This document shows positions 1 through 64,000 of a DNA stretch of 64,000 nt, piece by piece. Position numbers and translations under genes: made by a program. Each line of letters opens with the position of its first letter. Within the stretch, counting starts at the first letter, position 1. The notes beneath the pieces were generated by a model. The model saw only the letters and a list, made by a program, of their open reading frames with translations. It searched no databases and had not been told where the DNA came from. Origin of the DNA: Pyrinomonas methylaliphatogenes (GTDB lineage: Bacteria > Acidobacteriota > Blastocatellia > Pyrinomonadales > Pyrinomonadaceae); contig NZ_CBXV010000004.1 of assembly GCF_000820845.2 (NCBI RefSeq), positions 1 to 64,000 of the forward strand. Reading direction: 5' to 3'.

Positions 1-27
1 ATCTCGAACGAACTCGGCAAACTGTAA
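1..27 (+). CDS. C-terminal end of an upstream gene, probably flgF
   Basis: Only the last eight codons (ISNELGKL) and a TAA stop are inside the window. The next gene is flgG, 47 bases downstream, and flgF normally precedes flgG in such operons, so this is most likely the end of the proximal-rod protein FlgF. The assignment rests on position only; the visible residues are too few to identify a family. Confidence 0.4.
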
Positions 28-74
28 AGCCCCGCGGGCGTGTCGAAGAACCTCAAATCGAAAGGAGAGATCTC

Positions 75-863
75 ATGAGCAGAGCTTTACATACGGCAGC
101 GACTGGGATGATGGCCCAGCAACAGCAGATCGATAACATCGCCAACAACCTCGCAAACTCCTCTACCGTCGGTTTCAAGCGCACGCGCTTGGAGTTTCAA
201 GACATCCTCTATCAAAACTTGCGCACGCCGGGCGCGGCGGCCAATTCGCAAACGACGCTGCCCGTCGGGTTGCAGATCGGTTTGGGCACGCGCGCCATCG
301 CGAGCGAACGGATCTTCCTGCAGGGCGATTTTCAGCAGACGGAGAATCCGCTCGATCTCGTGATCGAGGGGAGCGGCTTCTTTCAGGTCCGCTTGGCGAG
401 CGGAGAGATCGCCTACACGCGCGCCGGATCCTTCCACCTGAACGCTGAAGGGCAGATCGTGACGGCGACCGGCGAACCGTTGGAGCCGGCAATCACGATC
501 CCGCGCGAGGCCACTTCGATCAACATCGGAGCCGATGGAACGGTGAGCGTCACGATGCCAGGGCAAGCCAACGCGCAGACGGTCGGACAGATTCAACTTG
601 CGACTTTCGCCAATCCCGCCGGGCTAGAAGCGATCGGACGCAACCTCTTTCGCGAAACGGCAGCTTCGGGCCAGCCGACCGTAGGGACGCCGGATTCCAA
701 CGGATTGGGCCGGATCAATCAAGGGTTCGTCGAAGGATCGAACGTCAACGTTGTCGAAGAGCTGGTCCAGATGATCGCCGCTCAACGCGCTTACGAGACG
801 AACTCGAAAGTCATCACCGCTGCCGATCGCATGCTCGCGACCATCAATCAAGCGGTGTCGTAA
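75..863 (+). CDS. flgG: Flagellar distal rod protein FlgG
   Basis: FlgG forms the distal rod of the flagellar basal body, across the periplasm. The 262-residue product has the family's usual length. The N-terminal rod motif ([18 protein letters not shown], about residues 19-36) and the C-terminal coil with [19 protein letters not shown] (about 225-243) are both intact; these two helices pack together in the D0 core. An AAAGGAGAG ribosome binding site lies just upstream of the ATG. It starts the run flgG-flgA-flgH-flgI-flgJ, with only 7 bases before flgA, so co-transcription is expected. Confidence 0.96.
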
Positions 864-870
864 TCCGACG

Positions 871-1845
871 ATGATCTCGCGCATCATCACGCTGGCTACG
901 CTCGCCATCCTCGTCGCCTCTCAGGCGCGCGGCGCGCAGAAAGAGGTGCGCGCGATTGTGCGTCTGCGCTCCGAGGCGGTGGCGCAAGCGGACGTTCTGA
1001 CGCTGGAACAGATCGCCGAAGTGCGCGCTACAGATGAACAGGACGCGGCGCGGCTGCGGGCCATCTCGCTCGGTTACGCGCCGGCGATCGGAGCTGCGCG
1101 TCAATTGGGCCGCGCCGAGATAGCGCGCGCGATCATGGCCGCTGGCTTCCGTTCGGAAGAGGTCCAGTTCGACGGGCCCTCTTACGTCGTCGTGCGCCGC
1201 GCTTCGCAGCTCCTCGATGAGGAGTTGATACGCGCATCAGCCGAACGCGCCGCGCTCGCAGAACTTCAGGCTGCCGGGGTGACAGCGCGCCTCGCGAGAT
1301 TGGACCTGCCACCGCAGATCGAAGTGCCGGCAGGACAAGTGGAGGTGCGGGCGACTGTCGGCGGCGTGCGCGATCTTTTCACGCCCTTCCCGCTCGCGAT
1401 CGAGATCTCGGTCGACGGGCGCGTGTTTCGCCGTCTGACCGTCATGGCGCAAGTCGAAGCTTACGCGCCCGTGCTCGTCGCCGCGCGCGACATCGTCGCC
1501 AACAGGCGCGTGCGGGAAGATGACGTGACGATCGAGGTGCGACGCTTGAACCGGCCGTTCACGCACTATCTCCGCGATGAGAAGCAACTTCGCGGAATGT
1601 CCGCGAGCCGCTTGATAGCCAAAGGCGAAGCGATCACCACGGATGCGCTCTTTTCGGAGATCGTCGTGCGGCCCGGAGATCAGGTGCGTATCGAGGGCGA
1701 GAGCGATCGCGTGCGCGTCGTCGTTCTGGGCGAAGCGCGCGCTTCGGGACGGATCGGCGATCGCATTACGGTGAAGAACCTGCAATCCGGAGCTTTGTTG
1801 CAAGCGGTCGTCGTCGATGAAGGCGTCGTCAGCGTCCGCTTTTGA
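871..1845 (+). CDS. flgA: FlgA, P-ring assembly chaperone
   Basis: FlgA is the periplasmic chaperone that helps FlgI assemble into the P ring. The 324-residue product starts with a Sec signal peptide (hydrophobic residues 4-17, likely cleavage after SQARGA). The C-terminal half, from about residue 195 (APVLVAARDIVANRRVREDD), has the SAF/ChapFlgA look, ending in a beta-rich stretch with a VKNLQSGALLQAVV motif. It is longer than enterobacterial FlgA (about 220 residues) because of a larger N-terminal region. It lies between flgG and flgH, as in many non-enteric flagellar operons. Confidence 0.92.
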   Translation: MISRIITLATLAILVASQARGAQKEVRAIVRLRSEAVAQADVLTLEQIAEVRATDEQDAARLRAISLGYAPAIGAARQLGRAEIARAIMAAGFRSEEVQFDGPSYVVVRRASQLLDEELIRASAERAALAELQAAGVTARLARLDLPPQIEVPAGQVEVRATVGGVRDLFTPFPLAIEISVDGRVFRRLTVMAQVEAYAPVLVAARDIVANRRVREDDVTIEVRRLNRPFTHYLRDEKQLRGMSASRLIAKGEAITTDALFSEIVVRPGDQVRIEGESDRVRVVVLGEARASGRIGDRITVKNLQSGALLQAVVVDEGVVSVRF

Positions 1846-1884
1846 GCTTACGGCGTCCGAATCTGAGTATCGAGGAGTTCAGCG

Positions 1885-2574
1885 ATGAGACGAAGAAATT
1901 TGTGGGCTTTGATCGTCATCGGCGCTCTGATCTGCGCGGGGCGGGCGCAAGAGAAGGGGACGGCTAAAAGAGGTGAATCGAATGGGCGGGCCGAGACGAT
2001 GATCGAAAGTCAAACTTCAGTGGCCAACGGTTCGCTCTTCGTGCAGACCTCACCGATCACGGATCTTTACAGCGATTTCAAACCGCGCCGAGTCGGAGAT
2101 CTGGTCTTCGTCGATGTCGTCGAGGATGTCTCCGCTTCCGTCACATCCGGCGCCAAGCGTTCGCGCGATTCCGGCACGCTCGGCGGACTCGTCACGGCGG
2201 CGGGAGCGTTGCCCATTCCGGGGGCTGGCATTGCGGCTGGCGTGTTGGGAGCGTTAGGGTCGCGTAAGTATGAGGGGAGCGGTTCGACTGAGCGGCAGAG
2301 CAACGTGCGAGCGCGCATCGTCGCGCGCGTCGTCGAAGTGTTGCCGAACGGCGATCTGCGCATCGAGGCGCGCAAACTGGTCCGGGTCAACAAGGAGACG
2401 GAGACGCTCTTGCTGGCTGGCATCGTGCGTCAGCGCGACGTGGCGGCGGACAACACCGTGCCGACTACGGCGATCGGCGATCTGCGCGTCGAGTTGAACG
2501 GCAAGGGAGTTGCCTCTGCCGACAATGCGCCGGGTTGGCTCTTCCGGCTCTTCGAAAAGATCGCGCCATTCTGA
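1885..2574 (+). CDS. flgH: Flagellar L-ring protein FlgH
   Basis: FlgH forms the outer-membrane L ring around the rod. The 229-residue protein has the family core SLFVQTSPITDLYSDFKPRRVGD near residues 50-72, followed by a glycine/alanine-rich membrane-type segment and the beta-rich C-terminal part (VARVVEVLPNGDLRIEARK). FlgH is usually a lipoprotein, but here the only signal-peptide Cys (C17) sits in ALICAG, with Ile at -1, so there is no canonical lipobox. A signal peptidase I site after GRA is possible instead. The downstream flgI starts 13 bases after the stop. Confidence 0.93.
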   Translation: MRRRNLWALIVIGALICAGRAQEKGTAKRGESNGRAETMIESQTSVANGSLFVQTSPITDLYSDFKPRRVGDLVFVDVVEDVSASVTSGAKRSRDSGTLGGLVTAAGALPIPGAGIAAGVLGALGSRKYEGSGSTERQSNVRARIVARVVEVLPNGDLRIEARKLVRVNKETETLLLAGIVRQRDVAADNTVPTTAIGDLRVELNGKGVASADNAPGWLFRLFEKIAPF

Positions 2575-2587
2575 GGGCAGACGGATT

Positions 2588-3775
2588 ATGAGCGGACTCT
2601 GGAAAAAAGCGCGAAAATCGCGCACGAGGGAAGGCAATCCGCGCGATCGCGTGAGCGTGAAGAAGCTCTTCGCCATCATCTTATGGGCGCTCTTGGGAAC
2701 CGTTTGGGCCGCGTCGCAGAACGTCAATCGTTTGACGGTGCGCGTCAAAGATATCGCCGAGATCGAAGGCGTGCGTTCAAATCAGCTCATCGGTTACGGC
2801 GTCGTCATCGGCCTGAATCGCACGGGCGATCGCGTGCAGCAGAACCTCTATGCGCGGCAGACTTTGCAGAATCTGCTCGAGCGCATGGGATTGACGGTGA
2901 CAACCGATGCGCTCCGGCCCGAAAACATGGCGACCGTGCTCGTGACGGCGACGCTCCCGCCTTTTGCGCGCCCGGGGACGAAGATCGACGTGACCGTCTC
3001 ATCGATCGGCGATGCGCGTTCGCTTCAGGGCGGCACGCTCGTCCTGACGCCCTTGCGCGGCATAGACGGGCAGGTTTATGCGATGGCGCAAGGACCAGTC
3101 TCAGTCGGCGGAATCTCGGCGGGCGAGCAGGGCAACTCGGTCGAGGTTAACCATCCGACGGTCGGGCGCGTGCCGAACGGCGCGATCGTCGAGCGCGAAG
3201 TGGCGACCAGTCTGGCACCGGGCGGACGATTGACGTTGGTGTTGCGCCAAGATGATTTCACCACGGCGGCGCGTCTAGCCCGCGCCGTCAACGCCAAATT
3301 CGGCTCAGGCACCGCGCAGGCTCTGGATGGGCGAAACGTCGAGGTCTTCTTGCCGACCAATTGGCAAGGAGATCGCGTCGGATTCATCGCTGAGCTCGAA
3401 TCTCTCCGCGTCGAAACGGATACGGTCGCCAAGGTCGTCATCAACGAGCGCACAGGGACGATCGTGATGGGCGGCAATGTCCGGCTCTCGTCGGTCGCCA
3501 TCTCGCAAGGCGGCATCACCGTGCGCATCGGGACCGAGTACGAGGTCTCGCAACCCGGTCCGCTGTCGAGAACCGGCGAGACGGCGGTCGTTCCGCGCAC
3601 GACCGTCGAAGTCAAAGAGCGGAAGCCCGAATCGGTCATCCTACCCGATGGCGCGACGGTCGATGAGGTCGTGCGCGGTTTGCGTGCCGTCGGAGTCTCG
3701 GCGCGCGACATCATCAGCATCTTGCAGGCGATCAAAGCCGCCGGAGCGCTCGCGGCGGATCTAGAGATGCAGTGA
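2588..3775 (+). CDS. flgI: Flagellar P-ring protein FlgI
   Basis: FlgI forms the P ring in the peptidoglycan layer. The core is typical: VKDIAEIEGVRSNQLIGYG, then VVIGLNRTGDRVQQN, and the C-terminal LPDGATVDEVVRGLRAVGV. An ATG at 2588 gives 395 residues, with a gagggc ribosome site overlapping the flgH stop. A GTG at 2651 would start directly at a cleaner signal peptide (VSVKKLFAIILWALLGTVWA) and is a real alternative. A longer frame reaching 2510 would overlap flgH and is less likely. The family is certain; only the start is in doubt. Confidence 0.95.
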   Translation: MSGLWKKARKSRTREGNPRDRVSVKKLFAIILWALLGTVWAASQNVNRLTVRVKDIAEIEGVRSNQLIGYGVVIGLNRTGDRVQQNLYARQTLQNLLERMGLTVTTDALRPENMATVLVTATLPPFARPGTKIDVTVSSIGDARSLQGGTLVLTPLRGIDGQVYAMAQGPVSVGGISAGEQGNSVEVNHPTVGRVPNGAIVEREVATSLAPGGRLTLVLRQDDFTTAARLARAVNAKFGSGTAQALDGRNVEVFLPTNWQGDRVGFIAELESLRVETDTVAKVVINERTGTIVMGGNVRLSSVAISQGGITVRIGTEYEVSQPGPLSRTGETAVVPRTTVEVKERKPESVILPDGATVDEVVRGLRAVGVSARDIISILQAIKAAGALAADLEMQ

Positions 3776-3817
3776 AAGATTTCGCGGAAGGCTCCATATC
3801 GTTCGCTCCGATTCAAG

Positions 3818-4717
3818 ATGGATATCGCTCACATTACGGATTCCGTTCCCACATCGGTCGAGGCTTCACGGCGGCACGCCAAGGCGCGGCGTGCGGCGCA
3901 GGAGTTCGAAGCCCTGTTGCTCAATCAGATAACTTCTGCGCTCGTGCCTTCGGAAGATGAGGATGAAGAAAGCCTTTTCAGCAGCGGCGCGGGCGGCGTC
4001 TATCACCAGATGTTCGGCGAGGAGATCGCGCGTGCGGCGGCGCGTGGCGGAGGAGTGGGCATCGCCGATCTGATCCTGAAAAGTCTCAAGCTCGAAGAGA
4101 CGACATCGAAGCCGACGCTCATCGAACGCGCGCGCGAAGGGATGCGTCTAGGACACACGGAAGGCGCGGCAACTGAAGCTGGCACGGCGACGAAAGATTC
4201 ACGCGCCGCGTCGGAGGCGCGGCCCGAAAGCATCGAAAAACTTGTGCGCCCGCGGCGCGTGTTCGCCGATACGGGCGCAGATGAAAAGGCCACGGAGACG
4301 CATTTGAAGCTGCCTCTGTGGGGGCGCATCAGTTCATTCTTCGGCTTGCGCCGCGATCCGATCAACGGGCGGAGGCGCCATCACGCTGGCGTCGATCTTG
4401 CCGCTCCGCGCGGAACGCGGATAGAGGCTGCCGGCGATGGCAAGGTCGTCTTCGCCGGGAAACGGCGCGGTTACGGCAACACGATCATCATTGAACATGC
4501 GGATGGGCGAAGGACGCTCTACGCGCATGCCGAACGCCTTCTGGTCCATTCGGGCGAGCGCGTGCGCGAAGGTCAAACCATTGCGACGGTTGGTTCTACG
4601 GGGCGAGCGACGGGGCCGCACCTGCATTTCGAAGTGATCGAAGCGGGAAGGCGCGTCGATCCGTTGCGCGAGGTCGAGGGGCGAAGGGCTAATGATTTGG
4701 CCACGGCGAGCCGATAA
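3818..4717 (+). CDS. flgJ: FlgJ rod-cap domain fused to an M23 (LytM) peptidase
   Basis: The 299-residue protein joins two domains. Residues 15-92 match the FlgJ N-terminal rod-binding domain (AAQEFEALLLNQITSAL, then VYHQMFGEEIARA), which caps rod assembly. After a charged linker (about 93-163), residues 164-286 form an M23 zinc endopeptidase with an apparently complete active site: H189-D193 (HAGVD), H237 (YAH) and H268/H270 (GPHLHF). Enterobacterial FlgJ carries a muramidase domain instead, so here a peptide-cutting enzyme probably opens the peptidoglycan for the rod. No signal peptide is visible, as expected for a protein exported by the flagellar apparatus. Confidence 0.93.
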   Translation: MDIAHITDSVPTSVEASRRHAKARRAAQEFEALLLNQITSALVPSEDEDEESLFSSGAGGVYHQMFGEEIARAAARGGGVGIADLILKSLKLEETTSKPTLIERAREGMRLGHTEGAATEAGTATKDSRAASEARPESIEKLVRPRRVFADTGADEKATETHLKLPLWGRISSFFGLRRDPINGRRRHHAGVDLAAPRGTRIEAAGDGKVVFAGKRRGYGNTIIIEHADGRRTLYAHAERLLVHSGERVREGQTIATVGSTGRATGPHLHFEVIEAGRRVDPLREVEGRRANDLATASR

Positions 4718-4773
4718 GTGGCTTGAGAGAGCACCGGCCCGAAGATCTCTCGAACGCCGCAATGGAGGAGCAG

Positions 4774-5094
4774 ATGAACAGAGTCGATCTGAACAGCAGT
4801 CCGGACGTGGACCAAACGCGCGTCAACCCGACGCGGGCGGTTGAACGTTCGACCGAAATCAAGCGGATGGATGAAGCGCGGCGCGGTGAAGAATCCGATC
4901 GCGTCAGTTTGTCGGAACGCGCGGCGAAGATCCAAGAACTCACGAAGCGAGCGCGCGAAACGGCAGATATCCGCGAAGATAAGGTCGAGGGGTTGAGGCG
5001 CTTGGTCCAGTCAGGGCGGTATGATCCGTCGCCGCAGGATATCGCCGAGGCGATCATCCGGCACGAGGCGGAATTGAAGAGTCGGAGATCTTGA
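4774..5094 (+). CDS. flgM: FlgM, anti-sigma-28 factor
   Basis: FlgM binds and holds FliA (sigma-28) until the hook is complete, then is exported. The ATG at 4774 follows a strong GGAGG site by 5 bases and gives 106 residues, the usual size. Longer reading from TTG 4723 is unlikely. The C-terminal region (IQELTKRARETADIREDKVE, then RYDPSPQDIAEAIIRHE) carries the sigma-binding helices; the N-terminal half is polar and probably disordered. A sigma-28-like promoter before flagellin, further down the block, fits this regulator. The fliA gene itself is not in the window. Confidence 0.9.
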   Translation: MNRVDLNSSPDVDQTRVNPTRAVERSTEIKRMDEARRGEESDRVSLSERAAKIQELTKRARETADIREDKVEGLRRLVQSGRYDPSPQDIAEAIIRHEAELKSRRS

Positions 5095-5124
5095 AGCTGC
5101 AATCGTTTCACTTTCCCGTGCGCC

Positions 5125-5568
5125 ATGCAAGACGAACTTCTTAAACGAGCCGCGACATTGATGACCGAACAGATCGCCGCTTATGGCCGGTTAAGTTCCA
5201 TCTGCTCGCAGTTGATGGTTGCGCTCGCGCGCGATGTGCCCGAGGCGATCGAGTCGGTCGTGCGGGCGGGCGACGCCGAGATGCTCCGCATGCGCGCGCG
5301 GTTGGTCGAATTGGTCAACACGCTCGCCGCCTTCGCCGACGCGCGTTCCGCTCATCCGGCTCCGATCAGCGATGAAGCGCGGGCGGCTTTCGAAAAAGCC
5401 TCGGCGGAGCTTCTCGACGCGGCGCGTAGCTTCCAGCGCATTCGCCGGCGCGCGGCGACGCTAGCGAATAACGGTTCGGTCTTCACCGCTGCCTGCATGG
5501 AGATGCACGGCGTGCGGCCAGTCACCTATAGCCTTCCTCTGACGCGAGGTTCGACTAAATGGGCGTAA
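5125..5568 (+). CDS. flgN: FlgN-like export chaperone
   Basis: This 147-residue, almost all-helical protein sits between flgM and flgK and overlaps the flgK start by 10 bases. FlgN is the cytoplasmic chaperone for FlgK and FlgL, and this location is typical for it. Residues 1-120 look like an antiparallel coiled coil (LMTEQIAAYGRLSSICSQLM, then SAELLDAARSFQRIRRRAATLANNG cut by short turns). FlgN sequences diverge quickly, so the call depends on position, length and helical character more than on invariant residues. Confidence 0.8.
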   Translation: MQDELLKRAATLMTEQIAAYGRLSSICSQLMVALARDVPEAIESVVRAGDAEMLRMRARLVELVNTLAAFADARSAHPAPISDEARAAFEKASAELLDAARSFQRIRRRAATLANNGSVFTAACMEMHGVRPVTYSLPLTRGSTKWA

Positions 5569-6944
5569 ACTTCTCGGCATTTGAGATCGGACGACGTGCG
5601 CTGCGCGCGCAACAGCTCGGGATCGCGGTGACGGGGCAGAACATCGCCAACGTCAACACGCCCGGTTACGCGCGCCAACAGCTCCTGCTCGCGCCCGCTC
5701 CGCCTTCGGGGACCGGCTCGATTCAGATCGGAATGGGCGTTGTCGTCGAGGGCGTGCGCGCGATGCGCGATCGCTTCATCGAAGCGCGGTTGCAGCGCGA
5801 GACGGCGATCGCGGGGCGATTGAACGCTGAACGCGATACCTTCTCCATCATCGAGAACGCTTTCGGCGATCCGACGAACGGCGGCATTCAACAAGCGCTG
5901 ACCAACTTCTTCGGCGCATTCCGCGATCTCGAAGCTAATCCGACATCGGTGCCCCTGCGCACCTCGGTCATCGCGCGGGCCGTCGAGTTGACGAACGCTT
6001 TCCATCAAACGCGCGCGCGGTTGCTGTCCGTCTACCAAGATGTGCAGAGCGAGATGTCTTCGCTCGTCGATGAGGTCAATAGGGTGGCGGCGCAGGTAGC
6101 GGACCTCAATCGGCAGATCGCTGCAAACAGCGGCGCCGGCACGGATACTTCGGCGCTCGAGGATCAGCGCAACGAGGCGATCAAGCGGTTGGCGGAACTG
6201 GTCGGGGTGAGCGCGACGGAGAACCCGAACGGGATGGTGACGCTCACCTTCAGTGATGGTCGAGCGCTGGTCCTTAACGATCGCGCGTTTGAGCTGGGCA
6301 TGATCGGCGTGCCGAACGGCGTTCCGACCATGACCCTTGATGGACAGGCGATCACGATCGATAGCGGGCGTATCGGCGGTTTGCTGAACGCTGTCGGCGC
6401 CGTCGATGGCCATCTCACGGCGCTCGACGATCTGGCTGCCGCGTTCGCCGCGCGCGTCAATCAGCTTCACTCATCGGGCGAAGATTTGGACGGCAACGCT
6501 GGCGGCGTTCTCTTCGTCGCGGCGAACGCCATGCCGATCAATGCCGCGAACATCGCGGTGGACCAGAACCTACAGAACAACCCTCGCCGCGTCGTCGCAG
6601 CAGCCGCCGGGGCCGGAAGCGGCGATGCGTCGGTGGCGCGCGCGATCGCCAATCTCATTTCGGATTCGACGCAGACCGTAGGGACGCGGACCGGCTCGTT
6701 CACCTCGATCTATGCCTCGATCGTCACCGATGCTGGCGACATGCTGCGCACGGCGGAGGATAATCTCGCCGCTCAACAAGCGATCGTCGCGCAGGTCACC
6801 GCGCAACGCGAGAGCGTTTCGGGCGTCTCGCTCGACGAGGAGGCGATCAATCTGTTGCAGTATCAGCGAGCTTACGAAGCCGCGGCGCGCTTCCTCAAGG
6901 TCGCTGACGAGATGACGCAGACTCTGATCGCGCTGGGCCAGTGA
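5559..6944 (+). CDS. flgK: Hook-filament junction protein FlgK (HAP1)
   Basis: FlgK joins hook to filament. The 461-residue protein begins with the flagellar axial N-terminus (IGRRALRAQQLGIAVTGQNI, then ANVNTPGYARQ, about residues 9-44). It ends with VSLDEEAINLLQYQRAYEAAARF (about 425-447), the family's paired C-terminal helix. The middle (residues 100-330) is the variable D1-D3 region, including LNRQIAANSGAGTDTSALEDQRNEA-type sequence. Its start overlaps flgN, and flgL follows 30 bases later, so the two junction proteins are made together. Confidence 0.96.
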   Translation: MGVNFSAFEIGRRALRAQQLGIAVTGQNIANVNTPGYARQQLLLAPAPPSGTGSIQIGMGVVVEGVRAMRDRFIEARLQRETAIAGRLNAERDTFSIIENAFGDPTNGGIQQALTNFFGAFRDLEANPTSVPLRTSVIARAVELTNAFHQTRARLLSVYQDVQSEMSSLVDEVNRVAAQVADLNRQIAANSGAGTDTSALEDQRNEAIKRLAELVGVSATENPNGMVTLTFSDGRALVLNDRAFELGMIGVPNGVPTMTLDGQAITIDSGRIGGLLNAVGAVDGHLTALDDLAAAFAARVNQLHSSGEDLDGNAGGVLFVAANAMPINAANIAVDQNLQNNPRRVVAAAAGAGSGDASVARAIANLISDSTQTVGTRTGSFTSIYASIVTDAGDMLRTAEDNLAAQQAIVAQVTAQRESVSGVSLDEEAINLLQYQRAYEAAARFLKVADEMTQTLIALGQ

Positions 6945-6974
6945 GACTTCAAAAATCCAAGGAGTGCAGTTCCG

Positions 6975-7877
6975 ATGCCTTTCCGTGTCACAGATTCGTT
7001 GATGAGCGCGCGATTGATTGAACAGCTTGCGACCGCGCGCCAGAGGCAAGCCAAAGCGCAGGAACAGATCGCGAGCGGCAAACGCATCAATCGCCCGTCC
7101 GACGATCCGGTCGGGGCGGAAAAGGTGATGAACATCCGCGTGTCGCAGGCTGCGCTCGAACAGTTCAAGAAGACGGTCACGCAAGCGGATGAGAAATTGC
7201 GCGTCGGCGACAATGCGCTCGAATCCTACGAGCAGCTGCTCGACCGCGCGGGCGCGCTTCTGGCGCAAGGGTTGTCGGATTTCACGACCCAGGACGCGCG
7301 CCAATCTCTCGCCGTGGAGATCGACGGATTGCGCGAGCGAGCGCTCAGCATCGCGCAGATGAAGCATGGGGATGAATATCTGTTCGGCGGCACGCGCCAA
7401 GATCAACCGCCTTTCGATTCGACGGGCGCTCCGGCTCCGACCCCGTCGAGCGAGCAACTGTTGCAGATCGAGCCTGACGCCCCGCCCGTCATTACGGGCG
7501 TGCGGGCCGAAGATGTCTTCAGCGATGGTTCCGGTTCGATCTTCGATCTTCTTTCGGCGGCGGCGACGGCTCTGCGCGGAACGGGCGATCCGGTCGCCGA
7601 TCGCGCGACGCTTGAAAACGCCATGGGGCGGCTCAAGGCGCTGACCAGCCAAGTTCAAGCGTCGCGCACGCGGTTAGGCGTCGCGATGGAACGGGTTGAG
7701 TCCGTCGGTTCACGACTCGATGCGGACAATCTCTCACTCGAGACGATCGCGCAGCAGTTCGAATCGGCGGATTTCGCCGAAGCGGCGGTCAGATTCACGG
7801 AGGCTTCGAACTTGATCGAGGCGATCACACAGAGCGCGCGGCTCAATCGCAACTCGATCGTTGACATCCTCGGTTGA
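6975..7877 (+). CDS. flgL: Hook-filament junction protein FlgL (HAP3)
   Basis: FlgL is the second junction protein, between FlgK and flagellin. The 300-residue product has the flagellin-like N-terminus (ATARQRQAKAQEQIASGKRI, NRPSDDPVGAEKVMNIR, about residues 21-57) and a C-terminal helix (FAEAAVRFTEASNLIEAITQ). Length matches the family. An AAGGAG site lies about 9 bases upstream of the ATG. fliW begins 7 bases after the stop, so translational coupling is likely. Confidence 0.95.
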   Translation: MPFRVTDSLMSARLIEQLATARQRQAKAQEQIASGKRINRPSDDPVGAEKVMNIRVSQAALEQFKKTVTQADEKLRVGDNALESYEQLLDRAGALLAQGLSDFTTQDARQSLAVEIDGLRERALSIAQMKHGDEYLFGGTRQDQPPFDSTGAPAPTPSSEQLLQIEPDAPPVITGVRAEDVFSDGSGSIFDLLSAAATALRGTGDPVADRATLENAMGRLKALTSQVQASRTRLGVAMERVESVGSRLDADNLSLETIAQQFESADFAEAAVRFTEASNLIEAITQSARLNRNSIVDILG

Positions 7878-7884
7878 TTGGATC

Positions 7885-8319
7885 ATGCCAGAAGTGAAGA
7901 TCCAGGGAGCGTCGCTCGCCTACGAAGAATCGGACGTGATCAACTTTGCAGAAGGGTTGATCGGGTTGCCGCGGCTTCGTCGGATGGTGCTCGTCAAACA
8001 GACGGACGTCGAACCGTTCCTGTGGCTCGTGCCGCTCGATGATGAACGGCTCGCTTTCCTCGTCGTCGATCCGCGCGCTCTCTTCCCCGGCTACGCGCCG
8101 AGCTTCCCAGCTGAACTCAGGGATCGAATCGGACTCGGCGAAGATGAGAAGCCGCTGATGTTGAGCATCGTCGTCGTTGGTCGAGATCTCCGCAGTTCGA
8201 CGGTGAACCTGCGCGCGCCGCTCATCATCTCGCCGCGCTCGATGCGCGGCACGCAAGTCGTCCTGACCGAGAGCGATTATCGCGTAGATCATCCATTACC
8301 GGTCGCTCTCGCCGCTTAA
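7885..8319 (+). CDS. fliW: FliW, flagellar assembly factor and CsrA antagonist
   Basis: FliW binds flagellin and also CsrA; when flagellin leaves the cell, FliW is freed to relieve CsrA repression of flagellin translation (known from Bacillus and Campylobacter). The ATG at 7885 gives 144 residues, the normal size; the open frame to 7861 overlaps flgL. Family features include INFAEGLIGLPRLRRMVLV near the N-terminus, FLVVDPRALFPGY in the middle and VNLRAPLIISPRSMRGTQVV near the C-terminus. csrA lies 36 bases downstream and flagellin follows, the standard order of this control circuit. Confidence 0.95.
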   Translation: MPEVKIQGASLAYEESDVINFAEGLIGLPRLRRMVLVKQTDVEPFLWLVPLDDERLAFLVVDPRALFPGYAPSFPAELRDRIGLGEDEKPLMLSIVVVGRDLRSSTVNLRAPLIISPRSMRGTQVVLTESDYRVDHPLPVALAA

Positions 8320-8355
8320 GATCGCGCCTTCGATTGGAAAATAGGTGGCAGGTGC

Positions 8356-8610
8356 ATGCTCGTACTTTCCAGACGCGCCGGAGAGAAGGTGGTCATCGGT
8401 AACGAGATCGTCATCGAAGTTTTGGCGATCAACGGAAACGTGGTGCGCCTCGGCATCACCGCGCCGCGCTCGACTTCGGTCCACCGGTTCGAAGTCTTCG
8501 CTGAGATCGAGCGGGCGAACCGTGCGGCGGCGGAAGCGCAAGGCTTGCATCGAGAGATGATCGAACGAGTCGCGGCCCAGTTGCGCAAGGATGACGCCAA
8601 GGATAGATGA
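8356..8610 (+). CDS. csrA: CsrA, mRNA-binding translational regulator
   Basis: CsrA is a dimeric RNA-binding protein that blocks ribosome access at GGA motifs. The 84-residue protein begins with the hallmark MLVLSRRAGEKVVIG and keeps VRLGITAPRSTSVHRFEV, with the RNA-contact positions L4, R6 and R44-type region in place. The C-terminal tail after residue 60 is a charged helix slightly longer than in E. coli CsrA (61 residues), as common in FliW-containing bacteria. It lies between fliW and flagellin, so flagellin mRNA is the likely main target. Confidence 0.96.
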   Translation: MLVLSRRAGEKVVIGNEIVIEVLAINGNVVRLGITAPRSTSVHRFEVFAEIERANRAAAEAQGLHREMIERVAAQLRKDDAKDR

Positions 8611-8631
8611 AGCAAATCTTCCGAGGCGCGC

Positions 8632-8659
8632 TAAAGTTCGCGCCCTCTCTCTCCGATAA
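8632..8659 (+). promoter_or_regulatory. Sigma-28 (FliA-type) promoter for flagellin
   Basis: TAAAGTTC (8632-8639) and TCCGATAA (8652-8659), 12 bases apart, match the sigma-28 consensus TAAAGTTT-N11-GCCGATAA at 14 of 16 positions, with one extra spacer base. The site lies about 100 bases upstream of the flagellin start and nowhere inside a gene. It fits with flgM in the same block. Confidence 0.8.
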
Positions 8660-8715
8660 GATGGTTGAAACGGGACGCATGATGCGCTCCCACAAAAACG
8701 GAACGGAAGCCAACG

Positions 8716-8753
8716 CACGGACGCGGCGGCTTAAAAACATGTTCACGGAGGAA
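8716..8753 (+). promoter_or_regulatory. Possible CsrA-binding sites at the flagellin ribosome site
   Basis: CACGGA occurs twice: at 8716-8721 and at 8744-8749. The second is continuous with the GGAGG ribosome binding site, 7 bases before the flagellin ATG. CsrA recognises (C)A-R-GGA motifs, and paired sites with one on the Shine-Dalgarno sequence are the known arrangement for flagellin repression. The presence of fliW-csrA directly upstream supports this; binding itself is inference. Confidence 0.55.
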
Positions 8754-8758
8754 CACTA

Positions 8759-9634
8759 ATGTCATTCTCGCTTGTCAACAACTTAGCTTCACTCGACTCT
8801 CAATCGCGTTTGTCCGCCACATCGGCCAAACTCAACCGCACTTTGCAACGCCTCTCCTCGGGCTTGCGCATCAATAATTCCGGAGATGATGCGGCCGGTT
8901 TAGCCATCGCCAACGTGTTTCGCAACGATATCGCCAAGCTTAGCCAGGGCATTCGCAACGCGAACGATGGCGTTTCAACGCTTCAAATCATCGATGGCGG
9001 TTTGGCGACGATCTCCACACTGCTCGACCGCGCCATGACGCTGGCGACGCAATCGGCGTCAGATACATTCACGGGCGATCGCAACACGCTCAACAACGAA
9101 CTTCAGAAGGTTGTGGCGGAGATCTCCCGCCAGGCGCAAAACATCGGTTTGGCGAGCAACAATGCTACTGATCCCGGTTGGGATCGCTTCGCCAAAACGC
9201 TGAACGTGTTCATCGGCGGCGGTACGACGGCCACTTCAAGCAACAACTCGGTAACAATTGACCTTTCGGGTGTCAACGTGGATGCTGCCGGATTGGGTTT
9301 TGCCACTTATTCTGGCGGTACCTATACCTCGACTATTGACATTTCCACACAAGCGAACGCCACGACGGCAATTCAAACGATCAGGACGGCGGTCGACACG
9401 CTCGGCGTGGTGCAAGGTAAAGTCGGTGCCGGTCAGAACAACCTCGCGCAGGCGATCGATCTGGCGACTTCGCAGTTGACCAACTTCCAAGCGGCGGAAT
9501 CGCGCATCCGCGATGCCGATATCGCGGCGGAAGCGTCGGATCTATCGCGCTTGACGATTCTGCAACAGGCTGGCGTGGCCGCTCTGGCCCAAGCCAATCA
9601 ATCGAACCAGGCGGTGCTTTCGTTGCTCCGATAG
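8759..9634 (+). CDS. fliC: Flagellin
   Basis: This is the filament subunit. The 291-residue protein has the conserved D0/D1 N-terminus (LNRTLQRLSSGLRINNSGDD, then AAGLAIANVFRND, about residues 26-60) and C-terminus (ESRIRDADIAAEASDLSR, then QQAGVAALAQANQSNQAVLS). The central variable part (about 140-200) is short and rich in Thr, Ser and Gly, so the filament surface domain is small. It has its own sigma-28 promoter, an overlapping ribosome/CsrA site, and a strong hairpin 36 bases after the stop, so it is a separate transcription unit. Confidence 0.97.
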   Translation: MSFSLVNNLASLDSQSRLSATSAKLNRTLQRLSSGLRINNSGDDAAGLAIANVFRNDIAKLSQGIRNANDGVSTLQIIDGGLATISTLLDRAMTLATQSASDTFTGDRNTLNNELQKVVAEISRQAQNIGLASNNATDPGWDRFAKTLNVFIGGGTTATSSNNSVTIDLSGVNVDAAGLGFATYSGGTYTSTIDISTQANATTAIQTIRTAVDTLGVVQGKVGAGQNNLAQAIDLATSQLTNFQAAESRIRDADIAAEASDLSRLTILQQAGVAALAQANQSNQAVLSLLR

Positions 9635-9669
9635 TGGCGTGGGCGACGACTTCGACAAGGGGGTAAGGA

Positions 9670-9706
9670 TGCTAGAGCGAGCTTCGCCACGGGGCTCGCT
9701 CTAGCA
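9670..9706 (+). terminator. Hairpin terminator after flagellin
   Basis: A perfect 13-bp inverted repeat, TGCTAGAGCGAGC (9670-9682) and its complement (9694-9706), with an 11-base loop, follows the flagellin stop. The downstream sequence is only mildly T-rich, so it may act as a terminator or as a 3' stabilising hairpin for this abundant mRNA. Confidence 0.7.
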
Positions 9707-9748
9707 CATTAGTCGTTCTCGATCGTTCTTTTGCGGAAGCGAAGGCGT

Positions 9749-10120
9749 ATGAGCATGGCCATCACAGGAACGAGTTTGGCTGTTTCGACCTCATATCATG
9801 GCAATGGGGCTAATTTGGCCGGGACCGCACAGGCGGCGCTTTCATCTCCACCCCAGTCGTCAAAGATCGCGAGCCCCATTCGAAATGAACTGCCTGCGCC
9901 AGAGGGCGATTGGCGAAAGCTCGAGAAGCTTGCCGATCTGCTTCAGCCATTTCAAATCGCGTTGAAGTTCAGCCGTGATGATGAGACCGGAGCGATCGTC
10001 ATCCAGGTCTTCGATGAACGGACGGGGGAGATGTTACGCCAGATCCCGCCCGAAGCTATGCTCCGGCTCTCGGCAGAGCTCGGCAAACTCCAGGGACAAG
10101 TCTTTAATCGGCGGGCGTGA
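9749..10120 (+). CDS. flaG: FlaG family protein
   Basis: FlaG proteins affect filament length in several bacteria; their mechanism is not well defined. The ATG at 9749 gives 123 residues. The C-terminal half is the recognisable part: FQIALKFSRDDETGAIVIQV, then FDERTGEMLRQIPPEAMLRL. The N-terminal 50 residues are Ser/Ala/Gly-rich and probably disordered. It lies between flagellin and fliD, its usual location. Confidence 0.9.
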   Translation: MSMAITGTSLAVSTSYHGNGANLAGTAQAALSSPPQSSKIASPIRNELPAPEGDWRKLEKLADLLQPFQIALKFSRDDETGAIVIQVFDERTGEMLRQIPPEAMLRLSAELGKLQGQVFNRRA

Positions 10121-10132
10121 AGAGGTTTCTCT

Positions 10133-11575
10133 ATGGCAAGCATCACTGGCGCGAGCAACAGCGTCTCGAATAGCAATCTCGGTCTGACAAGCTACAGCAG
10201 CGGCATAGATTTCGGCGTCCTCATCGACGCGATCGTCGCGCGCAGCAGCCTTCCGCTCCAGCAGTTGCAATCGCAGCGGAGCACGATTCAGGCGCGCGTC
10301 GATGCTTTGCGCGAACTCAACTCACGCTTGATCAAGCTGACCGACGCGGTGCGCGCCCTTTCAGACGAAACGCTCTCCGCCACGCGCGCGGCCACCTCAT
10401 CCAATACTTCCGTCGCGACGGTTACCGCGAGCGACGGAGCGACGCCAGCGACCATCAACTTGACCGTCACTCGTCTGGCGACGGCGTTTGCGCAAGCTTC
10501 GCGCTCCTTCTCATCGCCGAACGATCCGGTGTTGGCCGCGGGCGCAACAACCGCGACATTTGAATTGCGGAAGGGCGGCGCTTCAAGTGGGCCGACGATC
10601 ACGATCGATACGACGAACAATAGCTTAGCGGGATTGCGCGATGCGATCAACGCGGCAAATGCTGGCGTGACGGCAACGATCGTTGATACGAGCGGCAACG
10701 GCACGGAATATCAATTGGTGCTCACTTCGACCGAGACGGGCGCGAGCAATCGCGTCGAGTTGGTGGAGACGAGCGGCACGGGAACCGATGCTAATCTGAA
10801 CTTGCGCACGCTCAATTCGCTCGGCTCGCCAGCTGACTATTCCCAGCTCGATGCGGAGGTCTCGATCAATGGGTTGGTGGTCCATCGCGCGACGAACAAG
10901 ATCTCCGATCTCGTCGCCGGCGTCACTTTCGAATTGAAGGCGACAGGGACGACAACCGTCAGCGTGGCGAATGACACGCAAGCGGTCGCCAATAAGATCA
11001 AAGCCTTCGTCGACGCCTATAATTCCGTGCAGGATTTCATCCTGTCGCAACAGAACGATCCATCGGGTAAAGCGGGCGGGCCGCTCGCTGCCGACGCGAC
11101 TTTGCGCGCCGTGCAACGCAATCTGCGCGATGCGTTGTCGGCCTCGGCTGTGAATGACGGCGGAGCTTTCACGAACTTGACCGAAATAGGGATCGGGCGC
11201 GATGAGCAGGGCAAGCTGACGCTCGATCAAGCGAAACTCGACGACAGATTGAGGAACGCTTTCAGCGACACGATCGCGCTGTTAGCCGGGAAAACTTCAA
11301 GTAACGTTGGGCTCGCCGATCAGATCTTGACGGTAAGCTCTTCGATGAGCGATCAAATCTCAGGCTCGGTGCAATCGGCCATCAAAGGTTACACCGATTC
11401 TGTTTCGCGCCTCGACAAGCTGATTGCGGATCAACAGGCGAGACTCGACGCCTTGCGCCAGAGCTTGACGCGACAGTTTGCCGCCGTCGATGCCGCGATC
11501 AGCCAGTTGAACGGGCAGGGGACGGCTCTGAGCAACATCATCAAATCGTTGCAACCGCAGAGCAATAACAAATAG
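10133..11575 (+). CDS. fliD: Filament cap protein FliD (HAP2)
   Basis: FliD caps the filament and guides flagellin folding. The 480-residue protein has the family N-terminus (SSGIDFGVLIDAIVARSSLP near residues 22-41, followed by LQQLQSQRSTIQARVDALRE) and a C-terminal coiled-coil (SRLDKLIADQQARLDALRQS, then LTRQFAAVDAAISQLNGQG). The middle holds the repeated Ser/Thr-rich cap domains. It lies 12 bases after flaG and is followed by a hairpin and fliS. Confidence 0.95.
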   Translation: MASITGASNSVSNSNLGLTSYSSGIDFGVLIDAIVARSSLPLQQLQSQRSTIQARVDALRELNSRLIKLTDAVRALSDETLSATRAATSSNTSVATVTASDGATPATINLTVTRLATAFAQASRSFSSPNDPVLAAGATTATFELRKGGASSGPTITIDTTNNSLAGLRDAINAANAGVTATIVDTSGNGTEYQLVLTSTETGASNRVELVETSGTGTDANLNLRTLNSLGSPADYSQLDAEVSINGLVVHRATNKISDLVAGVTFELKATGTTTVSVANDTQAVANKIKAFVDAYNSVQDFILSQQNDPSGKAGGPLAADATLRAVQRNLRDALSASAVNDGGAFTNLTEIGIGRDEQGKLTLDQAKLDDRLRNAFSDTIALLAGKTSSNVGLADQILTVSSSMSDQISGSVQSAIKGYTDSVSRLDKLIADQQARLDALRQSLTRQFAAVDAAISQLNGQGTALSNIIKSLQPQSNNK

Positions 11576-11603
11576 CGAGCTTGCGACAAGGATTCAAGCT
11601 CGC
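11575..11603 (+). terminator. Hairpin after fliD
   Basis: A 9-bp perfect inverted repeat, GCGAGCTTG (11575-11583) and CAAGCTCGC (11595-11603), with an 11-base loop, starts right at the fliD stop codon. No clear T-run follows, so it may attenuate or process the transcript before fliS instead of ending it. Confidence 0.45.
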
Positions 11604-11675
11604 GGCAGCGATTGCCGATAAATCAAATGGACGTTGAAGGGCAGATAGCCGAGACGTCGGATCGAAGGGAAGAAG

Positions 11676-12113
11676 ATGATACCCGTTAAGACGCACGCGC
11701 TGGCAAGCTATGGGAAGATAGCCAACGCTGAAACGGATCGGTTGCAACAGATCATCATGCTCTATGATGGTGCGATCCGTTTCCTGCGCTTGGCCGTCAC
11801 TGACATCGAAAACAAGGATCTTATTGCGAAGGCCGAACACACGAGCCGCGCGCTCGATATCATCGCCTATCTGCAGGCTATCTTAGATTTCGAACGCGGT
11901 GGCGAGGTGGCCCGCACGTTAGATGGCTTCTACGGTCAGATCTCTGCCCTCGTGTTGCGCGCGAGCGCTACGCTCGATGCCGCGCTGATGAGTCGCGCGG
12001 CGGATCTACTCGTTCCGGTGCGCGACGCTTGGGCGGAAGCGCGCGCCTCTCAACTCGTCGCCTCACCGGTCCTCTCGCCACATGCCGATCAGCCTGTTCT
12101 AGCGCGCCCGTAG
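11676..12113 (+). CDS. fliS: FliS, flagellin export chaperone
   Basis: FliS binds the C-terminus of flagellin in the cytoplasm and prevents early polymerisation. The 145-residue helical protein has the expected hallmark near the N-terminus (LASYGKIANAETDRLQQIIM, then LYDGAIRFLRLA, residues 9-40) and a second conserved stretch (HTSRALDIIAYLQAILDFER, about 55-74). It follows fliD as in most bacteria. The last 25 residues are Pro/Ala-rich and variable. Confidence 0.94.
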   Translation: MIPVKTHALASYGKIANAETDRLQQIIMLYDGAIRFLRLAVTDIENKDLIAKAEHTSRALDIIAYLQAILDFERGGEVARTLDGFYGQISALVLRASATLDAALMSRAADLLVPVRDAWAEARASQLVASPVLSPHADQPVLARP

Positions 12114-12128
12114 ATCAACTTTTAACCA

Positions 12129-12572
12129 ATGGCTTTGAAGAAGATCAATGCCCACGCCGATTCGCTCATCGAACTGCTGATCGCGCAGTGTCGCGACCTC
12201 GAACGCTTGCTCGAGCTTTCACGGCGCGAAGCCGCCGCGCTCGAACGCGAGGATTTCTCCGCTCTGCTCGAAACGGTTCGCGAACGGGCGACGCTCGGGG
12301 AGCGATTGGAGGTCTATCATCGCCAGTTGGCCGAATTGCGCGCAGAGATGGGCGAGGATCTCGCGCCCGGACTGAAGAATGAATGGGCCAGTCGGACCAT
12401 CGAGCTTGCGATGGAGATACAGGCCCAAGACGCGGAAACTCGCGCGGCGCTCATCCTCATGCGCCAGAAGACGGGCGAACAGTTGGCGCTCTTAAAACAG
12501 GCGCGCCATCAGGTGAGCGCTTATCTTAATGAAGGGCGGAGACTGCCGATCGCATGCGATCGCTTGGCTTAA
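12129..12572 (+). CDS. FliT/FlgN-like helical flagellar protein
   Basis: This 147-residue protein is almost entirely helical and charged, with heptad-like sequence (LIELLIAQCRDLERLLELSR, then REAAALEREDFSALLETV). It begins 15 bases after fliS. FliT, the chaperone for FliD, is usually placed here, and FlgN has a similar fold and a similar EREDFSALLE segment, so either chaperone is possible. I cannot tell them apart from sequence alone. It is the last gene of the plus-strand flagellar run; the next gene converges on it 52 bases away. Confidence 0.6.
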   Translation: MALKKINAHADSLIELLIAQCRDLERLLELSRREAAALEREDFSALLETVRERATLGERLEVYHRQLAELRAEMGEDLAPGLKNEWASRTIELAMEIQAQDAETRAALILMRQKTGEQLALLKQARHQVSAYLNEGRRLPIACDRLA

Positions 12573-12624
12573 AATCGCTGAAGAGACCGGTGAGCGTCAC
12601 AGCGCACGCAGCTTCAAATGGCGC

Positions 12625-14025
12625 TCACGTCCCTTCCTCCGTGTTGATCTGCAACCTCTTCAGCTTTTCGACGAAGGTCGTGCGCTTCATGTTGAGCAGC
12701 TTGGCCGCTTGCATCTTGTTGCCATTGGTCTTGGCTAGCGATTGGAGCAATAGCTCGCGCTCAACTTGCGAGACGACCGCCTCGAAATTCAACCCTTCGT
12801 CCGGTATCGCCGCCTCAGCGAGCGCCGCCGAAGCTGAGATGGGCGAAATGCCCGTTGCCGCGCCGCCGCGCACCTCTTCGGGAAGGTCTTCGAGCGTGAT
12901 CTTCGTCCGCTCGCCGGAAAGGACCGCCGCCCGCTCCATCGCGTTCTGCAACTGGCGGACGTTGCCGGGCCAGCGATAGGACATGATGGCTTGCCACGCT
13001 TCATCCGAGATCGCCTTCAAAGGCAACCCCGTCGTCTGGCAGAAGCTGCGTAGAAGATGTTCGGCCAGCGGGCGGATGTCCGCCGGACGGTCCTTGAGCG
13101 GAGGCAACTTCAGATGGACGACATTGAGCCGGTAGTAGAGATCGGAACGGAATTGTCCGTTGGCGATGCGTTGTTCGAGATCAGCGCTCGTCGCCGCAAT
13201 GATGCGCACATCGACGCGCACCGTGCGCGAACTGCCGAGCCGCTCGAATTCGCGCTCCTGCAGCACGCGCAGCAGCTTGGCCTGCAGCGGCAAGCTCATG
13301 TCGCCGATCTCGTCGAGAAAGAGCGTGCCTCCTTGAGCTTGTTCAAAGCGACCTTCGCGCGAGGTGTGCGCGCCGGTAAAGGCTCCTTTGACGTGGCCGA
13401 AGAGTTCGTCTTCGAGAAGCTGCTCCGGCACGGCGGCGCAGTTCATCGCGACAAATGGCCGATCGCGCCGCGGACTCTGTTCGTGTATGGCGCGCGCGAT
13501 GACCTCTTTGCCCGTTCCAGTCTCACCGGTGATAAGCACCGTAGTGTTGAACGGGGCGATGGCGCGCACCTGTTCGAGCACGCGCCGCATCGCCGGAGAT
13601 TCCGTAATGATCTGAGTCTTGCGGGCACCATTGCCATTGACGATGGGGCGCTTGCGCGCAATGGCGCGTTCGGCGGCGACGCGAACCGCGCTCGAGAGCG
13701 TGTCGAGTTGAAAGGGTTTGGTGATGAAATCGATCGCGCCGCGTTTCATCGCCTCGACGGCGATGTCGATCGTCCCATAGGCGGTCATCACGATCGTGAC
13801 GATGCCGGGCGAAACGCGCTCTAAATGGAGCAGAAGATCGAGCCCGGACATGCCCGGCAAGGCGATATCCGTGACCAGAACGTCGAAACTCTTCTGCCCG
13901 AGCCGCTCCAAAGCCTCCTCGGCCGTGGCCACTCCTTCGGCTTCGTATTGGTCGAGCGCGGCTGCTTCCAGCAGCAGGTGGCGCAGGCGGTCTTCATCTT
14001 CGACAAAGAGGATGCGAGTCTTCAT
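12625..14025 (-). CDS. NtrC-type sigma-54 response regulator, probably flagellar
   Basis: The start at 14025 (MKTRILFVEDE) gives 466 residues; the frame open to 14178 adds non-homologous sequence. Residues 1-120 form a receiver domain with acidic E9/D10, phospho-site D53 (VTDIALPG) and K103 (ITKPF). A central AAA+ domain follows, with Walker A GETGTGKE and the sigma-54 contact motif GAFTGA. The C-terminus has a Fis-type helix-turn-helix (KMQAAKLLNMKRTTFVEKLK). The RTTFVEKL pattern resembles FleQ/FlrC-type flagellar activators, and it lies next to the flagellar block. No kinase is fused or immediately paired. Confidence 0.85.
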   Translation of the reverse strand: MKTRILFVEDEDRLRHLLLEAAALDQYEAEGVATAEEALERLGQKSFDVLVTDIALPGMSGLDLLLHLERVSPGIVTIVMTAYGTIDIAVEAMKRGAIDFITKPFQLDTLSSAVRVAAERAIARKRPIVNGNGARKTQIITESPAMRRVLEQVRAIAPFNTTVLITGETGTGKEVIARAIHEQSPRRDRPFVAMNCAAVPEQLLEDELFGHVKGAFTGAHTSREGRFEQAQGGTLFLDEIGDMSLPLQAKLLRVLQEREFERLGSSRTVRVDVRIIAATSADLEQRIANGQFRSDLYYRLNVVHLKLPPLKDRPADIRPLAEHLLRSFCQTTGLPLKAISDEAWQAIMSYRWPGNVRQLQNAMERAAVLSGERTKITLEDLPEEVRGGAATGISPISASAALAEAAIPDEGLNFEAVVSQVERELLLQSLAKTNGNKMQAAKLLNMKRTTFVEKLKRLQINTEEGT

Positions 14026-14110
14026 AAAGCAGGCAGCCTTCGGACTTCGTGAACCTTTCTTCGAGAACCTCCGCGATTCTGTCAAGTCGGTTCGAAGTTT
14101 GAACAAAGCG

Positions 14111-14202
14111 GCAGTGTTTGACACTGCACAAGGCTTTTGAATAGTAATCGATTCGCAATGAAAAGGCAATCTTTTCATTCAAACCTTTGTCCAGCAAGGT
14201 TT
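14111..14202. promoter_or_regulatory. Three inverted repeats upstream of the sigma-54 regulator
   Basis: The 194-base gap between the two regulator genes holds GCAGTGT-N3-ACACTGC (14111-14127), AATGAAAAG-N5-CTTTTCATT (14157-14179) and AAACCTT-N8-AAGGTTT (14181-14202), all perfect. They lie downstream of one minus-strand gene and upstream of the other, so operator and terminator roles are both possible. The first, closest to the regulator, looks most like an operator. Confidence 0.4.
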
Positions 14203-14219
14203 TGTTTGGCGGAATGGCC

Positions 14220-15584
14220 TCACGGCGTCAATTCGAGGCCGTAGCGGGCGGCCATGCGGTAGAGGGTTTTACGGTTGATGCGCAGTATTTCGGCGGCGCG
14301 TTTGCGGTTCCCGCCCGTCATCTCGAGCACGTAGAGCAGGTAACGTTTCTCCAACTCGGCCAGCGAGGGGAGATCGGAGAAGAGCTCGGCGAGTCTATCT
14401 TCTGTCGAACATGGCGTTGGAGAGTACAGCTTGGGCGGGAGGTCATCTTCAGAGATCTGGCCGTCTTGGTCGAGAAGGATGGCACGTTCAATGACGTTCT
14501 CCAGTTCGCGCACGTTACCCGGCCACGAGTATTCGAGCAGGCGGTTCATCGCCTGTTTGGCGATGCTGGGCAATGGGCGCCCTTGAGGGGCGTGTTTGCG
14601 TAGGAAGTGTGTGACCAGAAGCGGGATATCTTCGCGCCGTTCCCGTAGCGGCGGAAGATGTATTTGGATGACGTTCAGCCGGAAGAAGAGATCGCTGCGG
14701 AACGCCCCTTCGCTGACGAGCCTTTCCAGATCGCGATTGCTTGCGGCGATGATGCGCGCGTGGACGCGAACGGGCGTGTTCCCCCCGACGGGGATGACTT
14801 CGCGTTCTTGGAGCACACGCAGCAGTTTGACTTGCAGGCTTGGGCTCATCTCGCTCACTTCGTCGAGGAAGACCGTGCCGCTTCCAGCCTGTTCGAAGAT
14901 ACCTCGTTTGTTGCTGATGGCGCCGGTAAAGGCTCCTTTGACGTGGCCGAAGAGTTCCGATTCGAGCAGCGTTTCGGTCAGCGCGCCGCAGTTGATGCCG
15001 ATGAACGGTTGGTCGCGGCGCGGGCTATGTTGATGGATGGCGCGGGCGACGAGCTCTTTGCCGGTACCCGATTCGCCGATGATGAGAACGGCGGTCGGAG
15101 CATCGCAGACGCGCGCGATCAGTTTGTAGACCTCGAGCATCGCGGGCGTGCGTCCGACCAATCCGGTCAACGCTTCGCTTTCTGGCGCATCTTCGACTTC
15201 CGTCAAGCGGTGGCGCGTTTCGAGCGCGCGCCGCACGGTTGTGACGAGCGCGTCAATGTCGAAAGGTTTGCTGATGTAATCGAAAGCTCCTTCCTTGACC
15301 GCGCGGATGGCCGTATCGATCGAGCCGAAGGCGGTCATCAGGATGACCGGGACTTGCGGGTGCGTGCGGCGCAGATGATCGAGCAGGGTCAAGCCATCCA
15401 GCTTTGTCCTCATGCGGATGTCGCTGACGAGGACGTTAGGTTGAAAGTCGGCGATGGTGGCGAGCGCCTCTTCTCCGCTTTGAGCGAAGCGGGCGATAAA
15501 ACCTTCGCGGGTGAAGACCTCGCACAGAAGATCGCAGGTCACCGGGTCATCATCGACGATCATGATGCGCGGAGAGTGCGACAT
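14220..15584 (-). CDS. NtrC-type sigma-54 response regulator paired with the upstream kinase
   Basis: The 454-residue protein has a receiver domain (D11-D13 pocket, phospho-site D55 in VSDIRM, K106 in ISKPF), an AAA+ domain with GESGTGKE and GAFTGA, and a Fis-type helix-turn-helix (AAEILRINRKTLYRM) at the end. After D55 the loop reads MRTKLDG, about two residues longer than the usual MPxMDG and without the proline. Its start overlaps the end of the kinase gene by 35 bases, so the two form a two-component pair. The target genes are not evident. Confidence 0.88.
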   Translation of the reverse strand: MSHSPRIMIVDDDPVTCDLLCEVFTREGFIARFAQSGEEALATIADFQPNVLVSDIRMRTKLDGLTLLDHLRRTHPQVPVILMTAFGSIDTAIRAVKEGAFDYISKPFDIDALVTTVRRALETRHRLTEVEDAPESEALTGLVGRTPAMLEVYKLIARVCDAPTAVLIIGESGTGKELVARAIHQHSPRRDQPFIGINCGALTETLLESELFGHVKGAFTGAISNKRGIFEQAGSGTVFLDEVSEMSPSLQVKLLRVLQEREVIPVGGNTPVRVHARIIAASNRDLERLVSEGAFRSDLFFRLNVIQIHLPPLRERREDIPLLVTHFLRKHAPQGRPLPSIAKQAMNRLLEYSWPGNVRELENVIERAILLDQDGQISEDDLPPKLYSPTPCSTEDRLAELFSDLPSLAELEKRYLLYVLEMTGGNRKRAAEILRINRKTLYRMAARYGLELTP

Positions 15585-17178
15585 CCTTTTCGCCCTCCTT
15601 CATTTCGAGTTGCTGTGACGGCGACATTGCGGGGAGCGTCAGGCGGAAGATCGCGCCTCGTTCGGCGTTCGGGATCGCTTCGATCTGGCCGCCGTGTTCG
15701 CGCATGATCTCGCGGGCGATCGCCAGACCGAATCCGCTTCCGGATGGTTTGGTGGTCCACATAGGTTCGAATAGATGTTCGAAGTCTTCCGGGGCGATGC
15801 CCGTTCCCGTATCGCGGAAGATGATCTCGATCGTGTGCTCGCCATAAAGCGCGGTTGTGATCTCGATTCGTCCGCCGTCGGGCATCGCGTCGAGGCTGTT
15901 ATTCACGAGATTGAGGAAGACTTGGCGGAAGGCATCTTGATCGACGCGCGCGGGCGGAAGGGTGGGCGCAAGCCCGATGCGCGTCTCGATGCGCCGTTCA
16001 TCGAGCGTCGGTTTGACGAGCGCGAGGAATTCGCGGATGAGCGCGTTCACGTCGCTCTCAACGAGCGCGGGGCGCGGGCGGTGAGTGCGCGCCAGAAGCT
16101 TTTTGACGATGCCGACGATGAAATCGAGTTGCGTTTCGATGATCTGGATGCGACGTTGCGCTTCGGTGTTTTGTGGGAAGGAACGGGCGAGCAACTTGAG
16201 GTGGCCGGAGATCGCGTTGAGCGGCGTTCCGATCTCGTGAGCGAGCGAGGCGGTCAGTTGTCCGATGACCGCGAGGCGTTCGGAGTGAGCCAAGCGTTGC
16301 TGGGCTTTGAGGAGTTGTTCGTTGGCGAGCCGCGCTTCTTGTGTCGCGCGCTCGACCTCCTGGCGCAATCGGTCGTTGAAGCTGCGAATCTGCGTGATCA
16401 ATTCTTCGCGCTCGCGGTGGCGTTCGCTGATCTCATCCATGAGCGAATTGAAGCTTCTCGCTATCTCACCCAATTCGTCATCGCGCCGGACGCGGGCACG
16501 AACCTGTAGATCCCCGCAGCGCGCTTGAGCCATCGCTTGAACGAGATCGCGTGCCGGGCGTCGGAAGAAGAGGGCGAAGAGCAGATAGAAGAGGGTGACC
16601 GAGGCCAGAACGGCGCCGCTCAGGACGAGATTGTGTTGGCGTTGGAGACGATTGACGAAACCGCTCTGCGAGCTTTTCAAAACGAGCGCGCTGATGTAGC
16701 CGTTGCCATCGCCATCATCGCGGTCGTTGATCGCGACGGTGATCTCCCAATAACGCGCGCCGTTACGTTCCGTTTCAATCGAGAAGACTTCGGGCAACGG
16801 GTGGTCCAGTTCGCCGAGTTCGTTGTCCGGCGTGTGTTCATCGAGCACGGGAAGGCGCGGCGCTTCGGGCGCCGTGGTGGCGATGAGCTCCAATCCTCGC
16901 GGCGTGGAGCGGTAGGCGTCCAATTGCTTGAAATCGCGGCGCGAGCTGATGATCAGCTGCATCTCCTGCTGCAGATCATCGGGCGTGCGAAAATAGTTGT
17001 GCGTCGCGGTCCGTTTGGCGAGCGTGATGACTTGACTGATGGCGTTGTTGTAGCGGTAATCTTCGACGAGCGCGCCCGTGATCAGGCCGTGCAGGTAGGA
17101 TGAGATGAGCAGGATGAGCGTCATCGTGCCCGCAGCGAGAAGGAGTATCTTCCATTGAAGGTTGATTCGAAAACGCAT
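15550..17178 (-). CDS. Membrane sensor histidine kinase
   Basis: The 542-residue protein has two membrane segments (about residues 11-31 and 184-205) enclosing a periplasmic sensor of about 150 residues. A HAMP linker follows (about 206-258), then a coiled coil, a dimerisation domain with the phospho-accepting H314 (SLAHEIGTPLN) and an ATPase domain with NLVNNSLDAM, DTGTGI and GFGLAI boxes. This is the NtrB/AtoS/ZraS class of kinase that drives NtrC-type regulators. It overlaps the regulator gene downstream. Upstream, its start region overlaps the divergent metallo-beta-lactamase gene. Confidence 0.9.
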   Translation of the reverse strand: MRFRINLQWKILLLAAGTMTLILLISSYLHGLITGALVEDYRYNNAISQVITLAKRTATHNYFRTPDDLQQEMQLIISSRRDFKQLDAYRSTPRGLELIATTAPEAPRLPVLDEHTPDNELGELDHPLPEVFSIETERNGARYWEITVAINDRDDGDGNGYISALVLKSSQSGFVNRLQRQHNLVLSGAVLASVTLFYLLFALFFRRPARDLVQAMAQARCGDLQVRARVRRDDELGEIARSFNSLMDEISERHREREELITQIRSFNDRLRQEVERATQEARLANEQLLKAQQRLAHSERLAVIGQLTASLAHEIGTPLNAISGHLKLLARSFPQNTEAQRRIQIIETQLDFIVGIVKKLLARTHRPRPALVESDVNALIREFLALVKPTLDERRIETRIGLAPTLPPARVDQDAFRQVFLNLVNNSLDAMPDGGRIEITTALYGEHTIEIIFRDTGTGIAPEDFEHLFEPMWTTKPSGSGFGLAIAREIMREHGGQIEAIPNAERGAIFRLTLPAMSPSQQLEMKEGEKDVALSAHHDRR

Positions 17179-17925
17179 CGTTCTTCGCCCCTCGTTTCGG
17201 AAGCCGAATGTTGGGAAGTCGAGCCGCTCATCGCGGGCGATCCGCTAAGAGCGAGCGTCGTTCTAGCGCGCCGCGGCGCGGAGGTCGCTCTGTTCGATAC
17301 CGGGCTGGCGCAGCACGAGGCTTCGTTGCGCGCCGCGCTCGCCGCCCGCGGGCTTACGCCCGATGATGTCACTTTGGTCTTCAACACGCATACGCACGTC
17401 GATCATTCACACAACAGCGCGCTCTTCGGGCGCGCGCGCATCTACTGTTCGGCGCGCGATCGTCAATGGACGCGCGCGCTGCATGCGGCGCTCGTTCGCG
17501 CCGAGCGGTTCGATTCGCCCGAACTCGACGAATTTTATCCCGAACTCGGCGCGATTGACTACGATCCGAAGATCGTGCGCAAGATGTTCGAGATCGAAAA
17601 ACTGCTCTGGGACGAAGCGCGCATCGGAGCTGAAGACCGGTGCGTGTGGTTGGAAGAGGCGGAGCTGCCCGCCGGCATTCGCGCCGTTGCGACTCCCGGG
17701 CATGTGCCGTATCACACTTCGTTCGTCATCACGACGCGGACGCGCCCGGTGATCGTCGCCGGAGACGCGCTTCTAATGCGCGGCGAAGCACAGGGGAACT
17801 TGCAGTTGATGCCTCCTCACGATAGCGCCGCCTATCGCCGTTCGCAGCTTTTGGTGCTCTCCCTCTCGGGGTTGATCGTTCCCGGGCACGATGCGCCTTT
17901 CGAGAACCATTCGGACCGATGCTGA
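17155..17925 (+). CDS. Metallo-beta-lactamase fold hydrolase
   Basis: The 256-residue protein carries the two-metal active site: HTHVDH at residues 79-84, H183 (TPGHVPYH), D204 (AGDAL) and H245 (PGHD). It has no signal peptide and should act in the cytoplasm. The start is a TTG at 17155, supported by an AAGGAG ribosome site at 17140-17145. This places the ribosome site and first eight codons inside the divergently read kinase gene. The substrate cannot be told from sequence; lactonases, glyoxalase II-like and other thioesterases share the fold. Confidence 0.85.
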   Translation: MKVDSKTHRSSPLVSEAECWEVEPLIAGDPLRASVVLARRGAEVALFDTGLAQHEASLRAALAARGLTPDDVTLVFNTHTHVDHSHNSALFGRARIYCSARDRQWTRALHAALVRAERFDSPELDEFYPELGAIDYDPKIVRKMFEIEKLLWDEARIGAEDRCVWLEEAELPAGIRAVATPGHVPYHTSFVITTRTRPVIVAGDALLMRGEAQGNLQLMPPHDSAAYRRSQLLVLSLSGLIVPGHDAPFENHSDRC

Positions 17926-18056
17926 GCGGAAAGCGCATCGTGCTCCTTCGATTCATGAGAGGGGCTTCGATCGCCGTTTGCTTTTTGCGCGAGGCTGCGA
18001 TTAAAGTTCACGCTTGAGGGAAGATCGATCGGCAAAAGGACCAAGGAGCTTCGATC

Positions 18057-19613
18057 ATGCGCAGCGAATTCAGGAATGAACCACTGACCGATTTCAGCCG
18101 CCCTGAGAACGCGCAAGCGATGCGCGCGGCGATCGAGAAGGTCCGCGGCGAATTGGGGCGCGAATATCCGCTCGTCATCGGCGGCGAGCGGTTAAGGTCT
18201 GGACGCACGTTCGATAGCATCAATCCGGCCCGCAAGACCGAAACGGTCGGGCGCTTTCAAAGGGCGACGGAGGAGCAGGCGCGCCGCGCCGTCGAAGTCG
18301 CGCACGAGGCCTTTCGATCGTGGCGCTGGACCAGTCCTGAAGAACGGGCCGAGCTTCTGTTCCGCGTCGCCGCTAAGATGCGCGAGCGAAAGCACGAGTT
18401 GTCGGCGTGGATGATGTATGAAGTCGCCAAGACCTGGCCCGAGGCGGACGCAGATACGGCTGAGGCGATAGACTTCTGCGAATTTTACGGGCGCGAGATG
18501 CTGCGCTATGCCGAACCGCAGCCGCTCGTGCGCATCCCGAGCGAAGATAACCATCTCGAATACATTCCGCTCGGGGTCTGCGCCGTGATCCCGCCGTGGA
18601 ACTTTCCGCTCGCGATCATGTGCGGCATGACGGTCGCCGCCATCGTCACGGGAAACACCGTCGTGCTTAAGCCTTCGTCAGATTCTCCGACGATCGCCTA
18701 CAAATTCTTCGAGATTTTGGAGGAAGCCGGCGTGCCCGCCGGCGTCGTCAACTTCTTGACCGGGTCGGGCGGGGAGGTTGGCGACGCGATCGTCGATCAT
18801 CCGAAGACGCGCCTGATCGCCTTTACGGGATCGAAAGAGGTCGGCATCCGCATCAACGAGCGCGCCGCTCGAGTCCATCCCGGCCAAATCTGGCTCAAGC
18901 GCGTGATCGCCGAGATGGGCGGCAAAGACGCGATCATCGTCGAAGCGGACGCCGATCTAGACGATGCGGCGCTCGGAGTGGTCCAGTCGGCCTTCGGTTT
19001 TCAAGGGCAGAAATGCTCCGCCTGTTCGCGCGCCATCATCAATGCCGACATTTACGACGAGATGATAGAACGCATCGTCGCGCGCGCCGAGAAACTGCGC
19101 GTCGGCGATCCGACCGATCCAGAGACCAACATGAGCGCCGTCATCAACGAGAAAGCGTTCCGCACCATCAACGACTATATTCAGAGAGGGCAAGCGGAAG
19201 GCGGGCGTTTGGTCTTCGGCGGCGGGTCGGATGGCGAGCAGGGGTTCTTCATCGAACCGACCGTGATCGCGGACGTTCGACCGGGCCAGACGATCGAGCA
19301 GGAAGAGATCTTCGGACCGGTCTTGGCCGTGATCCGCGCGCGCGATTACGACGAAGCGTTGCGGATCGCCAACGACACGGAATATGGTTTAACCGGTTCG
19401 GTCTACACGACAGATCGGGAGAAGATCGCGCGGGCGGCACGCGAGTTCCACGTCGGCAACCTTTACATCAACCGCAAGTGCACAGGGGCGCTCGTCGGCG
19501 TGCATCCGTTCGGCGGATTCAACATGTCGGGCACCGACTCGAAAGCGGGCGGGCGCGACTATCTGTTGCTCTTCTTGCAGGCCAAAGTCTGGTCCGAAAA
19601 GTTGCGCGTTTGA
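18057..19613 (+). CDS. L-glutamate gamma-semialdehyde (P5C) dehydrogenase
   Basis: This enzyme oxidises 1-pyrroline-5-carboxylate/glutamate semialdehyde to glutamate with NAD+, the second step of proline breakdown. The 518 residues match the RocA-type single-function enzyme. Catalytic residues are visible: N182 (PPWNFP), E286 (EMGGKD) and nucleophile C320 (GQKCSACSR), with a Rossmann FTGSKEVG segment near 256-263. The early YPLVIGGERLRSG and late GALVGVHPFGGFNMSGTDSK are typical of P5C dehydrogenases over other aldehyde dehydrogenases. No proline dehydrogenase gene is adjacent, so it may sit elsewhere. Confidence 0.9.
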   Translation: MRSEFRNEPLTDFSRPENAQAMRAAIEKVRGELGREYPLVIGGERLRSGRTFDSINPARKTETVGRFQRATEEQARRAVEVAHEAFRSWRWTSPEERAELLFRVAAKMRERKHELSAWMMYEVAKTWPEADADTAEAIDFCEFYGREMLRYAEPQPLVRIPSEDNHLEYIPLGVCAVIPPWNFPLAIMCGMTVAAIVTGNTVVLKPSSDSPTIAYKFFEILEEAGVPAGVVNFLTGSGGEVGDAIVDHPKTRLIAFTGSKEVGIRINERAARVHPGQIWLKRVIAEMGGKDAIIVEADADLDDAALGVVQSAFGFQGQKCSACSRAIINADIYDEMIERIVARAEKLRVGDPTDPETNMSAVINEKAFRTINDYIQRGQAEGGRLVFGGGSDGEQGFFIEPTVIADVRPGQTIEQEEIFGPVLAVIRARDYDEALRIANDTEYGLTGSVYTTDREKIARAAREFHVGNLYINRKCTGALVGVHPFGGFNMSGTDSKAGGRDYLLLFLQAKVWSEKLRV

Positions 19614-19643
19614 TGCGCGCGAGATCGCGGGCGAAGTGCTCCT

Positions 19644-20588
19644 ATGCGTTTGGTTTTTATGGGAACGCCTGAGTCGGCGGTGCCGACGTTGGCGCGGTGT
19701 CTCGCCGATGGCCACGAGGTCGTCGCGGTTTGGACGCAGCCGGACCGGCCCGCCGGTCGCGGCGGGAAGGTTAGACCGTCGCCGGTCAAAGAGTTCGCTT
19801 TGAAGCATGGATTGAAGGTCCATCAGCCGGATAGGATCAAGACGCCTGAGGCAGCAGCGCTCTTCGCTTCGCATGAAGCGGATGTCGCCGTCGTCGTCGC
19901 GTATGGGCGGATCCTGCCGCCTGAGTTCTTACGCGCGCCGCGTCGCGGTTGCATCAACGTACATTTCTCTTTGCTGCCGAAGTATCGTGGAGCTGCGCCG
20001 GTCAATTGGGCCATCATCCGTGGAGAGCGCGAAACCGGCGTGAGCACGATGCTGATGGATGAGGGGTTGGATACCGGACCGGTCTTTTTGCAGCGGGCAA
20101 CGGCGATCGGCGCCGAGGAGACGGCGCCGGAATTGATGGATAGGCTCGCGCGGATGGGCGCGGAACTGCTGAGCGAGACGCTGCGCCGTCTCGATGAGCT
20201 CGAACCGCAGCCGCAAAATGAGGCCGAGGCCAGTTTCGCTCCGCTGTTGAAGCGCGAGGATGGGCGAATAGACTGGACCAGCGATGCCGCTTCGATCGAG
20301 CGGCGAGTGCGTGGGCTACAACCGTGGCCCAACGCTTTCACGACCTTTCGCCACAAACGGCTGATCATCTGGCGGGCGCAACCCGAGATGCGCGCGGAGG
20401 GCTTACACGCGCAACCGGGCGAGGTGATCGAGGCGCAGGGCGAGCGTTTGATCGTCGCCTGCGGCGAACAGACGGCGCTCCGTCTGCTCGAGGTGCAGCC
20501 GGAGGGGAGGCGCCGGATGAGCGCGCGGGATTTCCTAAACGGCATGCGCGTCGTCGTTGGAGAAGCGATGGAGTCAATCTCAGCGTGA
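19644..20588 (+). CDS. fmt: Methionyl-tRNA formyltransferase
   Basis: Fmt formylates the initiator methionyl-tRNA using 10-formyl-tetrahydrofolate. The 314-residue protein has the N-terminal MGTPESAVPTL motif, the catalytic N105, H107 and D143 (INVHFSLLPKYRGAAPVNW, then GLDTGP) and the C-terminal tRNA-binding domain (LKREDGRIDW, then RGLQPWPNAFT). Fmt next to rsmB is a very common arrangement in bacteria, and rsmB starts 70 bases downstream. Confidence 0.97.
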   Translation: MRLVFMGTPESAVPTLARCLADGHEVVAVWTQPDRPAGRGGKVRPSPVKEFALKHGLKVHQPDRIKTPEAAALFASHEADVAVVVAYGRILPPEFLRAPRRGCINVHFSLLPKYRGAAPVNWAIIRGERETGVSTMLMDEGLDTGPVFLQRATAIGAEETAPELMDRLARMGAELLSETLRRLDELEPQPQNEAEASFAPLLKREDGRIDWTSDAASIERRVRGLQPWPNAFTTFRHKRLIIWRAQPEMRAEGLHAQPGEVIEAQGERLIVACGEQTALRLLEVQPEGRRRMSARDFLNGMRVVVGEAMESISA

Positions 20589-20658
20589 TCGGTTCGGCAC
20601 AAGGGCGGGCCCTCTCGCTCGAACGTTCAACGGGCGGAAGTGAAGAGGCGCGTCGGGG

Positions 20659-22008
20659 GTGAAGAAGGCGGAGAGAGCGCGGCGAACGTCGGATGCTCGA
20701 CTCGCGGCGTTTCACATCTTGCGGCGGGTCGAAGAAGAGGGGGCATATTCTTCGATCTTGCTCGCGCGGACGACGGACGAACTGAACGCGCCGGACCGAG
20801 CGCTCTGCTACGAACTGGTGCTTGGGGTGTTGCGGCGCCAGATCTGGCTCGATAGATTGATCGAGCACTACGCCGAACGGCCCGCCGACGATCTCGATCC
20901 CGCCATCCGCCGCACGCTCCGATTGGGGTTGTATCAACTCCGTTTTCTGACGCGAATCCCGGCTTCAGCGGCGGTCAACGAATCGGTCAATCTCGCACGT
21001 CGCGTGCGACAGAGAAGAGCCGCCGGTTTGGTCAACGCCGTGTTGCGCCGGGCCGCGCGCGAACTCGAGTACGATCCCGCAGCGGAAATAGAGGATCCGA
21101 TCGAGCGCCTTGCCGTCCAAACATCACATCCGCGGTGGTTGATCAGTAAATGGATCGCGCAGATCGGAGAGCAGGAGACGGAGGCGTTCGCGCAAGCCAA
21201 CAACGAACCGGCCCCCATCTCCTTCCGCTTGACGCTCAAGGGGCGCGAAGAAGAAGTCTGGCGGAGATTGCAGGATGATGGCCGACTCGAAGCGTCGAAG
21301 ATCGTGCCGGGCGCTTGGCGTGCGATCGAGGTGCCGAGCGCGGCGCTGCGCGAATTGATCGCCGCCGGGAAGATCTACTTGCAGGATGAAGCCTCTCAAT
21401 TGGTCGCGCACGTGTTGGGAGCGCAAGCCGGCGAGCGGGTGTTCGACGCTTGCGCGGCGCCGGGCGGCAAGACGACGCACATCGCGAGCCTTACGCGCGA
21501 TCTTGCCTTGATCATCGCTGGCGATGTGCACGCGCATCGTTTGCGCACGGTGCGCGATCTGGCGCACAGACAGGGCATCAGTCGAGTCCATCCGGTCGTT
21601 CTGGATGCGGAGAAGAGTTTGCCGTTCGGCGATGAGAGTTTCGATCGGGTGTTGGTCGATGCGCCTTGCTCGGGAACCGGCACGTTGCGGCGCAATCCGG
21701 AGATCCGTTATCGCTTGGTGCCGGGCGATTTCGCGGAGCTGCGGGCGCGGCAGAGGCGCATCCTCGCGCACGCGAGTCGCGTCGTGCGTCGCAAGGGGCG
21801 TTTAGTCTACTCGACGTGTTCCGTCGAATTCGAGGAGAACGAAGAGGTCGTGAACGAGTTCTTACGCGCGCATCCGGAGTTTACGGTGGTTGCCGAAGCT
21901 GTCCCCGCGAGGTTCCGCACACCGCTCGGGGGAGCGCGGACATGGCCGCATAGGGAAGGTTCCGACGGTTTCTTTATGATCGTCTTCGAACGCGACGGTA
22001 ATCCTTGA
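20659..22008 (+). CDS. rsmB: 16S rRNA m5C967 methyltransferase RsmB
   Basis: RsmB methylates C967 of 16S rRNA. The 449-residue protein has an N-terminal NusB-like RNA-binding domain (about 10-140) and an S-adenosylmethionine methyltransferase domain with DACAAPGGKT (263-272), the catalytic PCSGTG (C337) and the second active-site YSTCS (C387). The start is GTG at 20659. The stop at 22006-22008 overlaps the open frame of the next gene, suggesting a shared transcript. Confidence 0.96.
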   Translation: MKKAERARRTSDARLAAFHILRRVEEEGAYSSILLARTTDELNAPDRALCYELVLGVLRRQIWLDRLIEHYAERPADDLDPAIRRTLRLGLYQLRFLTRIPASAAVNESVNLARRVRQRRAAGLVNAVLRRAARELEYDPAAEIEDPIERLAVQTSHPRWLISKWIAQIGEQETEAFAQANNEPAPISFRLTLKGREEEVWRRLQDDGRLEASKIVPGAWRAIEVPSAALRELIAAGKIYLQDEASQLVAHVLGAQAGERVFDACAAPGGKTTHIASLTRDLALIIAGDVHAHRLRTVRDLAHRQGISRVHPVVLDAEKSLPFGDESFDRVLVDAPCSGTGTLRRNPEIRYRLVPGDFAELRARQRRILAHASRVVRRKGRLVYSTCSVEFEENEEVVNEFLRAHPEFTVVAEAVPARFRTPLGGARTWPHREGSDGFFMIVFERDGNP

Positions 22009-22115
22009 AGCCATTTGAGCGGACGGCTGTGGAACGAGCGCTTGAGCCTTGCGATGCGCTTCGGCTCATCGCTTGCTGCCTGTTGTGGGCAGATGATAGA
22101 CTTCGCCTCGAAAGC

Positions 22116-22820
22116 ATGGCGGAACGCAAAGCGAGTCGAGAGGCGGAGATGGGCGCGATATGGAGACGCTTGGCGATCATCATCGCGACCGCCGCGATGT
22201 TCTTCATCGGATTGGTTGGCACCGTTTACTTGTCTTTGCGCAGTTCCGAAGTGCGAGTGCCGAACGTCGTCGGGCGTAGTCGTTGGGATGGCGAGGCTGA
22301 ATTGGAGCGAATCGGTCTGAAGATGCGCGTTCGCGTGACGCGCCCAAGTTTGAAAGTCAGTCCGGATACGATCTTGGACCAGTCGCCGCGCGCTGGCGAA
22401 GTGGTCAAAGTCGGGCAGACCATCGCCGTCGTCGTCAGCCGCGCGCCGATCGGCGGCGAGGTTGAGGCTCTGCAAGAGTCAGAAAAAGCGGCACAAGAAG
22501 CAGCAGCGCAACCGACGCCGATGCTCGAAAACGCCAATCGAAATGAGCGGCGGCGCGTCGAAAACAAGAACGCCAATCACAACGCTAACGTCAATGGCAA
22601 TCTTAACGTGAACGCCAACGCGAACCACAATCTTAACGCCAATCTCGGCGCGAACGTCGGCGCGAATCTCAACCTGAATCAGAATCGCCGCTTGCCATCG
22701 AACGCGAATAACGCGAATGCGGGGACGCGCATGAACACGAACGCGAACCACAATGTGAATCGAGCGCGCACGACGACGAACGTCAACCGACCGCGTATGC
22801 CCGCAGAGAGGCAGCCTTGA
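22116..22820 (+). CDS. PASTA-domain membrane protein with Asn-rich tail
   Basis: From ATG 22116 the protein has 234 residues: a short charged cytoplasmic start, one membrane segment (about 14-36, RLAIIIATAAMFFIGLVGTV), one PASTA domain (about 41-106, VRVPNVVGRSRWDGEAELER) and a tail of about 85 residues in which Asn occupies nearly every second position. PASTA domains bind peptidoglycan fragments or beta-lactams in kinases and penicillin-binding proteins, but no kinase domain is present here. An ATG at 22149 with a better ribosome site (GAGAGG) is an alternative start. The tail is low complexity and its function is unknown. Confidence 0.8.
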   Translation: MAERKASREAEMGAIWRRLAIIIATAAMFFIGLVGTVYLSLRSSEVRVPNVVGRSRWDGEAELERIGLKMRVRVTRPSLKVSPDTILDQSPRAGEVVKVGQTIAVVVSRAPIGGEVEALQESEKAAQEAAAQPTPMLENANRNERRRVENKNANHNANVNGNLNVNANANHNLNANLGANVGANLNLNQNRRLPSNANNANAGTRMNTNANHNVNRARTTTNVNRPRMPAERQP

Positions 22821-22846
22821 GCGAAAGGAGCGGCATCAAAAGCGTC

Positions 22847-23509
22847 ATGGCGGAGATCGCCCCTTCAATCTTAGCTGCCGATTTCGCGCGTCTCGGCGAG
22901 GCCGTGGAAGCCGTCGAGCGCGGCGGGGCGGCGATCATCCACGTCGATGTGATGGATGGCCATTTTGTCCCGAACATTACGATGGGATTGCCGATCGTGC
23001 GCTCGTTGGCGCGCGTGACGCGGCTCCCGCTCGATGCGCATCTGATGATCGCCGAGCCGGCGCGTTATGTGGCGCAGTTCGCTGAGGCGGGGGCGCGTAT
23101 GGTCTCGGTTCACGTTGAAGCCGAGACCCATTTGCACAGAACGCTCATGGAGATCAAGCGGCATGGCGCGCTGGCTGGCGTCGCGATCAATCCCGCGACG
23201 CCCCTGGTCCTTTTAGAAGAGGCGCTGCCCTATGCCGACTACGTCGTGTTGATGGCGGTCAATCCCGGTTTCAGCGGGCAGGCGTTCATCCCGACGACGA
23301 TCGATAAGCTGCGACGATTGCGTCGCATGATCGTCGAACGTCGCGTGGCAACGAGGATCGAAGTCGATGGCGGGATAGAGCTTGAGAACGCGGCTGAAGT
23401 GGCGGCTGCCGGCGCGGACATCATCGTCGCCGCGACGGCGGTGTTCGATAGCGCAGATCCGGCTGAGGCGGTTCGGAAGCTACGCGAGGCCGCCGTGCAA
23501 TGGGTTTAA
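22847..23509 (+). CDS. rpe: Ribulose-phosphate 3-epimerase
   Basis: Rpe interconverts ribulose 5-phosphate and xylulose 5-phosphate in the pentose phosphate pathway. From ATG 22847 it has 220 residues, the standard length, beginning AEIAPSILAADFARLGEAV. Metal and catalytic residues lie in HVDVMDGHFVPNITMG, LDAHLMI and EVDGGIELEN, and the phosphate loop in VNPGFSGQ. A TTG at 22817, overlapping the previous stop, is possible but adds unconserved residues. It appears to share a transcript with the upstream PASTA gene. Confidence 0.96.
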   Translation: MAEIAPSILAADFARLGEAVEAVERGGAAIIHVDVMDGHFVPNITMGLPIVRSLARVTRLPLDAHLMIAEPARYVAQFAEAGARMVSVHVEAETHLHRTLMEIKRHGALAGVAINPATPLVLLEEALPYADYVVLMAVNPGFSGQAFIPTTIDKLRRLRRMIVERRVATRIEVDGGIELENAAEVAAAGADIIVAATAVFDSADPAEAVRKLREAAVQWV

Positions 23510-23584
23510 CGAAGGTGCGAGCGGGGCTGGGGCCCTGGTGGTCCAGCGTTTTGAAACCAAGGGTAAGCTGCGGAGGATGGAGCG

Positions 23585-25207
23585 ATGCGGTTTCGATCGA
23601 TAAATGGCTTGATTTTGAGCGTCGCGTTCGCTTTCGTTCCGGTTCTGGTCCAGGCGCAGCAGGGCGGACGCGCGAGCGATCTATCGCCGGCCCAAAGGCT
23701 CGAGGTGATGCGTTCGCGGCTCGAGGCGATGCGGCGTTCGCTCAATACCGCCATCGCCGCCCTCAACGCGCAGGAAGGCGGCGCGCAAAAGAGCGAGGAG
23801 AAGAAGGAAGAGAAGAAGACGGCGGACGATCCCGGCGCGCGCCTGCGCGGTCTAGAGCGCGAAGTCAATTCGCTCTACTCGGATGTGACCGACCTGCGAA
23901 ATAAGCAGGAACGCGCCGAGCGTTATGATCAGACTGCGCTCGATCGCTTGGAGGCGGCGATCGCCGATCTCGACGCGCGCGTGCAAAACACCTTGCGCGC
24001 AACCGCCAGCGAGCGGAGCGCTGCGCAGACCGTTACGGCCACCTCGACCGCCAAACAGACGGCGAAGAAGAAGGGCGGTTTCTTCAGTCGTCTGTTCGGA
24101 CACGATGACGATAAGTACAAAGATTTGATCGGGACGGTAGCTCCAGGACGCGATCGCCAGCTCTTCGAAGAAGCGTCGAAGGCGGCGCGCAAGGGGCGAT
24201 ATGACGAGGCGCGTTTGCTCTATCAGGTGATCATTACCACCTATCCTGATTCGCCCTACTTGTCATTGGCCAAACTCGCCATCGCCGACACCTTCTATTT
24301 GGAAGGGACGACGAGCGCGCTCATCCAAGCCGCCGCCGCGTATCAGGATTGGCTCACCTTCTTCCCCACGGACCCATTGGCCGATGATGTCCTGCTGAAG
24401 ATCGCCGAGACGGAGATGCGGCAGATGGGGTTATCTGACCGCGATGTTTCGCACGCGCGCAAAGCCGAGCAGCGTTTGAAGGCCCTGTTGCAGCAGTTCC
24501 CGCAAACCAATTTACGCCCTGAGGTCGAACAGCGCTTGCGCGAAGTGCAGGACAATCTTGCGATGCACAATCTGCAGGTGGCGAACTTCTACTTCGACCG
24601 CTACGCGCAAGGCAAAGCTTCCAACCCGAAGGGGGCGCAGTCTCGGTTGCGCGAGATCGTGGAAAAATATCCGAACTTCTCGCGCATGGACGAGGTCCTC
24701 TTTAAACTTGGGGTGACTTACGTTCAGGAAGAGGAGCCGGATGAGGCGGCAAAGTTCTTCCAGCAGCTCGTGCGCAATTATCCGAACAGCGAATATGCGG
24801 AGAAAGCGCGCGAACAGCTTGAGACGATCGGCGCGCCGATCCCCGAGCCGGATCCAACGCGCCTGAGCTATCAACCGCCGCCGCGCCCTTCCTTCACCAC
24901 GAGACTCTTCCGTGAAGTCGTCGGCAGCGTGCCGGTTACTGTGAGCAAAGATGGTGTGCTCATCAGCCGCGATAAAGATAAGGAGGATCTGCTCGATTTG
25001 GCCTTGCGCAACGGCGGGCAACTGCCGACGACGGTCGACACTCCGACGGCCCCCGTCTTCCGTCGCCCGCCCGCACAACCGATCCAGTCAGGCGAAACGA
25101 CGCCCGCGAGCAAGAATAGTGCGCGCCCGCGTATCGGTTCTGCGCCAGGGCAGACGGATAAGTCTAGGCCACAAGCTGACCCTTCGGCGGTGAATGGCAA
25201 GCCGTAA
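23585..25207 (+). CDS. BamD-like outer-membrane assembly protein with N-terminal coiled coil
   Basis: Residues 1-24 form a signal peptide without any cysteine, so unlike E. coli BamD this is not a lipoprotein. Residues 30-135 are Arg/Glu/Lys-rich coiled coil. Residues 170-410 contain the BamD (YfiO) TPR-like repeats, including ARLLYQVIITTYPDSPY, the SDRDVSHARKAEQRL stretch and AAKFFQQLVRNYPNSEYA. The C-terminal 130 residues are Pro/Thr-rich. A coiled coil followed by TPRs also recalls CpoB/YbgF, but the SDRD...HAR segment favours BamD. Its role would be in outer-membrane protein insertion from the periplasmic side. Confidence 0.78.
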   Translation: MRFRSINGLILSVAFAFVPVLVQAQQGGRASDLSPAQRLEVMRSRLEAMRRSLNTAIAALNAQEGGAQKSEEKKEEKKTADDPGARLRGLEREVNSLYSDVTDLRNKQERAERYDQTALDRLEAAIADLDARVQNTLRATASERSAAQTVTATSTAKQTAKKKGGFFSRLFGHDDDKYKDLIGTVAPGRDRQLFEEASKAARKGRYDEARLLYQVIITTYPDSPYLSLAKLAIADTFYLEGTTSALIQAAAAYQDWLTFFPTDPLADDVLLKIAETEMRQMGLSDRDVSHARKAEQRLKALLQQFPQTNLRPEVEQRLREVQDNLAMHNLQVANFYFDRYAQGKASNPKGAQSRLREIVEKYPNFSRMDEVLFKLGVTYVQEEEPDEAAKFFQQLVRNYPNSEYAEKAREQLETIGAPIPEPDPTRLSYQPPPRPSFTTRLFREVVGSVPVTVSKDGVLISRDKDKEDLLDLALRNGGQLPTTVDTPTAPVFRRPPAQPIQSGETTPASKNSARPRIGSAPGQTDKSRPQADPSAVNGKP

Positions 25208-25339
25208 GGGGGATTGGCTTGTGGGTTTGGAGGGTGATAAAATTTGCAAAGGCGTGCTTGGCTACTAACAGTGCCGTCTCGTTAGTTCAATCGAGCGATA
25301 AAACTGGATGGGAAGCGTGCTGCCTGAAGCGAGATCTCC

Positions 25340-25813
25340 ATGGAAGGGGCGATGATTGAGATGGAGCGCCGCCAGCGAAGAGCGGCGCAAGTTTGTCTCG
25401 GTGCGGTCGCGCTGACGCTCGCGCTCGTCTTTTCGTCATTCATCATCTCTTCTTCGAGATTCGTGGAAGAACGGCGCCCTTCGGATTCGAGCTTCGAGAT
25501 CGCATTATGGGGCGTCGTGCTATTAGCTGGGATAGGCTCAATCGCATTGCGTCGCGTGCAGCTCGGCGCGGCGCGCCTGCGACGGATCGCCGCAACCGGC
25601 GGTCAACTGAGAGTGCTCGCGGCGTGTGAACGGGCGGCTTTGTGGGGCGCGGCGCTCGGCGGCGGCATCGCTGTTTTGGGGTTCGCGATCGCGCTGTTGA
25701 CCGGGGAACCGTTCGATATGTTGCGTGCGGCGTTAATCGCTTCGATCGCCATGTTCTACAATTATCCACGGGCGGAATCGTGGCGGCAGATCATGGCCGA
25801 ATTTGGCGGGTAG
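25340..25813 (+). CDS. Small four-helix membrane protein of unknown function
   Basis: The 157-residue protein has four predicted membrane segments (about residues 16-36, 53-70, 97-118 and 124-140) with Arg-rich loops between. I recognise no family. Its last bases overlap the region just upstream of the TPR gene that follows, so the two may be co-transcribed. The ATG at 25340 is chosen; ATG 25352 would also work. Confidence 0.6.
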   Translation: MEGAMIEMERRQRRAAQVCLGAVALTLALVFSSFIISSSRFVEERRPSDSSFEIALWGVVLLAGIGSIALRRVQLGAARLRRIAATGGQLRVLAACERAALWGAALGGGIAVLGFAIALLTGEPFDMLRAALIASIAMFYNYPRAESWRQIMAEFGG

Positions 25814-25844
25814 CTTTTGCAGTTGCGAAAGGATGTGTAGTCGC

Positions 25845-27827
25845 GTGAAGAGCATCATTCATCGCTGGGCCATCGCCATCTCGATCGTTTCGATCGCCAC
25901 TTCGACACTTCAGGCGCGCGTGGCGCCTCCATTGCCGCAGGATGCGGCAGCGGCTAAACAAGAGGCGAAAGACTCGGCAGCGGGGAAACGGCCCATAACG
26001 CCAGAGCAACGCGCGCGCGCTTACGCCAAACTTCTGGAAGGGCAGCGGTACTACGTCGGCGCGCGCACGGGGCGATTGACGATCGAAACGCTGCGTCAAG
26101 CGCAAAGGGCTTTCGAGGAGGCCCTGCAGCTTGATCCGACGTTAGCTGAGGCGCATACGGCGCTCGGCGAACTGGCCTTCTTCTTCCTCGACGACGTGGA
26201 GACGGCGGAGCGCGAAGCTCAAGCGGCGCTGAAGATAGACAAGGATAGTTACGGCGCCGCGCGCTTGCTGGCCCGCGTGCTCGTCCTCAAGAGCGGTCTT
26301 CGCGAAAACAAAATAGATCGCCCCATCGCTGAACGCGCGATCGATGCCTTGCGCGAAGTCGTCCGCCTCAATCCGAGCGATGCCGAGGGGTGGGCTTTGC
26401 TCGGCGAGATCTACCTCGCGCTGGGACGGCAGACGGAGGCGATCGATGCGTTCACCCATTGGGCGGCGGCGCCGCCTTCGCTCGATACGCGCTTCTACCA
26501 GATCGTCACGGGCGGCAGGGAGCTTTCGCCAGATGCGGCGGCGGCGCGATTGGGTGAAGTTCTGCTCCGAGCCGGGCGAACTTCAGAAGCGATCGCGGCC
26601 ATCCGCCGAGCCATCGCGCTTGAACCGAGCAACAGAGATTACCTCGCTTTGCTCAGTCGCGCGCTCGAAGCTGGCGGAGGCGGCGATGCCGTCCTCATCG
26701 CCGAGTTGCAGCGGATAGTCGAAAGCGATCCGACCAACATCGCGGCGCTCGATCTGCTCGCGCGCTCGCTCGCCGAAGCGATGCGTTACGATGAGGCCAT
26801 AAAAGCTTATGAGAAGATCTTGCAGGCGCGCGGCGTTGGGCAAAACCCGGTCACGAATGAAGAGGATAAGCAACTTGTCAGCTGGATTCTGGAGCGAATC
26901 GCCTCGCTGCAGAGGCAAGCCGGTCAGACAAACGGCGTGATGGCGACGATCGAACGCATGCGCCGTCTGCTCGGACGTAACGATCCGACCGCGGATTTTC
27001 ATTATGCCTTGCTGCTGCGAGATCAAGGCAAGCGCGCCGAGGCTCTTCAGGTCTTACGAACTGCTCGCCTGCGCAATCCCGACCAACCGGCCCTCATACG
27101 GCTCGAAGCGACGATCCTCGGAGAGATGGGACGGGCCGATGAGGGCGCAGCGTTGTTGCGCGCTCGTTTGAAAGGAAAACCGGAAGACGATTTCATCGAG
27201 CTTTTGAACATCGCCAATGTCTATCTGCAGGCTGGGCGCGCCAAAGAGGCGATCGAAGCATCGCGGAAAGCTTTGGATCTTGCTCCCGCCGCACAAGCGG
27301 CCCGCAACGCCGCGCGACAGAACGGACGTGGGGACCAGGACGATGACCGGACCGATCTGCAGACCCAAGCGCTGCTCATGCTCTCCTCGGCGCAAGAGAA
27401 AGCCGGGGATTTCAAAGGCTCGGAAGAGTCTCTGCGGCGCATTCTGGCGAAGGATCCGAATAACGCTACGGCGCTCAACAATCTCGGATACTTCCTCGTC
27501 GAACGTGGAGAGCGCCTTGAGGAAGCGTTGGAGATGATCAAACGCGCCGTGCAAGCTGAACCGACCAACGCCTCATTCTTGGACAGCCTCGGGTGGGCAT
27601 ACTTCAAATTGGGGAGATTGACTGAAGCGGAGAAATATTTGAGCGAAGCTGCGCGACGCAATCCCGCTTCGGCGACGATCCAAGAGCATCTGGGCGATGT
27701 TTATCACAAGTTGGGTAAGACCGATCTGGCGCGGGCAGCGTGGCGCAAGGCGCTAACGCTCTCGATAGAGGCCGCGGAAACGGCGCGCATCAGAGCGAAA
27801 CTGGATGGAAGCGGAGGGAAGAACTGA
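25845..27827 (+). CDS. Large secreted TPR-repeat protein
   Basis: GTG at 25845 gives 660 residues starting with a good signal peptide (KSIIHRWAIAISIVSIATST), with an AAGGA site 11 bases upstream; ATG 25833 is the alternative. From about residue 70 to the end there are at least ten tetratricopeptide repeats, e.g. EEALQLDPTLAEAHTALGEL, RAIALEPSNRDYLALLSRAL and KRAVQAEPTNASFLDSLGWA. A short Arg/Asp/Gln-rich insert lies near 480-505. It probably acts as a periplasmic scaffold; partners cannot be inferred. It is followed immediately by degenerate repeats. Confidence 0.82.
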   Translation: MKSIIHRWAIAISIVSIATSTLQARVAPPLPQDAAAAKQEAKDSAAGKRPITPEQRARAYAKLLEGQRYYVGARTGRLTIETLRQAQRAFEEALQLDPTLAEAHTALGELAFFFLDDVETAEREAQAALKIDKDSYGAARLLARVLVLKSGLRENKIDRPIAERAIDALREVVRLNPSDAEGWALLGEIYLALGRQTEAIDAFTHWAAAPPSLDTRFYQIVTGGRELSPDAAAARLGEVLLRAGRTSEAIAAIRRAIALEPSNRDYLALLSRALEAGGGGDAVLIAELQRIVESDPTNIAALDLLARSLAEAMRYDEAIKAYEKILQARGVGQNPVTNEEDKQLVSWILERIASLQRQAGQTNGVMATIERMRRLLGRNDPTADFHYALLLRDQGKRAEALQVLRTARLRNPDQPALIRLEATILGEMGRADEGAALLRARLKGKPEDDFIELLNIANVYLQAGRAKEAIEASRKALDLAPAAQAARNAARQNGRGDQDDDRTDLQTQALLMLSSAQEKAGDFKGSEESLRRILAKDPNNATALNNLGYFLVERGERLEEALEMIKRAVQAEPTNASFLDSLGWAYFKLGRLTEAEKYLSEAARRNPASATIQEHLGDVYHKLGKTDLARAAWRKALTLSIEAAETARIRAKLDGSGGKN

Positions 27828-27836
27828 CTGAAATCG

Positions 27837-28121
27837 GTTCCGATCGATTCGAAACGGTTCGCTCCCCAGCCCTCTATCGAAAGAAGATCTGACCGAAATC
27901 TGTTTCGATCCCATCTCGGTTCAATTGGATCTGCTGATGTTCGGGCGCGCGTTTCGGTTATTGGTTCCGGTCTCATCTCGGTTCGATCGGATCGCTTGAA
28001 CTCGCGCGCCGGTTGGGACGGCAGGTATAGTTTCGATTCCACCTTGGTTCGATTGGATCCTAAATCAGTCTGTTAACTGGGGAACTGGACCACGTCGATC
28101 CTATCTCGGATAGGTTGGATT
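27837..28121. repeat. Degenerate 30-bp direct-repeat array, CRISPR-like spacing
   Basis: Four imperfect 30-bp copies lie at 27902-27931, 27964-27993, 28030-28059 and 28092-28121, sharing a core like ATCTCGGTTCRATYGGATC and mostly starting GTTYC. A partial fifth begins at 27837. The intervening stretches are 32, 36 and 32 bases and unrelated to each other. Copies differ from the first by about 4-9 bases. Several could fold into small hairpins (GATCC...GGATC). The spacing is that of a CRISPR array but the copies are too divergent for an active one, and no cas gene is present in the window. Confidence 0.65.
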
Positions 28122-28173
28122 CGGCACGACGCGCTCGCCTGCCGCGCGTCTCGCACATGTTCCGCTCGCCGCG

Positions 28174-28268
28174 GTTTCACAGCCACATCCGTCGCCTCTG
28201 AAGTAGACGTTATCGAGCGAGCCGTCGCTGCCAACCGAGTTTCATAGCCACATCCGTCGCCATCTGAA
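28174..28268. repeat. Pair of near-identical 29/30-bp direct repeats
   Basis: Copies at 28174-28202 and 28239-28268 both begin GTTTCAYAGCCACATCCGTC and differ by one substitution and one single-base indel. They are 36 bases apart. The start GTTTC resembles the array just upstream, but the rest of the repeat is different. Confidence 0.75.
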
Positions 28269-28603
28269 TCCCTATTGAATCGGCTCGCATTTTGTTGTAC
28301 ATTGTTTAACGAGGTTTAGAAGGCAGGGTCGCTGGGATTCTGCGTTCGAAACCTTTGCGCCTTATACGTCTTAAACTTCTCCTAAGGCTGTAAGATGGGC
28401 GCTCAAGCCGCAAGGCTATTGTGTAGATCTGAAGCGGTCTTTGACCTGTTCGTGGAAAAATCTTGTTTATCATCGAAGGATAGATTTCGGTGAGGCTTCC
28501 ACTGATCTCGCCGCAGAAGACGCAGCCCTCAGTCTGCGGCGTTTGAAGTGCGCAAGCGACTCGAAGGTGTTCTTGCCTTTAGGGCAAGGAGAGCGCGCTG
28601 AAT
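28269..28603. other. Non-coding stretch before the CAP-domain gene
   Basis: About 335 bases with no convincing gene. An open frame starting at 28441 runs into the next gene out of frame and has no recognisable sequence. TTGACC at 28441 followed 17 bases later by TGTTTA (28464-28469) is a weak promoter candidate for the downstream gene. Confidence 0.5.
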
Positions 28604-29164
28604 ATGTTGCGGTCGGTCCTTTTGCTTCTCGTCTTGAGCCCATTTCAAGCTATCTATGGGCAAGCGCGTCCGGTGGCTCAACTCTTCTCAACTTGGGAGG
28701 AGCCCATTGGCGGCGGACATCCCTCTGCGGCACCGCGTCTTTCGAAGAGCGCGCCAGCGCTCTATGGTGATCTGGAACGGCGCGTTTTCGAGTTGATAAA
28801 TCAGGAACGCCGCGCTTTAGGGCTCGAGGAGTTGCTTTGGGACGAGACTTTGGCGCAGCTGGCGCGGTTGCATTCGATCGACATGGCAGATCGCGAGACG
28901 CTCTCGCATCTCGGGGCGGATGGCGCCGATACGGTCACGCGCGCGCGCGCGTATGGTGTGCGGGGTTGGCGGGCGCTCGGTGAGAACATAGCCTTCAATC
29001 AAGGATTCGACGATCCAGCCAATATGGCTGTCGAACGCTGGATGGTTTCGCCGAAGCATCGGGCCAACATCACGAACCCTTTCTTCACCCATACAGGGAT
29101 TGGTGTGGCGCGTGCTCCGGATGGTCGCATCTTCTTCACGCAGATATTCGTCGCGTGGCGATGA
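28604..29164 (+). CDS. Secreted CAP (SCP/PR-1) domain protein
   Basis: The 186-residue protein starts with a signal peptide (LRSVLLLLVLSPFQAIYGQA). Residues 55-186 form a YkwD-type CAP domain: ELINQERRALGLEELLWDE, LARLHSIDMADRETLSH, GENIAFNQG and the final segment NPFFTHTGIGVARAPDGRIF, then FTQIFVA. Bacterial CAP proteins are exported and of mostly unknown activity. It stands alone between two gene-poor repeat-bearing stretches. Confidence 0.9.
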   Translation: MLRSVLLLLVLSPFQAIYGQARPVAQLFSTWEEPIGGGHPSAAPRLSKSAPALYGDLERRVFELINQERRALGLEELLWDETLAQLARLHSIDMADRETLSHLGADGADTVTRARAYGVRGWRALGENIAFNQGFDDPANMAVERWMVSPKHRANITNPFFTHTGIGVARAPDGRIFFTQIFVAWR

Positions 29165-29228
29165 TCGTTTTCCGGCCCCTAATAAGCGCATCTTAGATGA
29201 CAGGTTTTTAGATACGGGGCCGTGGACC

Positions 29229-29310
29229 TCATCTGATCATTCGCGCTTCGGCCCAAACTCGCACAGTCGCGTTGATTGCTGGGATAGTCATCTGATCGTT
29301 CGCGCTGCGG
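29229..29310. repeat. Pair of 23-bp direct repeats between the CAP gene and ispE
   Basis: TCATCTGATCRTTCGCGCTK plus CGG occurs at 29229-29251 and 29288-29310, differing at two bases, with 36 bases between copies. The surrounding 29165-29470 stretch has no gene that I can support. Confidence 0.6.
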
Positions 29311-29470
29311 TTCGGAGGCTCCGAAGGTTCGACTTAATCTTTATCTTTCAACCTCGGCGATCAATACACCTGCGCTCCGGTCACCTTGCGCGATGCGTTG
29401 GTGCGGAGTCTGACTATCGTGGGCGCGCGCTTGACAAACGACCGTGCGACTCGAGAGCATGGAACGGTCT

Positions 29471-30427
29471 ATGGCCTTCGAGTTGACGCTTCCTTCCTTC
29501 GCTAAAATTAACTGGACGCTGCGCATCTTAGGGCGGCGTCCGGACGGGTTGCACGAGATTCAGACCATCTTTCAGACGATCAGCTTAAACGATCGCCTCA
29601 GCTTCGCGCGGCTCGAAGATGGGCGGGTGGAGATCTACACGGATTCTCTCGCTCTCCCGACGGGTGAAGCCAATCTCGTTCACAGAGCGGCGAGCGCGTT
29701 GCAAAAGCGTTTCGGCGTTCGGCGCGGTGCGCGTATCAGGATAGAGAAGCGGATCCCAATCGGCGGGGGATTGGGGGGCGGCTCGTCCAATGCCGCGATC
29801 ACTCTACTGGCGCTCGCGCGATTGTGGGAGCTCGACGTGAGCGGGTCTGACTTAATCGAGTTAGGAGCTGAGTTAGGGGCTGATGTCCCTTTCTTCTTCC
29901 TCGGCGGGACGGCCTTGGGCTATGGGACCGGAAGAATGGTCACGCCGTTGCCTGACGTGGAGGCGTCGCATCTGCTGATCATCGTCCCATCGGTGAAGAT
30001 CTCAACGGCGGAAGCCTACGCTTCACTGAACGCCCCCGCCTTGACAAACGAAGAAACAGCGCATATCCTTTCTGTTTCGCGTAAGACAGAGGATCTCGTC
30101 GAACGGTTGCAAGGCGTCTTACGCAACGACTTCGAGCCAACAGTTTTCCGTTCATACCCCGAAGTGAGGCGAGCGCATGAGGCGCTTCTGGAAAGCGGCG
30201 CTAAGTTGGCCTTCTTATCGGGCAGCGGATCGAGCGTCGTCGGTCTCTTTGACAACGAGGAGGAGCGTCAACGAGCGGCGAGCATGCTCCTCGGCGCGGC
30301 GGTGGGACGCATCGAGCTTTGTTCGACGCTCGGGCGCGATCAGTACAGAGCGAGATTGGGCGAGTGCGCGGCGCTTCTCGCTTCGTCGAACGGGGAAGAG
30401 TTTCATTGGGGCGTAGCCAAGTGGTAA
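29471..30427 (+). CDS. ispE: 4-diphosphocytidyl-2-C-methyl-D-erythritol kinase
   Basis: IspE phosphorylates CDP-methylerythritol in the MEP isoprenoid pathway. From ATG 29471 it has 318 residues: the early LPSFAKINWTLRILGRRPDG, the GHMP-kinase ATP loop PIGGGLGGGSSNAA and the C-terminal LAFLSGSGSSVVGLF. An ATG at 29459 is equally possible. The last seven residues (HWGVAKW) and the stop codon are encoded inside the adjacent tRNA-Gln gene, a 21-base overlap on the same strand. Confidence 0.94.
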   Translation: MAFELTLPSFAKINWTLRILGRRPDGLHEIQTIFQTISLNDRLSFARLEDGRVEIYTDSLALPTGEANLVHRAASALQKRFGVRRGARIRIEKRIPIGGGLGGGSSNAAITLLALARLWELDVSGSDLIELGAELGADVPFFFLGGTALGYGTGRMVTPLPDVEASHLLIIVPSVKISTAEAYASLNAPALTNEETAHILSVSRKTEDLVERLQGVLRNDFEPTVFRSYPEVRRAHEALLESGAKLAFLSGSGSSVVGLFDNEEERQRAASMLLGAAVGRIELCSTLGRDQYRARLGECAALLASSNGEEFHWGVAKW

Positions 30428-30481
30428 GGCACCGGTCTTTGGAACCGGCATTCGTAGGTTCGAATCCTTCCGCCCCAGCCA
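30407..30481 (+). tRNA. tRNA-Gln (anticodon TTG)
   Basis: A full cloverleaf is visible: acceptor TGGGGCG (30407-30413) pairs with CGCCCCA (30471-30477). The anticodon stem CCGGT/ACCGG encloses loop CTTTGGA with anticodon TTG at 30439-30441. The T loop GGTTCGAATCC is standard. The discriminator is G and the CCA end (30479-30481) is encoded. The 5' 21 bases overlap the end of ispE. Confidence 0.96.
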
Positions 30482-30499
30482 AAATTAGCTCTAAAACTC

Positions 30500-30531
30500 G
30501 AGGTCAAGGGTCTCGGATGGCCCTTGACCTC
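30500..30531 (+). terminator. Hairpin after tRNA-Gln
   Basis: A perfect 11-bp inverted repeat, GAGGTCAAGGG (30500-30510) and its complement (30521-30531), with a 10-base loop, lies 18 bases after the tRNA. No strong T-run follows, so it may serve as a terminator or as a tRNA 3'-processing structure before prs. Confidence 0.55.
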
Positions 30532-30562
30532 TGATTGCGGATGATGAGCCGAACCCCAGTCT

Positions 30563-31510
30563 ATGAGCACGACGGGCGGTCTTAAAGTCTTCTCCGGAAA
30601 CGCCAACCGCGCGCTGGCCGAAGAGATCTGTAACTATCTGAGCTGCGATCTGGGTCAGGCCATCACGGAACGTTTCTCCGACGGGGAGTTCAACTTCCAA
30701 ATCTGCGAGAACGTTCGCGGTGCTGATGTCTTCATCGTACAGCCGACCTGCCCGCCGACTGATGCGCACTTGATGGAGTTGCTCGTCATGCTCGACGCTT
30801 TTAAGCGCTCATCGGCGGAGCGCGTGACGGCGGTGATCCCGTATTACGGTTACGCGCGTTCGGATAAGAAGGATCGCCCGCGCGTCCCGATCGCCGCCAA
30901 ACTGGTCGCCAATCTGATCAGCAAGGCGGGCGCGGATCGCGTGCTCACGATGGATCTGCATGCGGCGCAGATTCAGGGGTTCTTCGATATCCCGGTGGAC
31001 CACCTGTATGCCGCGCCGGTGATGATCGGCTATTACCAGACCAACGTGCTGCCCAAATTGACGGTGGTCGCTCCTGATACCGGTGGGGCCGAACGCGCGC
31101 GCGCCTATGCCAAGAGGCTGAATGCCGAGCTCGCTCTGTGCGACAAACGCCGCGAGCGAGCGAACGTCGCCGAGGTGCTGCACATCGTCGGCGACGTCCG
31201 TGGGCGAAATTGTCTGATCGTCGATGACATGTGTGATACGGGTGGAAGTTTGACGAAAGTCGCGCGGGCGTTAAAAGAGGCTGGCGCCGAGCGCGTCCAC
31301 GCTTGTTTCACCCATCCGGTCCTTTCCGGCTGCGCCGTCGAACAACTGGCCAACTCGGACATCGAACAGATCGTGACGACCAATACGATCCCTTTGCGCC
31401 CGCAGGCGCGCGAACTGGAGAAGATCAAAGTGCTCAGCATCGCGCCGCTGCTGGCGAAAGCGATCAAATCGATTCACGAAGAGACGAGCGTCTCTTCGCT
31501 CTTCGTTTAA
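30563..31510 (+). CDS. prs: Ribose-phosphate pyrophosphokinase (PRPP synthetase)
   Basis: Prs makes PRPP from ribose 5-phosphate and ATP for nucleotide, His and Trp synthesis. The 315-residue protein is full-length and class I: FSDGEFNFQICENVRG near the start, the flexible-loop YYGYARSDKKDRPR, the LTMDLHAAQIQGFF motif and the PRPP-binding loop CLIVDDMCDTGGSL. It is followed by rplY and pth, a widespread gene order. Confidence 0.97.
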   Translation: MSTTGGLKVFSGNANRALAEEICNYLSCDLGQAITERFSDGEFNFQICENVRGADVFIVQPTCPPTDAHLMELLVMLDAFKRSSAERVTAVIPYYGYARSDKKDRPRVPIAAKLVANLISKAGADRVLTMDLHAAQIQGFFDIPVDHLYAAPVMIGYYQTNVLPKLTVVAPDTGGAERARAYAKRLNAELALCDKRRERANVAEVLHIVGDVRGRNCLIVDDMCDTGGSLTKVARALKEAGAERVHACFTHPVLSGCAVEQLANSDIEQIVTTNTIPLRPQARELEKIKVLSIAPLLAKAIKSIHEETSVSSLFV

Positions 31511-31541
31511 ATCTGTCGGAGTGGAAGGCGGGTTTTTTGAG

Positions 31542-32198
31542 ATGGGAGAGAAGGAGATCGTCGTGCGCGCTAAGAAGCGCGAACGGTTCGGTAAAAACGA
31601 AGCGCGGCGTCTGCGTCGCGCAGGCTTCATCCCGGTTATCGTGTATGGAGGCGACGCCGAGCCGGTCGCCGCGGCAGCGCCACGCAGTGAGCTGGCGGCT
31701 ATCCTGCGTTCTGAGACGGGACACAATACGATCTTCAAAATCGAGATCGAAGGCGTCGGCACGAGCGAGGTCCTCTTCCAAGATTGGGATTTCGATCCCG
31801 TCTACGGTCGCTTGATTCACGCCGATCTGCGCCGCCTGTTGCAGGATCAGACGATCGATGTGACGGTGCCGGTCCATCTTGTCGGCAATCCCGTGGGCGT
31901 GCGCGAGCAGGGCGGGATCCTCGAGCAGGTCGTCCGCGAGATCGAGATCCGTTGCCGCCCGCGCGATATCCCCGAAGCGATCGAGGTCGATGTCTCTCAT
32001 CTCGGCATTCATGACGTGTTGCACGTCGCTGACATCCCGAAGGATGAGAGATTTCAGATCCTCGAGCCTCCCGACACGGTGATCGCTACGGTGGGCGTCG
32101 TGCGCGAAGAGGAGCTTGCAGTTGCCCCGGTCGAAGAGGAGGCAGAGCCGGAGGTCATCAGCAAAGGCAAGAAGGAAGAGGAGAAGGGGGAAAGCTGA
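31542..32198 (+). CDS. rplY: 50S ribosomal protein L25 (TL5/CTC type)
   Basis: The 218-residue protein binds 5S rRNA. The N-terminal L25 domain (about 1-95) contains RERFGKNEARRLRRAGFIP and FQDWDFDPVYGRLIHADL. The C-terminal CTC/TL5 beta domain (96-190) includes VPVHLVGNPVGVREQGGILE. The last 30 residues are acidic then Lys-rich. ATG 31542 is chosen over a GTG at 31521. The place between prs and pth is the usual one. Confidence 0.95.
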   Translation: MGEKEIVVRAKKRERFGKNEARRLRRAGFIPVIVYGGDAEPVAAAAPRSELAAILRSETGHNTIFKIEIEGVGTSEVLFQDWDFDPVYGRLIHADLRRLLQDQTIDVTVPVHLVGNPVGVREQGGILEQVVREIEIRCRPRDIPEAIEVDVSHLGIHDVLHVADIPKDERFQILEPPDTVIATVGVVREEELAVAPVEEEAEPEVISKGKKEEEKGES

Positions 32199-32255
32199 TC
32201 GATCGTATCGCGAGGATGCTGAAGCGCGTCGATCGTCCGTCTGTTATCGAGATCG

Positions 32256-32837
32256 GTGCCCTCTCATTTCTTCATCGTCGGTTTGGGGAATCCGGGGCGT
32301 GAATATGAGTGGACGCGCCATAACCTGGGCTTTATGGTCGTCGATCTGCTGGCGCGTCAAGTGGGAGCGCGGATCAGAAGCGAAGAGTGTCGCTCTTTGA
32401 TCGGTCGCGCCGAACTTGAAGGGCGGCGGGTGAAGTTCGTCAAGCCGCAGACCTACATGAACCTGAGCGGCGAAGCGGTGGCTTGTTTGGCGCGCAAGCG
32501 CGAAGGGTTCGATCCGCGGCGTGACCTTCTCGTCATCTGCGACGATCTGGCGCTACCCTTGGGCAAAATACGCCTGCGCGCGCGCGGCTCGTCGGGGGGG
32601 CACAATGGTTTGAAGTCGATCATCGCTGCGCTTGGGACAGAAGAGTTCATGCGGTTGAGGATCGGCATCAAGCCGGATCACCCGGTCGCCGATGCGGCGG
32701 CCTTCGTCTTGGAGCGATTCCCGCGCGATGCGCGCGCCACGGTGGAGCGAGTCGTGGAGCGCAGCGCGGAAGCCATACGGGCGGTATTACGTGATGGGAT
32801 CGAACGCGCGATGGCCATCTATAACGCCGACCCCTGA
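32256..32837 (+). CDS. pth: Peptidyl-tRNA hydrolase
   Basis: Pth recycles tRNA from dropped-off peptidyl-tRNA. The 193-residue enzyme starts at a GTG (32256). It has the catalytic set: N12 (GLGNPG), H22 (TRHNLGF), D95-region (ICDDLALPLGKIRLR) and SSGGHNGLKSI. The KPQTYMNLSGE motif is intact. The upstream rplY and downstream rpsF complete a translation-related run. Confidence 0.96.
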   Translation: MPSHFFIVGLGNPGREYEWTRHNLGFMVVDLLARQVGARIRSEECRSLIGRAELEGRRVKFVKPQTYMNLSGEAVACLARKREGFDPRRDLLVICDDLALPLGKIRLRARGSSGGHNGLKSIIAALGTEEFMRLRIGIKPDHPVADAAAFVLERFPRDARATVERVVERSAEAIRAVLRDGIERAMAIYNADP

Positions 32838-32929
32838 AAGCGCTATGGCGCCGCAGCGGAAGATCGCAGCTTTCAATCCTTCTTGCTTCGCCTTCGTGGC
32901 GAGGCTAAGAAACCGAGAGGAGGAAGAAC

Positions 32930-33334
32930 TTGGCCGAAAAGAGAGTCTACGAAGTGCTCTTCATCGTCGATCCCAACACCAACGATGAAGAGCTCGGGCG
33001 TTTGAGCGAGAGCTTTCAACAGACGGTAACCGAACAGGGCGGCGCTGTCGTCAAAGTCGAGAATCTGGGGCGGCGCACGCTCGCCTACAAGATCAATCAC
33101 AAGAGCGAAGGCATCTACATGCTCCTTGAGATCGAAGGGACCGGGCGTGAGATCGCCGAGCTCGAGCGGCGCATGCGCGTCAACGACGCCGTGATGCGGT
33201 ATATGACCGTGCGCGTCGATCGAGAGCGCAAACGGGCCGAGAAGCTGCGTCAGCGTCGTGCGCGCAAGGCCAGTCGGCGCGCGAAACCTGTGGCCTCCGC
33301 TCCTACGGAAGCGGCGGAGGCGAGCGAAGCTTGA
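32930..33334 (+). CDS. rpsF: 30S ribosomal protein S6
   Basis: S6 binds S18 in the central domain of the 30S subunit. The 134-residue protein starts at TTG (32930), directly supported by an AGGAGG ribosome site about 7 bases upstream. It has YEVLFIVDPN, LGRRTLAYKINHKSEGIYM and MRYMTVRVD. The tail (about 100-134) is basic, then Ala/Glu-rich. It heads rpsF-rpsR-rplI; no ssb gene lies between rpsF and rpsR. Confidence 0.96.
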   Translation: MAEKRVYEVLFIVDPNTNDEELGRLSESFQQTVTEQGGAVVKVENLGRRTLAYKINHKSEGIYMLLEIEGTGREIAELERRMRVNDAVMRYMTVRVDRERKRAEKLRQRRARKASRRAKPVASAPTEAAEASEA

Positions 33335-33381
33335 AGAGCAACCTCAGCGTTGCGATCTCTGGTAAAGAGTGGTGAAAGATT

Positions 33382-33690
33382 ATGGCGGACAATTACGAAG
33401 AGCAGACGGTCGAGATCGAAAAGGAGGAAGCGCCTGAAGCGGCTCGCACGACGACGACCGGCAAAACGGTCGCGCGTCGTCCGAGGCGACGCAAGCAGTG
33501 TCAGTTCTGTGTGGATAAGATAGATCTGATCGACTACAAGGATGTGAAATTATTGCAGCCCTACATCCCGGAACGCGGCAAGATCTTGCCGCGCCGCATC
33601 TCGGGCGTGTGCGCGCCGCATCAACGGATGTTGGCCACGGCCATCAAACGAGCGCGCATCATGGCCCTGCTTCCTTTCGTCGCGGATTGA
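33382..33690 (+). CDS. rpsR: 30S ribosomal protein S18
   Basis: The 102-residue S18 pairs with S6. The core [20 protein letters not shown], then [20 protein letters not shown] and [20 protein letters not shown] is fully conserved. Cysteines in CQFC and GVCAPH mark the zinc-binding (C+) type. The N-terminal 35 residues are acidic and family-variable. rplI follows 12 bases later behind a GGAGGTGAG site. Confidence 0.97.
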
Positions 33691-33702
33691 GGAGGTGAGA
33701 AG

Positions 33703-34185
33703 ATGGCGACAACGACGGTCCTTTTGCGTGAAGATGTCGAGAATCTAGGCGCGCGCGGCGATATCGTCAAAGTCAAAGCCGGATATGCGCGTAACTATCT
33801 TCTGCCGCGCAAACTCGCCGTGGCCGCAACCCCGAGCAATATGCGCCAGATCGAACAGGAGCGTGCGGCGCTTCTGCGTCGCGAGGCGCGCGAGCGCGAG
33901 GCGGCGCAAGCGCGTGCGGCGGAACTGCAAACATTGCGGTTGACTTTCACGCGGCGAGCTGGCGAACACGGCATCCTTTACGGTTCGGTGACGGCGATGG
34001 ATATTGCGGAAGCGCTGCGTGAGCGCGGCATCGAAGTCGATCGGCGTCGCATCACGCTGCATGAGCCGATCAAAACGACGGGCGATTTCACCGTCACCGT
34101 TCGCTTGCATCGCGATGTCGCAGTCGAACTCCCTGTGACGGTGACGGCTCAAGACGCGGAGTCGGAGCGAAAAGAATCGCAATAG
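33703..34185 (+). CDS. rplI: 50S ribosomal protein L9
   Basis: L9 spans the 50S subunit with two RNA-binding ends joined by a long helix. The 160-residue protein has the N-terminal domain VLLREDVENLGARGDIVKVK with GYARNYLLPRKLAVAA, the helix (about 45-80) and a C-terminal domain with HGILYGSVTAMDIAEAL. It ends the rpsF-rpsR-rplI run. A promoter-like pair and a strong hairpin with a T-rich tail follow. Confidence 0.97.
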   Translation: MATTTVLLREDVENLGARGDIVKVKAGYARNYLLPRKLAVAATPSNMRQIEQERAALLRREAREREAAQARAAELQTLRLTFTRRAGEHGILYGSVTAMDIAEALRERGIEVDRRRITLHEPIKTTGDFTVTVRLHRDVAVELPVTVTAQDAESERKESQ

Positions 34186-34196
34186 GCGATAAAAGA

Positions 34197-34226
34197 TTGT
34201 CGCCGCGCGCGATCGTGTAGTATAGT
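34197..34226 (+). promoter_or_regulatory. Possible promoter upstream of dnaB
   Basis: TTGTCG (34197-34202) and TATAGT (34221-34226) are 18 bases apart and resemble a sigma-70-type promoter. Transcription would begin near 34232, exactly at the start of the hairpin that follows. Confidence 0.45.
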
Positions 34227-34229
34227 GCG

Positions 34230-34284
34230 CGGCTGCAAGAAGGAGGACGTTCGAAGTCGCGCTTCTTGCAGCCGTTTTCCTTTT
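34230..34284 (+). terminator. Strong hairpin with T-rich tail between rplI and dnaB
   Basis: A perfect 13-bp stem, CGGCTGCAAGAAG (34230-34242) with CTTCTTGCAGCCG (34262-34274), is followed by TTTTCCTTTT (34275-34284), the layout of an intrinsic terminator. It can end the rplI transcript. Because a promoter-like pair sits just upstream, it could also be a leader attenuator for dnaB or a short stable RNA. An AAGGAGG sequence lies in the 5' arm and loop. Confidence 0.7.
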
Positions 34285-34310
34285 CGGATGACTTTGCGCC
34301 AAGATTCTCG

Positions 34311-35672
34311 ATGCCGAACTACGTTGTCGATTCAACGCGCGATCAATTCCTCGAGCGCCCGCTGCCTCATAACGCGGAGGCCGAGCGCGCCGTCTTGGGG
34401 GCCATCCTGCTCGACAACGGTCATATCAATCAAGCGATAGAGCTGCTGCGGCCAGATGATTTCTACATTCAAGCGCATCGGCGCGTCTTTCAAGCCATGA
34501 TCGCCTTGAACGAGCGGGGCTCGGAGATCAATCCCATCCTGCTCGCTGATGAACTGCGACGCGAGGGGTTCTTCGAGCAGCTCGGCGGGATGAACTTCCT
34601 CACCGAATTGACCTTCGGTCTGCCGCATTTTACGAACATCGCGCATTACGCTGAGATCATCCGCGACAAATCTCTGCTTCGGCGGTTGATCAAGGCCGCG
34701 AACAATATCATGAGCGAAGCGCTCGAAGAGGACGACGAGGCGGAAGTCATCCTCGACCATGCCGAGCAAGCGATCTTCGCGCTCGCCGATGAGCGCACGC
34801 GCCAAGGCTTCACACACGTCAAACCGGTAGCCGAAGAGCTGCTCGAAAAGGTTCAAGAGATGTCGGGCCGGCGCGTCATGCTAACGGGATTGACGACCGG
34901 CTTTACGGATCTCGATGCGATGACTTCAGGATTACAACCTTCGGATCTGATCATCATCGCAGCGCGTCCGGCGATGGGGAAGACTTCGCTCTGTTTGACG
35001 CTGGCCCAGAACGCCGCCTTACAAGCGGGCGCCGTCGTCGGCATCTTCTCATTGGAGATGTCGCGCGAGGCTCTCGTGATGCGCATGCTCTGCTCGGAGG
35101 CGCGCGTCGATTCGCACCGTTTTCGCAACGGATTCCTGACGCGCGACGAGTGGGCGCGCTTGGCCGATGCTTTGGGGAAGCTGTCCGAGGCGAAGATCTT
35201 CATCGATGATACGCCCGGCATTTCTGTGCTGGAGATGCGCGCCAAGGCGCGACGGCTCGCCGCCGAACAGAAACGGCTCGATCTGATCATCGTCGATTAC
35301 CTGCAGTTGATGAGCGCGTCGGGCAGGCGCGCCGAATCGCGCCAGCAAGAGGTCGCACAGATTTCCCGCGAGTTGAAGGCTTTGGCCAAAGAGCTGAACG
35401 TCCCGTTGATCGCTCTCTCGCAGCTTTCGCGCGCGCCTGAATCGCGCACCGATCACCGTCCGCAACTGGCCGATCTGCGCGAGAGCGGATCGATCGAGCA
35501 GGACGCCGATGTCGTCGCCTTCATCTATCGCGAGGAGCAATATAATCGCACGGAGGAGAACGCCGGGATCGCCGAGTTGATCATCGCCAAGCAGCGCAAT
35601 GGTCCAACGGGAACGATCAAGCTCGCTTTCCTCAAGGAGTTCACGCGCTTCGAAAACATGTGGCGCGAGTGA
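34311..35672 (+). CDS. dnaB: Replicative DNA helicase DnaB
   Basis: DnaB is the hexameric helicase at the replication fork. From ATG 34311 it has 453 residues. The N-terminal domain begins [20 protein letters not shown]. The RecA-like motor has Walker [11 protein letters not shown], Walker [13 protein letters not shown] and the conserved [20 protein letters not shown], then [14 protein letters not shown]. dnaB after rplI is the standard order in many bacteria. A TTG start at 34266 would lie inside the hairpin and is less likely. There is no intein. Confidence 0.96.
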
Positions 35673-35708
35673 ACCCTTCGCATAATGCTGTGGGTGGCTC
35701 TTGCTTCA

Positions 35709-36869
35709 ATGACCCAAAATCCGATCGAAGCATCATCGCGTCCGACTTGGGCGGAGATAGATCTCGACGCTTTGGCTTTCAACCTTCGTTCGATCCGGGA
35801 GAAGATCGGGCCGCGCGTCAAAGTGCTGGCGGCGGTCAAAGCCGATGCTTACGGACACGGCGCGGTTCTGTGCGCCCGGAGATTGCAACGGGAGGGCGTC
35901 GATTGGTTCGGCGTCGCGATCGTCGAGGAAGCCTTGGAGTTGAGGCGCGCCGGCATCAGCTTGCCCATCCTCTGCTTCGATGGATTTTGGCCGGGACAAG
36001 AGGGCGCTTGTTTGCAGAAGTGTATCACGCCGGTCATCCATCGCTTGGATGCAGCCGAAGCGTTGAACATCGCGGCGCGCGCGCGCGGCGCAATCTTCCC
36101 CGTTCACGTCAAGATCGATACCGGCATGGGGCGGTTAGGAGTGCGCTATGACGAAGTGTCGGAGTTTGCTGCCTCCTTTCGACGTTTCGAGTCGCTGCGC
36201 ATCGAGGGCCTGATGACTCATTTTGCTGCCGCCGACGAACCGGACCGGGACGAGTTCACCCGCCAACAGATCGCGCGCTTTCGCCAAGCTGCTGAGATCT
36301 TTCGTGCGCATGGTCATCAAATCGCTCTGGAACATCTGGCCAATTCGGCGGCGACCTTCGCCTACCCGGAAGCTCATGCCGATATGGTGCGTCCGGGCGG
36401 CGCGCTTTATGGCTTGTGGCGCGACGCTCTACATCCGAAGACGAAACCTGCCGACTTGCGCCCCGTCATGTCATTCCGCACGCGCGTCATGCTGCTCAAA
36501 AGAATCCGTCGCGGTGAGACGCTCGGCTACGGTTGCACGTTCGAAGCGCCGGGCGAGATGTTGATCGCCGTGCTGCCCGTCGGCTATCACGATGGCTATT
36601 TGCGTGCCCTTTCGAATCGCGGAAGGGTCGTCGTCCGCGGAAAGTTCGCGCCCGTGGTTGGGAGGATCTCGATGGATTTGACTCTGATAGATGTCTCCGC
36701 GGTTGATGGGGTGCAAGTGGGTGACATGGTGACGCTTTGGGGGAGTGATGGCGAGATGGCGATACCCGTCGAGGATGTGGCCCAAATTGCGGGAACATTG
36801 TCTTACGAGGTGACGTGCGGAGTGAGCGGGCGCGTCCCGCGGATAGAACGCTCTGCCGAGACGCCTTGA
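35709..36869 (+). CDS. alr: Alanine racemase
   Basis: Alr makes D-alanine for peptidoglycan using pyridoxal phosphate. From ATG 35709 it has 386 residues; an ATG at 35685 adds eight. The PLP lysine lies in AVKADAYGHG (K44). The HVKIDTGMGRLGVR motif, substrate-side MVRPGGALYG and the second catalytic Tyr in GETLGYGCTF are present. It follows dnaB and precedes a different functional group after a 100-base gap. Confidence 0.96.
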   Translation: MTQNPIEASSRPTWAEIDLDALAFNLRSIREKIGPRVKVLAAVKADAYGHGAVLCARRLQREGVDWFGVAIVEEALELRRAGISLPILCFDGFWPGQEGACLQKCITPVIHRLDAAEALNIAARARGAIFPVHVKIDTGMGRLGVRYDEVSEFAASFRRFESLRIEGLMTHFAAADEPDRDEFTRQQIARFRQAAEIFRAHGHQIALEHLANSAATFAYPEAHADMVRPGGALYGLWRDALHPKTKPADLRPVMSFRTRVMLLKRIRRGETLGYGCTFEAPGEMLIAVLPVGYHDGYLRALSNRGRVVVRGKFAPVVGRISMDLTLIDVSAVDGVQVGDMVTLWGSDGEMAIPVEDVAQIAGTLSYEVTCGVSGRVPRIERSAETP

Positions 36870-36893
36870 AGTTGGGGGGCTGCCATCTCGCAT

Positions 36894-36907
36894 GTGATTT
36901 AAGTCAT
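36894..36907. promoter_or_regulatory. Possible FNR/DNR-type box before the nitrate module
   Basis: GTGATTTAAGTCAT has a palindromic TGA-N6-TCA core and matches the TTGAT-N4-GTCAA type of CRP/FNR-family site at 8 of 10 defined positions. It lies about 60 bases upstream of the first gene of the nitrate module, where such regulators commonly act. One short match could be chance. Confidence 0.35.
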
Positions 36908-36969
36908 CGCCCTCGTTTCTGATCCGTTGTCTGATCTCTCGCCCAGAGCCTTGGGACCTTGCGTGAGTG

Positions 36970-38058
36970 ATGGGCGCATCGGGAGTCGAACTTCGCACCG
37001 ACAAGCGGCCTGGCCGGGGAGCGACGGCCAACGAGAAGGTTCGTGCGCTTCTCTGGTCGGCGCTGGGGTCGCTCGCGCTCACGGTTCTGATCGTCATCGG
37101 ATCGCGCAACCTCGAGCACTATGATGCTGCGCTCTTTGGTTACACCGTCGCCAGCGTGGTCGCGTTCGGCGCGATCATTTTCCGCTACGCGATCTGGCTC
37201 CGCCGTCCGGCGACGCGGCGCTATTGGCTGCGTGGTTGGCAACTCTTCCTCGACCCGAAGAACCTTGCGGCTAATCTACGAAGTATCATCGCCACCGGAT
37301 TCGGCAATCTCGTCGCGCAACGGTTCATCATGCGCCGCAGCCGCGCGCGTTGGTTGATGCACGCGCTCATCATGTGGGGGTGCATCATCTCGGCGCTCGT
37401 CACCTTCCCTCTGGTCTTCGGTTGGATCCATTTTGAACTCGAAGGCGCGCGCGCTTATCGCGCGTACCTCTTTGGTTTTCCGACCGTCGCCGTGGATGGC
37501 CGGTCGATCGTCGGTTGGGTGACCTTTCATGTGCTCGACTTTACGGCCATCATGGTCATCGCCGGTTGCGCCATCGCCATCCATCGTCGGTTGCGCGATC
37601 GCGGAGCGATCGCAATGCAACAGTTCGCGCTCGATTTCGCGCCGCATCTGCTGCTGATCGCCATTTCGGTCTCGGGCTTGATGTTGACGGTGTCGAGCCT
37701 GTGGTTGGGCGGATACATGTACTCGTTCATCTCGCTCGCCCATCAAGCGCTCGTCATCATGACGCTCTTCTATCTGCCGTTCGGCAAATTCTTCCACATC
37801 GTGCAGCGACCGGCCTCGATCGGCGTTGAACTCTACCAAAATCGCGGGCGGGAGATGGTGCAAGCGCGCTGCGCGCGTTGCGGCGCAGAGTTCGTCGCGC
37901 AAGCGTGGCTCGACGATCTCAAGGGCGTCGTGCGCGAACTCGGGTTCGATTACCGGCTGAAGAACGGGCGCACGTTGCAGGACTACTGCCCGCGCTGCAA
38001 GCGCGTCATGCGCGGACTCGCATATGCGGCGCTCGCGCAAAGGCTCGAGCGTGATTGA
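36970..38058 (+). CDS. NarI-like membrane cytochrome b with C-terminal Cys-rich domain
   Basis: The 362-residue protein has about six membrane segments. Histidines placed at segment ends (near residues 131, 154, 187, 205, 226, 258 and 276; e.g. FHVLDFTAIMVIAGCAIAIH) suggest b-type hemes like NarI/DsrM/HdrE subunits. A tail (from about 300) carries CARC and CPRC, a likely zinc ribbon or rubredoxin-like site. It begins the module encoding a molybdoenzyme, ferredoxin and Rieske protein and is the likely quinol-oxidising anchor. The family assignment is by pattern, so heme binding remains an inference. Confidence 0.7.
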   Translation: MGASGVELRTDKRPGRGATANEKVRALLWSALGSLALTVLIVIGSRNLEHYDAALFGYTVASVVAFGAIIFRYAIWLRRPATRRYWLRGWQLFLDPKNLAANLRSIIATGFGNLVAQRFIMRRSRARWLMHALIMWGCIISALVTFPLVFGWIHFELEGARAYRAYLFGFPTVAVDGRSIVGWVTFHVLDFTAIMVIAGCAIAIHRRLRDRGAIAMQQFALDFAPHLLLIAISVSGLMLTVSSLWLGGYMYSFISLAHQALVIMTLFYLPFGKFFHIVQRPASIGVELYQNRGREMVQARCARCGAEFVAQAWLDDLKGVVRELGFDYRLKNGRTLQDYCPRCKRVMRGLAYAALAQRLERD

Positions 38059-38088
38059 AAAACTTTTCCGCAAGAGCGTTGAAACGTC

Positions 38089-40314
38089 ATGAGCAAGATC
38101 GGCGATCTTCAAGAGGTGGTCAGAGAGTTCGGCCCGCACTTGCACGATGCGCCGTACGACGGCTGGCGCGCCGATCGCGAGATCGAGCGCATGGTGCCGA
38201 CGCACTGCCCATATTGCGGCATGCAGTGCGGCCTCTACCTGCTCGTGGAACGAGGGCGCGTCGTCGGTTTGGAACCGCGCTACGATTTCCCGGTCAACGA
38301 AGGGCGTCTCTGCCCCAAAGGCGTCACGGCCTACTTGCAGGTCCACCATCCGGATCGCCTGCTCCATCCGCTGATCAAGCGCGATGGGAAGTTCGTGCGC
38401 GCCTCGTGGGACGAAGCTTTGGATCTCGTCGTCGCGCGATTTCGCGAGATTCAGGCCAAGCACGGCAAAGACGCGCTCGCCGTCTATTCCGGTTCATCGC
38501 TGACGACCGAGAAGACCTACTTGATGGGCAAGTTCGCGCGCGTCGCGCTCGGCACGCGCTACGTCGATTACAACGGGCGATTGTGCATGGTCTCGGCGGC
38601 GGCGGCCAATCTCAAAGCCTTCGGGGTGGATCGAGGCTCGGCCAATCCGTGGAGCGACATCCCGCTCGCCGAAGTGCTGCTGATCGCCGGCGCAAACTGC
38701 GCCGAGACCTTTCCCATTCTCAACAAGTTCCTCTGGCAGCAGCGCGACAACGGCGGGCGCTGGATCATCGTCGATCCGCGCCAGACGCCGACCGCGCGCC
38801 AAGGCGACGTTCATCTGCAGCTTAGGCCCGGCACCGACGTTGCGCTCGCCAACGCCCTGTTGCACGTCATCGTCGAAGAAGGGCTGATCGATCATGATTT
38901 CATCGCCAACCACACCGTCGGATGGGACGAGGTGCGCTCGACGGTCGCGCGCTACACGCCACAAGTGGCGGCTGAGATCACGGGCGTGCCCGCGGAAAGA
39001 ATAGTTGCGGCGGCGAGACTCTACGGGCGAGCGCGCACGGCGATGGTCTTTCACGCGCGCGGCATCGAACACCATTCGCACGGCGTCAACAACGCGCTCG
39101 CCTACATCAACCTCGTGCTGGCGACGGGCAAGATCGGCGCGCCCGGGCGCGGTTACGGGACGATCACCGGACAGGGCAACGGCCAAGGCGGGCGCGAACA
39201 CGGGCAAAAGGCCGATCAATTGCCGGGCCAGCGCTCGATCTCCAATCCCGAACATCGCCGCGCGATCTGCGCCGTGTGGGGCATCAGCGAAGAAGAGCTG
39301 CCGCCGGCGGGCGTGTCGGTCGTCGAGATGTTCGAACGGATGCGGCGCGGCGAGATTCGCGGCCTGCTTTCGATCTGCAACAACGTCATGGTCAGTTTGC
39401 CCGACACGAACACGGTGCGCCGCACGCTCGAAGAACTCGACTTCTACGTCTGCATCGACTTCTTCATGTCCGAGAGCGCGCGGTACGCCGATGTCGTCCT
39501 GCCGGGAACCGCTTGGAGCGAAGACGAAGGCGTGACGACCAACGGCGAAGGGCGCGTTATCAAGATCAATCGCGCCAACGACCCGCCCGGCGAAGCGCGC
39601 CACGATTGGTGGATCGTCTGCGAGATCGCGCGCCGTCTGGGGCGCGGAAAGTATTTCCCATTTCAAAGCTCACGCGACATCTTCGAAGAGATACGTCTCG
39701 CTTCGCGCGGCGGCAACGCCGACTACTACGGCATGACGTGGGAGAAGATCGAGCAGAACGACGGCATCTTCTGGCCCTGCCCGACGCCGGACCATCCGGG
39801 GACGCCGCGCTTATTCGAGGATCATATCTTTTATCATCCGGACGGCAGAGCGCGCTTTCATGCGGTCGAGTATGAGCCGCCTGCCGAAACGCCGGATGAG
39901 GAGTTCCCGTTGATCTTGACGACGGGGCGCGTCGTCTACCAGTACCTGTCGGGCAATCAGACGCGGCGCATCAAGTTCTTGGTGGACCAGTGCCCGGAGC
40001 CTTACGTCGAGATCCACCCGGAGACGGCGCGCCGGTTGGGCATACAGGACGGCGAGCGCGTGCGCGTCCGTTCGCGCCGCGGAGAGGGCATCTTCCCGGC
40101 GCTCATCACCGAAACGATCCGGCCCGATACGATCTTCATCCCGTATCACTGGCCGGAGCCGCAGGCGGCCAATCTGTTGACCAATCCGGTGCTCGATCCC
40201 GTGTCGAAGATTCCGGAATTCAAAGCTTGCGCGGCGCGCATCGAGAGGCTCAAGGGCGGCGCATTGCCGCTCTACGGCGCGAGGCGCAAGGGCGCCTCGC
40301 AGAGCGAGGCTTGA
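38089..40314 (+). CDS. Molybdopterin oxidoreductase, nitrate-reductase type
   Basis: The 741-residue enzyme is of the NasA/NarB/NapA branch of the DMSO-reductase superfamily. The N-terminal [4Fe-4S] ligands are C40, C43, C47 and C75 (CPYCGMQC, then RLCPKG). The probable molybdenum ligand is C166 in [12 protein letters not shown]. Cofactor-binding motifs include [12 protein letters not shown] and [13 protein letters not shown]; the C-terminal domain has [17 protein letters not shown]. There is no twin-arginine signal, so the enzyme should be cytoplasmic. With a NarK-type transporter in the same run, nitrate is the likely substrate; formate dehydrogenase-like activity is an outside possibility. 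Confidence 0.85.
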
Positions 40315-40357
40315 AACCGCGATCGCCCGAAGTGACATAGCGTTTTGGAGGCGGAAG

Positions 40358-40981
40358 ATGGAAGAGACGATGTTCATCGACCCGCGGCGGTGCATCGGAT
40401 GTCGCGCGTGCGTCTCCGCTTGTCGCGAGTGCGGGACGCACAAAGGCCATTCGATGATCTTCGTCGATTATCTCGATCGGGGACACACGACGGCCACCAT
40501 GCCGACCATCTGTATGCATTGCGTCGAGCCGACCTGCGCGCTCGTCTGTCCAGCCGATGCGATCAAGGTCTCCGAGGATGGTGTGGTGATGACGGCGATG
40601 GAGCCGCGCTGCCTCGATTGCCGCAACTGCGTCAACGCCTGTCCGTTCGGCGTGCCGAAGTACAACACGGCGATGCACCTGCAGATGAAATGCGATCTCT
40701 GCTTCGACCGGACGGCGGAAGGTTTGAAGCCGATGTGCGCGAGCGTCTGTCCGACGGGCGCGCTCACCTACGGTCGGTACGAGGAGATCGTGCCTCAGCG
40801 GCGCGATGTGCGCCCCGTCAACGTGCACATCTTCGGCCACCAGCGCGTCGAGACGAAGGTCTACTTGATGTTGCCCATCGAGGCGGATGAGATCCGAGTC
40901 GATGAGGACGGCGAGCCTTCTTTCCGCGAATCTTGGTTGGACGCCCAAGTCGAGACGGCGGATAAGAGGAATGAATTCTAG
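40358..40981 (+). CDS. Ferredoxin-type electron transfer subunit with four Fe-S clusters
   Basis: The 207-residue protein has 16 cysteines in four groups ([37 protein letters not shown] and CDLCFD...CASVCP), the layout of NarH/DmsB/NrfC-type subunits. The first group is followed by an additional Cys (CRECG). It has no signal peptide and would pass electrons to the molybdoenzyme encoded 43 bases upstream. The C-terminal 60 residues are acidic. Confidence 0.9.
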
Positions 40982-41005
40982 CGAGCTTGGAGGCGAAGCG
41001 CTATC

Positions 41006-41614
41006 ATGACGAAGGATGAATCGCTCACGCCGCTTTCGGATGAAAGGGAGGTAAGGCGCGCGAGCGCGCCGTATCAACGCGAGTTTCCATACGAGCGCGA
41101 CGAGGAAGCGCAGGTGGCGCGACGCGAGTTCTGCCGTTTCCTCGGTTTCACATCGGCAGCTTTCTTTCTGAGCGCTGTGGGGTTCGCCGCCAAAAGCTAT
41201 TGGGAGGCGCAACGTGTCCCGCCGTTCAAGCCCTTGCGCATCGAAGGCGCGGAAGATTTACAGCCCGGCGAAGCCCTCAACTTCCGCTATCCGACCGAAA
41301 GGGATTCAGCCATTCTGGTGCGCGCCGAAGATGGAAACTACTACGCTTATGGACAGAAATGCACTCATTTGTCATGTCCAGTCTACTACGAACGCAGACA
41401 CGGGCGACTCGAATGTCCGTGCCACGAGGGCGCTTTCGACCTGAAGACAGGAAACGTCCTATACGGTCCGCCGCCGCGCCCGCTCGATCGCATCGTCCTC
41501 GAGGTCAGAGGCGATGGCATCTGGGCCGTAGGGCGTGAGGCCGGTGGAGGTGGGCGTTTCGGGCGTCTCTTCGTTTCGGATCTTTCCAGCGAGCGCGATG
41601 GTAAATGCAGTTGA
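41006..41614 (+). CDS. Rieske [2Fe-2S] protein with Tat-type membrane anchor
   Basis: The 202-residue protein has one hydrophobic segment (about residues 44-63) preceded by a twin-arginine motif (RREFCRFLG, R39-R40), so the folded cluster domain is probably exported and stays anchored. Cluster ligands are C119/H121 (CTHLSC) and C137/H140 (CPCHEG), with C124 and C139 able to form the usual disulfide. It follows the ferredoxin gene by 24 bases. Its 3' end contains one copy of a 36-bp direct repeat. Confidence 0.9.
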   Translation: MTKDESLTPLSDEREVRRASAPYQREFPYERDEEAQVARREFCRFLGFTSAAFFLSAVGFAAKSYWEAQRVPPFKPLRIEGAEDLQPGEALNFRYPTERDSAILVRAEDGNYYAYGQKCTHLSCPVYYERRHGRLECPCHEGAFDLKTGNVLYGPPPRPLDRIVLEVRGDGIWAVGREAGGGGRFGRLFVSDLSSERDGKCS

Positions 41615-41705
41615 TCGCGCTTTGATGTGTGAGTTCTCTCGCGCGCTTGATCATGAGCATGGCGACCAAATGGTAAATGGAGTTGATTGCGCTTTGATGT
41701 GCGGG
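41598..41705. repeat. Pair of 36-bp direct repeats at the end of the Rieske gene
   Basis: Copies at 41598-41633 and 41670-41705 (starting ATGGTAAATG and ending near TTTGATGTG) match at 32 of 36 bases, with exactly 36 unrelated bases between. The first copy contains the Rieske stop codon; the second is non-coding, 14 bases before the next gene. Confidence 0.75.
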
Positions 41706-41718
41706 AGATGGCGGTTTC

Positions 41719-42030
41719 ATGGCATCCCGTTTGGCGAAAGTCGGAGTAAGTAGTCGCGGCAGTTTGCGGCTTCGTTCGAGGAGACTGGCGGGGCGCGCCG
41801 CCGTGGAGCAAGCGCGCCTCATCCTGCTCGTGATGATCAATATCGCGCAGCTCTGGATCCTTTCAGCTACGGTCGAAGCCTCGCTAGCCGCGCGTTTTGA
41901 TCTGCTGCTTCCATTGGTCATCTCTTCCGCAATCTGTTTCTTTATTGCGTTGTCGGTTCTTCTTTGGTGGCGCCCAACTCTGATGGGAAGCGAAAAGGAT
42001 GGACCATTAAACGAGGGGGCGCTCATCTGA
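41719..42030 (+). CDS. Small two-helix membrane protein in the nitrate module
   Basis: The 103-residue protein has an Arg-rich start (residues 1-32) and two membrane segments (about 34-54 and 60-85) with a short loop. It lies between the Rieske gene and the nitrate transporter on the same strand, so it may be an accessory or assembly subunit. I recognise no functional motif and no heme-binding His in the helices. Confidence 0.65.
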   Translation: MASRLAKVGVSSRGSLRLRSRRLAGRAAVEQARLILLVMINIAQLWILSATVEASLAARFDLLLPLVISSAICFFIALSVLLWWRPTLMGSEKDGPLNEGALI

Positions 42031-42117
42031 AGCGATCTGAAGCTTCACGGCGGAAACTGGGCGCATAGCGAGAAGTTTGGAGTCAACTTCGATCATGATT
42101 TTGGAGCGGGGAAGAGC

Positions 42118-43296
42118 ATGAGTGAAAGCGCGCAAGCCAATCGTGCGCTGGCGTTGGCGACAATCGCCTTTGCGGTCTCATTCGCCGTATGGGGGCTCGT
42201 CTCCGCGCTTGCTCCGACCTTCGCGCGCCTTTATGACCTTTCAGCGACGCAGACCAGCTTGTTGGTCGCCTCGCCGGTCCTTCTCGGTTCGCTCGGAAGA
42301 TTGCCTGCCGGGTTGTTCGCTGATCGTTATGGCGGTAGGCGCACGTTCTCTCTGCTGTTGCTGTTGGCCGCTTTGCCTGCCATATTGATTGGGTTGGCGA
42401 CAAGCTACACACAACTCGTCGTCGGCACAGTGTTGCTAGGGATTGCTGGGACTACCTTCCCTGTCGGCGTTGGTTTCACATCGAAATGGTTCCCTCCAGA
42501 GAGACAAGGCTTCGCTCTCGGCGTTTACGGCATGGGCAACATCGGACAATCGCTTGCCGTCTTCGGCGTTCCGACGTTGATCTCATTGTTGGGCGATTGG
42601 CGTCCGGTCTGTTTCGCTTTCGCATCGCTTTCCTTGATTATGAGCGTGCTCTTCTACCTCATGGCTCGAGATGCAGTGGCGGAACCTAAGTCCGGAAGTT
42701 TGTTCGATGGCTTGCTCTTCCTCAAACGTTCCCCGCTCGCGTGGGTGCTTTCGCTCTTCTATTTTCTGACTTTCGGTGGCTTTGTCGCGCTCGCCATCTA
42801 TCTGCCGACCCTTTTGCGCACCGAGTTTGCCCTCTCGGCGATGGATGCCGGAGCTCGCACGGCTGGTTTCATCATCCTTGCCACCTTGATGCGTCCGCTC
42901 GGCGGTTGGCTCGCTGACCGCTTCGGCGGCGCGCGCATATTGGCGATCGTTTTCTGCGCTCTCATCCTCTGCGGATTGTTGATGAGCCACGGACAGATGC
43001 TGACTTTCACCGCAGGAGCGCTCGGCGGAGCCGCCGCCTTGGGAGCAGGCAACGGAGCCGTTTTCAAGCTTGTACCTCTTTGCTTTCCAAAAGAGACGGC
43101 AACGGTGACCGGATTGGTCGGGGCTTTCGGTGGACTCGGCGGATTCTTCCCGCCGCTCGTTCTCGGCGCAGTCAAAGATGCGACCGGCAGCTATACGCTT
43201 GGGTTCATACTGCTATCGCTCTTTGCGCTCGCTTGCTTGCTCATCAATCGTTCAGCTTTCGGGGCGCGCTTTGAAGAATCGATGCGTCAAGCTTGA
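42118..43296 (+). CDS. NarK-type nitrate/nitrite transporter (MFS)
   Basis: The 392-residue protein has twelve membrane segments and belongs to the NNP branch of the major facilitator superfamily. The two glycine-rich nitrate signatures are visible: GIAGTTFPVGVGFTSKWFPP (around residue 110) and GAGNGAVFKLVPLCFP, with GAFGGLGGFFPP just after. The arginine in GRLPAGLFADRYGGRR fits the substrate-site region. It is the last transport component of the module; import of nitrate or nitrate/nitrite exchange are both possible. Confidence 0.92.
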   Translation: MSESAQANRALALATIAFAVSFAVWGLVSALAPTFARLYDLSATQTSLLVASPVLLGSLGRLPAGLFADRYGGRRTFSLLLLLAALPAILIGLATSYTQLVVGTVLLGIAGTTFPVGVGFTSKWFPPERQGFALGVYGMGNIGQSLAVFGVPTLISLLGDWRPVCFAFASLSLIMSVLFYLMARDAVAEPKSGSLFDGLLFLKRSPLAWVLSLFYFLTFGGFVALAIYLPTLLRTEFALSAMDAGARTAGFIILATLMRPLGGWLADRFGGARILAIVFCALILCGLLMSHGQMLTFTAGALGGAAALGAGNGAVFKLVPLCFPKETATVTGLVGAFGGLGGFFPPLVLGAVKDATGSYTLGFILLSLFALACLLINRSAFGARFEESMRQA

Positions 43297-43354
43297 AGTT
43301 TTGCGAGCCTTTTGCCTCAACATAATTTGAAAAACGCTTTCTGCAACTTAAGCG

Positions 43355-43870
43355 ATGTTGAATAGCTTACTGGCCAGTGATCATGATGCCATTGACGATC
43401 TCTTCGCGCAATCGGAGACGGCATTGAAAGCGAAGGATCACGAACGAGCTTTAGCTCTGCTCGATCTTGCTTGGGCGCGCTTAGCTGTGCACATTCGCGC
43501 CGAGAACGTGCGGCTCTTCCCGCGCATTCTGCGGTCGGGCGACCGTCTCGAAGCGGGGCAGAGGGAACGCATCGCTTCGCTTATCGCGCGCTTGCGTGAA
43601 GATCATAACTTCTTCATGGCGACGTTAGCTGAGGCCATAAAATTGGCGCGCGCGTTGAGCGAGGATGAGGGGCGGTTTGCCCAAGTGTTGGAGAAGATCG
43701 AGGCCGTTAAAAGACGGCTCAGCGCGCACAACGAACTGGAGGAAAGTATGGTCTATTCGCTTCCGGCCCATCTGCTCGATGAAGCGGAACTTGAAGATTT
43801 GAAACAGGCTGTCCAACGCGAACTGGAAAACCTGCCGCCAAGATACGCTCGCGGAGGCGAGATCGATTGA
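43355..43870 (+). CDS. Hemerythrin-like (HHE) domain protein
   Basis: The 171-residue four-helix protein has metal ligands spaced as in HHE proteins: H10, H46, E50, H84, H125 and E129 (SDHDAID, VHIRAE, EDHNFF, AHNELEE). It is cytoplasmic. Such proteins bind O2 or NO or repair Fe-S centres; next to a nitrate reductase, protection from NO and nitrite is a plausible role. It lies 58 bases after the transporter and is probably the end of the module. Confidence 0.85.
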   Translation: MLNSLLASDHDAIDDLFAQSETALKAKDHERALALLDLAWARLAVHIRAENVRLFPRILRSGDRLEAGQRERIASLIARLREDHNFFMATLAEAIKLARALSEDEGRFAQVLEKIEAVKRRLSAHNELEESMVYSLPAHLLDEAELEDLKQAVQRELENLPPRYARGGEID

Positions 43871-43993
43871 AGATGGGATCGAGCGCGCGCGGTTCGATGG
43901 CGCGATCGCTGGATCGGTCTGAAGGATGCTCGAAACAGCGAATCGGTTCCCCTATGAGCGCTCCGAATCCCGATCGAAAGGGGCGCGAGCTGC

Positions 43994-44102
43994 CGCCTTG
44001 AAGAAGGGGCTTGTCGAAGCGGTTCGGGAGCCGGTATATCATCCGCTCGGAGTTGTTGCTCGATCGCCTTGAAGAAGGGGCTTGTCGAAGCGGTCCGGGA
44101 GC
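43994..44102. repeat. Pair of 38-bp direct repeats with a 33-base gap
   Basis: Copies at 43994-44031 and 44065-44102 (starting CGCCTTGAAGAAGGGGCTTG) differ at one base in 38. They fall in the 391-base gene-free stretch 43871-44261, in which I see no other feature apart from the ribosome site of the next gene. Confidence 0.85.
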
Positions 44103-44261
44103 GGTTAAACTACCCGACACTTCGACTTTATGCCGAACGTCGATCCTTACGCTGCAAGTCGTTCGGCGTTTCAGCAAAGCACTACCGTAGGGCTCATTCG
44201 GCCACCTCACGGCTCAGATGCTTTCGCTGGTCCAGTCAAAAGAGAAGGAGGCGATCGAAAG

Positions 44262-44912
44262 ATGAAACGAACCTCATTATCCTTCTGCTTCTTCCTCGTC
44301 TCGGCGATCTGCGCGCATGCGGATGAGATCGCCGTGTGGAACTTCAACGACGGCACTTTGAACGTCAGTCGCGCTACGCGCACGGCGACGTTAACGACTA
44401 GCTTCAATTCGGGCGATGTGAGCTTCTCTTCCGGTTCGACCGTCAATGCCCGCGGCGGCGACCCGGCGGGACAAGCGCTCGAGTTGGAGGATAAGGCGAA
44501 CAACGGGAGAGATTTGACGTGGTTCGTCAGCACGCAAGGGTACAGTTCGATCCGCGTCTCGTTCGCCGTGCGAGGGACGAGCACAGGCTTTAACAGTAAC
44601 GCTTTCCTTTACACGGTGGATGGCGGAGTAAGTTGGTTGACTTTCAGCTCGTTTACGCCATCGAGCGCTTTTGCCACGCAGGCCTTCGATCTGAGCGGCA
44701 TCGCCGCCTTGAACGATAATCCGCTGGCCGGATTTAGAGTGGTCTTCAATGGGGCGACGAGCGCTACTGGCAATAACCGGATAGACAATCTCGTCGTCGA
44801 AGGTCAGCTCGATCCATCGCCGGTCGCCGTGCCGGAGTTGGCGACGCTCCTGCTCTTCGGCACGGGGATGATGGGAGCGATTTCGGTCAAACGCTTCCGC
44901 AAAATCATCTAA
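44262..44912 (+). CDS. Secreted protein with PEP-CTERM-like sorting tail
   Basis: From ATG 44262, 10 bases after an AAGGAGG site, the protein has 216 residues. A signal peptide (about 1-20) precedes a Ser/Thr/Asn-rich beta-type domain (WNFNDGTLNVSRATRTATLT, NRIDNLVVEG). The C-terminus has a PEP-CTERM layout: VPELATLLLFGTGMMGA, then the basic VKRFRK. The usual PEP triplet reads PEL. PEP-CTERM proteins are processed by exosortase and often reach the surface or extracellular matrix. No exosortase gene is in the window. Confidence 0.82.
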   Translation: MKRTSLSFCFFLVSAICAHADEIAVWNFNDGTLNVSRATRTATLTTSFNSGDVSFSSGSTVNARGGDPAGQALELEDKANNGRDLTWFVSTQGYSSIRVSFAVRGTSTGFNSNAFLYTVDGGVSWLTFSSFTPSSAFATQAFDLSGIAALNDNPLAGFRVVFNGATSATGNNRIDNLVVEGQLDPSPVAVPELATLLLFGTGMMGAISVKRFRKII

Positions 44913-44960
44913 AGACGGGGCCGCTCGCTGAGGCGATGTGGCGATCCGCGACTGGAAGTT

Positions 44961-44988
44961 CAGCGAAAGGGGCGCGCCCCTTTCGCTG
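44961..44988. terminator. Perfect 28-bp palindrome, bidirectional terminator
   Basis: CAGCGAAAGGGGCG (44961-44974) is followed directly by its exact reverse complement (44975-44988). It lies between the convergent PEP-CTERM-like and frr genes, a place where one hairpin can end both transcripts. There is no long T-run on either side. Confidence 0.65.
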
Positions 44989-45012
44989 GGCTCTAATCGC
45001 GTTCGGAGCGGG

Positions 45013-45573
45013 TCAAACGCGCAGGATCTCTTCCTCTTTGTGTTTGGCTAGTTCGTCTATCTTCGCGATGTAAGTGTTGGTCAGTTTCTGGACCTCTTCG
45101 AGCCCGTCATGCTCATCATCTTCGGAGATGAGCTTGTCCTTGAACATCTTCTTCAATCGTTCGTTGGCGTCGCGGCGTATGTTGCGCACTGCCGTGCGAT
45201 GATCCTCCGCGATCTCGTGGACCTGTTTGGCGAGTTGTTTGCGCCTTTCTTCGGTGAGAGGTGGCACTGGCACTCGGATGATCTTCCCATCGTTGGTCGG
45301 ATTCAACCCAAGGTCGGCGTTGCGGATGGCCTTTTCGACGGCGCCCAGTTGCGATTGATCCCACGGTTGGACGGTGATCAATTGCGGCTCCGCCACGTGG
45401 ATCGAGGCCATTTGATTTAGCGGCGTGGGCACACCGTAATAATCGACGACCACTGAATCGAGCAGGCTGACGGTCGCTCGTCCCGTGCGAATGGTGGCGA
45501 GCTTGCGCCGCAGATCTTCGATCACCGCCTCCATACGTGGTTTCGTCTCTTTGATCACGGTCTTCACGTCCAT
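45013..45573 (-). CDS. frr: Ribosome recycling factor
   Basis: RRF splits the ribosome after termination, with EF-G. The 186 residues match the family length, with the helical hairpin (TRP-type MEAVIEDLRRKLATIRTGRA), the small domain (YYGVPTPLNQMASIHVAEP) and PPLTEERRKQLAKQVHEIAE. It starts 9 bases after the pyrH stop, ending the rplM-rpsI-rpsB-tsf-pyrH-frr run. Confidence 0.97.
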   Translation of the reverse strand: MDVKTVIKETKPRMEAVIEDLRRKLATIRTGRATVSLLDSVVVDYYGVPTPLNQMASIHVAEPQLITVQPWDQSQLGAVEKAIRNADLGLNPTNDGKIIRVPVPPLTEERRKQLAKQVHEIAEDHRTAVRNIRRDANERLKKMFKDKLISEDDEHDGLEEVQKLTNTYIAKIDELAKHKEEEILRV

Positions 45574-45582
45574 AGGCCCTCT

Positions 45583-46380
45583 TCACGCTCCATGCTGGAT
45601 GGATGGTTCGATCGTCGTGCGCGCGGTCGCACGCTCGGCAGAGACTTGTGTGCCGACGCCGGGCTCCCCCATGATGACGCGGACGATGTTGCCCGGCGTC
45701 TTCATATTGAAGACGATGATGGGAAGGTTGTTATCCATGCAAAGCGAAATGGCCGAAGCGTCCATGATCTTCAACTGTTGTTCGAGCACCTCTTGGTAGG
45801 AGATGCGATCATAGAGTTCAGCCGTTTCGTCTTTGGCTGGATCGGCGGAATAGATCCCTTCGACTTTCGTCGCCTTGAGGATGACATCCGCTTTGATCTC
45901 CAACGCGCGCAGCGCCGCTGCCGAATCGGTGGTAAAGTACGGGTTGCCCGTGCCAGCGGCGAAGATCACGACGCGCCCTTTCTCCAGATGTCGAATGGCG
46001 CGGCGACGGATGAACGGCTCGGCGACTTGCGGGATATCGATGGCGGACATCACGCGGGTGTAGACCCCGAGCTTTTCGAGCGCGTCTTGTAAGACGACGG
46101 CGTTCATCACCGTGGCCAGCATCCCGATGTAATCGGCAGAGGCGCGGTCCATATCCTGCGCGCTCGCCGACACTCCGCGAAAGATATTCCCGCCGCCGAC
46201 GACGATCGCCACCTCCACGCCCGCATCGTGGACGGCTTTGATCTCTTCGGCGACGCTTCGCGCCACCTTAACATCGACGCCATAGCCCTGTTCGCCCATC
46301 AGCGCCTCGCCGGAGAGTTTAAGCAGGATGCGCCGGTAGTTCGGGCGTCGCGCTATGGTTGAGCTTTGGGAAGAGGTCAT
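45583..46380 (-). CDS. pyrH: UMP kinase
   Basis: PyrH phosphorylates UMP to UDP. From ATG 46380 (with a GAGGGG site 8 bases upstream) it has 265 residues; an ATG at 46398 overlapping the tsf stop is possible. The kinase motifs [41 protein letters not shown] and a C-terminal nucleotide loop are present. The final 20 residues are an extension beyond the usual GTxV ending. Confidence 0.96.
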
Positions 46381-46394
46381 CTTCTCATCCCCTC

Positions 46395-47066
46395 TCATTG
46401 ATCGTTGCCGAGCAACGCGGCCACTTCAGCGCCGAAATCCGCCGCGCGTTTCTCCAAACCCTCGCCCATCTTGTAACGGGTGAAACGGCGCACCGCGATC
46501 CGCTCGCCCGTCTTCGCGATCTTCTCTTCGATCAACTCCTTGACGGTCTTCGCCGGATCTTTGACGAACGGTTGATCGAGAAGGACCGTCTCCTCATAGA
46601 ATTTGGCCAAACGCCCCTCGACGATCTTTTCGATGACATGCTCGGGCTTATTCGCATTCTTCGGATCGCTCTTCGCTTGCTCGCGAGCGATTTCGCGCTC
46701 TTTCTCGAGCACTTCAGCTGGGATCTCCTCGCGCGAGACGTAACGCGGTTCCGCCGCGGCGATATGCATCGCGATGTCTTTGACGAGTTGTTGAAACTCC
46801 TCCGTGCGCGCGACGAAGTCGGTCTCGCAATTGACTTCGACGAGCACGCCGACTTTGCCGCCCATGTGAATATACGAACCGACGGCCCCTTCGGCGGCGA
46901 TCCGACCCTCCTTCTTCTTGGCTGAAGCGAGGCCGCGTTTACGCAGGATCTCGATCGCCAATTCCTCATTGCCGCCAGCTTCGATCAGCGCACTCTTGCA
47001 CTCCATCATGCCGGCGCCCGTCTTTTCGCGCAACGCTTTGACGGCGCTCGCCGTAATCTCTGCCAT
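46395..47066 (-). CDS. tsf: Elongation factor Ts
   Basis: EF-Ts exchanges GDP for GTP on EF-Tu. The ATG at 47066 ([19 protein letters not shown]) gives 223 residues, a shorter form with one core subdomain, as in several bacterial groups. Contacts to EF-Tu lie in [10 protein letters not shown]. Frame sequence above 47066 has no homology to the family. A hairpin lies between rpsB and this gene. Confidence 0.96.
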
Positions 47067-47118
47067 GATTGCACGCTCTCCTAAGTCAAGATGTATCGTG
47101 TTAATGCGCGAGAAGCAA

Positions 47119-47157
47119 GCGCAGCCGAAACGGGAAAGACCCTTTGGAAGGCTGCGC
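47119..47157 (-). other. Hairpin in the rpsB-tsf gap
   Basis: GCGCAGCC (47119-47126) pairs with GGCTGCGC (47150-47157); the 23-base loop contains a smaller GGG/CCC stem. The spacer sits between rpsB and tsf on the minus strand, where other bacteria have partial terminators that reduce tsf transcription. Confidence 0.45.
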
Positions 47158-47184
47158 CGCGACGCTTGTTGATCGCTGGAACTT

Positions 47185-48015
47185 TTATCGAGCGATAACG
47201 GATTCGGCCCCTGCGCCCTCCGTGGAGGCTGTGTCGACTGCGGCGGAGTCGCTATCCTGGGACGAGGATTCGGCTGCCGGCGCTTTCTCCGCCTCCTCTG
47301 CGGCAGCCTCTTCGCTCTCCTTGGCCAGCATCTGGCGCCCTTCGATGATCGCATCGGCGATGCGCGAGGCGAAAAGGCGCACGGCGCGCAGCGCGTCGTC
47401 GTTGCCCGGGATGACGTAGTCTATCCCCTCGGGCGAGCAGTTGGTATCGACGACGGCGATGACGGGGATCCCCAGTCGGTTCGCTTCGCGCACGGCGATC
47501 TCTTCTTTCCGGACGTCGATGATGAAGAGCGCATCAGGCAGTTTCGTCATCCCCTTGATGCCGGCTAATGTCTGCTCCAGCTTTTCCCGTTCGCGATCCA
47601 GGCGGATGCGCTCTTTCTTGGTCAGCTTCTCGTATCGCCCATCCGTCTGCATCGCTTCGAGATCTTTCAATCTCTTGATCGATTTCTGGATGGTCTGAAA
47701 GTTGGTGAGCAGACCGCCGAGCCAGCGTTGATTGACGTAGAACTGCCCGGCGCGCGTCGCCTCCTCGCGGATGGCATCTTGCGCCTGCCTTTTGGTTCCG
47801 ACGAAAAGGATCGTACGGTTGGGATCTTCCGCCATCAGATTGGTGACGAACTGGATGGCTTCGCGAAAGAGGCGCTGCGTTTTCTGTAGATCGATGATCG
47901 AAATGCCGTTACGCTCGCCGAAGATGTACTCTTTCATCTTCGGGTTCCAGCGTTTGACTTGGTGGCCGAAATGGACTCCGGCCTCCAAGAGCTCTTTCAT
48001 CGTGACGGTGACCAA
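47185..48015 (-). CDS. rpsB: 30S ribosomal protein S2
   Basis: S2 binds the 30S head-body junction. The 276-residue protein starts at TTG (48015), justified by a strong AAGGAGG site 6 bases upstream. The core [20 protein letters not shown], then [17 protein letters not shown] and [20 protein letters not shown] is typical. The last 50 residues are Ala/Glu/Ser-rich and not conserved. Confidence 0.97.
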
Positions 48016-48146
48016 CGAAACCCTCCTTTTGGCGATTGGTTTAGTGTACTCGCTGCGCTCGCTTTCGGATTACCGCAACCAATCCGAACGCAGCAATGGT
48101 GTCGAGGCCGCGCGGTTGACCGCCCATGAGTTCCGCGCGGGCCGGA

Positions 48147-48539
48147 TCATCTCTTCGAGAATTGGAAGCGTTTGCGTGCGCCCTTCTGCCCATACTTTTT
48201 GCGCTCTTTGATCCGCGGGTCGCGCCGCACGAGACCCGCTTGTTTCAGCGTCGGGCGCAACTCGGCGTTGAACTCAAGAAGCGCGCGCGTGATGCCGTGC
48301 CGCACGGCCCCGGCTTGGCCTGAGAGGCCGCCGCCAGCGACGTTGGCGTAGACATCAAATTTACCGAGGGTTTCAGTCAACAGCAAGGGTTGACGCACCA
48401 TCGTGCGCAGCGTCTCGCTCGGGAAATAGTCCTCTAGGCTGCGACGGTTGATGATGATCTTGCCTGTGCCGGGGCGCAGGTAAACGCGCGCCGTTGAAGT
48501 CTTACGCCGTCCTGTTCCGTAATATTGAATCTCGGTCAC
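48147..48539 (-). CDS. rpsI: 30S ribosomal protein S9
   Basis: The 130-residue S9 has [19 protein letters not shown] near the start, [20 protein letters not shown] in the middle and the basic C-terminal tail [17 protein letters not shown] that reaches the P-site tRNA. It follows rplM by 30 bases. A 131-base gap then precedes rpsB. Confidence 0.97.
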
Positions 48540-48569
48540 AGTCTCTTCGCCCTGATATGTGATGATCTC

Positions 48570-49022
48570 CTATTTCTTCTCGCTTCCGAATAGATCGAGC
48601 ATCTCGGGACGTTGCGCGGCGTGCGGATGTTCAGCATCGGCATAAACTTTCAACTTGCGCGCCATCGCCCGCCCGAGTTTCGTCTTGGGCAGCATCCCTT
48701 GCACCGCCCATTCGATCACTCGCTCTGGGTGTTTGGCGAACATCTCGCGGACCGGGATCTCGCGCAGTCCGCCCGGCCAGAGCGTGTGATAGCGATAAAT
48801 CTTCTTCGTGGCTTTGCCGCCTTTAAAGATCGCGTGACGGGCGTTGATCACGATGACATGATCGCCCATGTCGAGAAAGGGCGTCCAGTCGGGTTTATGT
48901 TTGCCCATCAAGATACGCGCGATCCGCGACGCGAGCCGCCCGACGGGCTGCCCCGCGGCATCGACGACGTACCATCGGCGTTTCTCTGCGAGCCCAACTC
49001 CGCTGGGAAAATATGTTGACAT
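48570..49022 (-). CDS. rplM: 50S ribosomal protein L13
   Basis: The 150-residue L13 shows [20 protein letters not shown], then [18 protein letters not shown] and [17 protein letters not shown]. The start is extended by about twelve residues relative to the E. coli form ([14 protein letters not shown]). It is the first gene of the minus-strand translation operon, with a good sigma-70-type promoter upstream. Confidence 0.97.
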
Positions 49023-49066
49023 AAGGCCTTCTCTTTGGTAAAGAGACGTCGAAAGCGCGAACGCAC

Positions 49067-49096
49067 AGAATACTTAAGGCGCGTGAAGGATGTCAA
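49067..49096 (-). promoter_or_regulatory. Promoter of the rplM-rpsI-rpsB-tsf-pyrH-frr operon
   Basis: Read on the minus strand, TTGACA (49096-49091) and TATTCT (49072-49067) are 18 bases apart, close to the sigma-70 consensus, about 45 bases upstream of the rplM start. Confidence 0.7.
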
Positions 49097-49232
49097 GTTC
49101 CTGCGCGCCCTGATCTTCCCCTCGCCGAGATTGACAGACCGCACGCCGCGTTGCTAGCTTGCTCGCTTTATGGTGAAGATGATCCCGTCAGTTTGCTCAC
49201 TTCGCCCGTCTTAAAATAAAATCGCATAGCTT

Positions 49233-50294
49233 ATGCACATCGGATTGGGTCTTTCACATCGGCGCGCGCTGCTCTTATGTGTCTTCGCCTTCGGATGGCT
49301 GGCCCTGAGCGGGTGCGATCGGCTTGGGATCAAGAGCAGAGTTCAAGTTGCGCCGCTTCTTGCGCCGCTCGTCGAAGCCGATACGGACCGGCTCATCGCT
49401 GAGGTCAATCGGCTCGCCGCCGTGCGCTCGCTGCGAGGCAAGGTCGATATTCAATTTCTCGACACCTCTTTCGCCGAGTGCGGAGTTGTGGAGAAGTACA
49501 GTCGGGCTGATGGGACTCTGATCTTGGAACGCCCCGGCAAGATCTATCTGGCGATTCAGGCTCCGTTCATCGGGACGAGTGTGGCCGAGATGACCAGCGA
49601 CGGTGAGCGTTTCCGCGTCGCCATCCTTCAAGGCGGAGAGCGCTATCGTCGTTTCGTCAAGGGCACGAACTTGGCCGATTATAGCCGGTTGAAACTCAAC
49701 GGAGAGTCTCATCCGTGTCAAGGCAACGGTGATGGCGAAAAGGAGGTGAAGCGCACGGTCAGCGCGCTTTCGGGATTGCGTCCACAACATTTCACCGATG
49801 CGCTGCTGATTAATCCGATCAGGCCGAGCGCATCTTTTGTATATGTCTCCAGTGAGGCTTTCGCCGAAGAGCCTGATACCCGTCCGGGAGCCAAAAGAGG
49901 AGCGCGCGTGATCCGCGGCTACTATCTCCTCGATGAGCTGGTGATGGATGGGAGCAACCACGCGCATGTGGCGCGCCGTTTCTGGTTCGATCGTTATGGC
50001 GCGTTGCGGTTGGCGCGGATGCAGACGTTCGATGAGCGCGGGCGATTGGTGACCGACGTCAGTTACAAGGAGCAGCGGAGTTTCGGGGCCGATGGCCGTT
50101 ACGTTCTACCCTCGCGGATCGAGTTGACGCGCCCGCAGGATCGCTACTCGATCTTGGTCGCCTATCAGGCGCCCGAGGCGGTCGTTTTGGATCGCGATTA
50201 CGATCCGAGCATCTTCGTCCTTCAGAATAAATGGCAACTGCCGGAAGTTGATCTGGATGCGATCGAGAAGGGGGAACCTTCTGCTAAGCGTTAG
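49233..50294 (+). CDS. Outer-membrane lipoprotein with LolA/LolB-like features
   Basis: The 353-residue protein has a lipoprotein signal peptide ending LALSGC (lipidated Cys near residue 28), followed by Asp. The mature part is mainly beta (YSRADGTLILERPGKIYLAI, then TSVAEMTSDGERFRVAILQG), the LolA/LolB-like pattern for lipid-binding half-barrels. Asp after the Cys would be an inner-membrane retention signal in E. coli; whether that rule holds here is unknown. It is followed by an ABC permease and ATPase on the same strand. Confidence 0.75.
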   Translation: MHIGLGLSHRRALLLCVFAFGWLALSGCDRLGIKSRVQVAPLLAPLVEADTDRLIAEVNRLAAVRSLRGKVDIQFLDTSFAECGVVEKYSRADGTLILERPGKIYLAIQAPFIGTSVAEMTSDGERFRVAILQGGERYRRFVKGTNLADYSRLKLNGESHPCQGNGDGEKEVKRTVSALSGLRPQHFTDALLINPIRPSASFVYVSSEAFAEEPDTRPGAKRGARVIRGYYLLDELVMDGSNHAHVARRFWFDRYGALRLARMQTFDERGRLVTDVSYKEQRSFGADGRYVLPSRIELTRPQDRYSILVAYQAPEAVVLDRDYDPSIFVLQNKWQLPEVDLDAIEKGEPSAKR

Positions 50295-50339
50295 GTCGCA
50301 TCCGATTCAGCGTCCGATCCGGGCGGCGAATTAGTTGAG

Positions 50340-51443
50340 ATGTCGGACAAAAGCTTGGTCATCGCCAATATCAGGCAGCGCCCCGTGCGCACGCTGATCT
50401 CAATTGTCGGCGTGGCGCTCGGCGTCAGCCTCATCCTCCTCTTTACGGGATTATCGCGCGGGATGTCGAACGATCTGCAGCGGCGCTCGCTGAACATCCG
50501 CGCCGAGCTGATCTTCACGCGGCCTGGATCTTTGCAGTTGACCAGTTCGACGGCCAATCTGAGCACACGCTACGTCCAACTTCTAGAGGCGATACCCGGC
50601 GTGGAGCGAGCGCTCCCCGTGATTCGTTACATCTATCAAGATGGGCGCGGGTTCGGGTTCGAGCAGATCGAAGGGGTCGATTGGGCGTCATATGCGATGA
50701 TGAACGGCATCAATCTCATCGAGGGACGCGCGCCAGCGGCAAACGATGAGGTCGTCATCGATGCGGTCAAAGCGCGCGAACGCAATCTGCGAGCGGGCGG
50801 GACGATCCAGCTCTTCGGGAATAGGCCGTATCGCGTCGTCGGCATCTACAGTCCGGAATCGGGCGCGCGCGTGAAGATGTCTTTGGCGGCGATGCAGGAG
50901 GTTTTAGAAGCCCCCGGAAAATGCACTTATATTCTGGTCAAATGTCGCGAAGGCGAGGATGTGCTCCAAGTCGCGCGGCGGATCGATCAAACGCTGCCCG
51001 GGAACAAGATCCAACTGACGCGCGACGTGGTGATGAACGTCGAACGGAGCATCCCTCTGTTGCCGGTCTTCTTGCGCGTGCTCGTCGGACTCGGCGCCGT
51101 CATCAGCGCGCTCGTCGTCATGTTGGCGATGTATACGACGATCACGGAGCGAACCTATGAGATCGGCATCCTGAAGTCTTTGGGAGCTTCGCACGCTTTC
51201 ATCATCAGCGAGATCGAGAAGGAGGCTCTGCTGATCAGCGCGATCGGTTCGGCGCTCGGGTTCGCGGTCGCGCTCATCGCCGGTCGTTTGATCCACGATC
51301 TCTACGGCCTCATCTTCGAATTCAGCTGGGGGTGGACCATAACGGCGATCATGATCGGAGTGTTGGGAGGCGCTTTGGGAGCTTTATATCCGGCGGTGCG
51401 CGCCGCACGTCTCGATCCGATCGAGGCGCTCGCCTATGAGTGA
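50340..51443 (+). CDS. ABC transporter permease, FtsX/MacB/LolC type
   Basis: The 367-residue protein has the four-helix FtsX layout: one membrane segment near the N-terminus (about 18-38), a periplasmic domain of about 200 residues (NLIEGRAPAANDEVVID, YRVVGIYSP), and three segments at the end. The RTYEIGILKSLGAS motif that couples to the ATPase is clear, as is the LYPAVRAARLDPIEAL ending. Its ATPase partner follows 52 bases later. The family includes LolC/E (lipoprotein release), MacB and DevC (export). Confidence 0.9.
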   Translation: MSDKSLVIANIRQRPVRTLISIVGVALGVSLILLFTGLSRGMSNDLQRRSLNIRAELIFTRPGSLQLTSSTANLSTRYVQLLEAIPGVERALPVIRYIYQDGRGFGFEQIEGVDWASYAMMNGINLIEGRAPAANDEVVIDAVKARERNLRAGGTIQLFGNRPYRVVGIYSPESGARVKMSLAAMQEVLEAPGKCTYILVKCREGEDVLQVARRIDQTLPGNKIQLTRDVVMNVERSIPLLPVFLRVLVGLGAVISALVVMLAMYTTITERTYEIGILKSLGASHAFIISEIEKEALLISAIGSALGFAVALIAGRLIHDLYGLIFEFSWGWTITAIMIGVLGGALGALYPAVRAARLDPIEALAYE

Positions 51444-51495
51444 ACGCCTCGCTCTCCTGTGGTAGGATCTTATCAAAAACGGCCAGGCTCGGTTC

Positions 51496-52191
51496 ATGAA
51501 GACGATTCTGAGGGCGGAAAATTTGGAGAAGGTCTATCGCGTCGGCAAGGTCGATGTCCACGCCTTGCGCGGCGTTACGTTCGAGGTCGAAGAGGGCGAT
51601 TTCGTCGCGATTATGGGGCCATCGGGGTGCGGCAAATCGACCCTCCTTCACCTGTTGGGCGGATTGCTGACGCCGACGCGCGGGCGCATCATCATCGATG
51701 GCGAAGACTTGACGGCCGCTTCGGACGCGAAACGGACCGATATCAGAAGACGCAAGATCGGATTCGTCTTTCAGCGATTCAATCTCTTCCCGACGCTCAC
51801 GGCGGAAGGCAACCTCCGCCTAGCTGAAAGGATCCATGCGCGTAACGGCGCGGATGATCCCGAACGCCGGCGCGAGATATTGCGTTTGCTCCGGCTCGAA
51901 GACAAAATGCATCATAAACCTTCGGAACTTTCTGGCGGCGAACAGCAGCGCGTGGCGTTAGCGCGCGCGGTGATCACGCGCCCGGCAATCGTGTTGGCGG
52001 ATGAGCCGACCGGCAACCTCGATTCGGAAAATTCCGCCATCGTGCTCAATATGTTTCAAGAGTTGAATTACCGCTTCAATCAGACGATCATCATGATCAC
52101 GCACAACCCCGAGGCGGCGGCGATGTGCCGGCGTATCATTCACATGCGTGATGGCCGGATCGTCGAGCCGCGCGAGAGCCTGAAGGTCTAA
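51496..52191 (+). CDS. ABC transporter ATPase, LolD/MacB type
   Basis: The 231-residue ATPase has Walker [11 protein letters not shown]-loop [14 protein letters not shown], signature [14 protein letters not shown], Walker [15 protein letters not shown] and the switch His in MITHNPE. These are the marks of the LolD/MacB/FtsE group that works with FtsX-type permeases, here encoded just upstream. The substrate could be a lipoprotein or lipid, given the neighbours. Confidence 0.93.
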
Positions 52192-52215
52192 GCTGGCGAG
52201 AGTCGTGCCGCATAG

Positions 52216-52241
52216 ATGAGCTACTGGGATGAGCTACTGGG
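52216..52241 (+). repeat. 13-bp exact tandem duplication containing a start codon
   Basis: ATGAGCTACTGGG occurs twice back to back (52216-52228 and 52229-52241). The second copy starts the next gene in frame; the first starts the same peptide but is shifted by one base relative to the gene's frame. Confidence 0.85.
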
Positions 52242-52561
52242 GCGCCGTTTTGAAAAGGATCTTCTTCTGGGCCTATGGTCGCACGACGTGGCAATATGAC
52301 GTGCTCTGTCTCCTTATCCTCGCTTTCATCTTCCTTACGCCGAAAAGTTGGTTCCAGAGCGGTGAACCGAACGGGCCGACCGGACATCGAACTATAACCC
52401 GCGTGGTGGTTATGGCGGATGAAGTGGGCGATGCGCCTGATGTGCGAAAGTTGGAAGGGAGGTTGCGAACGGTCGTAAACCGTAACGTGGAGATCCTGGC
52501 TGTCCATCCGGCACGCGATTCGCGCGGAAAGATCATCGCTTACGAGATTGACATCCGCTAG
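52229..52561 (+). CDS. Small single-helix membrane protein of unknown function
   Basis: The 110-residue protein has an N-terminal hydrophobic segment (about residues 23-40, YDVLCLLILAFIFLTP) and a soluble domain with VVVMADEVGDAPDVRKLEGR and a hydrophobic-patterned end (EILAVHPARDSRGKIIAYEI). I recognise no family. It lies between the ABC ATPase and a LolA-like gene on the same strand, so it may belong to that transport unit. Confidence 0.7.
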   Translation: MSYWGAVLKRIFFWAYGRTTWQYDVLCLLILAFIFLTPKSWFQSGEPNGPTGHRTITRVVVMADEVGDAPDVRKLEGRLRTVVNRNVEILAVHPARDSRGKIIAYEIDIR

Positions 52562-52622
52562 TGCGAGACTATAATCGCCGACTTCCTTCAGAAGTTCACG
52601 GGAGGCAATCAGAGAAGGATTC

Positions 52623-53312
52623 ATGAAAAGGTCGTCCTTGGCTTTGATCGCATCGTTTTTGATCTTCACCATCGCCCCACCGCTTGCGCAAGCGCAGAAG
52701 AGCGGGCTCGTCAATTCGATCCTCAATCGAATGGAACAGAACCGCCGCAGCTTGCGTTCGCTGCGCGCGTCGATCAGCATGGAGCGCTACAACGCGCAGA
52801 TTCGCGACGTCGATCGCTACGCCGGTACGGTGATCTACTTGCCTGGTTCGGGGCGCAACGCGCGCGTGCGCGTCGAATGGAACAGCCCGCAACACGAGAT
52901 CCTCGTCGTTTCCGACGGAAAGTATACGCTCTTCCGTCCGCGCCTGAACACGGCCTACGTCGGCAACGCCAACTCGACGCGAAGCAAGGTGGCCAACGTT
53001 CTCGGCTTCGGCTTGAACGTCTCGCGCCGCGAACTCGAGAGTCGGTTCCATGAGCCGGAATACATGGGCGAAGAGACGTTGTGGGGCGGCGTTCATACCG
53101 TGCATCTCAAGCTCGTCCCCAAAGGTCAAGCGAACTTCAAACACGCGGAGATCTGGGTCGATGATTCCGGGATGCCGATCCAAGTCAAGGTCGTCGAAAA
53201 GAATGATGACTCGACTACGGTGCGTTTGACCAATTTGCAGCGCAACGTTCGTCTTTCGCCTGACGAGTTTCGCCTGCGCCTCGGGCCAGAGGTGAAGAAG
53301 ATCCAGAGTTGA
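52623..53312 (+). CDS. LolA-like periplasmic lipoprotein carrier
   Basis: The 229-residue protein has a signal peptide (about 1-24, ending AQA) and no lipobox Cys. The mature part resembles LolA-type carriers: a first helix (GLVNSILNRMEQNRRSLRSL), beta strands (SMERYNAQIRDVDRYAGTVI, VEWNSPQHEILVVSDGKYTL) and LKLVPKGQANFKHAEIWVDD. It would move lipoproteins across the periplasm to the outer membrane. The upstream lipoprotein and ABC genes support this. Confidence 0.8.
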   Translation: MKRSSLALIASFLIFTIAPPLAQAQKSGLVNSILNRMEQNRRSLRSLRASISMERYNAQIRDVDRYAGTVIYLPGSGRNARVRVEWNSPQHEILVVSDGKYTLFRPRLNTAYVGNANSTRSKVANVLGFGLNVSRRELESRFHEPEYMGEETLWGGVHTVHLKLVPKGQANFKHAEIWVDDSGMPIQVKVVEKNDDSTTVRLTNLQRNVRLSPDEFRLRLGPEVKKIQS

Positions 53313-53459
53313 TGGCGCGTCTGGGCGCGGATCTTCAACTATCAGGCTGGCTCTCTTCCCCTCACAGCCACAACCTTGTGAACGCCGCTTGCCTTTAGCA
53401 CGTGCGGTCGCGTATGTTTAGTCGCCGAGGCTCGATCGCAAGAGAAGCTTGAAGTGGCG

Positions 53460-54467
53460 ATGAAGAGGACCACGTTTCTCAAGTTGAAACTGCGCGAAGG
53501 GTTGTTTCTCGCCCGCGCGCTGCTGTCTACGCGCCATCCGGTCTTGGCCCACATCATCCCGATGCGCCGTTGCAATCTCGCCTGCGCTTACTGCAACGAG
53601 TTCGACCACGTCTCGCAGCCCGTGCCGCTGGAGGTGATGCGGCGGCGGCTCGATAAGCTGGCTGAGCTTGGCACCTCGATCGTCACCATCTCGGGCGGCG
53701 AGCCGATGATGCACCCGCAAATTTACGAGATCATCGCCCACATACGTCGCCGTCACATGATCGCCGGGCTGATCTCGAACGGCTTCTACATGACGCCCGA
53801 ACGGATCAAGAAGCTCAACCAAGCCGGGTTGCAGTACCTGCAGATCAGCATCGACAATGTCGAACCCGATGACGTGTCGAAAAAGAGTTTGCGGCTGCTC
53901 GACAAACGCCTGCAGAACCTCGCGCAGCTTGCCGACTTTCACGTCAACATCAACTCGGTCGTCGGCGGCGGCATACGCCACCCGGAAGACGCGCTGGTGA
54001 TCGCCCGCCGCGCCATCGAACTCGGCTTTACGAGCACCATCGGCATCATCCACGACGGATCAGGTTGCTTGAAACCGCTCAACGAGCGCGAGCGGCGCGT
54101 CTACGACGAGGTCAAAAAGCTGAACAAGGCCGAGTACGCCCGGCTCGGTTGGTTTCAGGAGAATCTGGCCGCCGGCAAGCCGAATCAGTGGCGCTGTCGC
54201 GCGGGCGCGCGCTATCTCTACATCTGCGAAGATGGGCTGGTCCATTACTGCTCGCAACAGCGCGGCGTGCCGGGCATCCCGCTCGAACAGTACACCCGGG
54301 AGGATCTGGAGCGCGAGTATCACACGGAGAAGTGGTGCGCCCCTTACTGCACGGTCTCGTGCGTTCACAAGGTGGCGCTGCTCGACAACTGGCGCGACCC
54401 GCAGCGGGGCTGGAAATCCGACCGACAACGCACCGCCGAGGGACGGCAGGCCGTAGAGGCTGGATGA
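53460..54467 (+). CDS. Radical SAM protein with a C-terminal Cys-rich (SPASM-like) region
   Basis: The radical SAM cluster motif is [11 protein letters not shown] (CxxxCxxC, about residues 38-45 from ATG 53460), followed by the SAM-binding SGGEPMMH and a TIM-barrel pattern. The C-terminal part has at least seven further cysteines ([28 protein letters not shown]), like a SPASM or related auxiliary-cluster domain. Such enzymes modify peptides or small molecules. No peptide substrate gene is evident nearby. It precedes the Rrf2-sufBCDSU group by 85 bases. Confidence 0.82.
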
Positions 54468-54478
54468 GCGAGGGGCGG

Positions 54479-54513
54479 AAATCTTGACTTTTTTGTCAAG
54501 ATTTCCTTAGAAT
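54479..54513 (+). promoter_or_regulatory. suf promoter with overlapping palindromic operator
   Basis: AAATCTTGAC (54479-54488) and its perfect complement GTCAAGATTT (54495-54504) are separated by six T's. A promoter overlaps it: -35 TTGACT (54484-54489), 18-base spacer, -10 TAGAAT (54508-54513). A regulator on the palindrome would block RNA polymerase. The adjacent Rrf2 gene is the obvious candidate, giving autoregulation and control of suf. Confidence 0.75.
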
Positions 54514-54552
54514 GCTCGGTGTCCGCATCAGAGGTTTAAGCTCGTCGCAAGG

Positions 54553-55035
54553 ATGAAGGTCTCAGCGCAAGAGGAGTACGGGTTGCGGTGTTTGCTGCAA
54601 CTTGCCCGGCTCGGTTCGGGCGAGTATCTAACGCTCGCGCAGATCGCCGAGCGCGAGGGGATCACGGTCGCCTATGCGGGCAAGCTCCTCTGGATCTTGA
54701 ACAAAGCCGGTCTAGTCCGCTCAATTCGCGGGACCAAGGGCGGTTATATGCTGGCGCGACCGGCTTCGGAGATACGTTTGAGCGAGATCATCAAGGTGCT
54801 CGACAAGGGCGGGTTGCAGGATTACTGCCGCAGTTACCCTGGGACGTTGCAGGCGTGCATACACACGAGCGATTGCGGCATCCGTCCTGTGATCATCAGC
54901 CTTCACGAGATCGTCGAGCGAGCATTGTCTGAGATCACGCTCGCGCAGCTTGTCGGGCCCGAAAAGAGCGTCGGCGCGGCGCTCCATCAGATTCAGGGAT
55001 TAGCGCGCCACGCTGCGCCGAAGAAGAGCGCCTGA
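54553..55035 (+). CDS. Rrf2-family regulator of the suf operon
   Basis: The 160-residue protein has an N-terminal winged helix (SAQEEYGLRCLLQLARL, IAEREGITVAYAGKLLWILN, RSIRGTKGGYMLARP). Three cysteines, C92, C102 and C108, could hold an Fe-S cluster as in IscR, SufR or NsrR. It heads the sufBCDSU run, as SufR/IscR-type regulators do, and probably senses Fe-S status. The palindromic operator just upstream fits autorepression. Confidence 0.9.
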   Translation: MKVSAQEEYGLRCLLQLARLGSGEYLTLAQIAEREGITVAYAGKLLWILNKAGLVRSIRGTKGGYMLARPASEIRLSEIIKVLDKGGLQDYCRSYPGTLQACIHTSDCGIRPVIISLHEIVERALSEITLAQLVGPEKSVGAALHQIQGLARHAAPKKSA

Positions 55036-55111
55036 AACGTAAGATCTGCAAGGCGCGAGGCGGGCGATTGAAAGTGAGATTTGGAACAAATTCGGAGTCG
55101 AAGAGGGAGTC

Positions 55112-56551
<1,440 letters not shown>

Positions 56552-56656
56552 GGAGGCGAGGGGAGAGGCGACTTCGGTCGCTTTCTCCCCTCTTTCGACC
56601 GAAGCTTTGGGTGAATGAGCGAGTTTTCATCTGCAAACGATAGACGGAGTGGATTC

Positions 56657-57421
56657 ATGCTGGAGATTCGTAATTTGCATGCGACGATTGACGATCAAGA
56701 GATCTTGCGCGGCATCGACTTGAAAGTCAGCGCCGGCGAGGTGCACGCCATCATGGGGCCGAACGGGTCCGGAAAATCGACCCTCGCCAAGGTGCTGGCG
56801 GGCCATCCGGCCTACGAAGTGACCGAGGGCGAGATCATCTATGAAGGCAAGAACCTTTTGGAGATGGACCCGGATGAGCGTGCGCGCGAAGGCGTCTTCA
56901 TGGCCTTCCAGTATCCGGTCGAAGTGCCCGGCGTGTCGAACGCGCAACTGCTTCGCCTCGCCTACAACGAGAAACGCAAGCATCAGGGGCTGGAGGAACT
57001 CGATCCGCTCGAATTCAAAGAGTTGCTCGCCGAGCGGGCCAAGCTCGTCGATATGGACTTGAGCTTCATGTCCCGTTCGGTCAACGAGGGCTTTTCCGGT
57101 GGCGAGAAGAAGCGCAACGAGATACTGCAGATGGCCGTGCTCGAACCGAAGCTAGCCATCCTCGACGAGACCGATTCCGGTCTCGACATCGACGCATTGC
57201 GCATCGTCGCCGATGGCGTCAACAAGCTGCGCCGTCCGGACAACGCCATCATCCTTGTGACGCACTACCAGCGCATCCTCAACTACATCATCCCCGATTA
57301 CGTTCATGTGCTCTATCGCGGGCGCATCGTTCGTTCCGGGGGCAAGGAGCTGGCGTTGGAGTTGGAGGAGAAGGGGTACGACTGGATCAAATCCGAAGCA
57401 GGAGTGACAGCGAGCGCGTAA
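56657..57421 (+). CDS. sufC: SufC, Fe-S assembly ATPase
   Basis: SufC is the ABC-type ATPase of the SufBCD complex. From ATG 56657 it has 254 residues, the family length; ATG 56615 is an upstream alternative. Walker A is GPNGSGKST, the signature [10 protein letters not shown], Walker [17 protein letters not shown] and the switch His [10 protein letters not shown]. The stop is 2 bases before sufD, so the two are translationally coupled. Confidence 0.97.
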
Positions 57422-57423
57422 AG

Positions 57424-58770
57424 ATGATGACACAGGCAACCGAGGCGAAAGAGACGGGTCTTTATCTCGAAGCTTACGAGCAGTTGCGACAGCGGACGGC
57501 GAGCGAAGTGCCTAGTTGGCTCGACCGACTGCGCGCCGAAGCGTTGGAGAAGTTTTCCGAACTGGGTTTTCCTGCGCCGACGCTCGAAGAGTGGCGCTAC
57601 ACGAACGTCGCGCCGATCGCCAAAGCGCGTTTCGTCCCATCGTGGACAGTCGATGGCGCTGAAGAGGCGGGGCGGCGCTGGGCGGATCGCGTCTACGAGG
57701 AAGCGCGATCGAGCGTGCTCGTCTTCGTCAACGGTCGGTTCCGGTCGGATCTCTCTTCGCTTGCGGCTCTTCCGCGTGAAGCTGTGGTGTTGGGCCTGGC
57801 CGATGCTTTGCGAAGCGAGCATCAAAAGATGATCGGCGAACGATTGGCGCGCGGCGCTGCTTTCGATCGACAGCATTTTGCCGCCCTCAACACGGCTTTC
57901 ATCGCCGATGGCGCGTTCGTTTATCTACCGCGCGGCGTGCGCGTCGAAGCGCCGATCCAATTGCTCTTCATCTCCGACTCCGGTCCGGTGATGAGCTTTC
58001 CGCGCGTGCTCGTCGTCGCCGAGCGCGAAAGCGAAGCGACCTTGATCGAACGCTACGTCGGCGCGGCTGATCAGCCGTATTTCACCGATGCGGTCGTCGA
58101 GATTTACATCGATGAGAACGCGCATCTCGAGCACTACAAGGTACAAGAGGAGGGCGTGCAAGGATTCCACGTGGCGACGACGTGGGTCGAATTGAAGCGC
58201 GCGGCGCGGTACCATTCGACGACCGTCACGTTGGGCGCGCAGCTTGCGCGGCACAACATCGCCGCGATTCTGACCGAAGAGGGCGGCGAGTGTCGTGTCG
58301 ATGGGCTTTACATGGTCGATACGGGGCAGCACGCCGATACACACTCGTTGATCGAACATCGCGCGCCGCGCTGCACGAGCTTTCAGCTCTACAAAGGTAT
58401 CCTCGACGGGCGTTCGCGCGGCGTTTTCAACGGGCGGATCTACGTCCACCGCGAAGCGCAGCAGACGGACGCTTATCAAACGAACCGGAACTTGATGCTG
58501 TCGAACGAAGCGCGCGTCGACACCAAACCGCAGCTTGAAATCTTCGCCGATGATGTCAAGTGCTCGCACGGGGCGACGGTCGGACAGCTCGAAGAGGAAG
58601 AGCTTTTCTACTTGCGGACGCGCGGCCTATCGTTCGAAAAGGCGCGCAACCTTCTGACCTACGGGTTCGCTGAAGAAGTGGTCGAGAAGATCGCCGTCGA
58701 TTCGATCCGCGAGCAGTTGAACGAGGTGATCTTGAACCGTCTGCATGCGACGGCGCTCGATGTGAGGTGA
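57424..58770 (+). CDS. sufD: SufD, Fe-S scaffold subunit
   Basis: SufD pairs with SufB. The 448-residue protein has an N-terminal helical part (SWLDRLRAEALEKFSELGFP, PTLEEWRYTN), then a beta-helix core (LPRGVRVEAPIQLLFISDSG, FQLYKGILDGRSRGVFNG) and the conserved end KCSHGATVGQLEEEELFYLR. The H in CSHGAT matches the cluster-forming His region of SufD. Confidence 0.96.
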   Translation: MMTQATEAKETGLYLEAYEQLRQRTASEVPSWLDRLRAEALEKFSELGFPAPTLEEWRYTNVAPIAKARFVPSWTVDGAEEAGRRWADRVYEEARSSVLVFVNGRFRSDLSSLAALPREAVVLGLADALRSEHQKMIGERLARGAAFDRQHFAALNTAFIADGAFVYLPRGVRVEAPIQLLFISDSGPVMSFPRVLVVAERESEATLIERYVGAADQPYFTDAVVEIYIDENAHLEHYKVQEEGVQGFHVATTWVELKRAARYHSTTVTLGAQLARHNIAAILTEEGGECRVDGLYMVDTGQHADTHSLIEHRAPRCTSFQLYKGILDGRSRGVFNGRIYVHREAQQTDAYQTNRNLMLSNEARVDTKPQLEIFADDVKCSHGATVGQLEEEELFYLRTRGLSFEKARNLLTYGFAEEVVEKIAVDSIREQLNEVILNRLHATALDVR

Positions 58771-58864
58771 GGAAGTCACCCATCCTATAGCTTGCCGCCG
58801 GGGAACGATTGGTGAAAGAGCGAATGTCAAAAAGAGGGCCGAAGCGAGCAGGGAGAGGAGAGAG

Positions 58865-60127
58865 ATGATCGCCGCTGAGAAAGATTTAAATGCTGTCAGC
58901 GAGCTGGGGCATTGGGATGTCGAGCGCATCCGGCGCGATTTCCCCGTTTTACATCAGACGGTCAACGGCAAACCGCTCGCTTATCTCGACAACGCCGCGT
59001 CGTCGCAAGTGCCGCAACTTGTGATCGAACGCGGCACGCGCTACTTGCGCGAGGAGCACTCGAACATCCATCGCGGCGTCCACTACTTGAGCCAACGCGC
59101 CACGTCGGCTTACGAGGGCGCGCGCGAGAAGGTGCGGCGCTTCATCAACGCGCGTGAAGCTCGTGAGTGCATCTTCGTCCGCGGCGCGACCGAAGGGATC
59201 AATCTGGTGATGCACGGCTACGGGCGCAAGTTCGTCGGGCCGGGCGATGAGATCGTCATCTCGGAGATGGAGCATCATGCGAACATCGTCCCGTGGCAGA
59301 TGCTCTGCGAAGAGAAAGGGGCGCGTCTGCGCGTCATCCCGATGAACGATGCGGGCGAATTGCTGCTCGACGAGTACGAAGCGTTGTTGAACGAGCGGAC
59401 CAAGATCGTCGCCGTCACGCACGTGTCGAACGCGCTCGGCACAGTCAATCCCATCAAAGAGATCGTCCGCATCGCGCACGCGCGCGGCATCCCCGTCCTT
59501 GTTGACGGCGCGCAAGCGGCCCCTCATCTGCCGATCGATGTGCAGGATTTGGATTGCGATTTCTACGCGATCTCCGGCCACAAGATGTTCGGCCCGACGG
59601 GGAGCGGCGTACTTTACGGCAAGGCGGAACTTCTCGAGCGGATGAACCCGTTCATGGGCGGCGGCGACATGATCCGTTCCGTGACGTTCGAGAGGACGAT
59701 CTACGCCGGGTTGCCGAACAAGTTCGAAGCGGGCACTCCAGCCATCGCCTCGCAAATCGGATTGGGCGCCGCCATCGATTACCTGAACTCGATCGATCGG
59801 GCGGCGGCCTACGCCTACGAGCAGGAGTTGTTGCGTTACGCGACGGAACGGCTGTCGAGCATCGAAGGCGTGCGCGTCATCGGCACGGCGCGCGAGAAAG
59901 CGAGCGTCATCTCGTTCACGGTCGAGAACGTCCATCCGCATGACATCGGAACGATCCTCGATCAAGAGGGGATAGCCATTCGGGCCGGCCACCATTGCGC
60001 GCAGCCCGTTATGCAGCATTTCAAGATACCGGCGACGGCGCGCGCTTCGTTCGCCTTCTATAACACGAAGGAAGAAGTGGACCGGTTAGCTGCGGCCATC
60101 GAGAAGGTGATCGAAGTCTTCAATTGA
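58865..60127 (+). CDS. sufS: SufS, cysteine desulfurase (group II)
   Basis: SufS takes sulfur from cysteine for cluster building. The 420-residue PLP enzyme has the PLP lysine K240 (ISGHKMFGPTGSG) and the persulfide cysteine C378 (RAGHHCAQPVM), with DNAASSQVP at the start and the NIVPWQ region near residue 140. The RAGHHCAQP form is typical of group II desulfurases that work with SufU or SufE. sufU follows in the same run. Confidence 0.97.
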   Translation: MIAAEKDLNAVSELGHWDVERIRRDFPVLHQTVNGKPLAYLDNAASSQVPQLVIERGTRYLREEHSNIHRGVHYLSQRATSAYEGAREKVRRFINAREARECIFVRGATEGINLVMHGYGRKFVGPGDEIVISEMEHHANIVPWQMLCEEKGARLRVIPMNDAGELLLDEYEALLNERTKIVAVTHVSNALGTVNPIKEIVRIAHARGIPVLVDGAQAAPHLPIDVQDLDCDFYAISGHKMFGPTGSGVLYGKAELLERMNPFMGGGDMIRSVTFERTIYAGLPNKFEAGTPAIASQIGLGAAIDYLNSIDRAAAYAYEQELLRYATERLSSIEGVRVIGTAREKASVISFTVENVHPHDIGTILDQEGIAIRAGHHCAQPVMQHFKIPATARASFAFYNTKEEVDRLAAAIEKVIEVFN

Positions 60128-60198
60128 AAGTGCTCGGCAGATGTGCCGGTCGCGAATCAAGCGCCTACAAGCAAGATCGGAGTCTTCAACTTGGCCCA

Positions 60199-60227
60199 TT
60201 GAATGTGATCGCACTTGGCCGTATTCT
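60199..60227 (+). promoter_or_regulatory. Possible promoter before sufU
   Basis: TTGAAT (60199-60204) and TATTCT (60222-60227) are 17 bases apart in the 146-base sufS-sufU gap. This suggests sufU can also be transcribed separately. It is one of two similar promoter-like sites in the suf region; experimental support is absent. Confidence 0.4.
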
Positions 60228-60273
60228 CTAGGGAGTGAAATTTTAGATGAAGGCCGAGGCGTGAGGTTGTCGG

Positions 60274-60762
60274 ATGTCTGAGCTTGGCGAACTTTACCAG
60301 CAAGTGATCCTCGATCACAATCGCAAGCCGCGCAATTTCTACGAGATGGAGCAGGCGACGGCGCGCGCCGAGGGCTTCAACCCGTTGTGCGGCGATCAGG
60401 TGACGGTCTATTTGAAGCTCGACGGCGAGTTGATCAAGGAGATCAGCTTCGTCGGCTCCGGATGCGCCATCTCGAAGGCGGCGGCGAGCATGATGACGCA
60501 GGCGCTCAAGGAGAAGACGAAAGAGGAGGCCGAGAAGCTCTTCGAGCAGTTCCATCGGATGGTGACGGGCGAGCTCGACGAGAACAGCGAGCCGAACGAA
60601 CTCGGTCGGTTGAAGATCTTCGCCGGAGTGCGCGACTATCCCGTGCGAGTCAAGTGCGCGACGCTTCCCTGGCACACGATGCGCGCGGCGCTTGAAGGGC
60701 GCGAGACCGCCAGCACCGAAGACATCGGCCCGGACATCTCTTCCGCCCACATTTCGGCCTAA
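60274..60762 (+). CDS. sufU: SufU, sulfur acceptor for SufS
   Basis: SufU accepts persulfide sulfur from SufS through a zinc-bound site. The 162-residue protein is the usual length. Ligand residues are C39/D41 (NPLCGDQ), C64 (GSGCAIS) and C128 (RVKCATLPWH). The start DHNRKPRNFYEME is conserved in NifU/IscU-like proteins. The insert around residues 95-118 (VTGELDENSEPNELGRLKIF) is the SufU-type insertion, separating it from IscU. Confidence 0.95.
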   Translation: MSELGELYQQVILDHNRKPRNFYEMEQATARAEGFNPLCGDQVTVYLKLDGELIKEISFVGSGCAISKAAASMMTQALKEKTKEEAEKLFEQFHRMVTGELDENSEPNELGRLKIFAGVRDYPVRVKCATLPWHTMRAALEGRETASTEDIGPDISSAHISA

Positions 60763-60866
60763 ACGCTGAAGGCAACGGCGAGGAGATCTGGCTTCCCTCC
60801 CACAGCGAGTTCGGCGAAGGTGCCCACCGTCGTCGATCAAACGTTCAAGAGCCCGGGCGTTCGTGT

Positions 60867-60896
60867 TTGCAAATTCTCTCCTTGGCCTAGTAAACT
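60867..60896 (+). promoter_or_regulatory. Possible promoter of the racemase/peptidase unit
   Basis: TTGCAA (60867-60872) and TAAACT (60891-60896), 18 bases apart, lie about 60 bases before the next gene, in a 190-base gap after sufU. This fits a new transcription unit. Confidence 0.4.
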
Positions 60897-60952
60897 CGAT
60901 CCCTCTTGATCGTGGTTTCCGCTCGTGCGCGACTTTTCTCGACGCGATATAG

Positions 60953-62080
60953 GTGCCGAAAGTGAAGATAGATTCGATCGAGTTACGCGAAATAAGCCTT
61001 CCGCTCGTCCATTTCTTCGAAACCAGTTTCGGTCGCACCACACAGCGGCGTATCATGCTCGTGCGCGTCCGTGACGCCGACGGGGCCGAAGGATGGGGTG
61101 AGTGCACGGCGGGCGAAGGGCCGTTCTACTCGGAAGAGTGGATCGACGGGGCGTGGGGCGTCATCGAACAGTTCCTCGCGCCGATGGTCTTGGGGCGCGA
61201 AATCGAATCCGCCGCGCACGTCTCGTCGCTCATGAAGCGCGTGCGCGGGCATCGCATGGCGAAGGCGGCGATCGAGACGGCTTGCTGGGATCTCGAAGCC
61301 AAGAAGCTGGGCGTGCCCCTTTGGCGACATCTCGGCGGCGTGCGGCGCGAGATTCCGTGCGGCGTGTCGATCGGCATTCAGGACAGCATCGAAGACCTCT
61401 TCGCTAAAGTGGAGAAGGAGCTCGCCGCTGGTTACCAGCGGATCAAGATCAAGATCAAACCCGGTTGGGACGTTGAAGCGGTCGCACGTCTGCGCGAACG
61501 CTTTCCAGACATACGGTTGATGGTCGATGCCAATTCCGCTTACTCGCTCGAAGATGCGCCGCTGTTTCGCGCGCTGGACCAGCATCGTCTGATGATGATC
61601 GAGCAGCCGCTCGCTTACGATGACATGTACGATCATGCCAAGTTGCAAGCGCAGATCGAAACGCCCATCTGTCTCGACGAATCGATCCGTTCGAGCGACG
61701 ATGCGCGCAAGGCGATCGCGATCGGCGCTTGTCGCATCATCAACCTCAAGCTCGGCAGAGTCGGCGGGCACTTTGAAGCGAGGCGCGTCGAACGTGTTTG
61801 TCGCGAACGCAACGTGCCCGTCTGGTGCGGCGGGATGCTCGAATCAGGGATCGGGCGCGCGCACAACATCGCGATGGCGACGCTTGAGGGTTTCACCCTT
61901 CCGGGCGATGTCTCGGCGAGCGCACGTTACTGGGAAGAGGACATCATCGATCCGCCGGTTGAAGTGACGAGCCGCGGGACGATCATCGCGCGCGAGGATC
62001 CGGGCATCGGGTACGAAGTGAAACGGGCGCGCGTCGAGATGTTGACCGTGCGAAGCGCCGCTTTGCGCGCCGATGGATGA
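60953..62080 (+). CDS. N-acylamino-acid racemase / o-succinylbenzoate synthase family enzyme
   Basis: The 375-residue enolase-superfamily enzyme starts at GTG 60953. The acid-base lysines lie in RIKIKIKPG (K165, K167), the metal ligands are D192 (VDANSAY), E217 (IEQPL) and D242 (CLDES), and the second base is K266 (NLKLGRVGG). The family includes MenC (menaquinone synthesis) and N-acylamino-acid racemases. An M20 deacylase-like gene follows within 60 bases and no menaquinone genes are near, which favours the racemase or a dual role. Confidence 0.85.
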
Positions 62081-62140
62081 AAGGCGTCTTCGATTCGTCG
62101 TCGATGAAGATAGGAGGGAAGGGCGAAAAAGAGCAGCATC

Positions 62141-63304
62141 ATGGAGATCGATAGAGCGACAGCGCGAAGACTTAACGCTTACATGGAAGAGCATCTCGAT
62201 GAGACGCTCGCGCTCGCGCGCCAGTTGGTCGAGACCGAATCGCCGTCGAAGGATGCGGAAGGGAGCTGTGCCGTGGTCGAGCTTCTGGTCCAAACGGCGC
62301 AAAGGATAGCGGGCGTGTCGGCGATCGAGAGGCGACCTGCCGGAGCTTGCGGCGAACATTTGCGCATCGTCTTCGGCGATGTGAATTCGGGGGCGCGCCC
62401 GGTCGTCCTACTGGGCCATACGGATACGGTCTATCCGCGTGGGACGATCCGCCTTCAGCCTTGGCGTGAAGAGGACGGTCGGATCTATGGGCCTGGAATT
62501 TTCGACATGAAGATCAATTGCGCGCTCGCGCTCATGGCGATGCGCGCCTGCGCAGAACTCGATCTGCCGCTCGCGCGCCCGGTCGTCGCGCTGTTGACTT
62601 GCGATGAGGAGTCAGGCAGCGACCATGGTCGCGCCATCGTCGAAGCGGAGGCGCGTCGCGCCGCGCACGTGCTCGTTCTGGAACCGTCGGCTCCGGGCGG
62701 ATGCGCGAAGACGGCGCGCAAAGGGACCGGGATCTTCTGCCTCGAAGTCGAAGGTCGCGCGGCGCACGCTGGACTCGAACCGGAAAAGGGCGCGAGCGCC
62801 GTGCTTGAGCTTGCGCGCCAGATCGAGCGCATCTACGCGCTGGCCGCGCCGGAGAAAGGAACCACGGTCAACGTCGGCGTCGTGTGCGGCGGCACGCAAG
62901 TGAACGTCGTCGCCGCGCACGCGCGCGCCGAAATCGACATCCGCTTCAGCACACAAGCCGAAGCGGAAAGAGTCGAGCGCGCTTTGCGCGAGTTGAAGCC
63001 GTTCGATGCACGCACGCGCCTTCGTCTCTCCGGCGGCATCAATCGTCCGCCGCTCGAGCGCACGCCCGCAGTGGTCGCGCTCTACGAGCGCGCGCGCCGA
63101 ATCGCTTCGCTCCTCGATTGGGAACTTTGCGAGACGAGCGTCGGCGGAGCGTCCGACGGGAATTTCGCTGCCGCCGTCGGCGCGACCGTGCTCGATGGTT
63201 TGGGCGTCGCCGGCGATGGTGCCCATTCTGATCACGAGCACATTCTGGTCGCGGACGTCGCGCGTCGCGGCGCGTTGCTCGCCGCGCTGATGGTCGCGCT
63301 CTAA
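62141..63304 (+). CDS. M20-family metallopeptidase (carboxypeptidase G2-like)
   Basis: The 387-residue enzyme has the di-zinc M20 site: H93 and D95 (GHTDTVYP), D122 (GPGIFDMK), E156/E157 (TCDEESGS), and further ligands near E183-region and H-rich C-terminal GDGAHSDHEHI. It matches the glutamate carboxypeptidase/CPG2 or N-acyl-aminoacylase branch. No signal peptide is visible, so it is probably cytoplasmic. Adjacent to the racemase gene, it may remove acyl groups from N-acyl-L-amino acids formed by that enzyme. Confidence 0.88.
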   Translation: MEIDRATARRLNAYMEEHLDETLALARQLVETESPSKDAEGSCAVVELLVQTAQRIAGVSAIERRPAGACGEHLRIVFGDVNSGARPVVLLGHTDTVYPRGTIRLQPWREEDGRIYGPGIFDMKINCALALMAMRACAELDLPLARPVVALLTCDEESGSDHGRAIVEAEARRAAHVLVLEPSAPGGCAKTARKGTGIFCLEVEGRAAHAGLEPEKGASAVLELARQIERIYALAAPEKGTTVNVGVVCGGTQVNVVAAHARAEIDIRFSTQAEAERVERALRELKPFDARTRLRLSGGINRPPLERTPAVVALYERARRIASLLDWELCETSVGGASDGNFAAAVGATVLDGLGVAGDGAHSDHEHILVADVARRGALLAALMVAL

Positions 63305-63353
63305 GATCGGTATGCGGAGACGGATCTCTACCACTCAAATTAACTGGACCGGT

Positions 63354-64000
63354 ATGATAAGAAACTGGCGGAAGACGTTGGCGATCCTTTTGATGCTGCT
63401 GCTGGCGAGCGGCGGCGTGACCGCCGTCGGTGCCGCATCGCGCCCGCCCGTGCGCGCGCGAAACGGCATGGTCGCCTCGACGAGCCGCATCGCGTCGGAA
63501 GTGGGCGTTGACATCCTAAAGCGCGGCGGCAACGCCGTCGATGCGGCCATCGCCGTCGGCTTCGCGCTCGCCGTGACGTGGCCCGCGGCGGGCAACTTAG
63601 GCGGCGGCGGCTTCATGTTGATCCGTTTGAAGGACGGGCGCACGACCGCTATTGACTATCGCGAGATGGCGCCGCTCGCCGCTTCGCGCGACATGTATCT
63701 GGACCGGAACGGTAACTTGATCCAAGGCGAAGGATCGTCGCTCGTCGGCTATCGCGCCTCAGGAGTTCCGGGAACGGTCGCCGGCATGGCGCTCGCTTTG
63801 CAAAAATACGGTTCAGGCCGCTTCACGTGGGCGCAGCTCCTAGAACCGGCGCGCCGTTTGGCTGCTGAAGGCTTCACGGTCGATTACAGGCTGGCGCGCA
63901 GCTTACGCGCGAGCGCCGATCTGCTGGGCCGGTACGAAGACAGCCGACGAATCTTCTTGCGCGACGGCAAGTTCTACGAAGAGGGCGAGATCATACGTCA
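63354..64000 (+). CDS. ggt: Gamma-glutamyltransferase, N-terminal part
   Basis: The frame runs off the window with about 215 residues visible. A signal peptide (about residues 1-28: TLAILLMLLLASGGVTAVGA) is followed by the Ntn-hydrolase GGT start: NGMVASTSRIASEVGVDILK, GGNAVDAAIAVGFALAVTWP, GNLGGGGFMLI and YREMAPLAASRDMY. GGT cuts gamma-glutamyl bonds in the periplasm. An ATG at 63312 in the same frame would add 14 residues. The self-cleavage threonine lies beyond the window end. Confidence 0.9.
   Translation, partial: MIRNWRKTLAILLMLLLASGGVTAVGAASRPPVRARNGMVASTSRIASEVGVDILKRGGNAVDAAIAVGFALAVTWPAAGNLGGGGFMLIRLKDGRTTAIDYREMAPLAASRDMYLDRNGNLIQGEGSSLVGYRASGVPGTVAGMALALQKYGSGRFTWAQLLEPARRLAAEGFTVDYRLARSLRASADLLGRYEDSRRIFLRDGKFYEEGEIIR

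Follow-up and report, generated by a model that had tools for sequence, protein, structure and literature searches.

A predicted membrane-bound nitrate reductase module with a NasC-lineage catalytic subunit in Pyrinomonas methylaliphatogenes K22 and other bacteria

Genes of the locus and lineage of the catalytic subunit

The window, i.e. the whole stretch of 64,000 nucleotides analysed here, belongs to the genome of Pyrinomonas methylaliphatogenes K22, which has a size of 3,788,560 bases and is assembled into 16 contigs. On the + strand of the window, seven ORFs span positions 36967 to 43870, flanked by genes for an alanine racemase and a PEP-CTERM-like protein. All seven lie where the original prediction, made from the sequence without database searches, had placed them, and family searches (Pfam and NCBIfam) name most of their products. 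A candidate operator of the FNR/DNR type, TGATTTAAGTCA (positions 36895..36906), with a perfect TGAY-N4-RTCA core, is located 72 bases 5' of the start of the first gene, cytB, which encodes a putative membrane cytochrome. The gene set is referred to below as the module.

The second gene, MoCat (38089..40314, + strand; 741 aa), encodes a putative molybdopterin catalytic subunit. All three Pfam molybdopterin domains were found in this protein, and no twin-arginine signal was found in its sequence. Its best NCBIfam match is NasC (898 bits, which misses the curated cut-off of 1100), followed by formate dehydrogenase alpha (TIGR01591; 659 bits, cut-off 666), and its sequence neighbours in the PDB are formate dehydrogenases. 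Scores against the NAPA (291 bits, cut-off 931) and narG (76 bits, cut-off 1084) models are too low for a Nap enzyme or a NarG-type catalytic subunit. The active site reads NGRLCMVSA, where the Mo ligand Cys166 is followed by Met. NGRLCM occurs at the Mo ligand in all 31 module sequences compared; the Cys-Met pair is that of NasC, NasA and NapA, whereas formate dehydrogenases show ARVCH (Cys-His), which sets the module apart from FdhF-type enzymes.

In a 50-sequence tree the module MoCats formed one clade (support 100/99) with NirB-linked NasC-type enzymes as its sister, and NasA/NapA and formate dehydrogenase fell outside this grouping of module and NasC. After arsenite oxidases were added, the module clade received 100/100 support and the AioA sequences formed a separate clade (100/100), which distinguishes MoCat from the AioA type; the placement of the NasC sequences relative to the module clade was lost in this tree. 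An affinity to arsenite oxidase, hinted at by the fold of the Rieske protein (see below), found no support in this tree of the catalytic subunit. The original prediction assigned MoCat to the assimilatory/periplasmic lineage (NasA/NarB/NapA-like) and proposed a phylogeny as a check; among the sequences compared, this is borne out by the top family match, by the Cys-Met pair and by a well-supported separate clade, which belongs to the Nas lineage and excludes formate dehydrogenase, NapA and arsenite oxidase. Judged by its sequence, MoCat is a catalytic subunit of the NasC lineage with a Cys-Met site, although it scores under the curated NasC cut-off.

Predicted electron-transfer and accessory proteins

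The cytB product (36967..38058, + strand; 363 aa) is predicted to be a diheme b-type membrane cytochrome with six helices in a NarI/EtfD/QmoC-like fold, followed at the C terminus by a cytoplasmic CxxC...CxxC domain. Its AlphaFold model (pLDDT 84.7) has six helices, and of its fold matches only that to EtfD from Mycobacterium, a cytochrome of the NarI/HdrE type, is credible (prob 0.96, TMq 0.39); GPCR matches returned by Foldseek were discarded as artefacts (rmsd near 20 Å, low TM). Profile comparison with E. coli NarI (hhalign) gave a probability of 79% and an E value of 1.6e-5. No Pfam family matches cytB, NCBIfam yields weak QmoC/TcuB matches, and the PF02665 family model has no match in the K22 genome. 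The earlier description of this cytochrome as NarI-like should therefore be used with caution. His132, His259 and His277 are invariant and His155 is nearly so; His259 and His277 are spaced by 18 residues, as are His187 and His205 in the NarI structure. In the C-terminal domain Cys302 is invariant, and the CxxC pairs are present in most Acidobacteriota. Loops rich in positive charge sit on the presumed cytoplasmic side, and from these charges we infer that both ends of cytB are cytoplasmic.

Fer (40358..40981, + strand; 207 aa) resembles electron-transfer subunits of the NarH/DmsB/FdnH kind, with matches to Fer4_11 and related Pfam families. It has four 4Fe-4S cysteine groups, and its 17 cysteines invariant across 22 sequences are sufficient for four [4Fe-4S] clusters. 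The combination typical of NarGHI, a four-cluster subunit with a diheme quinol cytochrome, is thus recognizable in the cysteine groups, the four conserved histidines and the NarI/EtfD similarity, the hemes being predicted.

The fourth gene (41006..41614, + strand; 202 aa) encodes a Rieske [2Fe-2S] protein, predicted to be held in the membrane by an uncleaved twin-arginine anchor. Arg39-Arg40-x-Phe42 and CTHLxC...CPCH are invariant among 25 sequences, with all cluster and disulfide residues kept. The model shows a single long helix (residues 31-69) followed by the Rieske domain, whose closest folds are arsenite oxidase small subunits (AioB). Ser and Tyr in bc1 Rieske proteins raise the potential; as box II here reads CPCHxGxF and has neither residue, a lower potential is likely. 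This protein may offer electrons a further way out or in at the periplasmic face, exchanging them with periplasmic cytochromes, or act as a partner at the quinol site. Apparent ferredoxin-Rieske fusions at three other loci were rejected, as the ferredoxin there has an ORF to itself and the N-terminal extension of the Rieske protein is not in its reading frame.

The next gene (41719..42030, + strand; 103 aa) encodes a two-TM protein, a candidate small membrane subunit, which matches family DUF6755 (PF20540) weakly (24.9 bits, cut-off 27). Of 199 Acidobacteriota genomes, 26 contain DUF6755; every one of these belongs to the 30 with a strong cytB match, and in 25 of the 26 it lies on the same contig as cytB, 3.5-4.9 kb away. 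The hypergeometric P value of this co-occurrence is 1e-28, a calculation that ignores shared ancestry. The module thereby gives DUF6755 a functional context. The DUF6755 gene is followed by one for a NarK-family nitrate/nitrite MFS transporter (42118..43296, + strand; 392 aa; TIGR00886, 233 bits, cut-off 312). NarK and cytB form one ORF in six loci; one locus (L140) has a NarK-cytB fusion and no molybdoenzyme within 18 kb, which counts against the function proposed below. The last gene (43355..43870, + strand; 171 aa) encodes a hemerythrin-domain protein (PF01814, above cut-off), possibly an accessory factor in NO/O2 handling or Fe-S repair.

Distribution and genomic neighbourhood of the module

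A genome scan yielded 67 loci; once those of relatives are included, cytB and MoCat occur together in 69, of which some are fragments that overlap on one contig. They come from Acidobacteriota, Bacteroidota, Verrucomicrobiota, Planctomycetota, Actinomycetota, Armatimonadota, Hydrogenedentota, Pseudomonadota and, via Deinococcus plasmids, Deinococcota. The core order cytB-MoCat-Fer-Rieske recurs in at least 8 phyla, usually together with NarK. Among the 48 loci of at least 9 kb, some of which overlap one another and some of which lack a gene because the contig ends, cytB is adjacent to MoCat in all 48; Fer is adjacent in 47 and the Rieske gene in 45, with NarK near the module in 30 and a DUF6755-like gene in 24. 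A close homologue of the K22 hemerythrin lies near 5 of them, and a different, RIC-type hemerythrin near 20. Of the seven genes whose joint conservation the original prediction had proposed to check, the four-gene core, NarK and, in many lineages, DUF6755 have stayed together, while the hemerythrin is only loosely kept. This gene arrangement is not due to chance. Two Deinococcus plasmids carry cytB-MoCat-Fer-Rieske-DUF6755-NarK in a row, one of them with a hemerythrin-domain gene close by. Current annotation splits the module: the plasmid cytochrome is labelled an MFS transporter and MoCat merely a molybdopterin oxidoreductase.

No nitrite reductase had been noticed near the genes in K22. This is correct for the window, yet not for several relatives, where nitrite reductases adjoin the module. 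NrfA is encoded within a few kb of it in three genomes, several Acidobacteriota having nrfA/nrfH adjacent, and NrfH accompanies NrfA beside the module at four loci. Upstream of the module in seven Bacteroidota loci is a gene for a NirK-type Cu-oxidase/cytochrome c protein, and one such locus that was examined also has an FGE-sulfatase protein and SCO1; no NirK above the TIGR02376 cut-off was found in 40 relatives. NirB adjoins the module in two of the 48 loci (L045 and L048). Crp/Fnr regulators (11 loci) and NnrS (3 loci) are further neighbours in this set.

No PF01077 protein (sirohaem reductases) was detected in 14 of the 31 named module genomes, 8 of which also have no NrfA-type protein, although several of these genomes are MAGs of unstated completeness. 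Two relatives that are each 95% complete have neither PF01077 nor NrfA. Of 41 module genomes, 34 lack NarI and none of the 41 has a NapA above its cut-off. In one Acidobacteriota genus (g62, 11 species), six species have NarI approximately 8-12 kb from the module and five have no NarI; as the two lie close together in some genomes, the module can have a second nitrate reductase beside it.

In the 250 bases 5' of cytB, 10 of 52 loci have the strict FNR-type core TGAY-N4-RTCA, where 0.69 would be expected. This count, which includes two pairs of closely related loci, was never reached in 500 shuffles that kept the mononucleotide composition. With a looser FNR-site score no significance was reached, as 22 of 52 loci compare with an average of 15 in shuffled sequences.

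K22 can obtain its nitrogen from nitrate (PMC4644332). This growth can be attributed to a separate nasC-nirB-nirD-cysG locus on another contig, whose enzyme is 53% identical to MoCat. Anaerobic nitrate respiration would be unexpected in K22, whose description is that of an obligate aerobe (PMC4644332), and our guess is therefore that the module may serve redox balance or survival at low oxygen there.

Proposed function and comparison with known systems

Gene content and order, phylogeny, active-site residues, conservation of cofactor ligands, NarK-cytB fusions and genomic context are all directly read from these genomes. From them we infer a substrate, a reaction direction, an electron path, a membrane topology, a quinol site and a respiratory or redox-balancing role. 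We consider it likely that the genes encode a membrane-bound quinol:nitrate oxidoreductase with its active site facing the cytoplasm. The six-helix diheme cytochrome would oxidise quinol, and its two hemes b would carry the electrons across the membrane to the four-cluster ferredoxin subunit and then to the [4Fe-4S] cluster of MoCat, whose Mo-bisPGD centre would reduce nitrate to nitrite in the cytoplasm. NarK would import nitrate and/or export nitrite. If quinol is oxidised at the outer side, the reaction would be as electrogenic as that of NarGHI.

This Nar-like path leaves the Rieske protein without an explanation. It is conceivable, though quite improbable in our opinion, that the two electrons of quinol are divided between the Rieske protein and the diheme cytochrome, a Q-cycle-like bifurcation in which a NarI/EtfD-type cytochrome takes the place of bc1 cytochrome b. 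One electron would then pass through the Rieske protein to a periplasmic cytochrome c (on the oxidase, NirK or NrfA side), and the other through the hemes and the Fe-S subunit to cytoplasmic nitrate.

Since MoCat belongs to the NasC lineage, the module might instead be an assimilatory nitrate reductase, fed by quinol rather than by NADH or ferredoxin and delivering nitrite to NirB. The NirB genes beside the module in L045 and L048, NirB encoded in Flavobacterium genomes and the use of nitrate as a nitrogen source by K22 (PMC4644332) would fit such a role. However, K22 already possesses its nasC-nirBD-cysG locus, the Flavobacterium genomes have a separate Nas/Nap-like enzyme of ~1175 aa near NirB, and a PF01077 protein is missing from many module genomes. 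The neighbours of the module (nrfHA, nirK, RIC, NnrS and Crp/Fnr) also speak against it, and we regard this explanation as unlikely. NasC-type enzymes take electrons from a soluble donor (NADH, ferredoxin or flavodoxin) and have a linked nitrite reductase, and here a membrane cytochrome and a four-cluster subunit stand in their place. That membrane quinol-oxidation parts replace a flavodoxin/NADH subunit or NapC was already suggested in the original prediction, and the cytochrome, the four-cluster subunit and the Rieske protein were indeed found beside MoCat. A respiratory role is favoured over assimilation on the basis of gene content, genomic context and the enriched FNR-type motifs. The further suggestion of a respiratory or redox-balancing nitrate reductase beyond the Nar, Nap and Nas types gains support from the separate clade and the conserved core, nitrate reduction and the respiratory role being those proposed above. 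Neither of the two results that the original prediction had named as refuting, an enzyme placed within a known non-nitrate group or a gene set scattered in other genomes, was obtained.

Reduction or oxidation of formate, arsenite, chlorate or a further oxyanion in place of nitrate seems very unlikely to us. It is suggested by the TIGR01591 score just below the cut-off, the formate dehydrogenases among the PDB neighbours, the missed NasC cut-off and the Rieske fold nearest to arsenite oxidase, but the site is Cys-Met and not the Cys-His of formate dehydrogenases, the trees exclude both formate dehydrogenase and arsenite oxidase, and NarK is adjacent or fused. Equally little credence can be given to an export of MoCat, which has no signal of its own, to the periplasm on the invariant twin-arginine signal of the AioB-like Rieske protein, with direct electron exchange between the two as in arsenite oxidase. 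NarK, which only a cytoplasmic nitrate reductase would need, is the commonest extra gene and is fused to the cytochrome; moreover, the anchor is a long uncleaved helix like that of bc1 Rieske proteins, and MoCat is not sister to AioA.

The proposed quinol:nitrate oxidoreductase shares with NarGHI a Mo subunit, a four-[4Fe-4S] subunit, a predicted diheme quinol cytochrome with a His pair 18 residues apart, and a NarK partner. It differs in that the Mo subunit (741 aa, Cys-Met) is of the NasC lineage and not NarG, the cytochrome is larger and has a C-terminal cysteine domain, and a Rieske protein, predicted to face the periplasm, and often DUF6755 are added; no NarJ was found for the module. The nearest relatives of MoCat are NasC enzymes of the Bacillus, Paenibacillus and Mycobacterium type, with which it has the DYNGR(F/L)CM motif in common. 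Unlike the module, NasC is linked to NirB and has no membrane cytochrome, four-cluster subunit or Rieske protein; K22 carries both systems. The haloarchaeal Nar cluster likewise includes a Rieske protein (narB) and a cytochrome b (narC), but it pairs a NarG-type Mo subunit with a cytochrome b of 486 aa and of the bc type (PMC2483277), whereas the module combines a NarI/EtfD-like cytochrome with a NasC-like Mo subunit. The Nap cluster of Caldithrix abyssi also joins a molybdoenzyme of the Nas/Nap branch to genes for a Rieske protein, a cytochrome b and an ammonifying nitrite reductase, but with a periplasmic NapA, NapM/NapGH, Rieske/cytochrome b of the bc1 type and no nitrate transporter (PMC5317091). 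AioBA resembles the module in its Mo subunit with a Tat-dependent Rieske protein of the nearest fold, yet it is periplasmic, has neither a four-cluster subunit nor a quinol cytochrome, and its AioA falls outside the module clade.

According to Wells et al. 2020, four-[4Fe-4S] and membrane-anchor subunits are absent throughout the Nas/Nap/Aio/FdhH branch, and NasA/NasC are exclusively assimilatory (PMC7331816). The gene content of the module contradicts the first statement, and its role probably contradicts the second. By its sequences, the module is a widespread exception, with a Nar-like layout and a Nas-type catalytic subunit. A literature search, with subscription journals mostly outside its reach, found no earlier description of this gene set.

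Surveys based on narG or napA would overlook the module, which is the only candidate of the Nar/Nap class in most of the Bacteroidota, Verrucomicrobiota and Acidobacteriota genomes checked. Acidobacteria with nasA-like genes and without known dissimilatory reductases have been reported to reduce nitrate (PMC5900883), and the module could explain such activity.

Surroundings of the module

The end of the Rieske gene (41006..41614, forward strand) and the gap that separates it from the gene for the two-TM DUF6755 protein (41719..42030, forward strand) are spanned at 41598-41702 by two directly repeated copies, 72 bases apart, of an element roughly 32 bases long, ATGGTAAATGsAGTTGATyGCGCTTTGATGTG.

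In Pyrinomonadaceae-like genomes, a family of proteins of about 500 amino acids (e.g. L052:17240-18880), for which no Pfam match was found, is encoded repeatedly near the module (loci L040, L044, L052, L068, L069 and L081). On the Deinococcus plasmids (loci L112 and L113), the neighbors of the module include a gene of the FmdE family, another NarK-type MFS gene and a GAF-domain gene, and the module cytochrome is labeled 'MFS transporter' in the public annotation.

Related proteins outside the module

A NarK-cytB fusion is encoded at 6586-11834 of locus L140 (genome G229), with a weak NirK-like gene nearby; molybdoenzyme, ferredoxin and Rieske genes are all absent within 18 kb of it. Several Flavobacterium genomes, including G051 and G064-G067, encode, in addition to that of the module, a Nas/Nap-like molybdoenzyme of about 1175 amino acids, which is probably the assimilatory enzyme. 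In G051 its gene lies about 11 kb from NirB.

Other genes of the window

The interval 54553-60127 holds the gene for an Rrf2-family regulator and, immediately downstream of it, genes that, judged from their ORF prefixes only, look like those of SUF Fe-S assembly. A flagellar gene cluster (FlgG, FlgA, FlgI, FlgK, FliW, flagellin, FliD and FliS) occupies positions 75-12572; strain K22 is described as non-motile, yet carries flagellar genes, as was already pointed out in its genome paper (PMC4644332).
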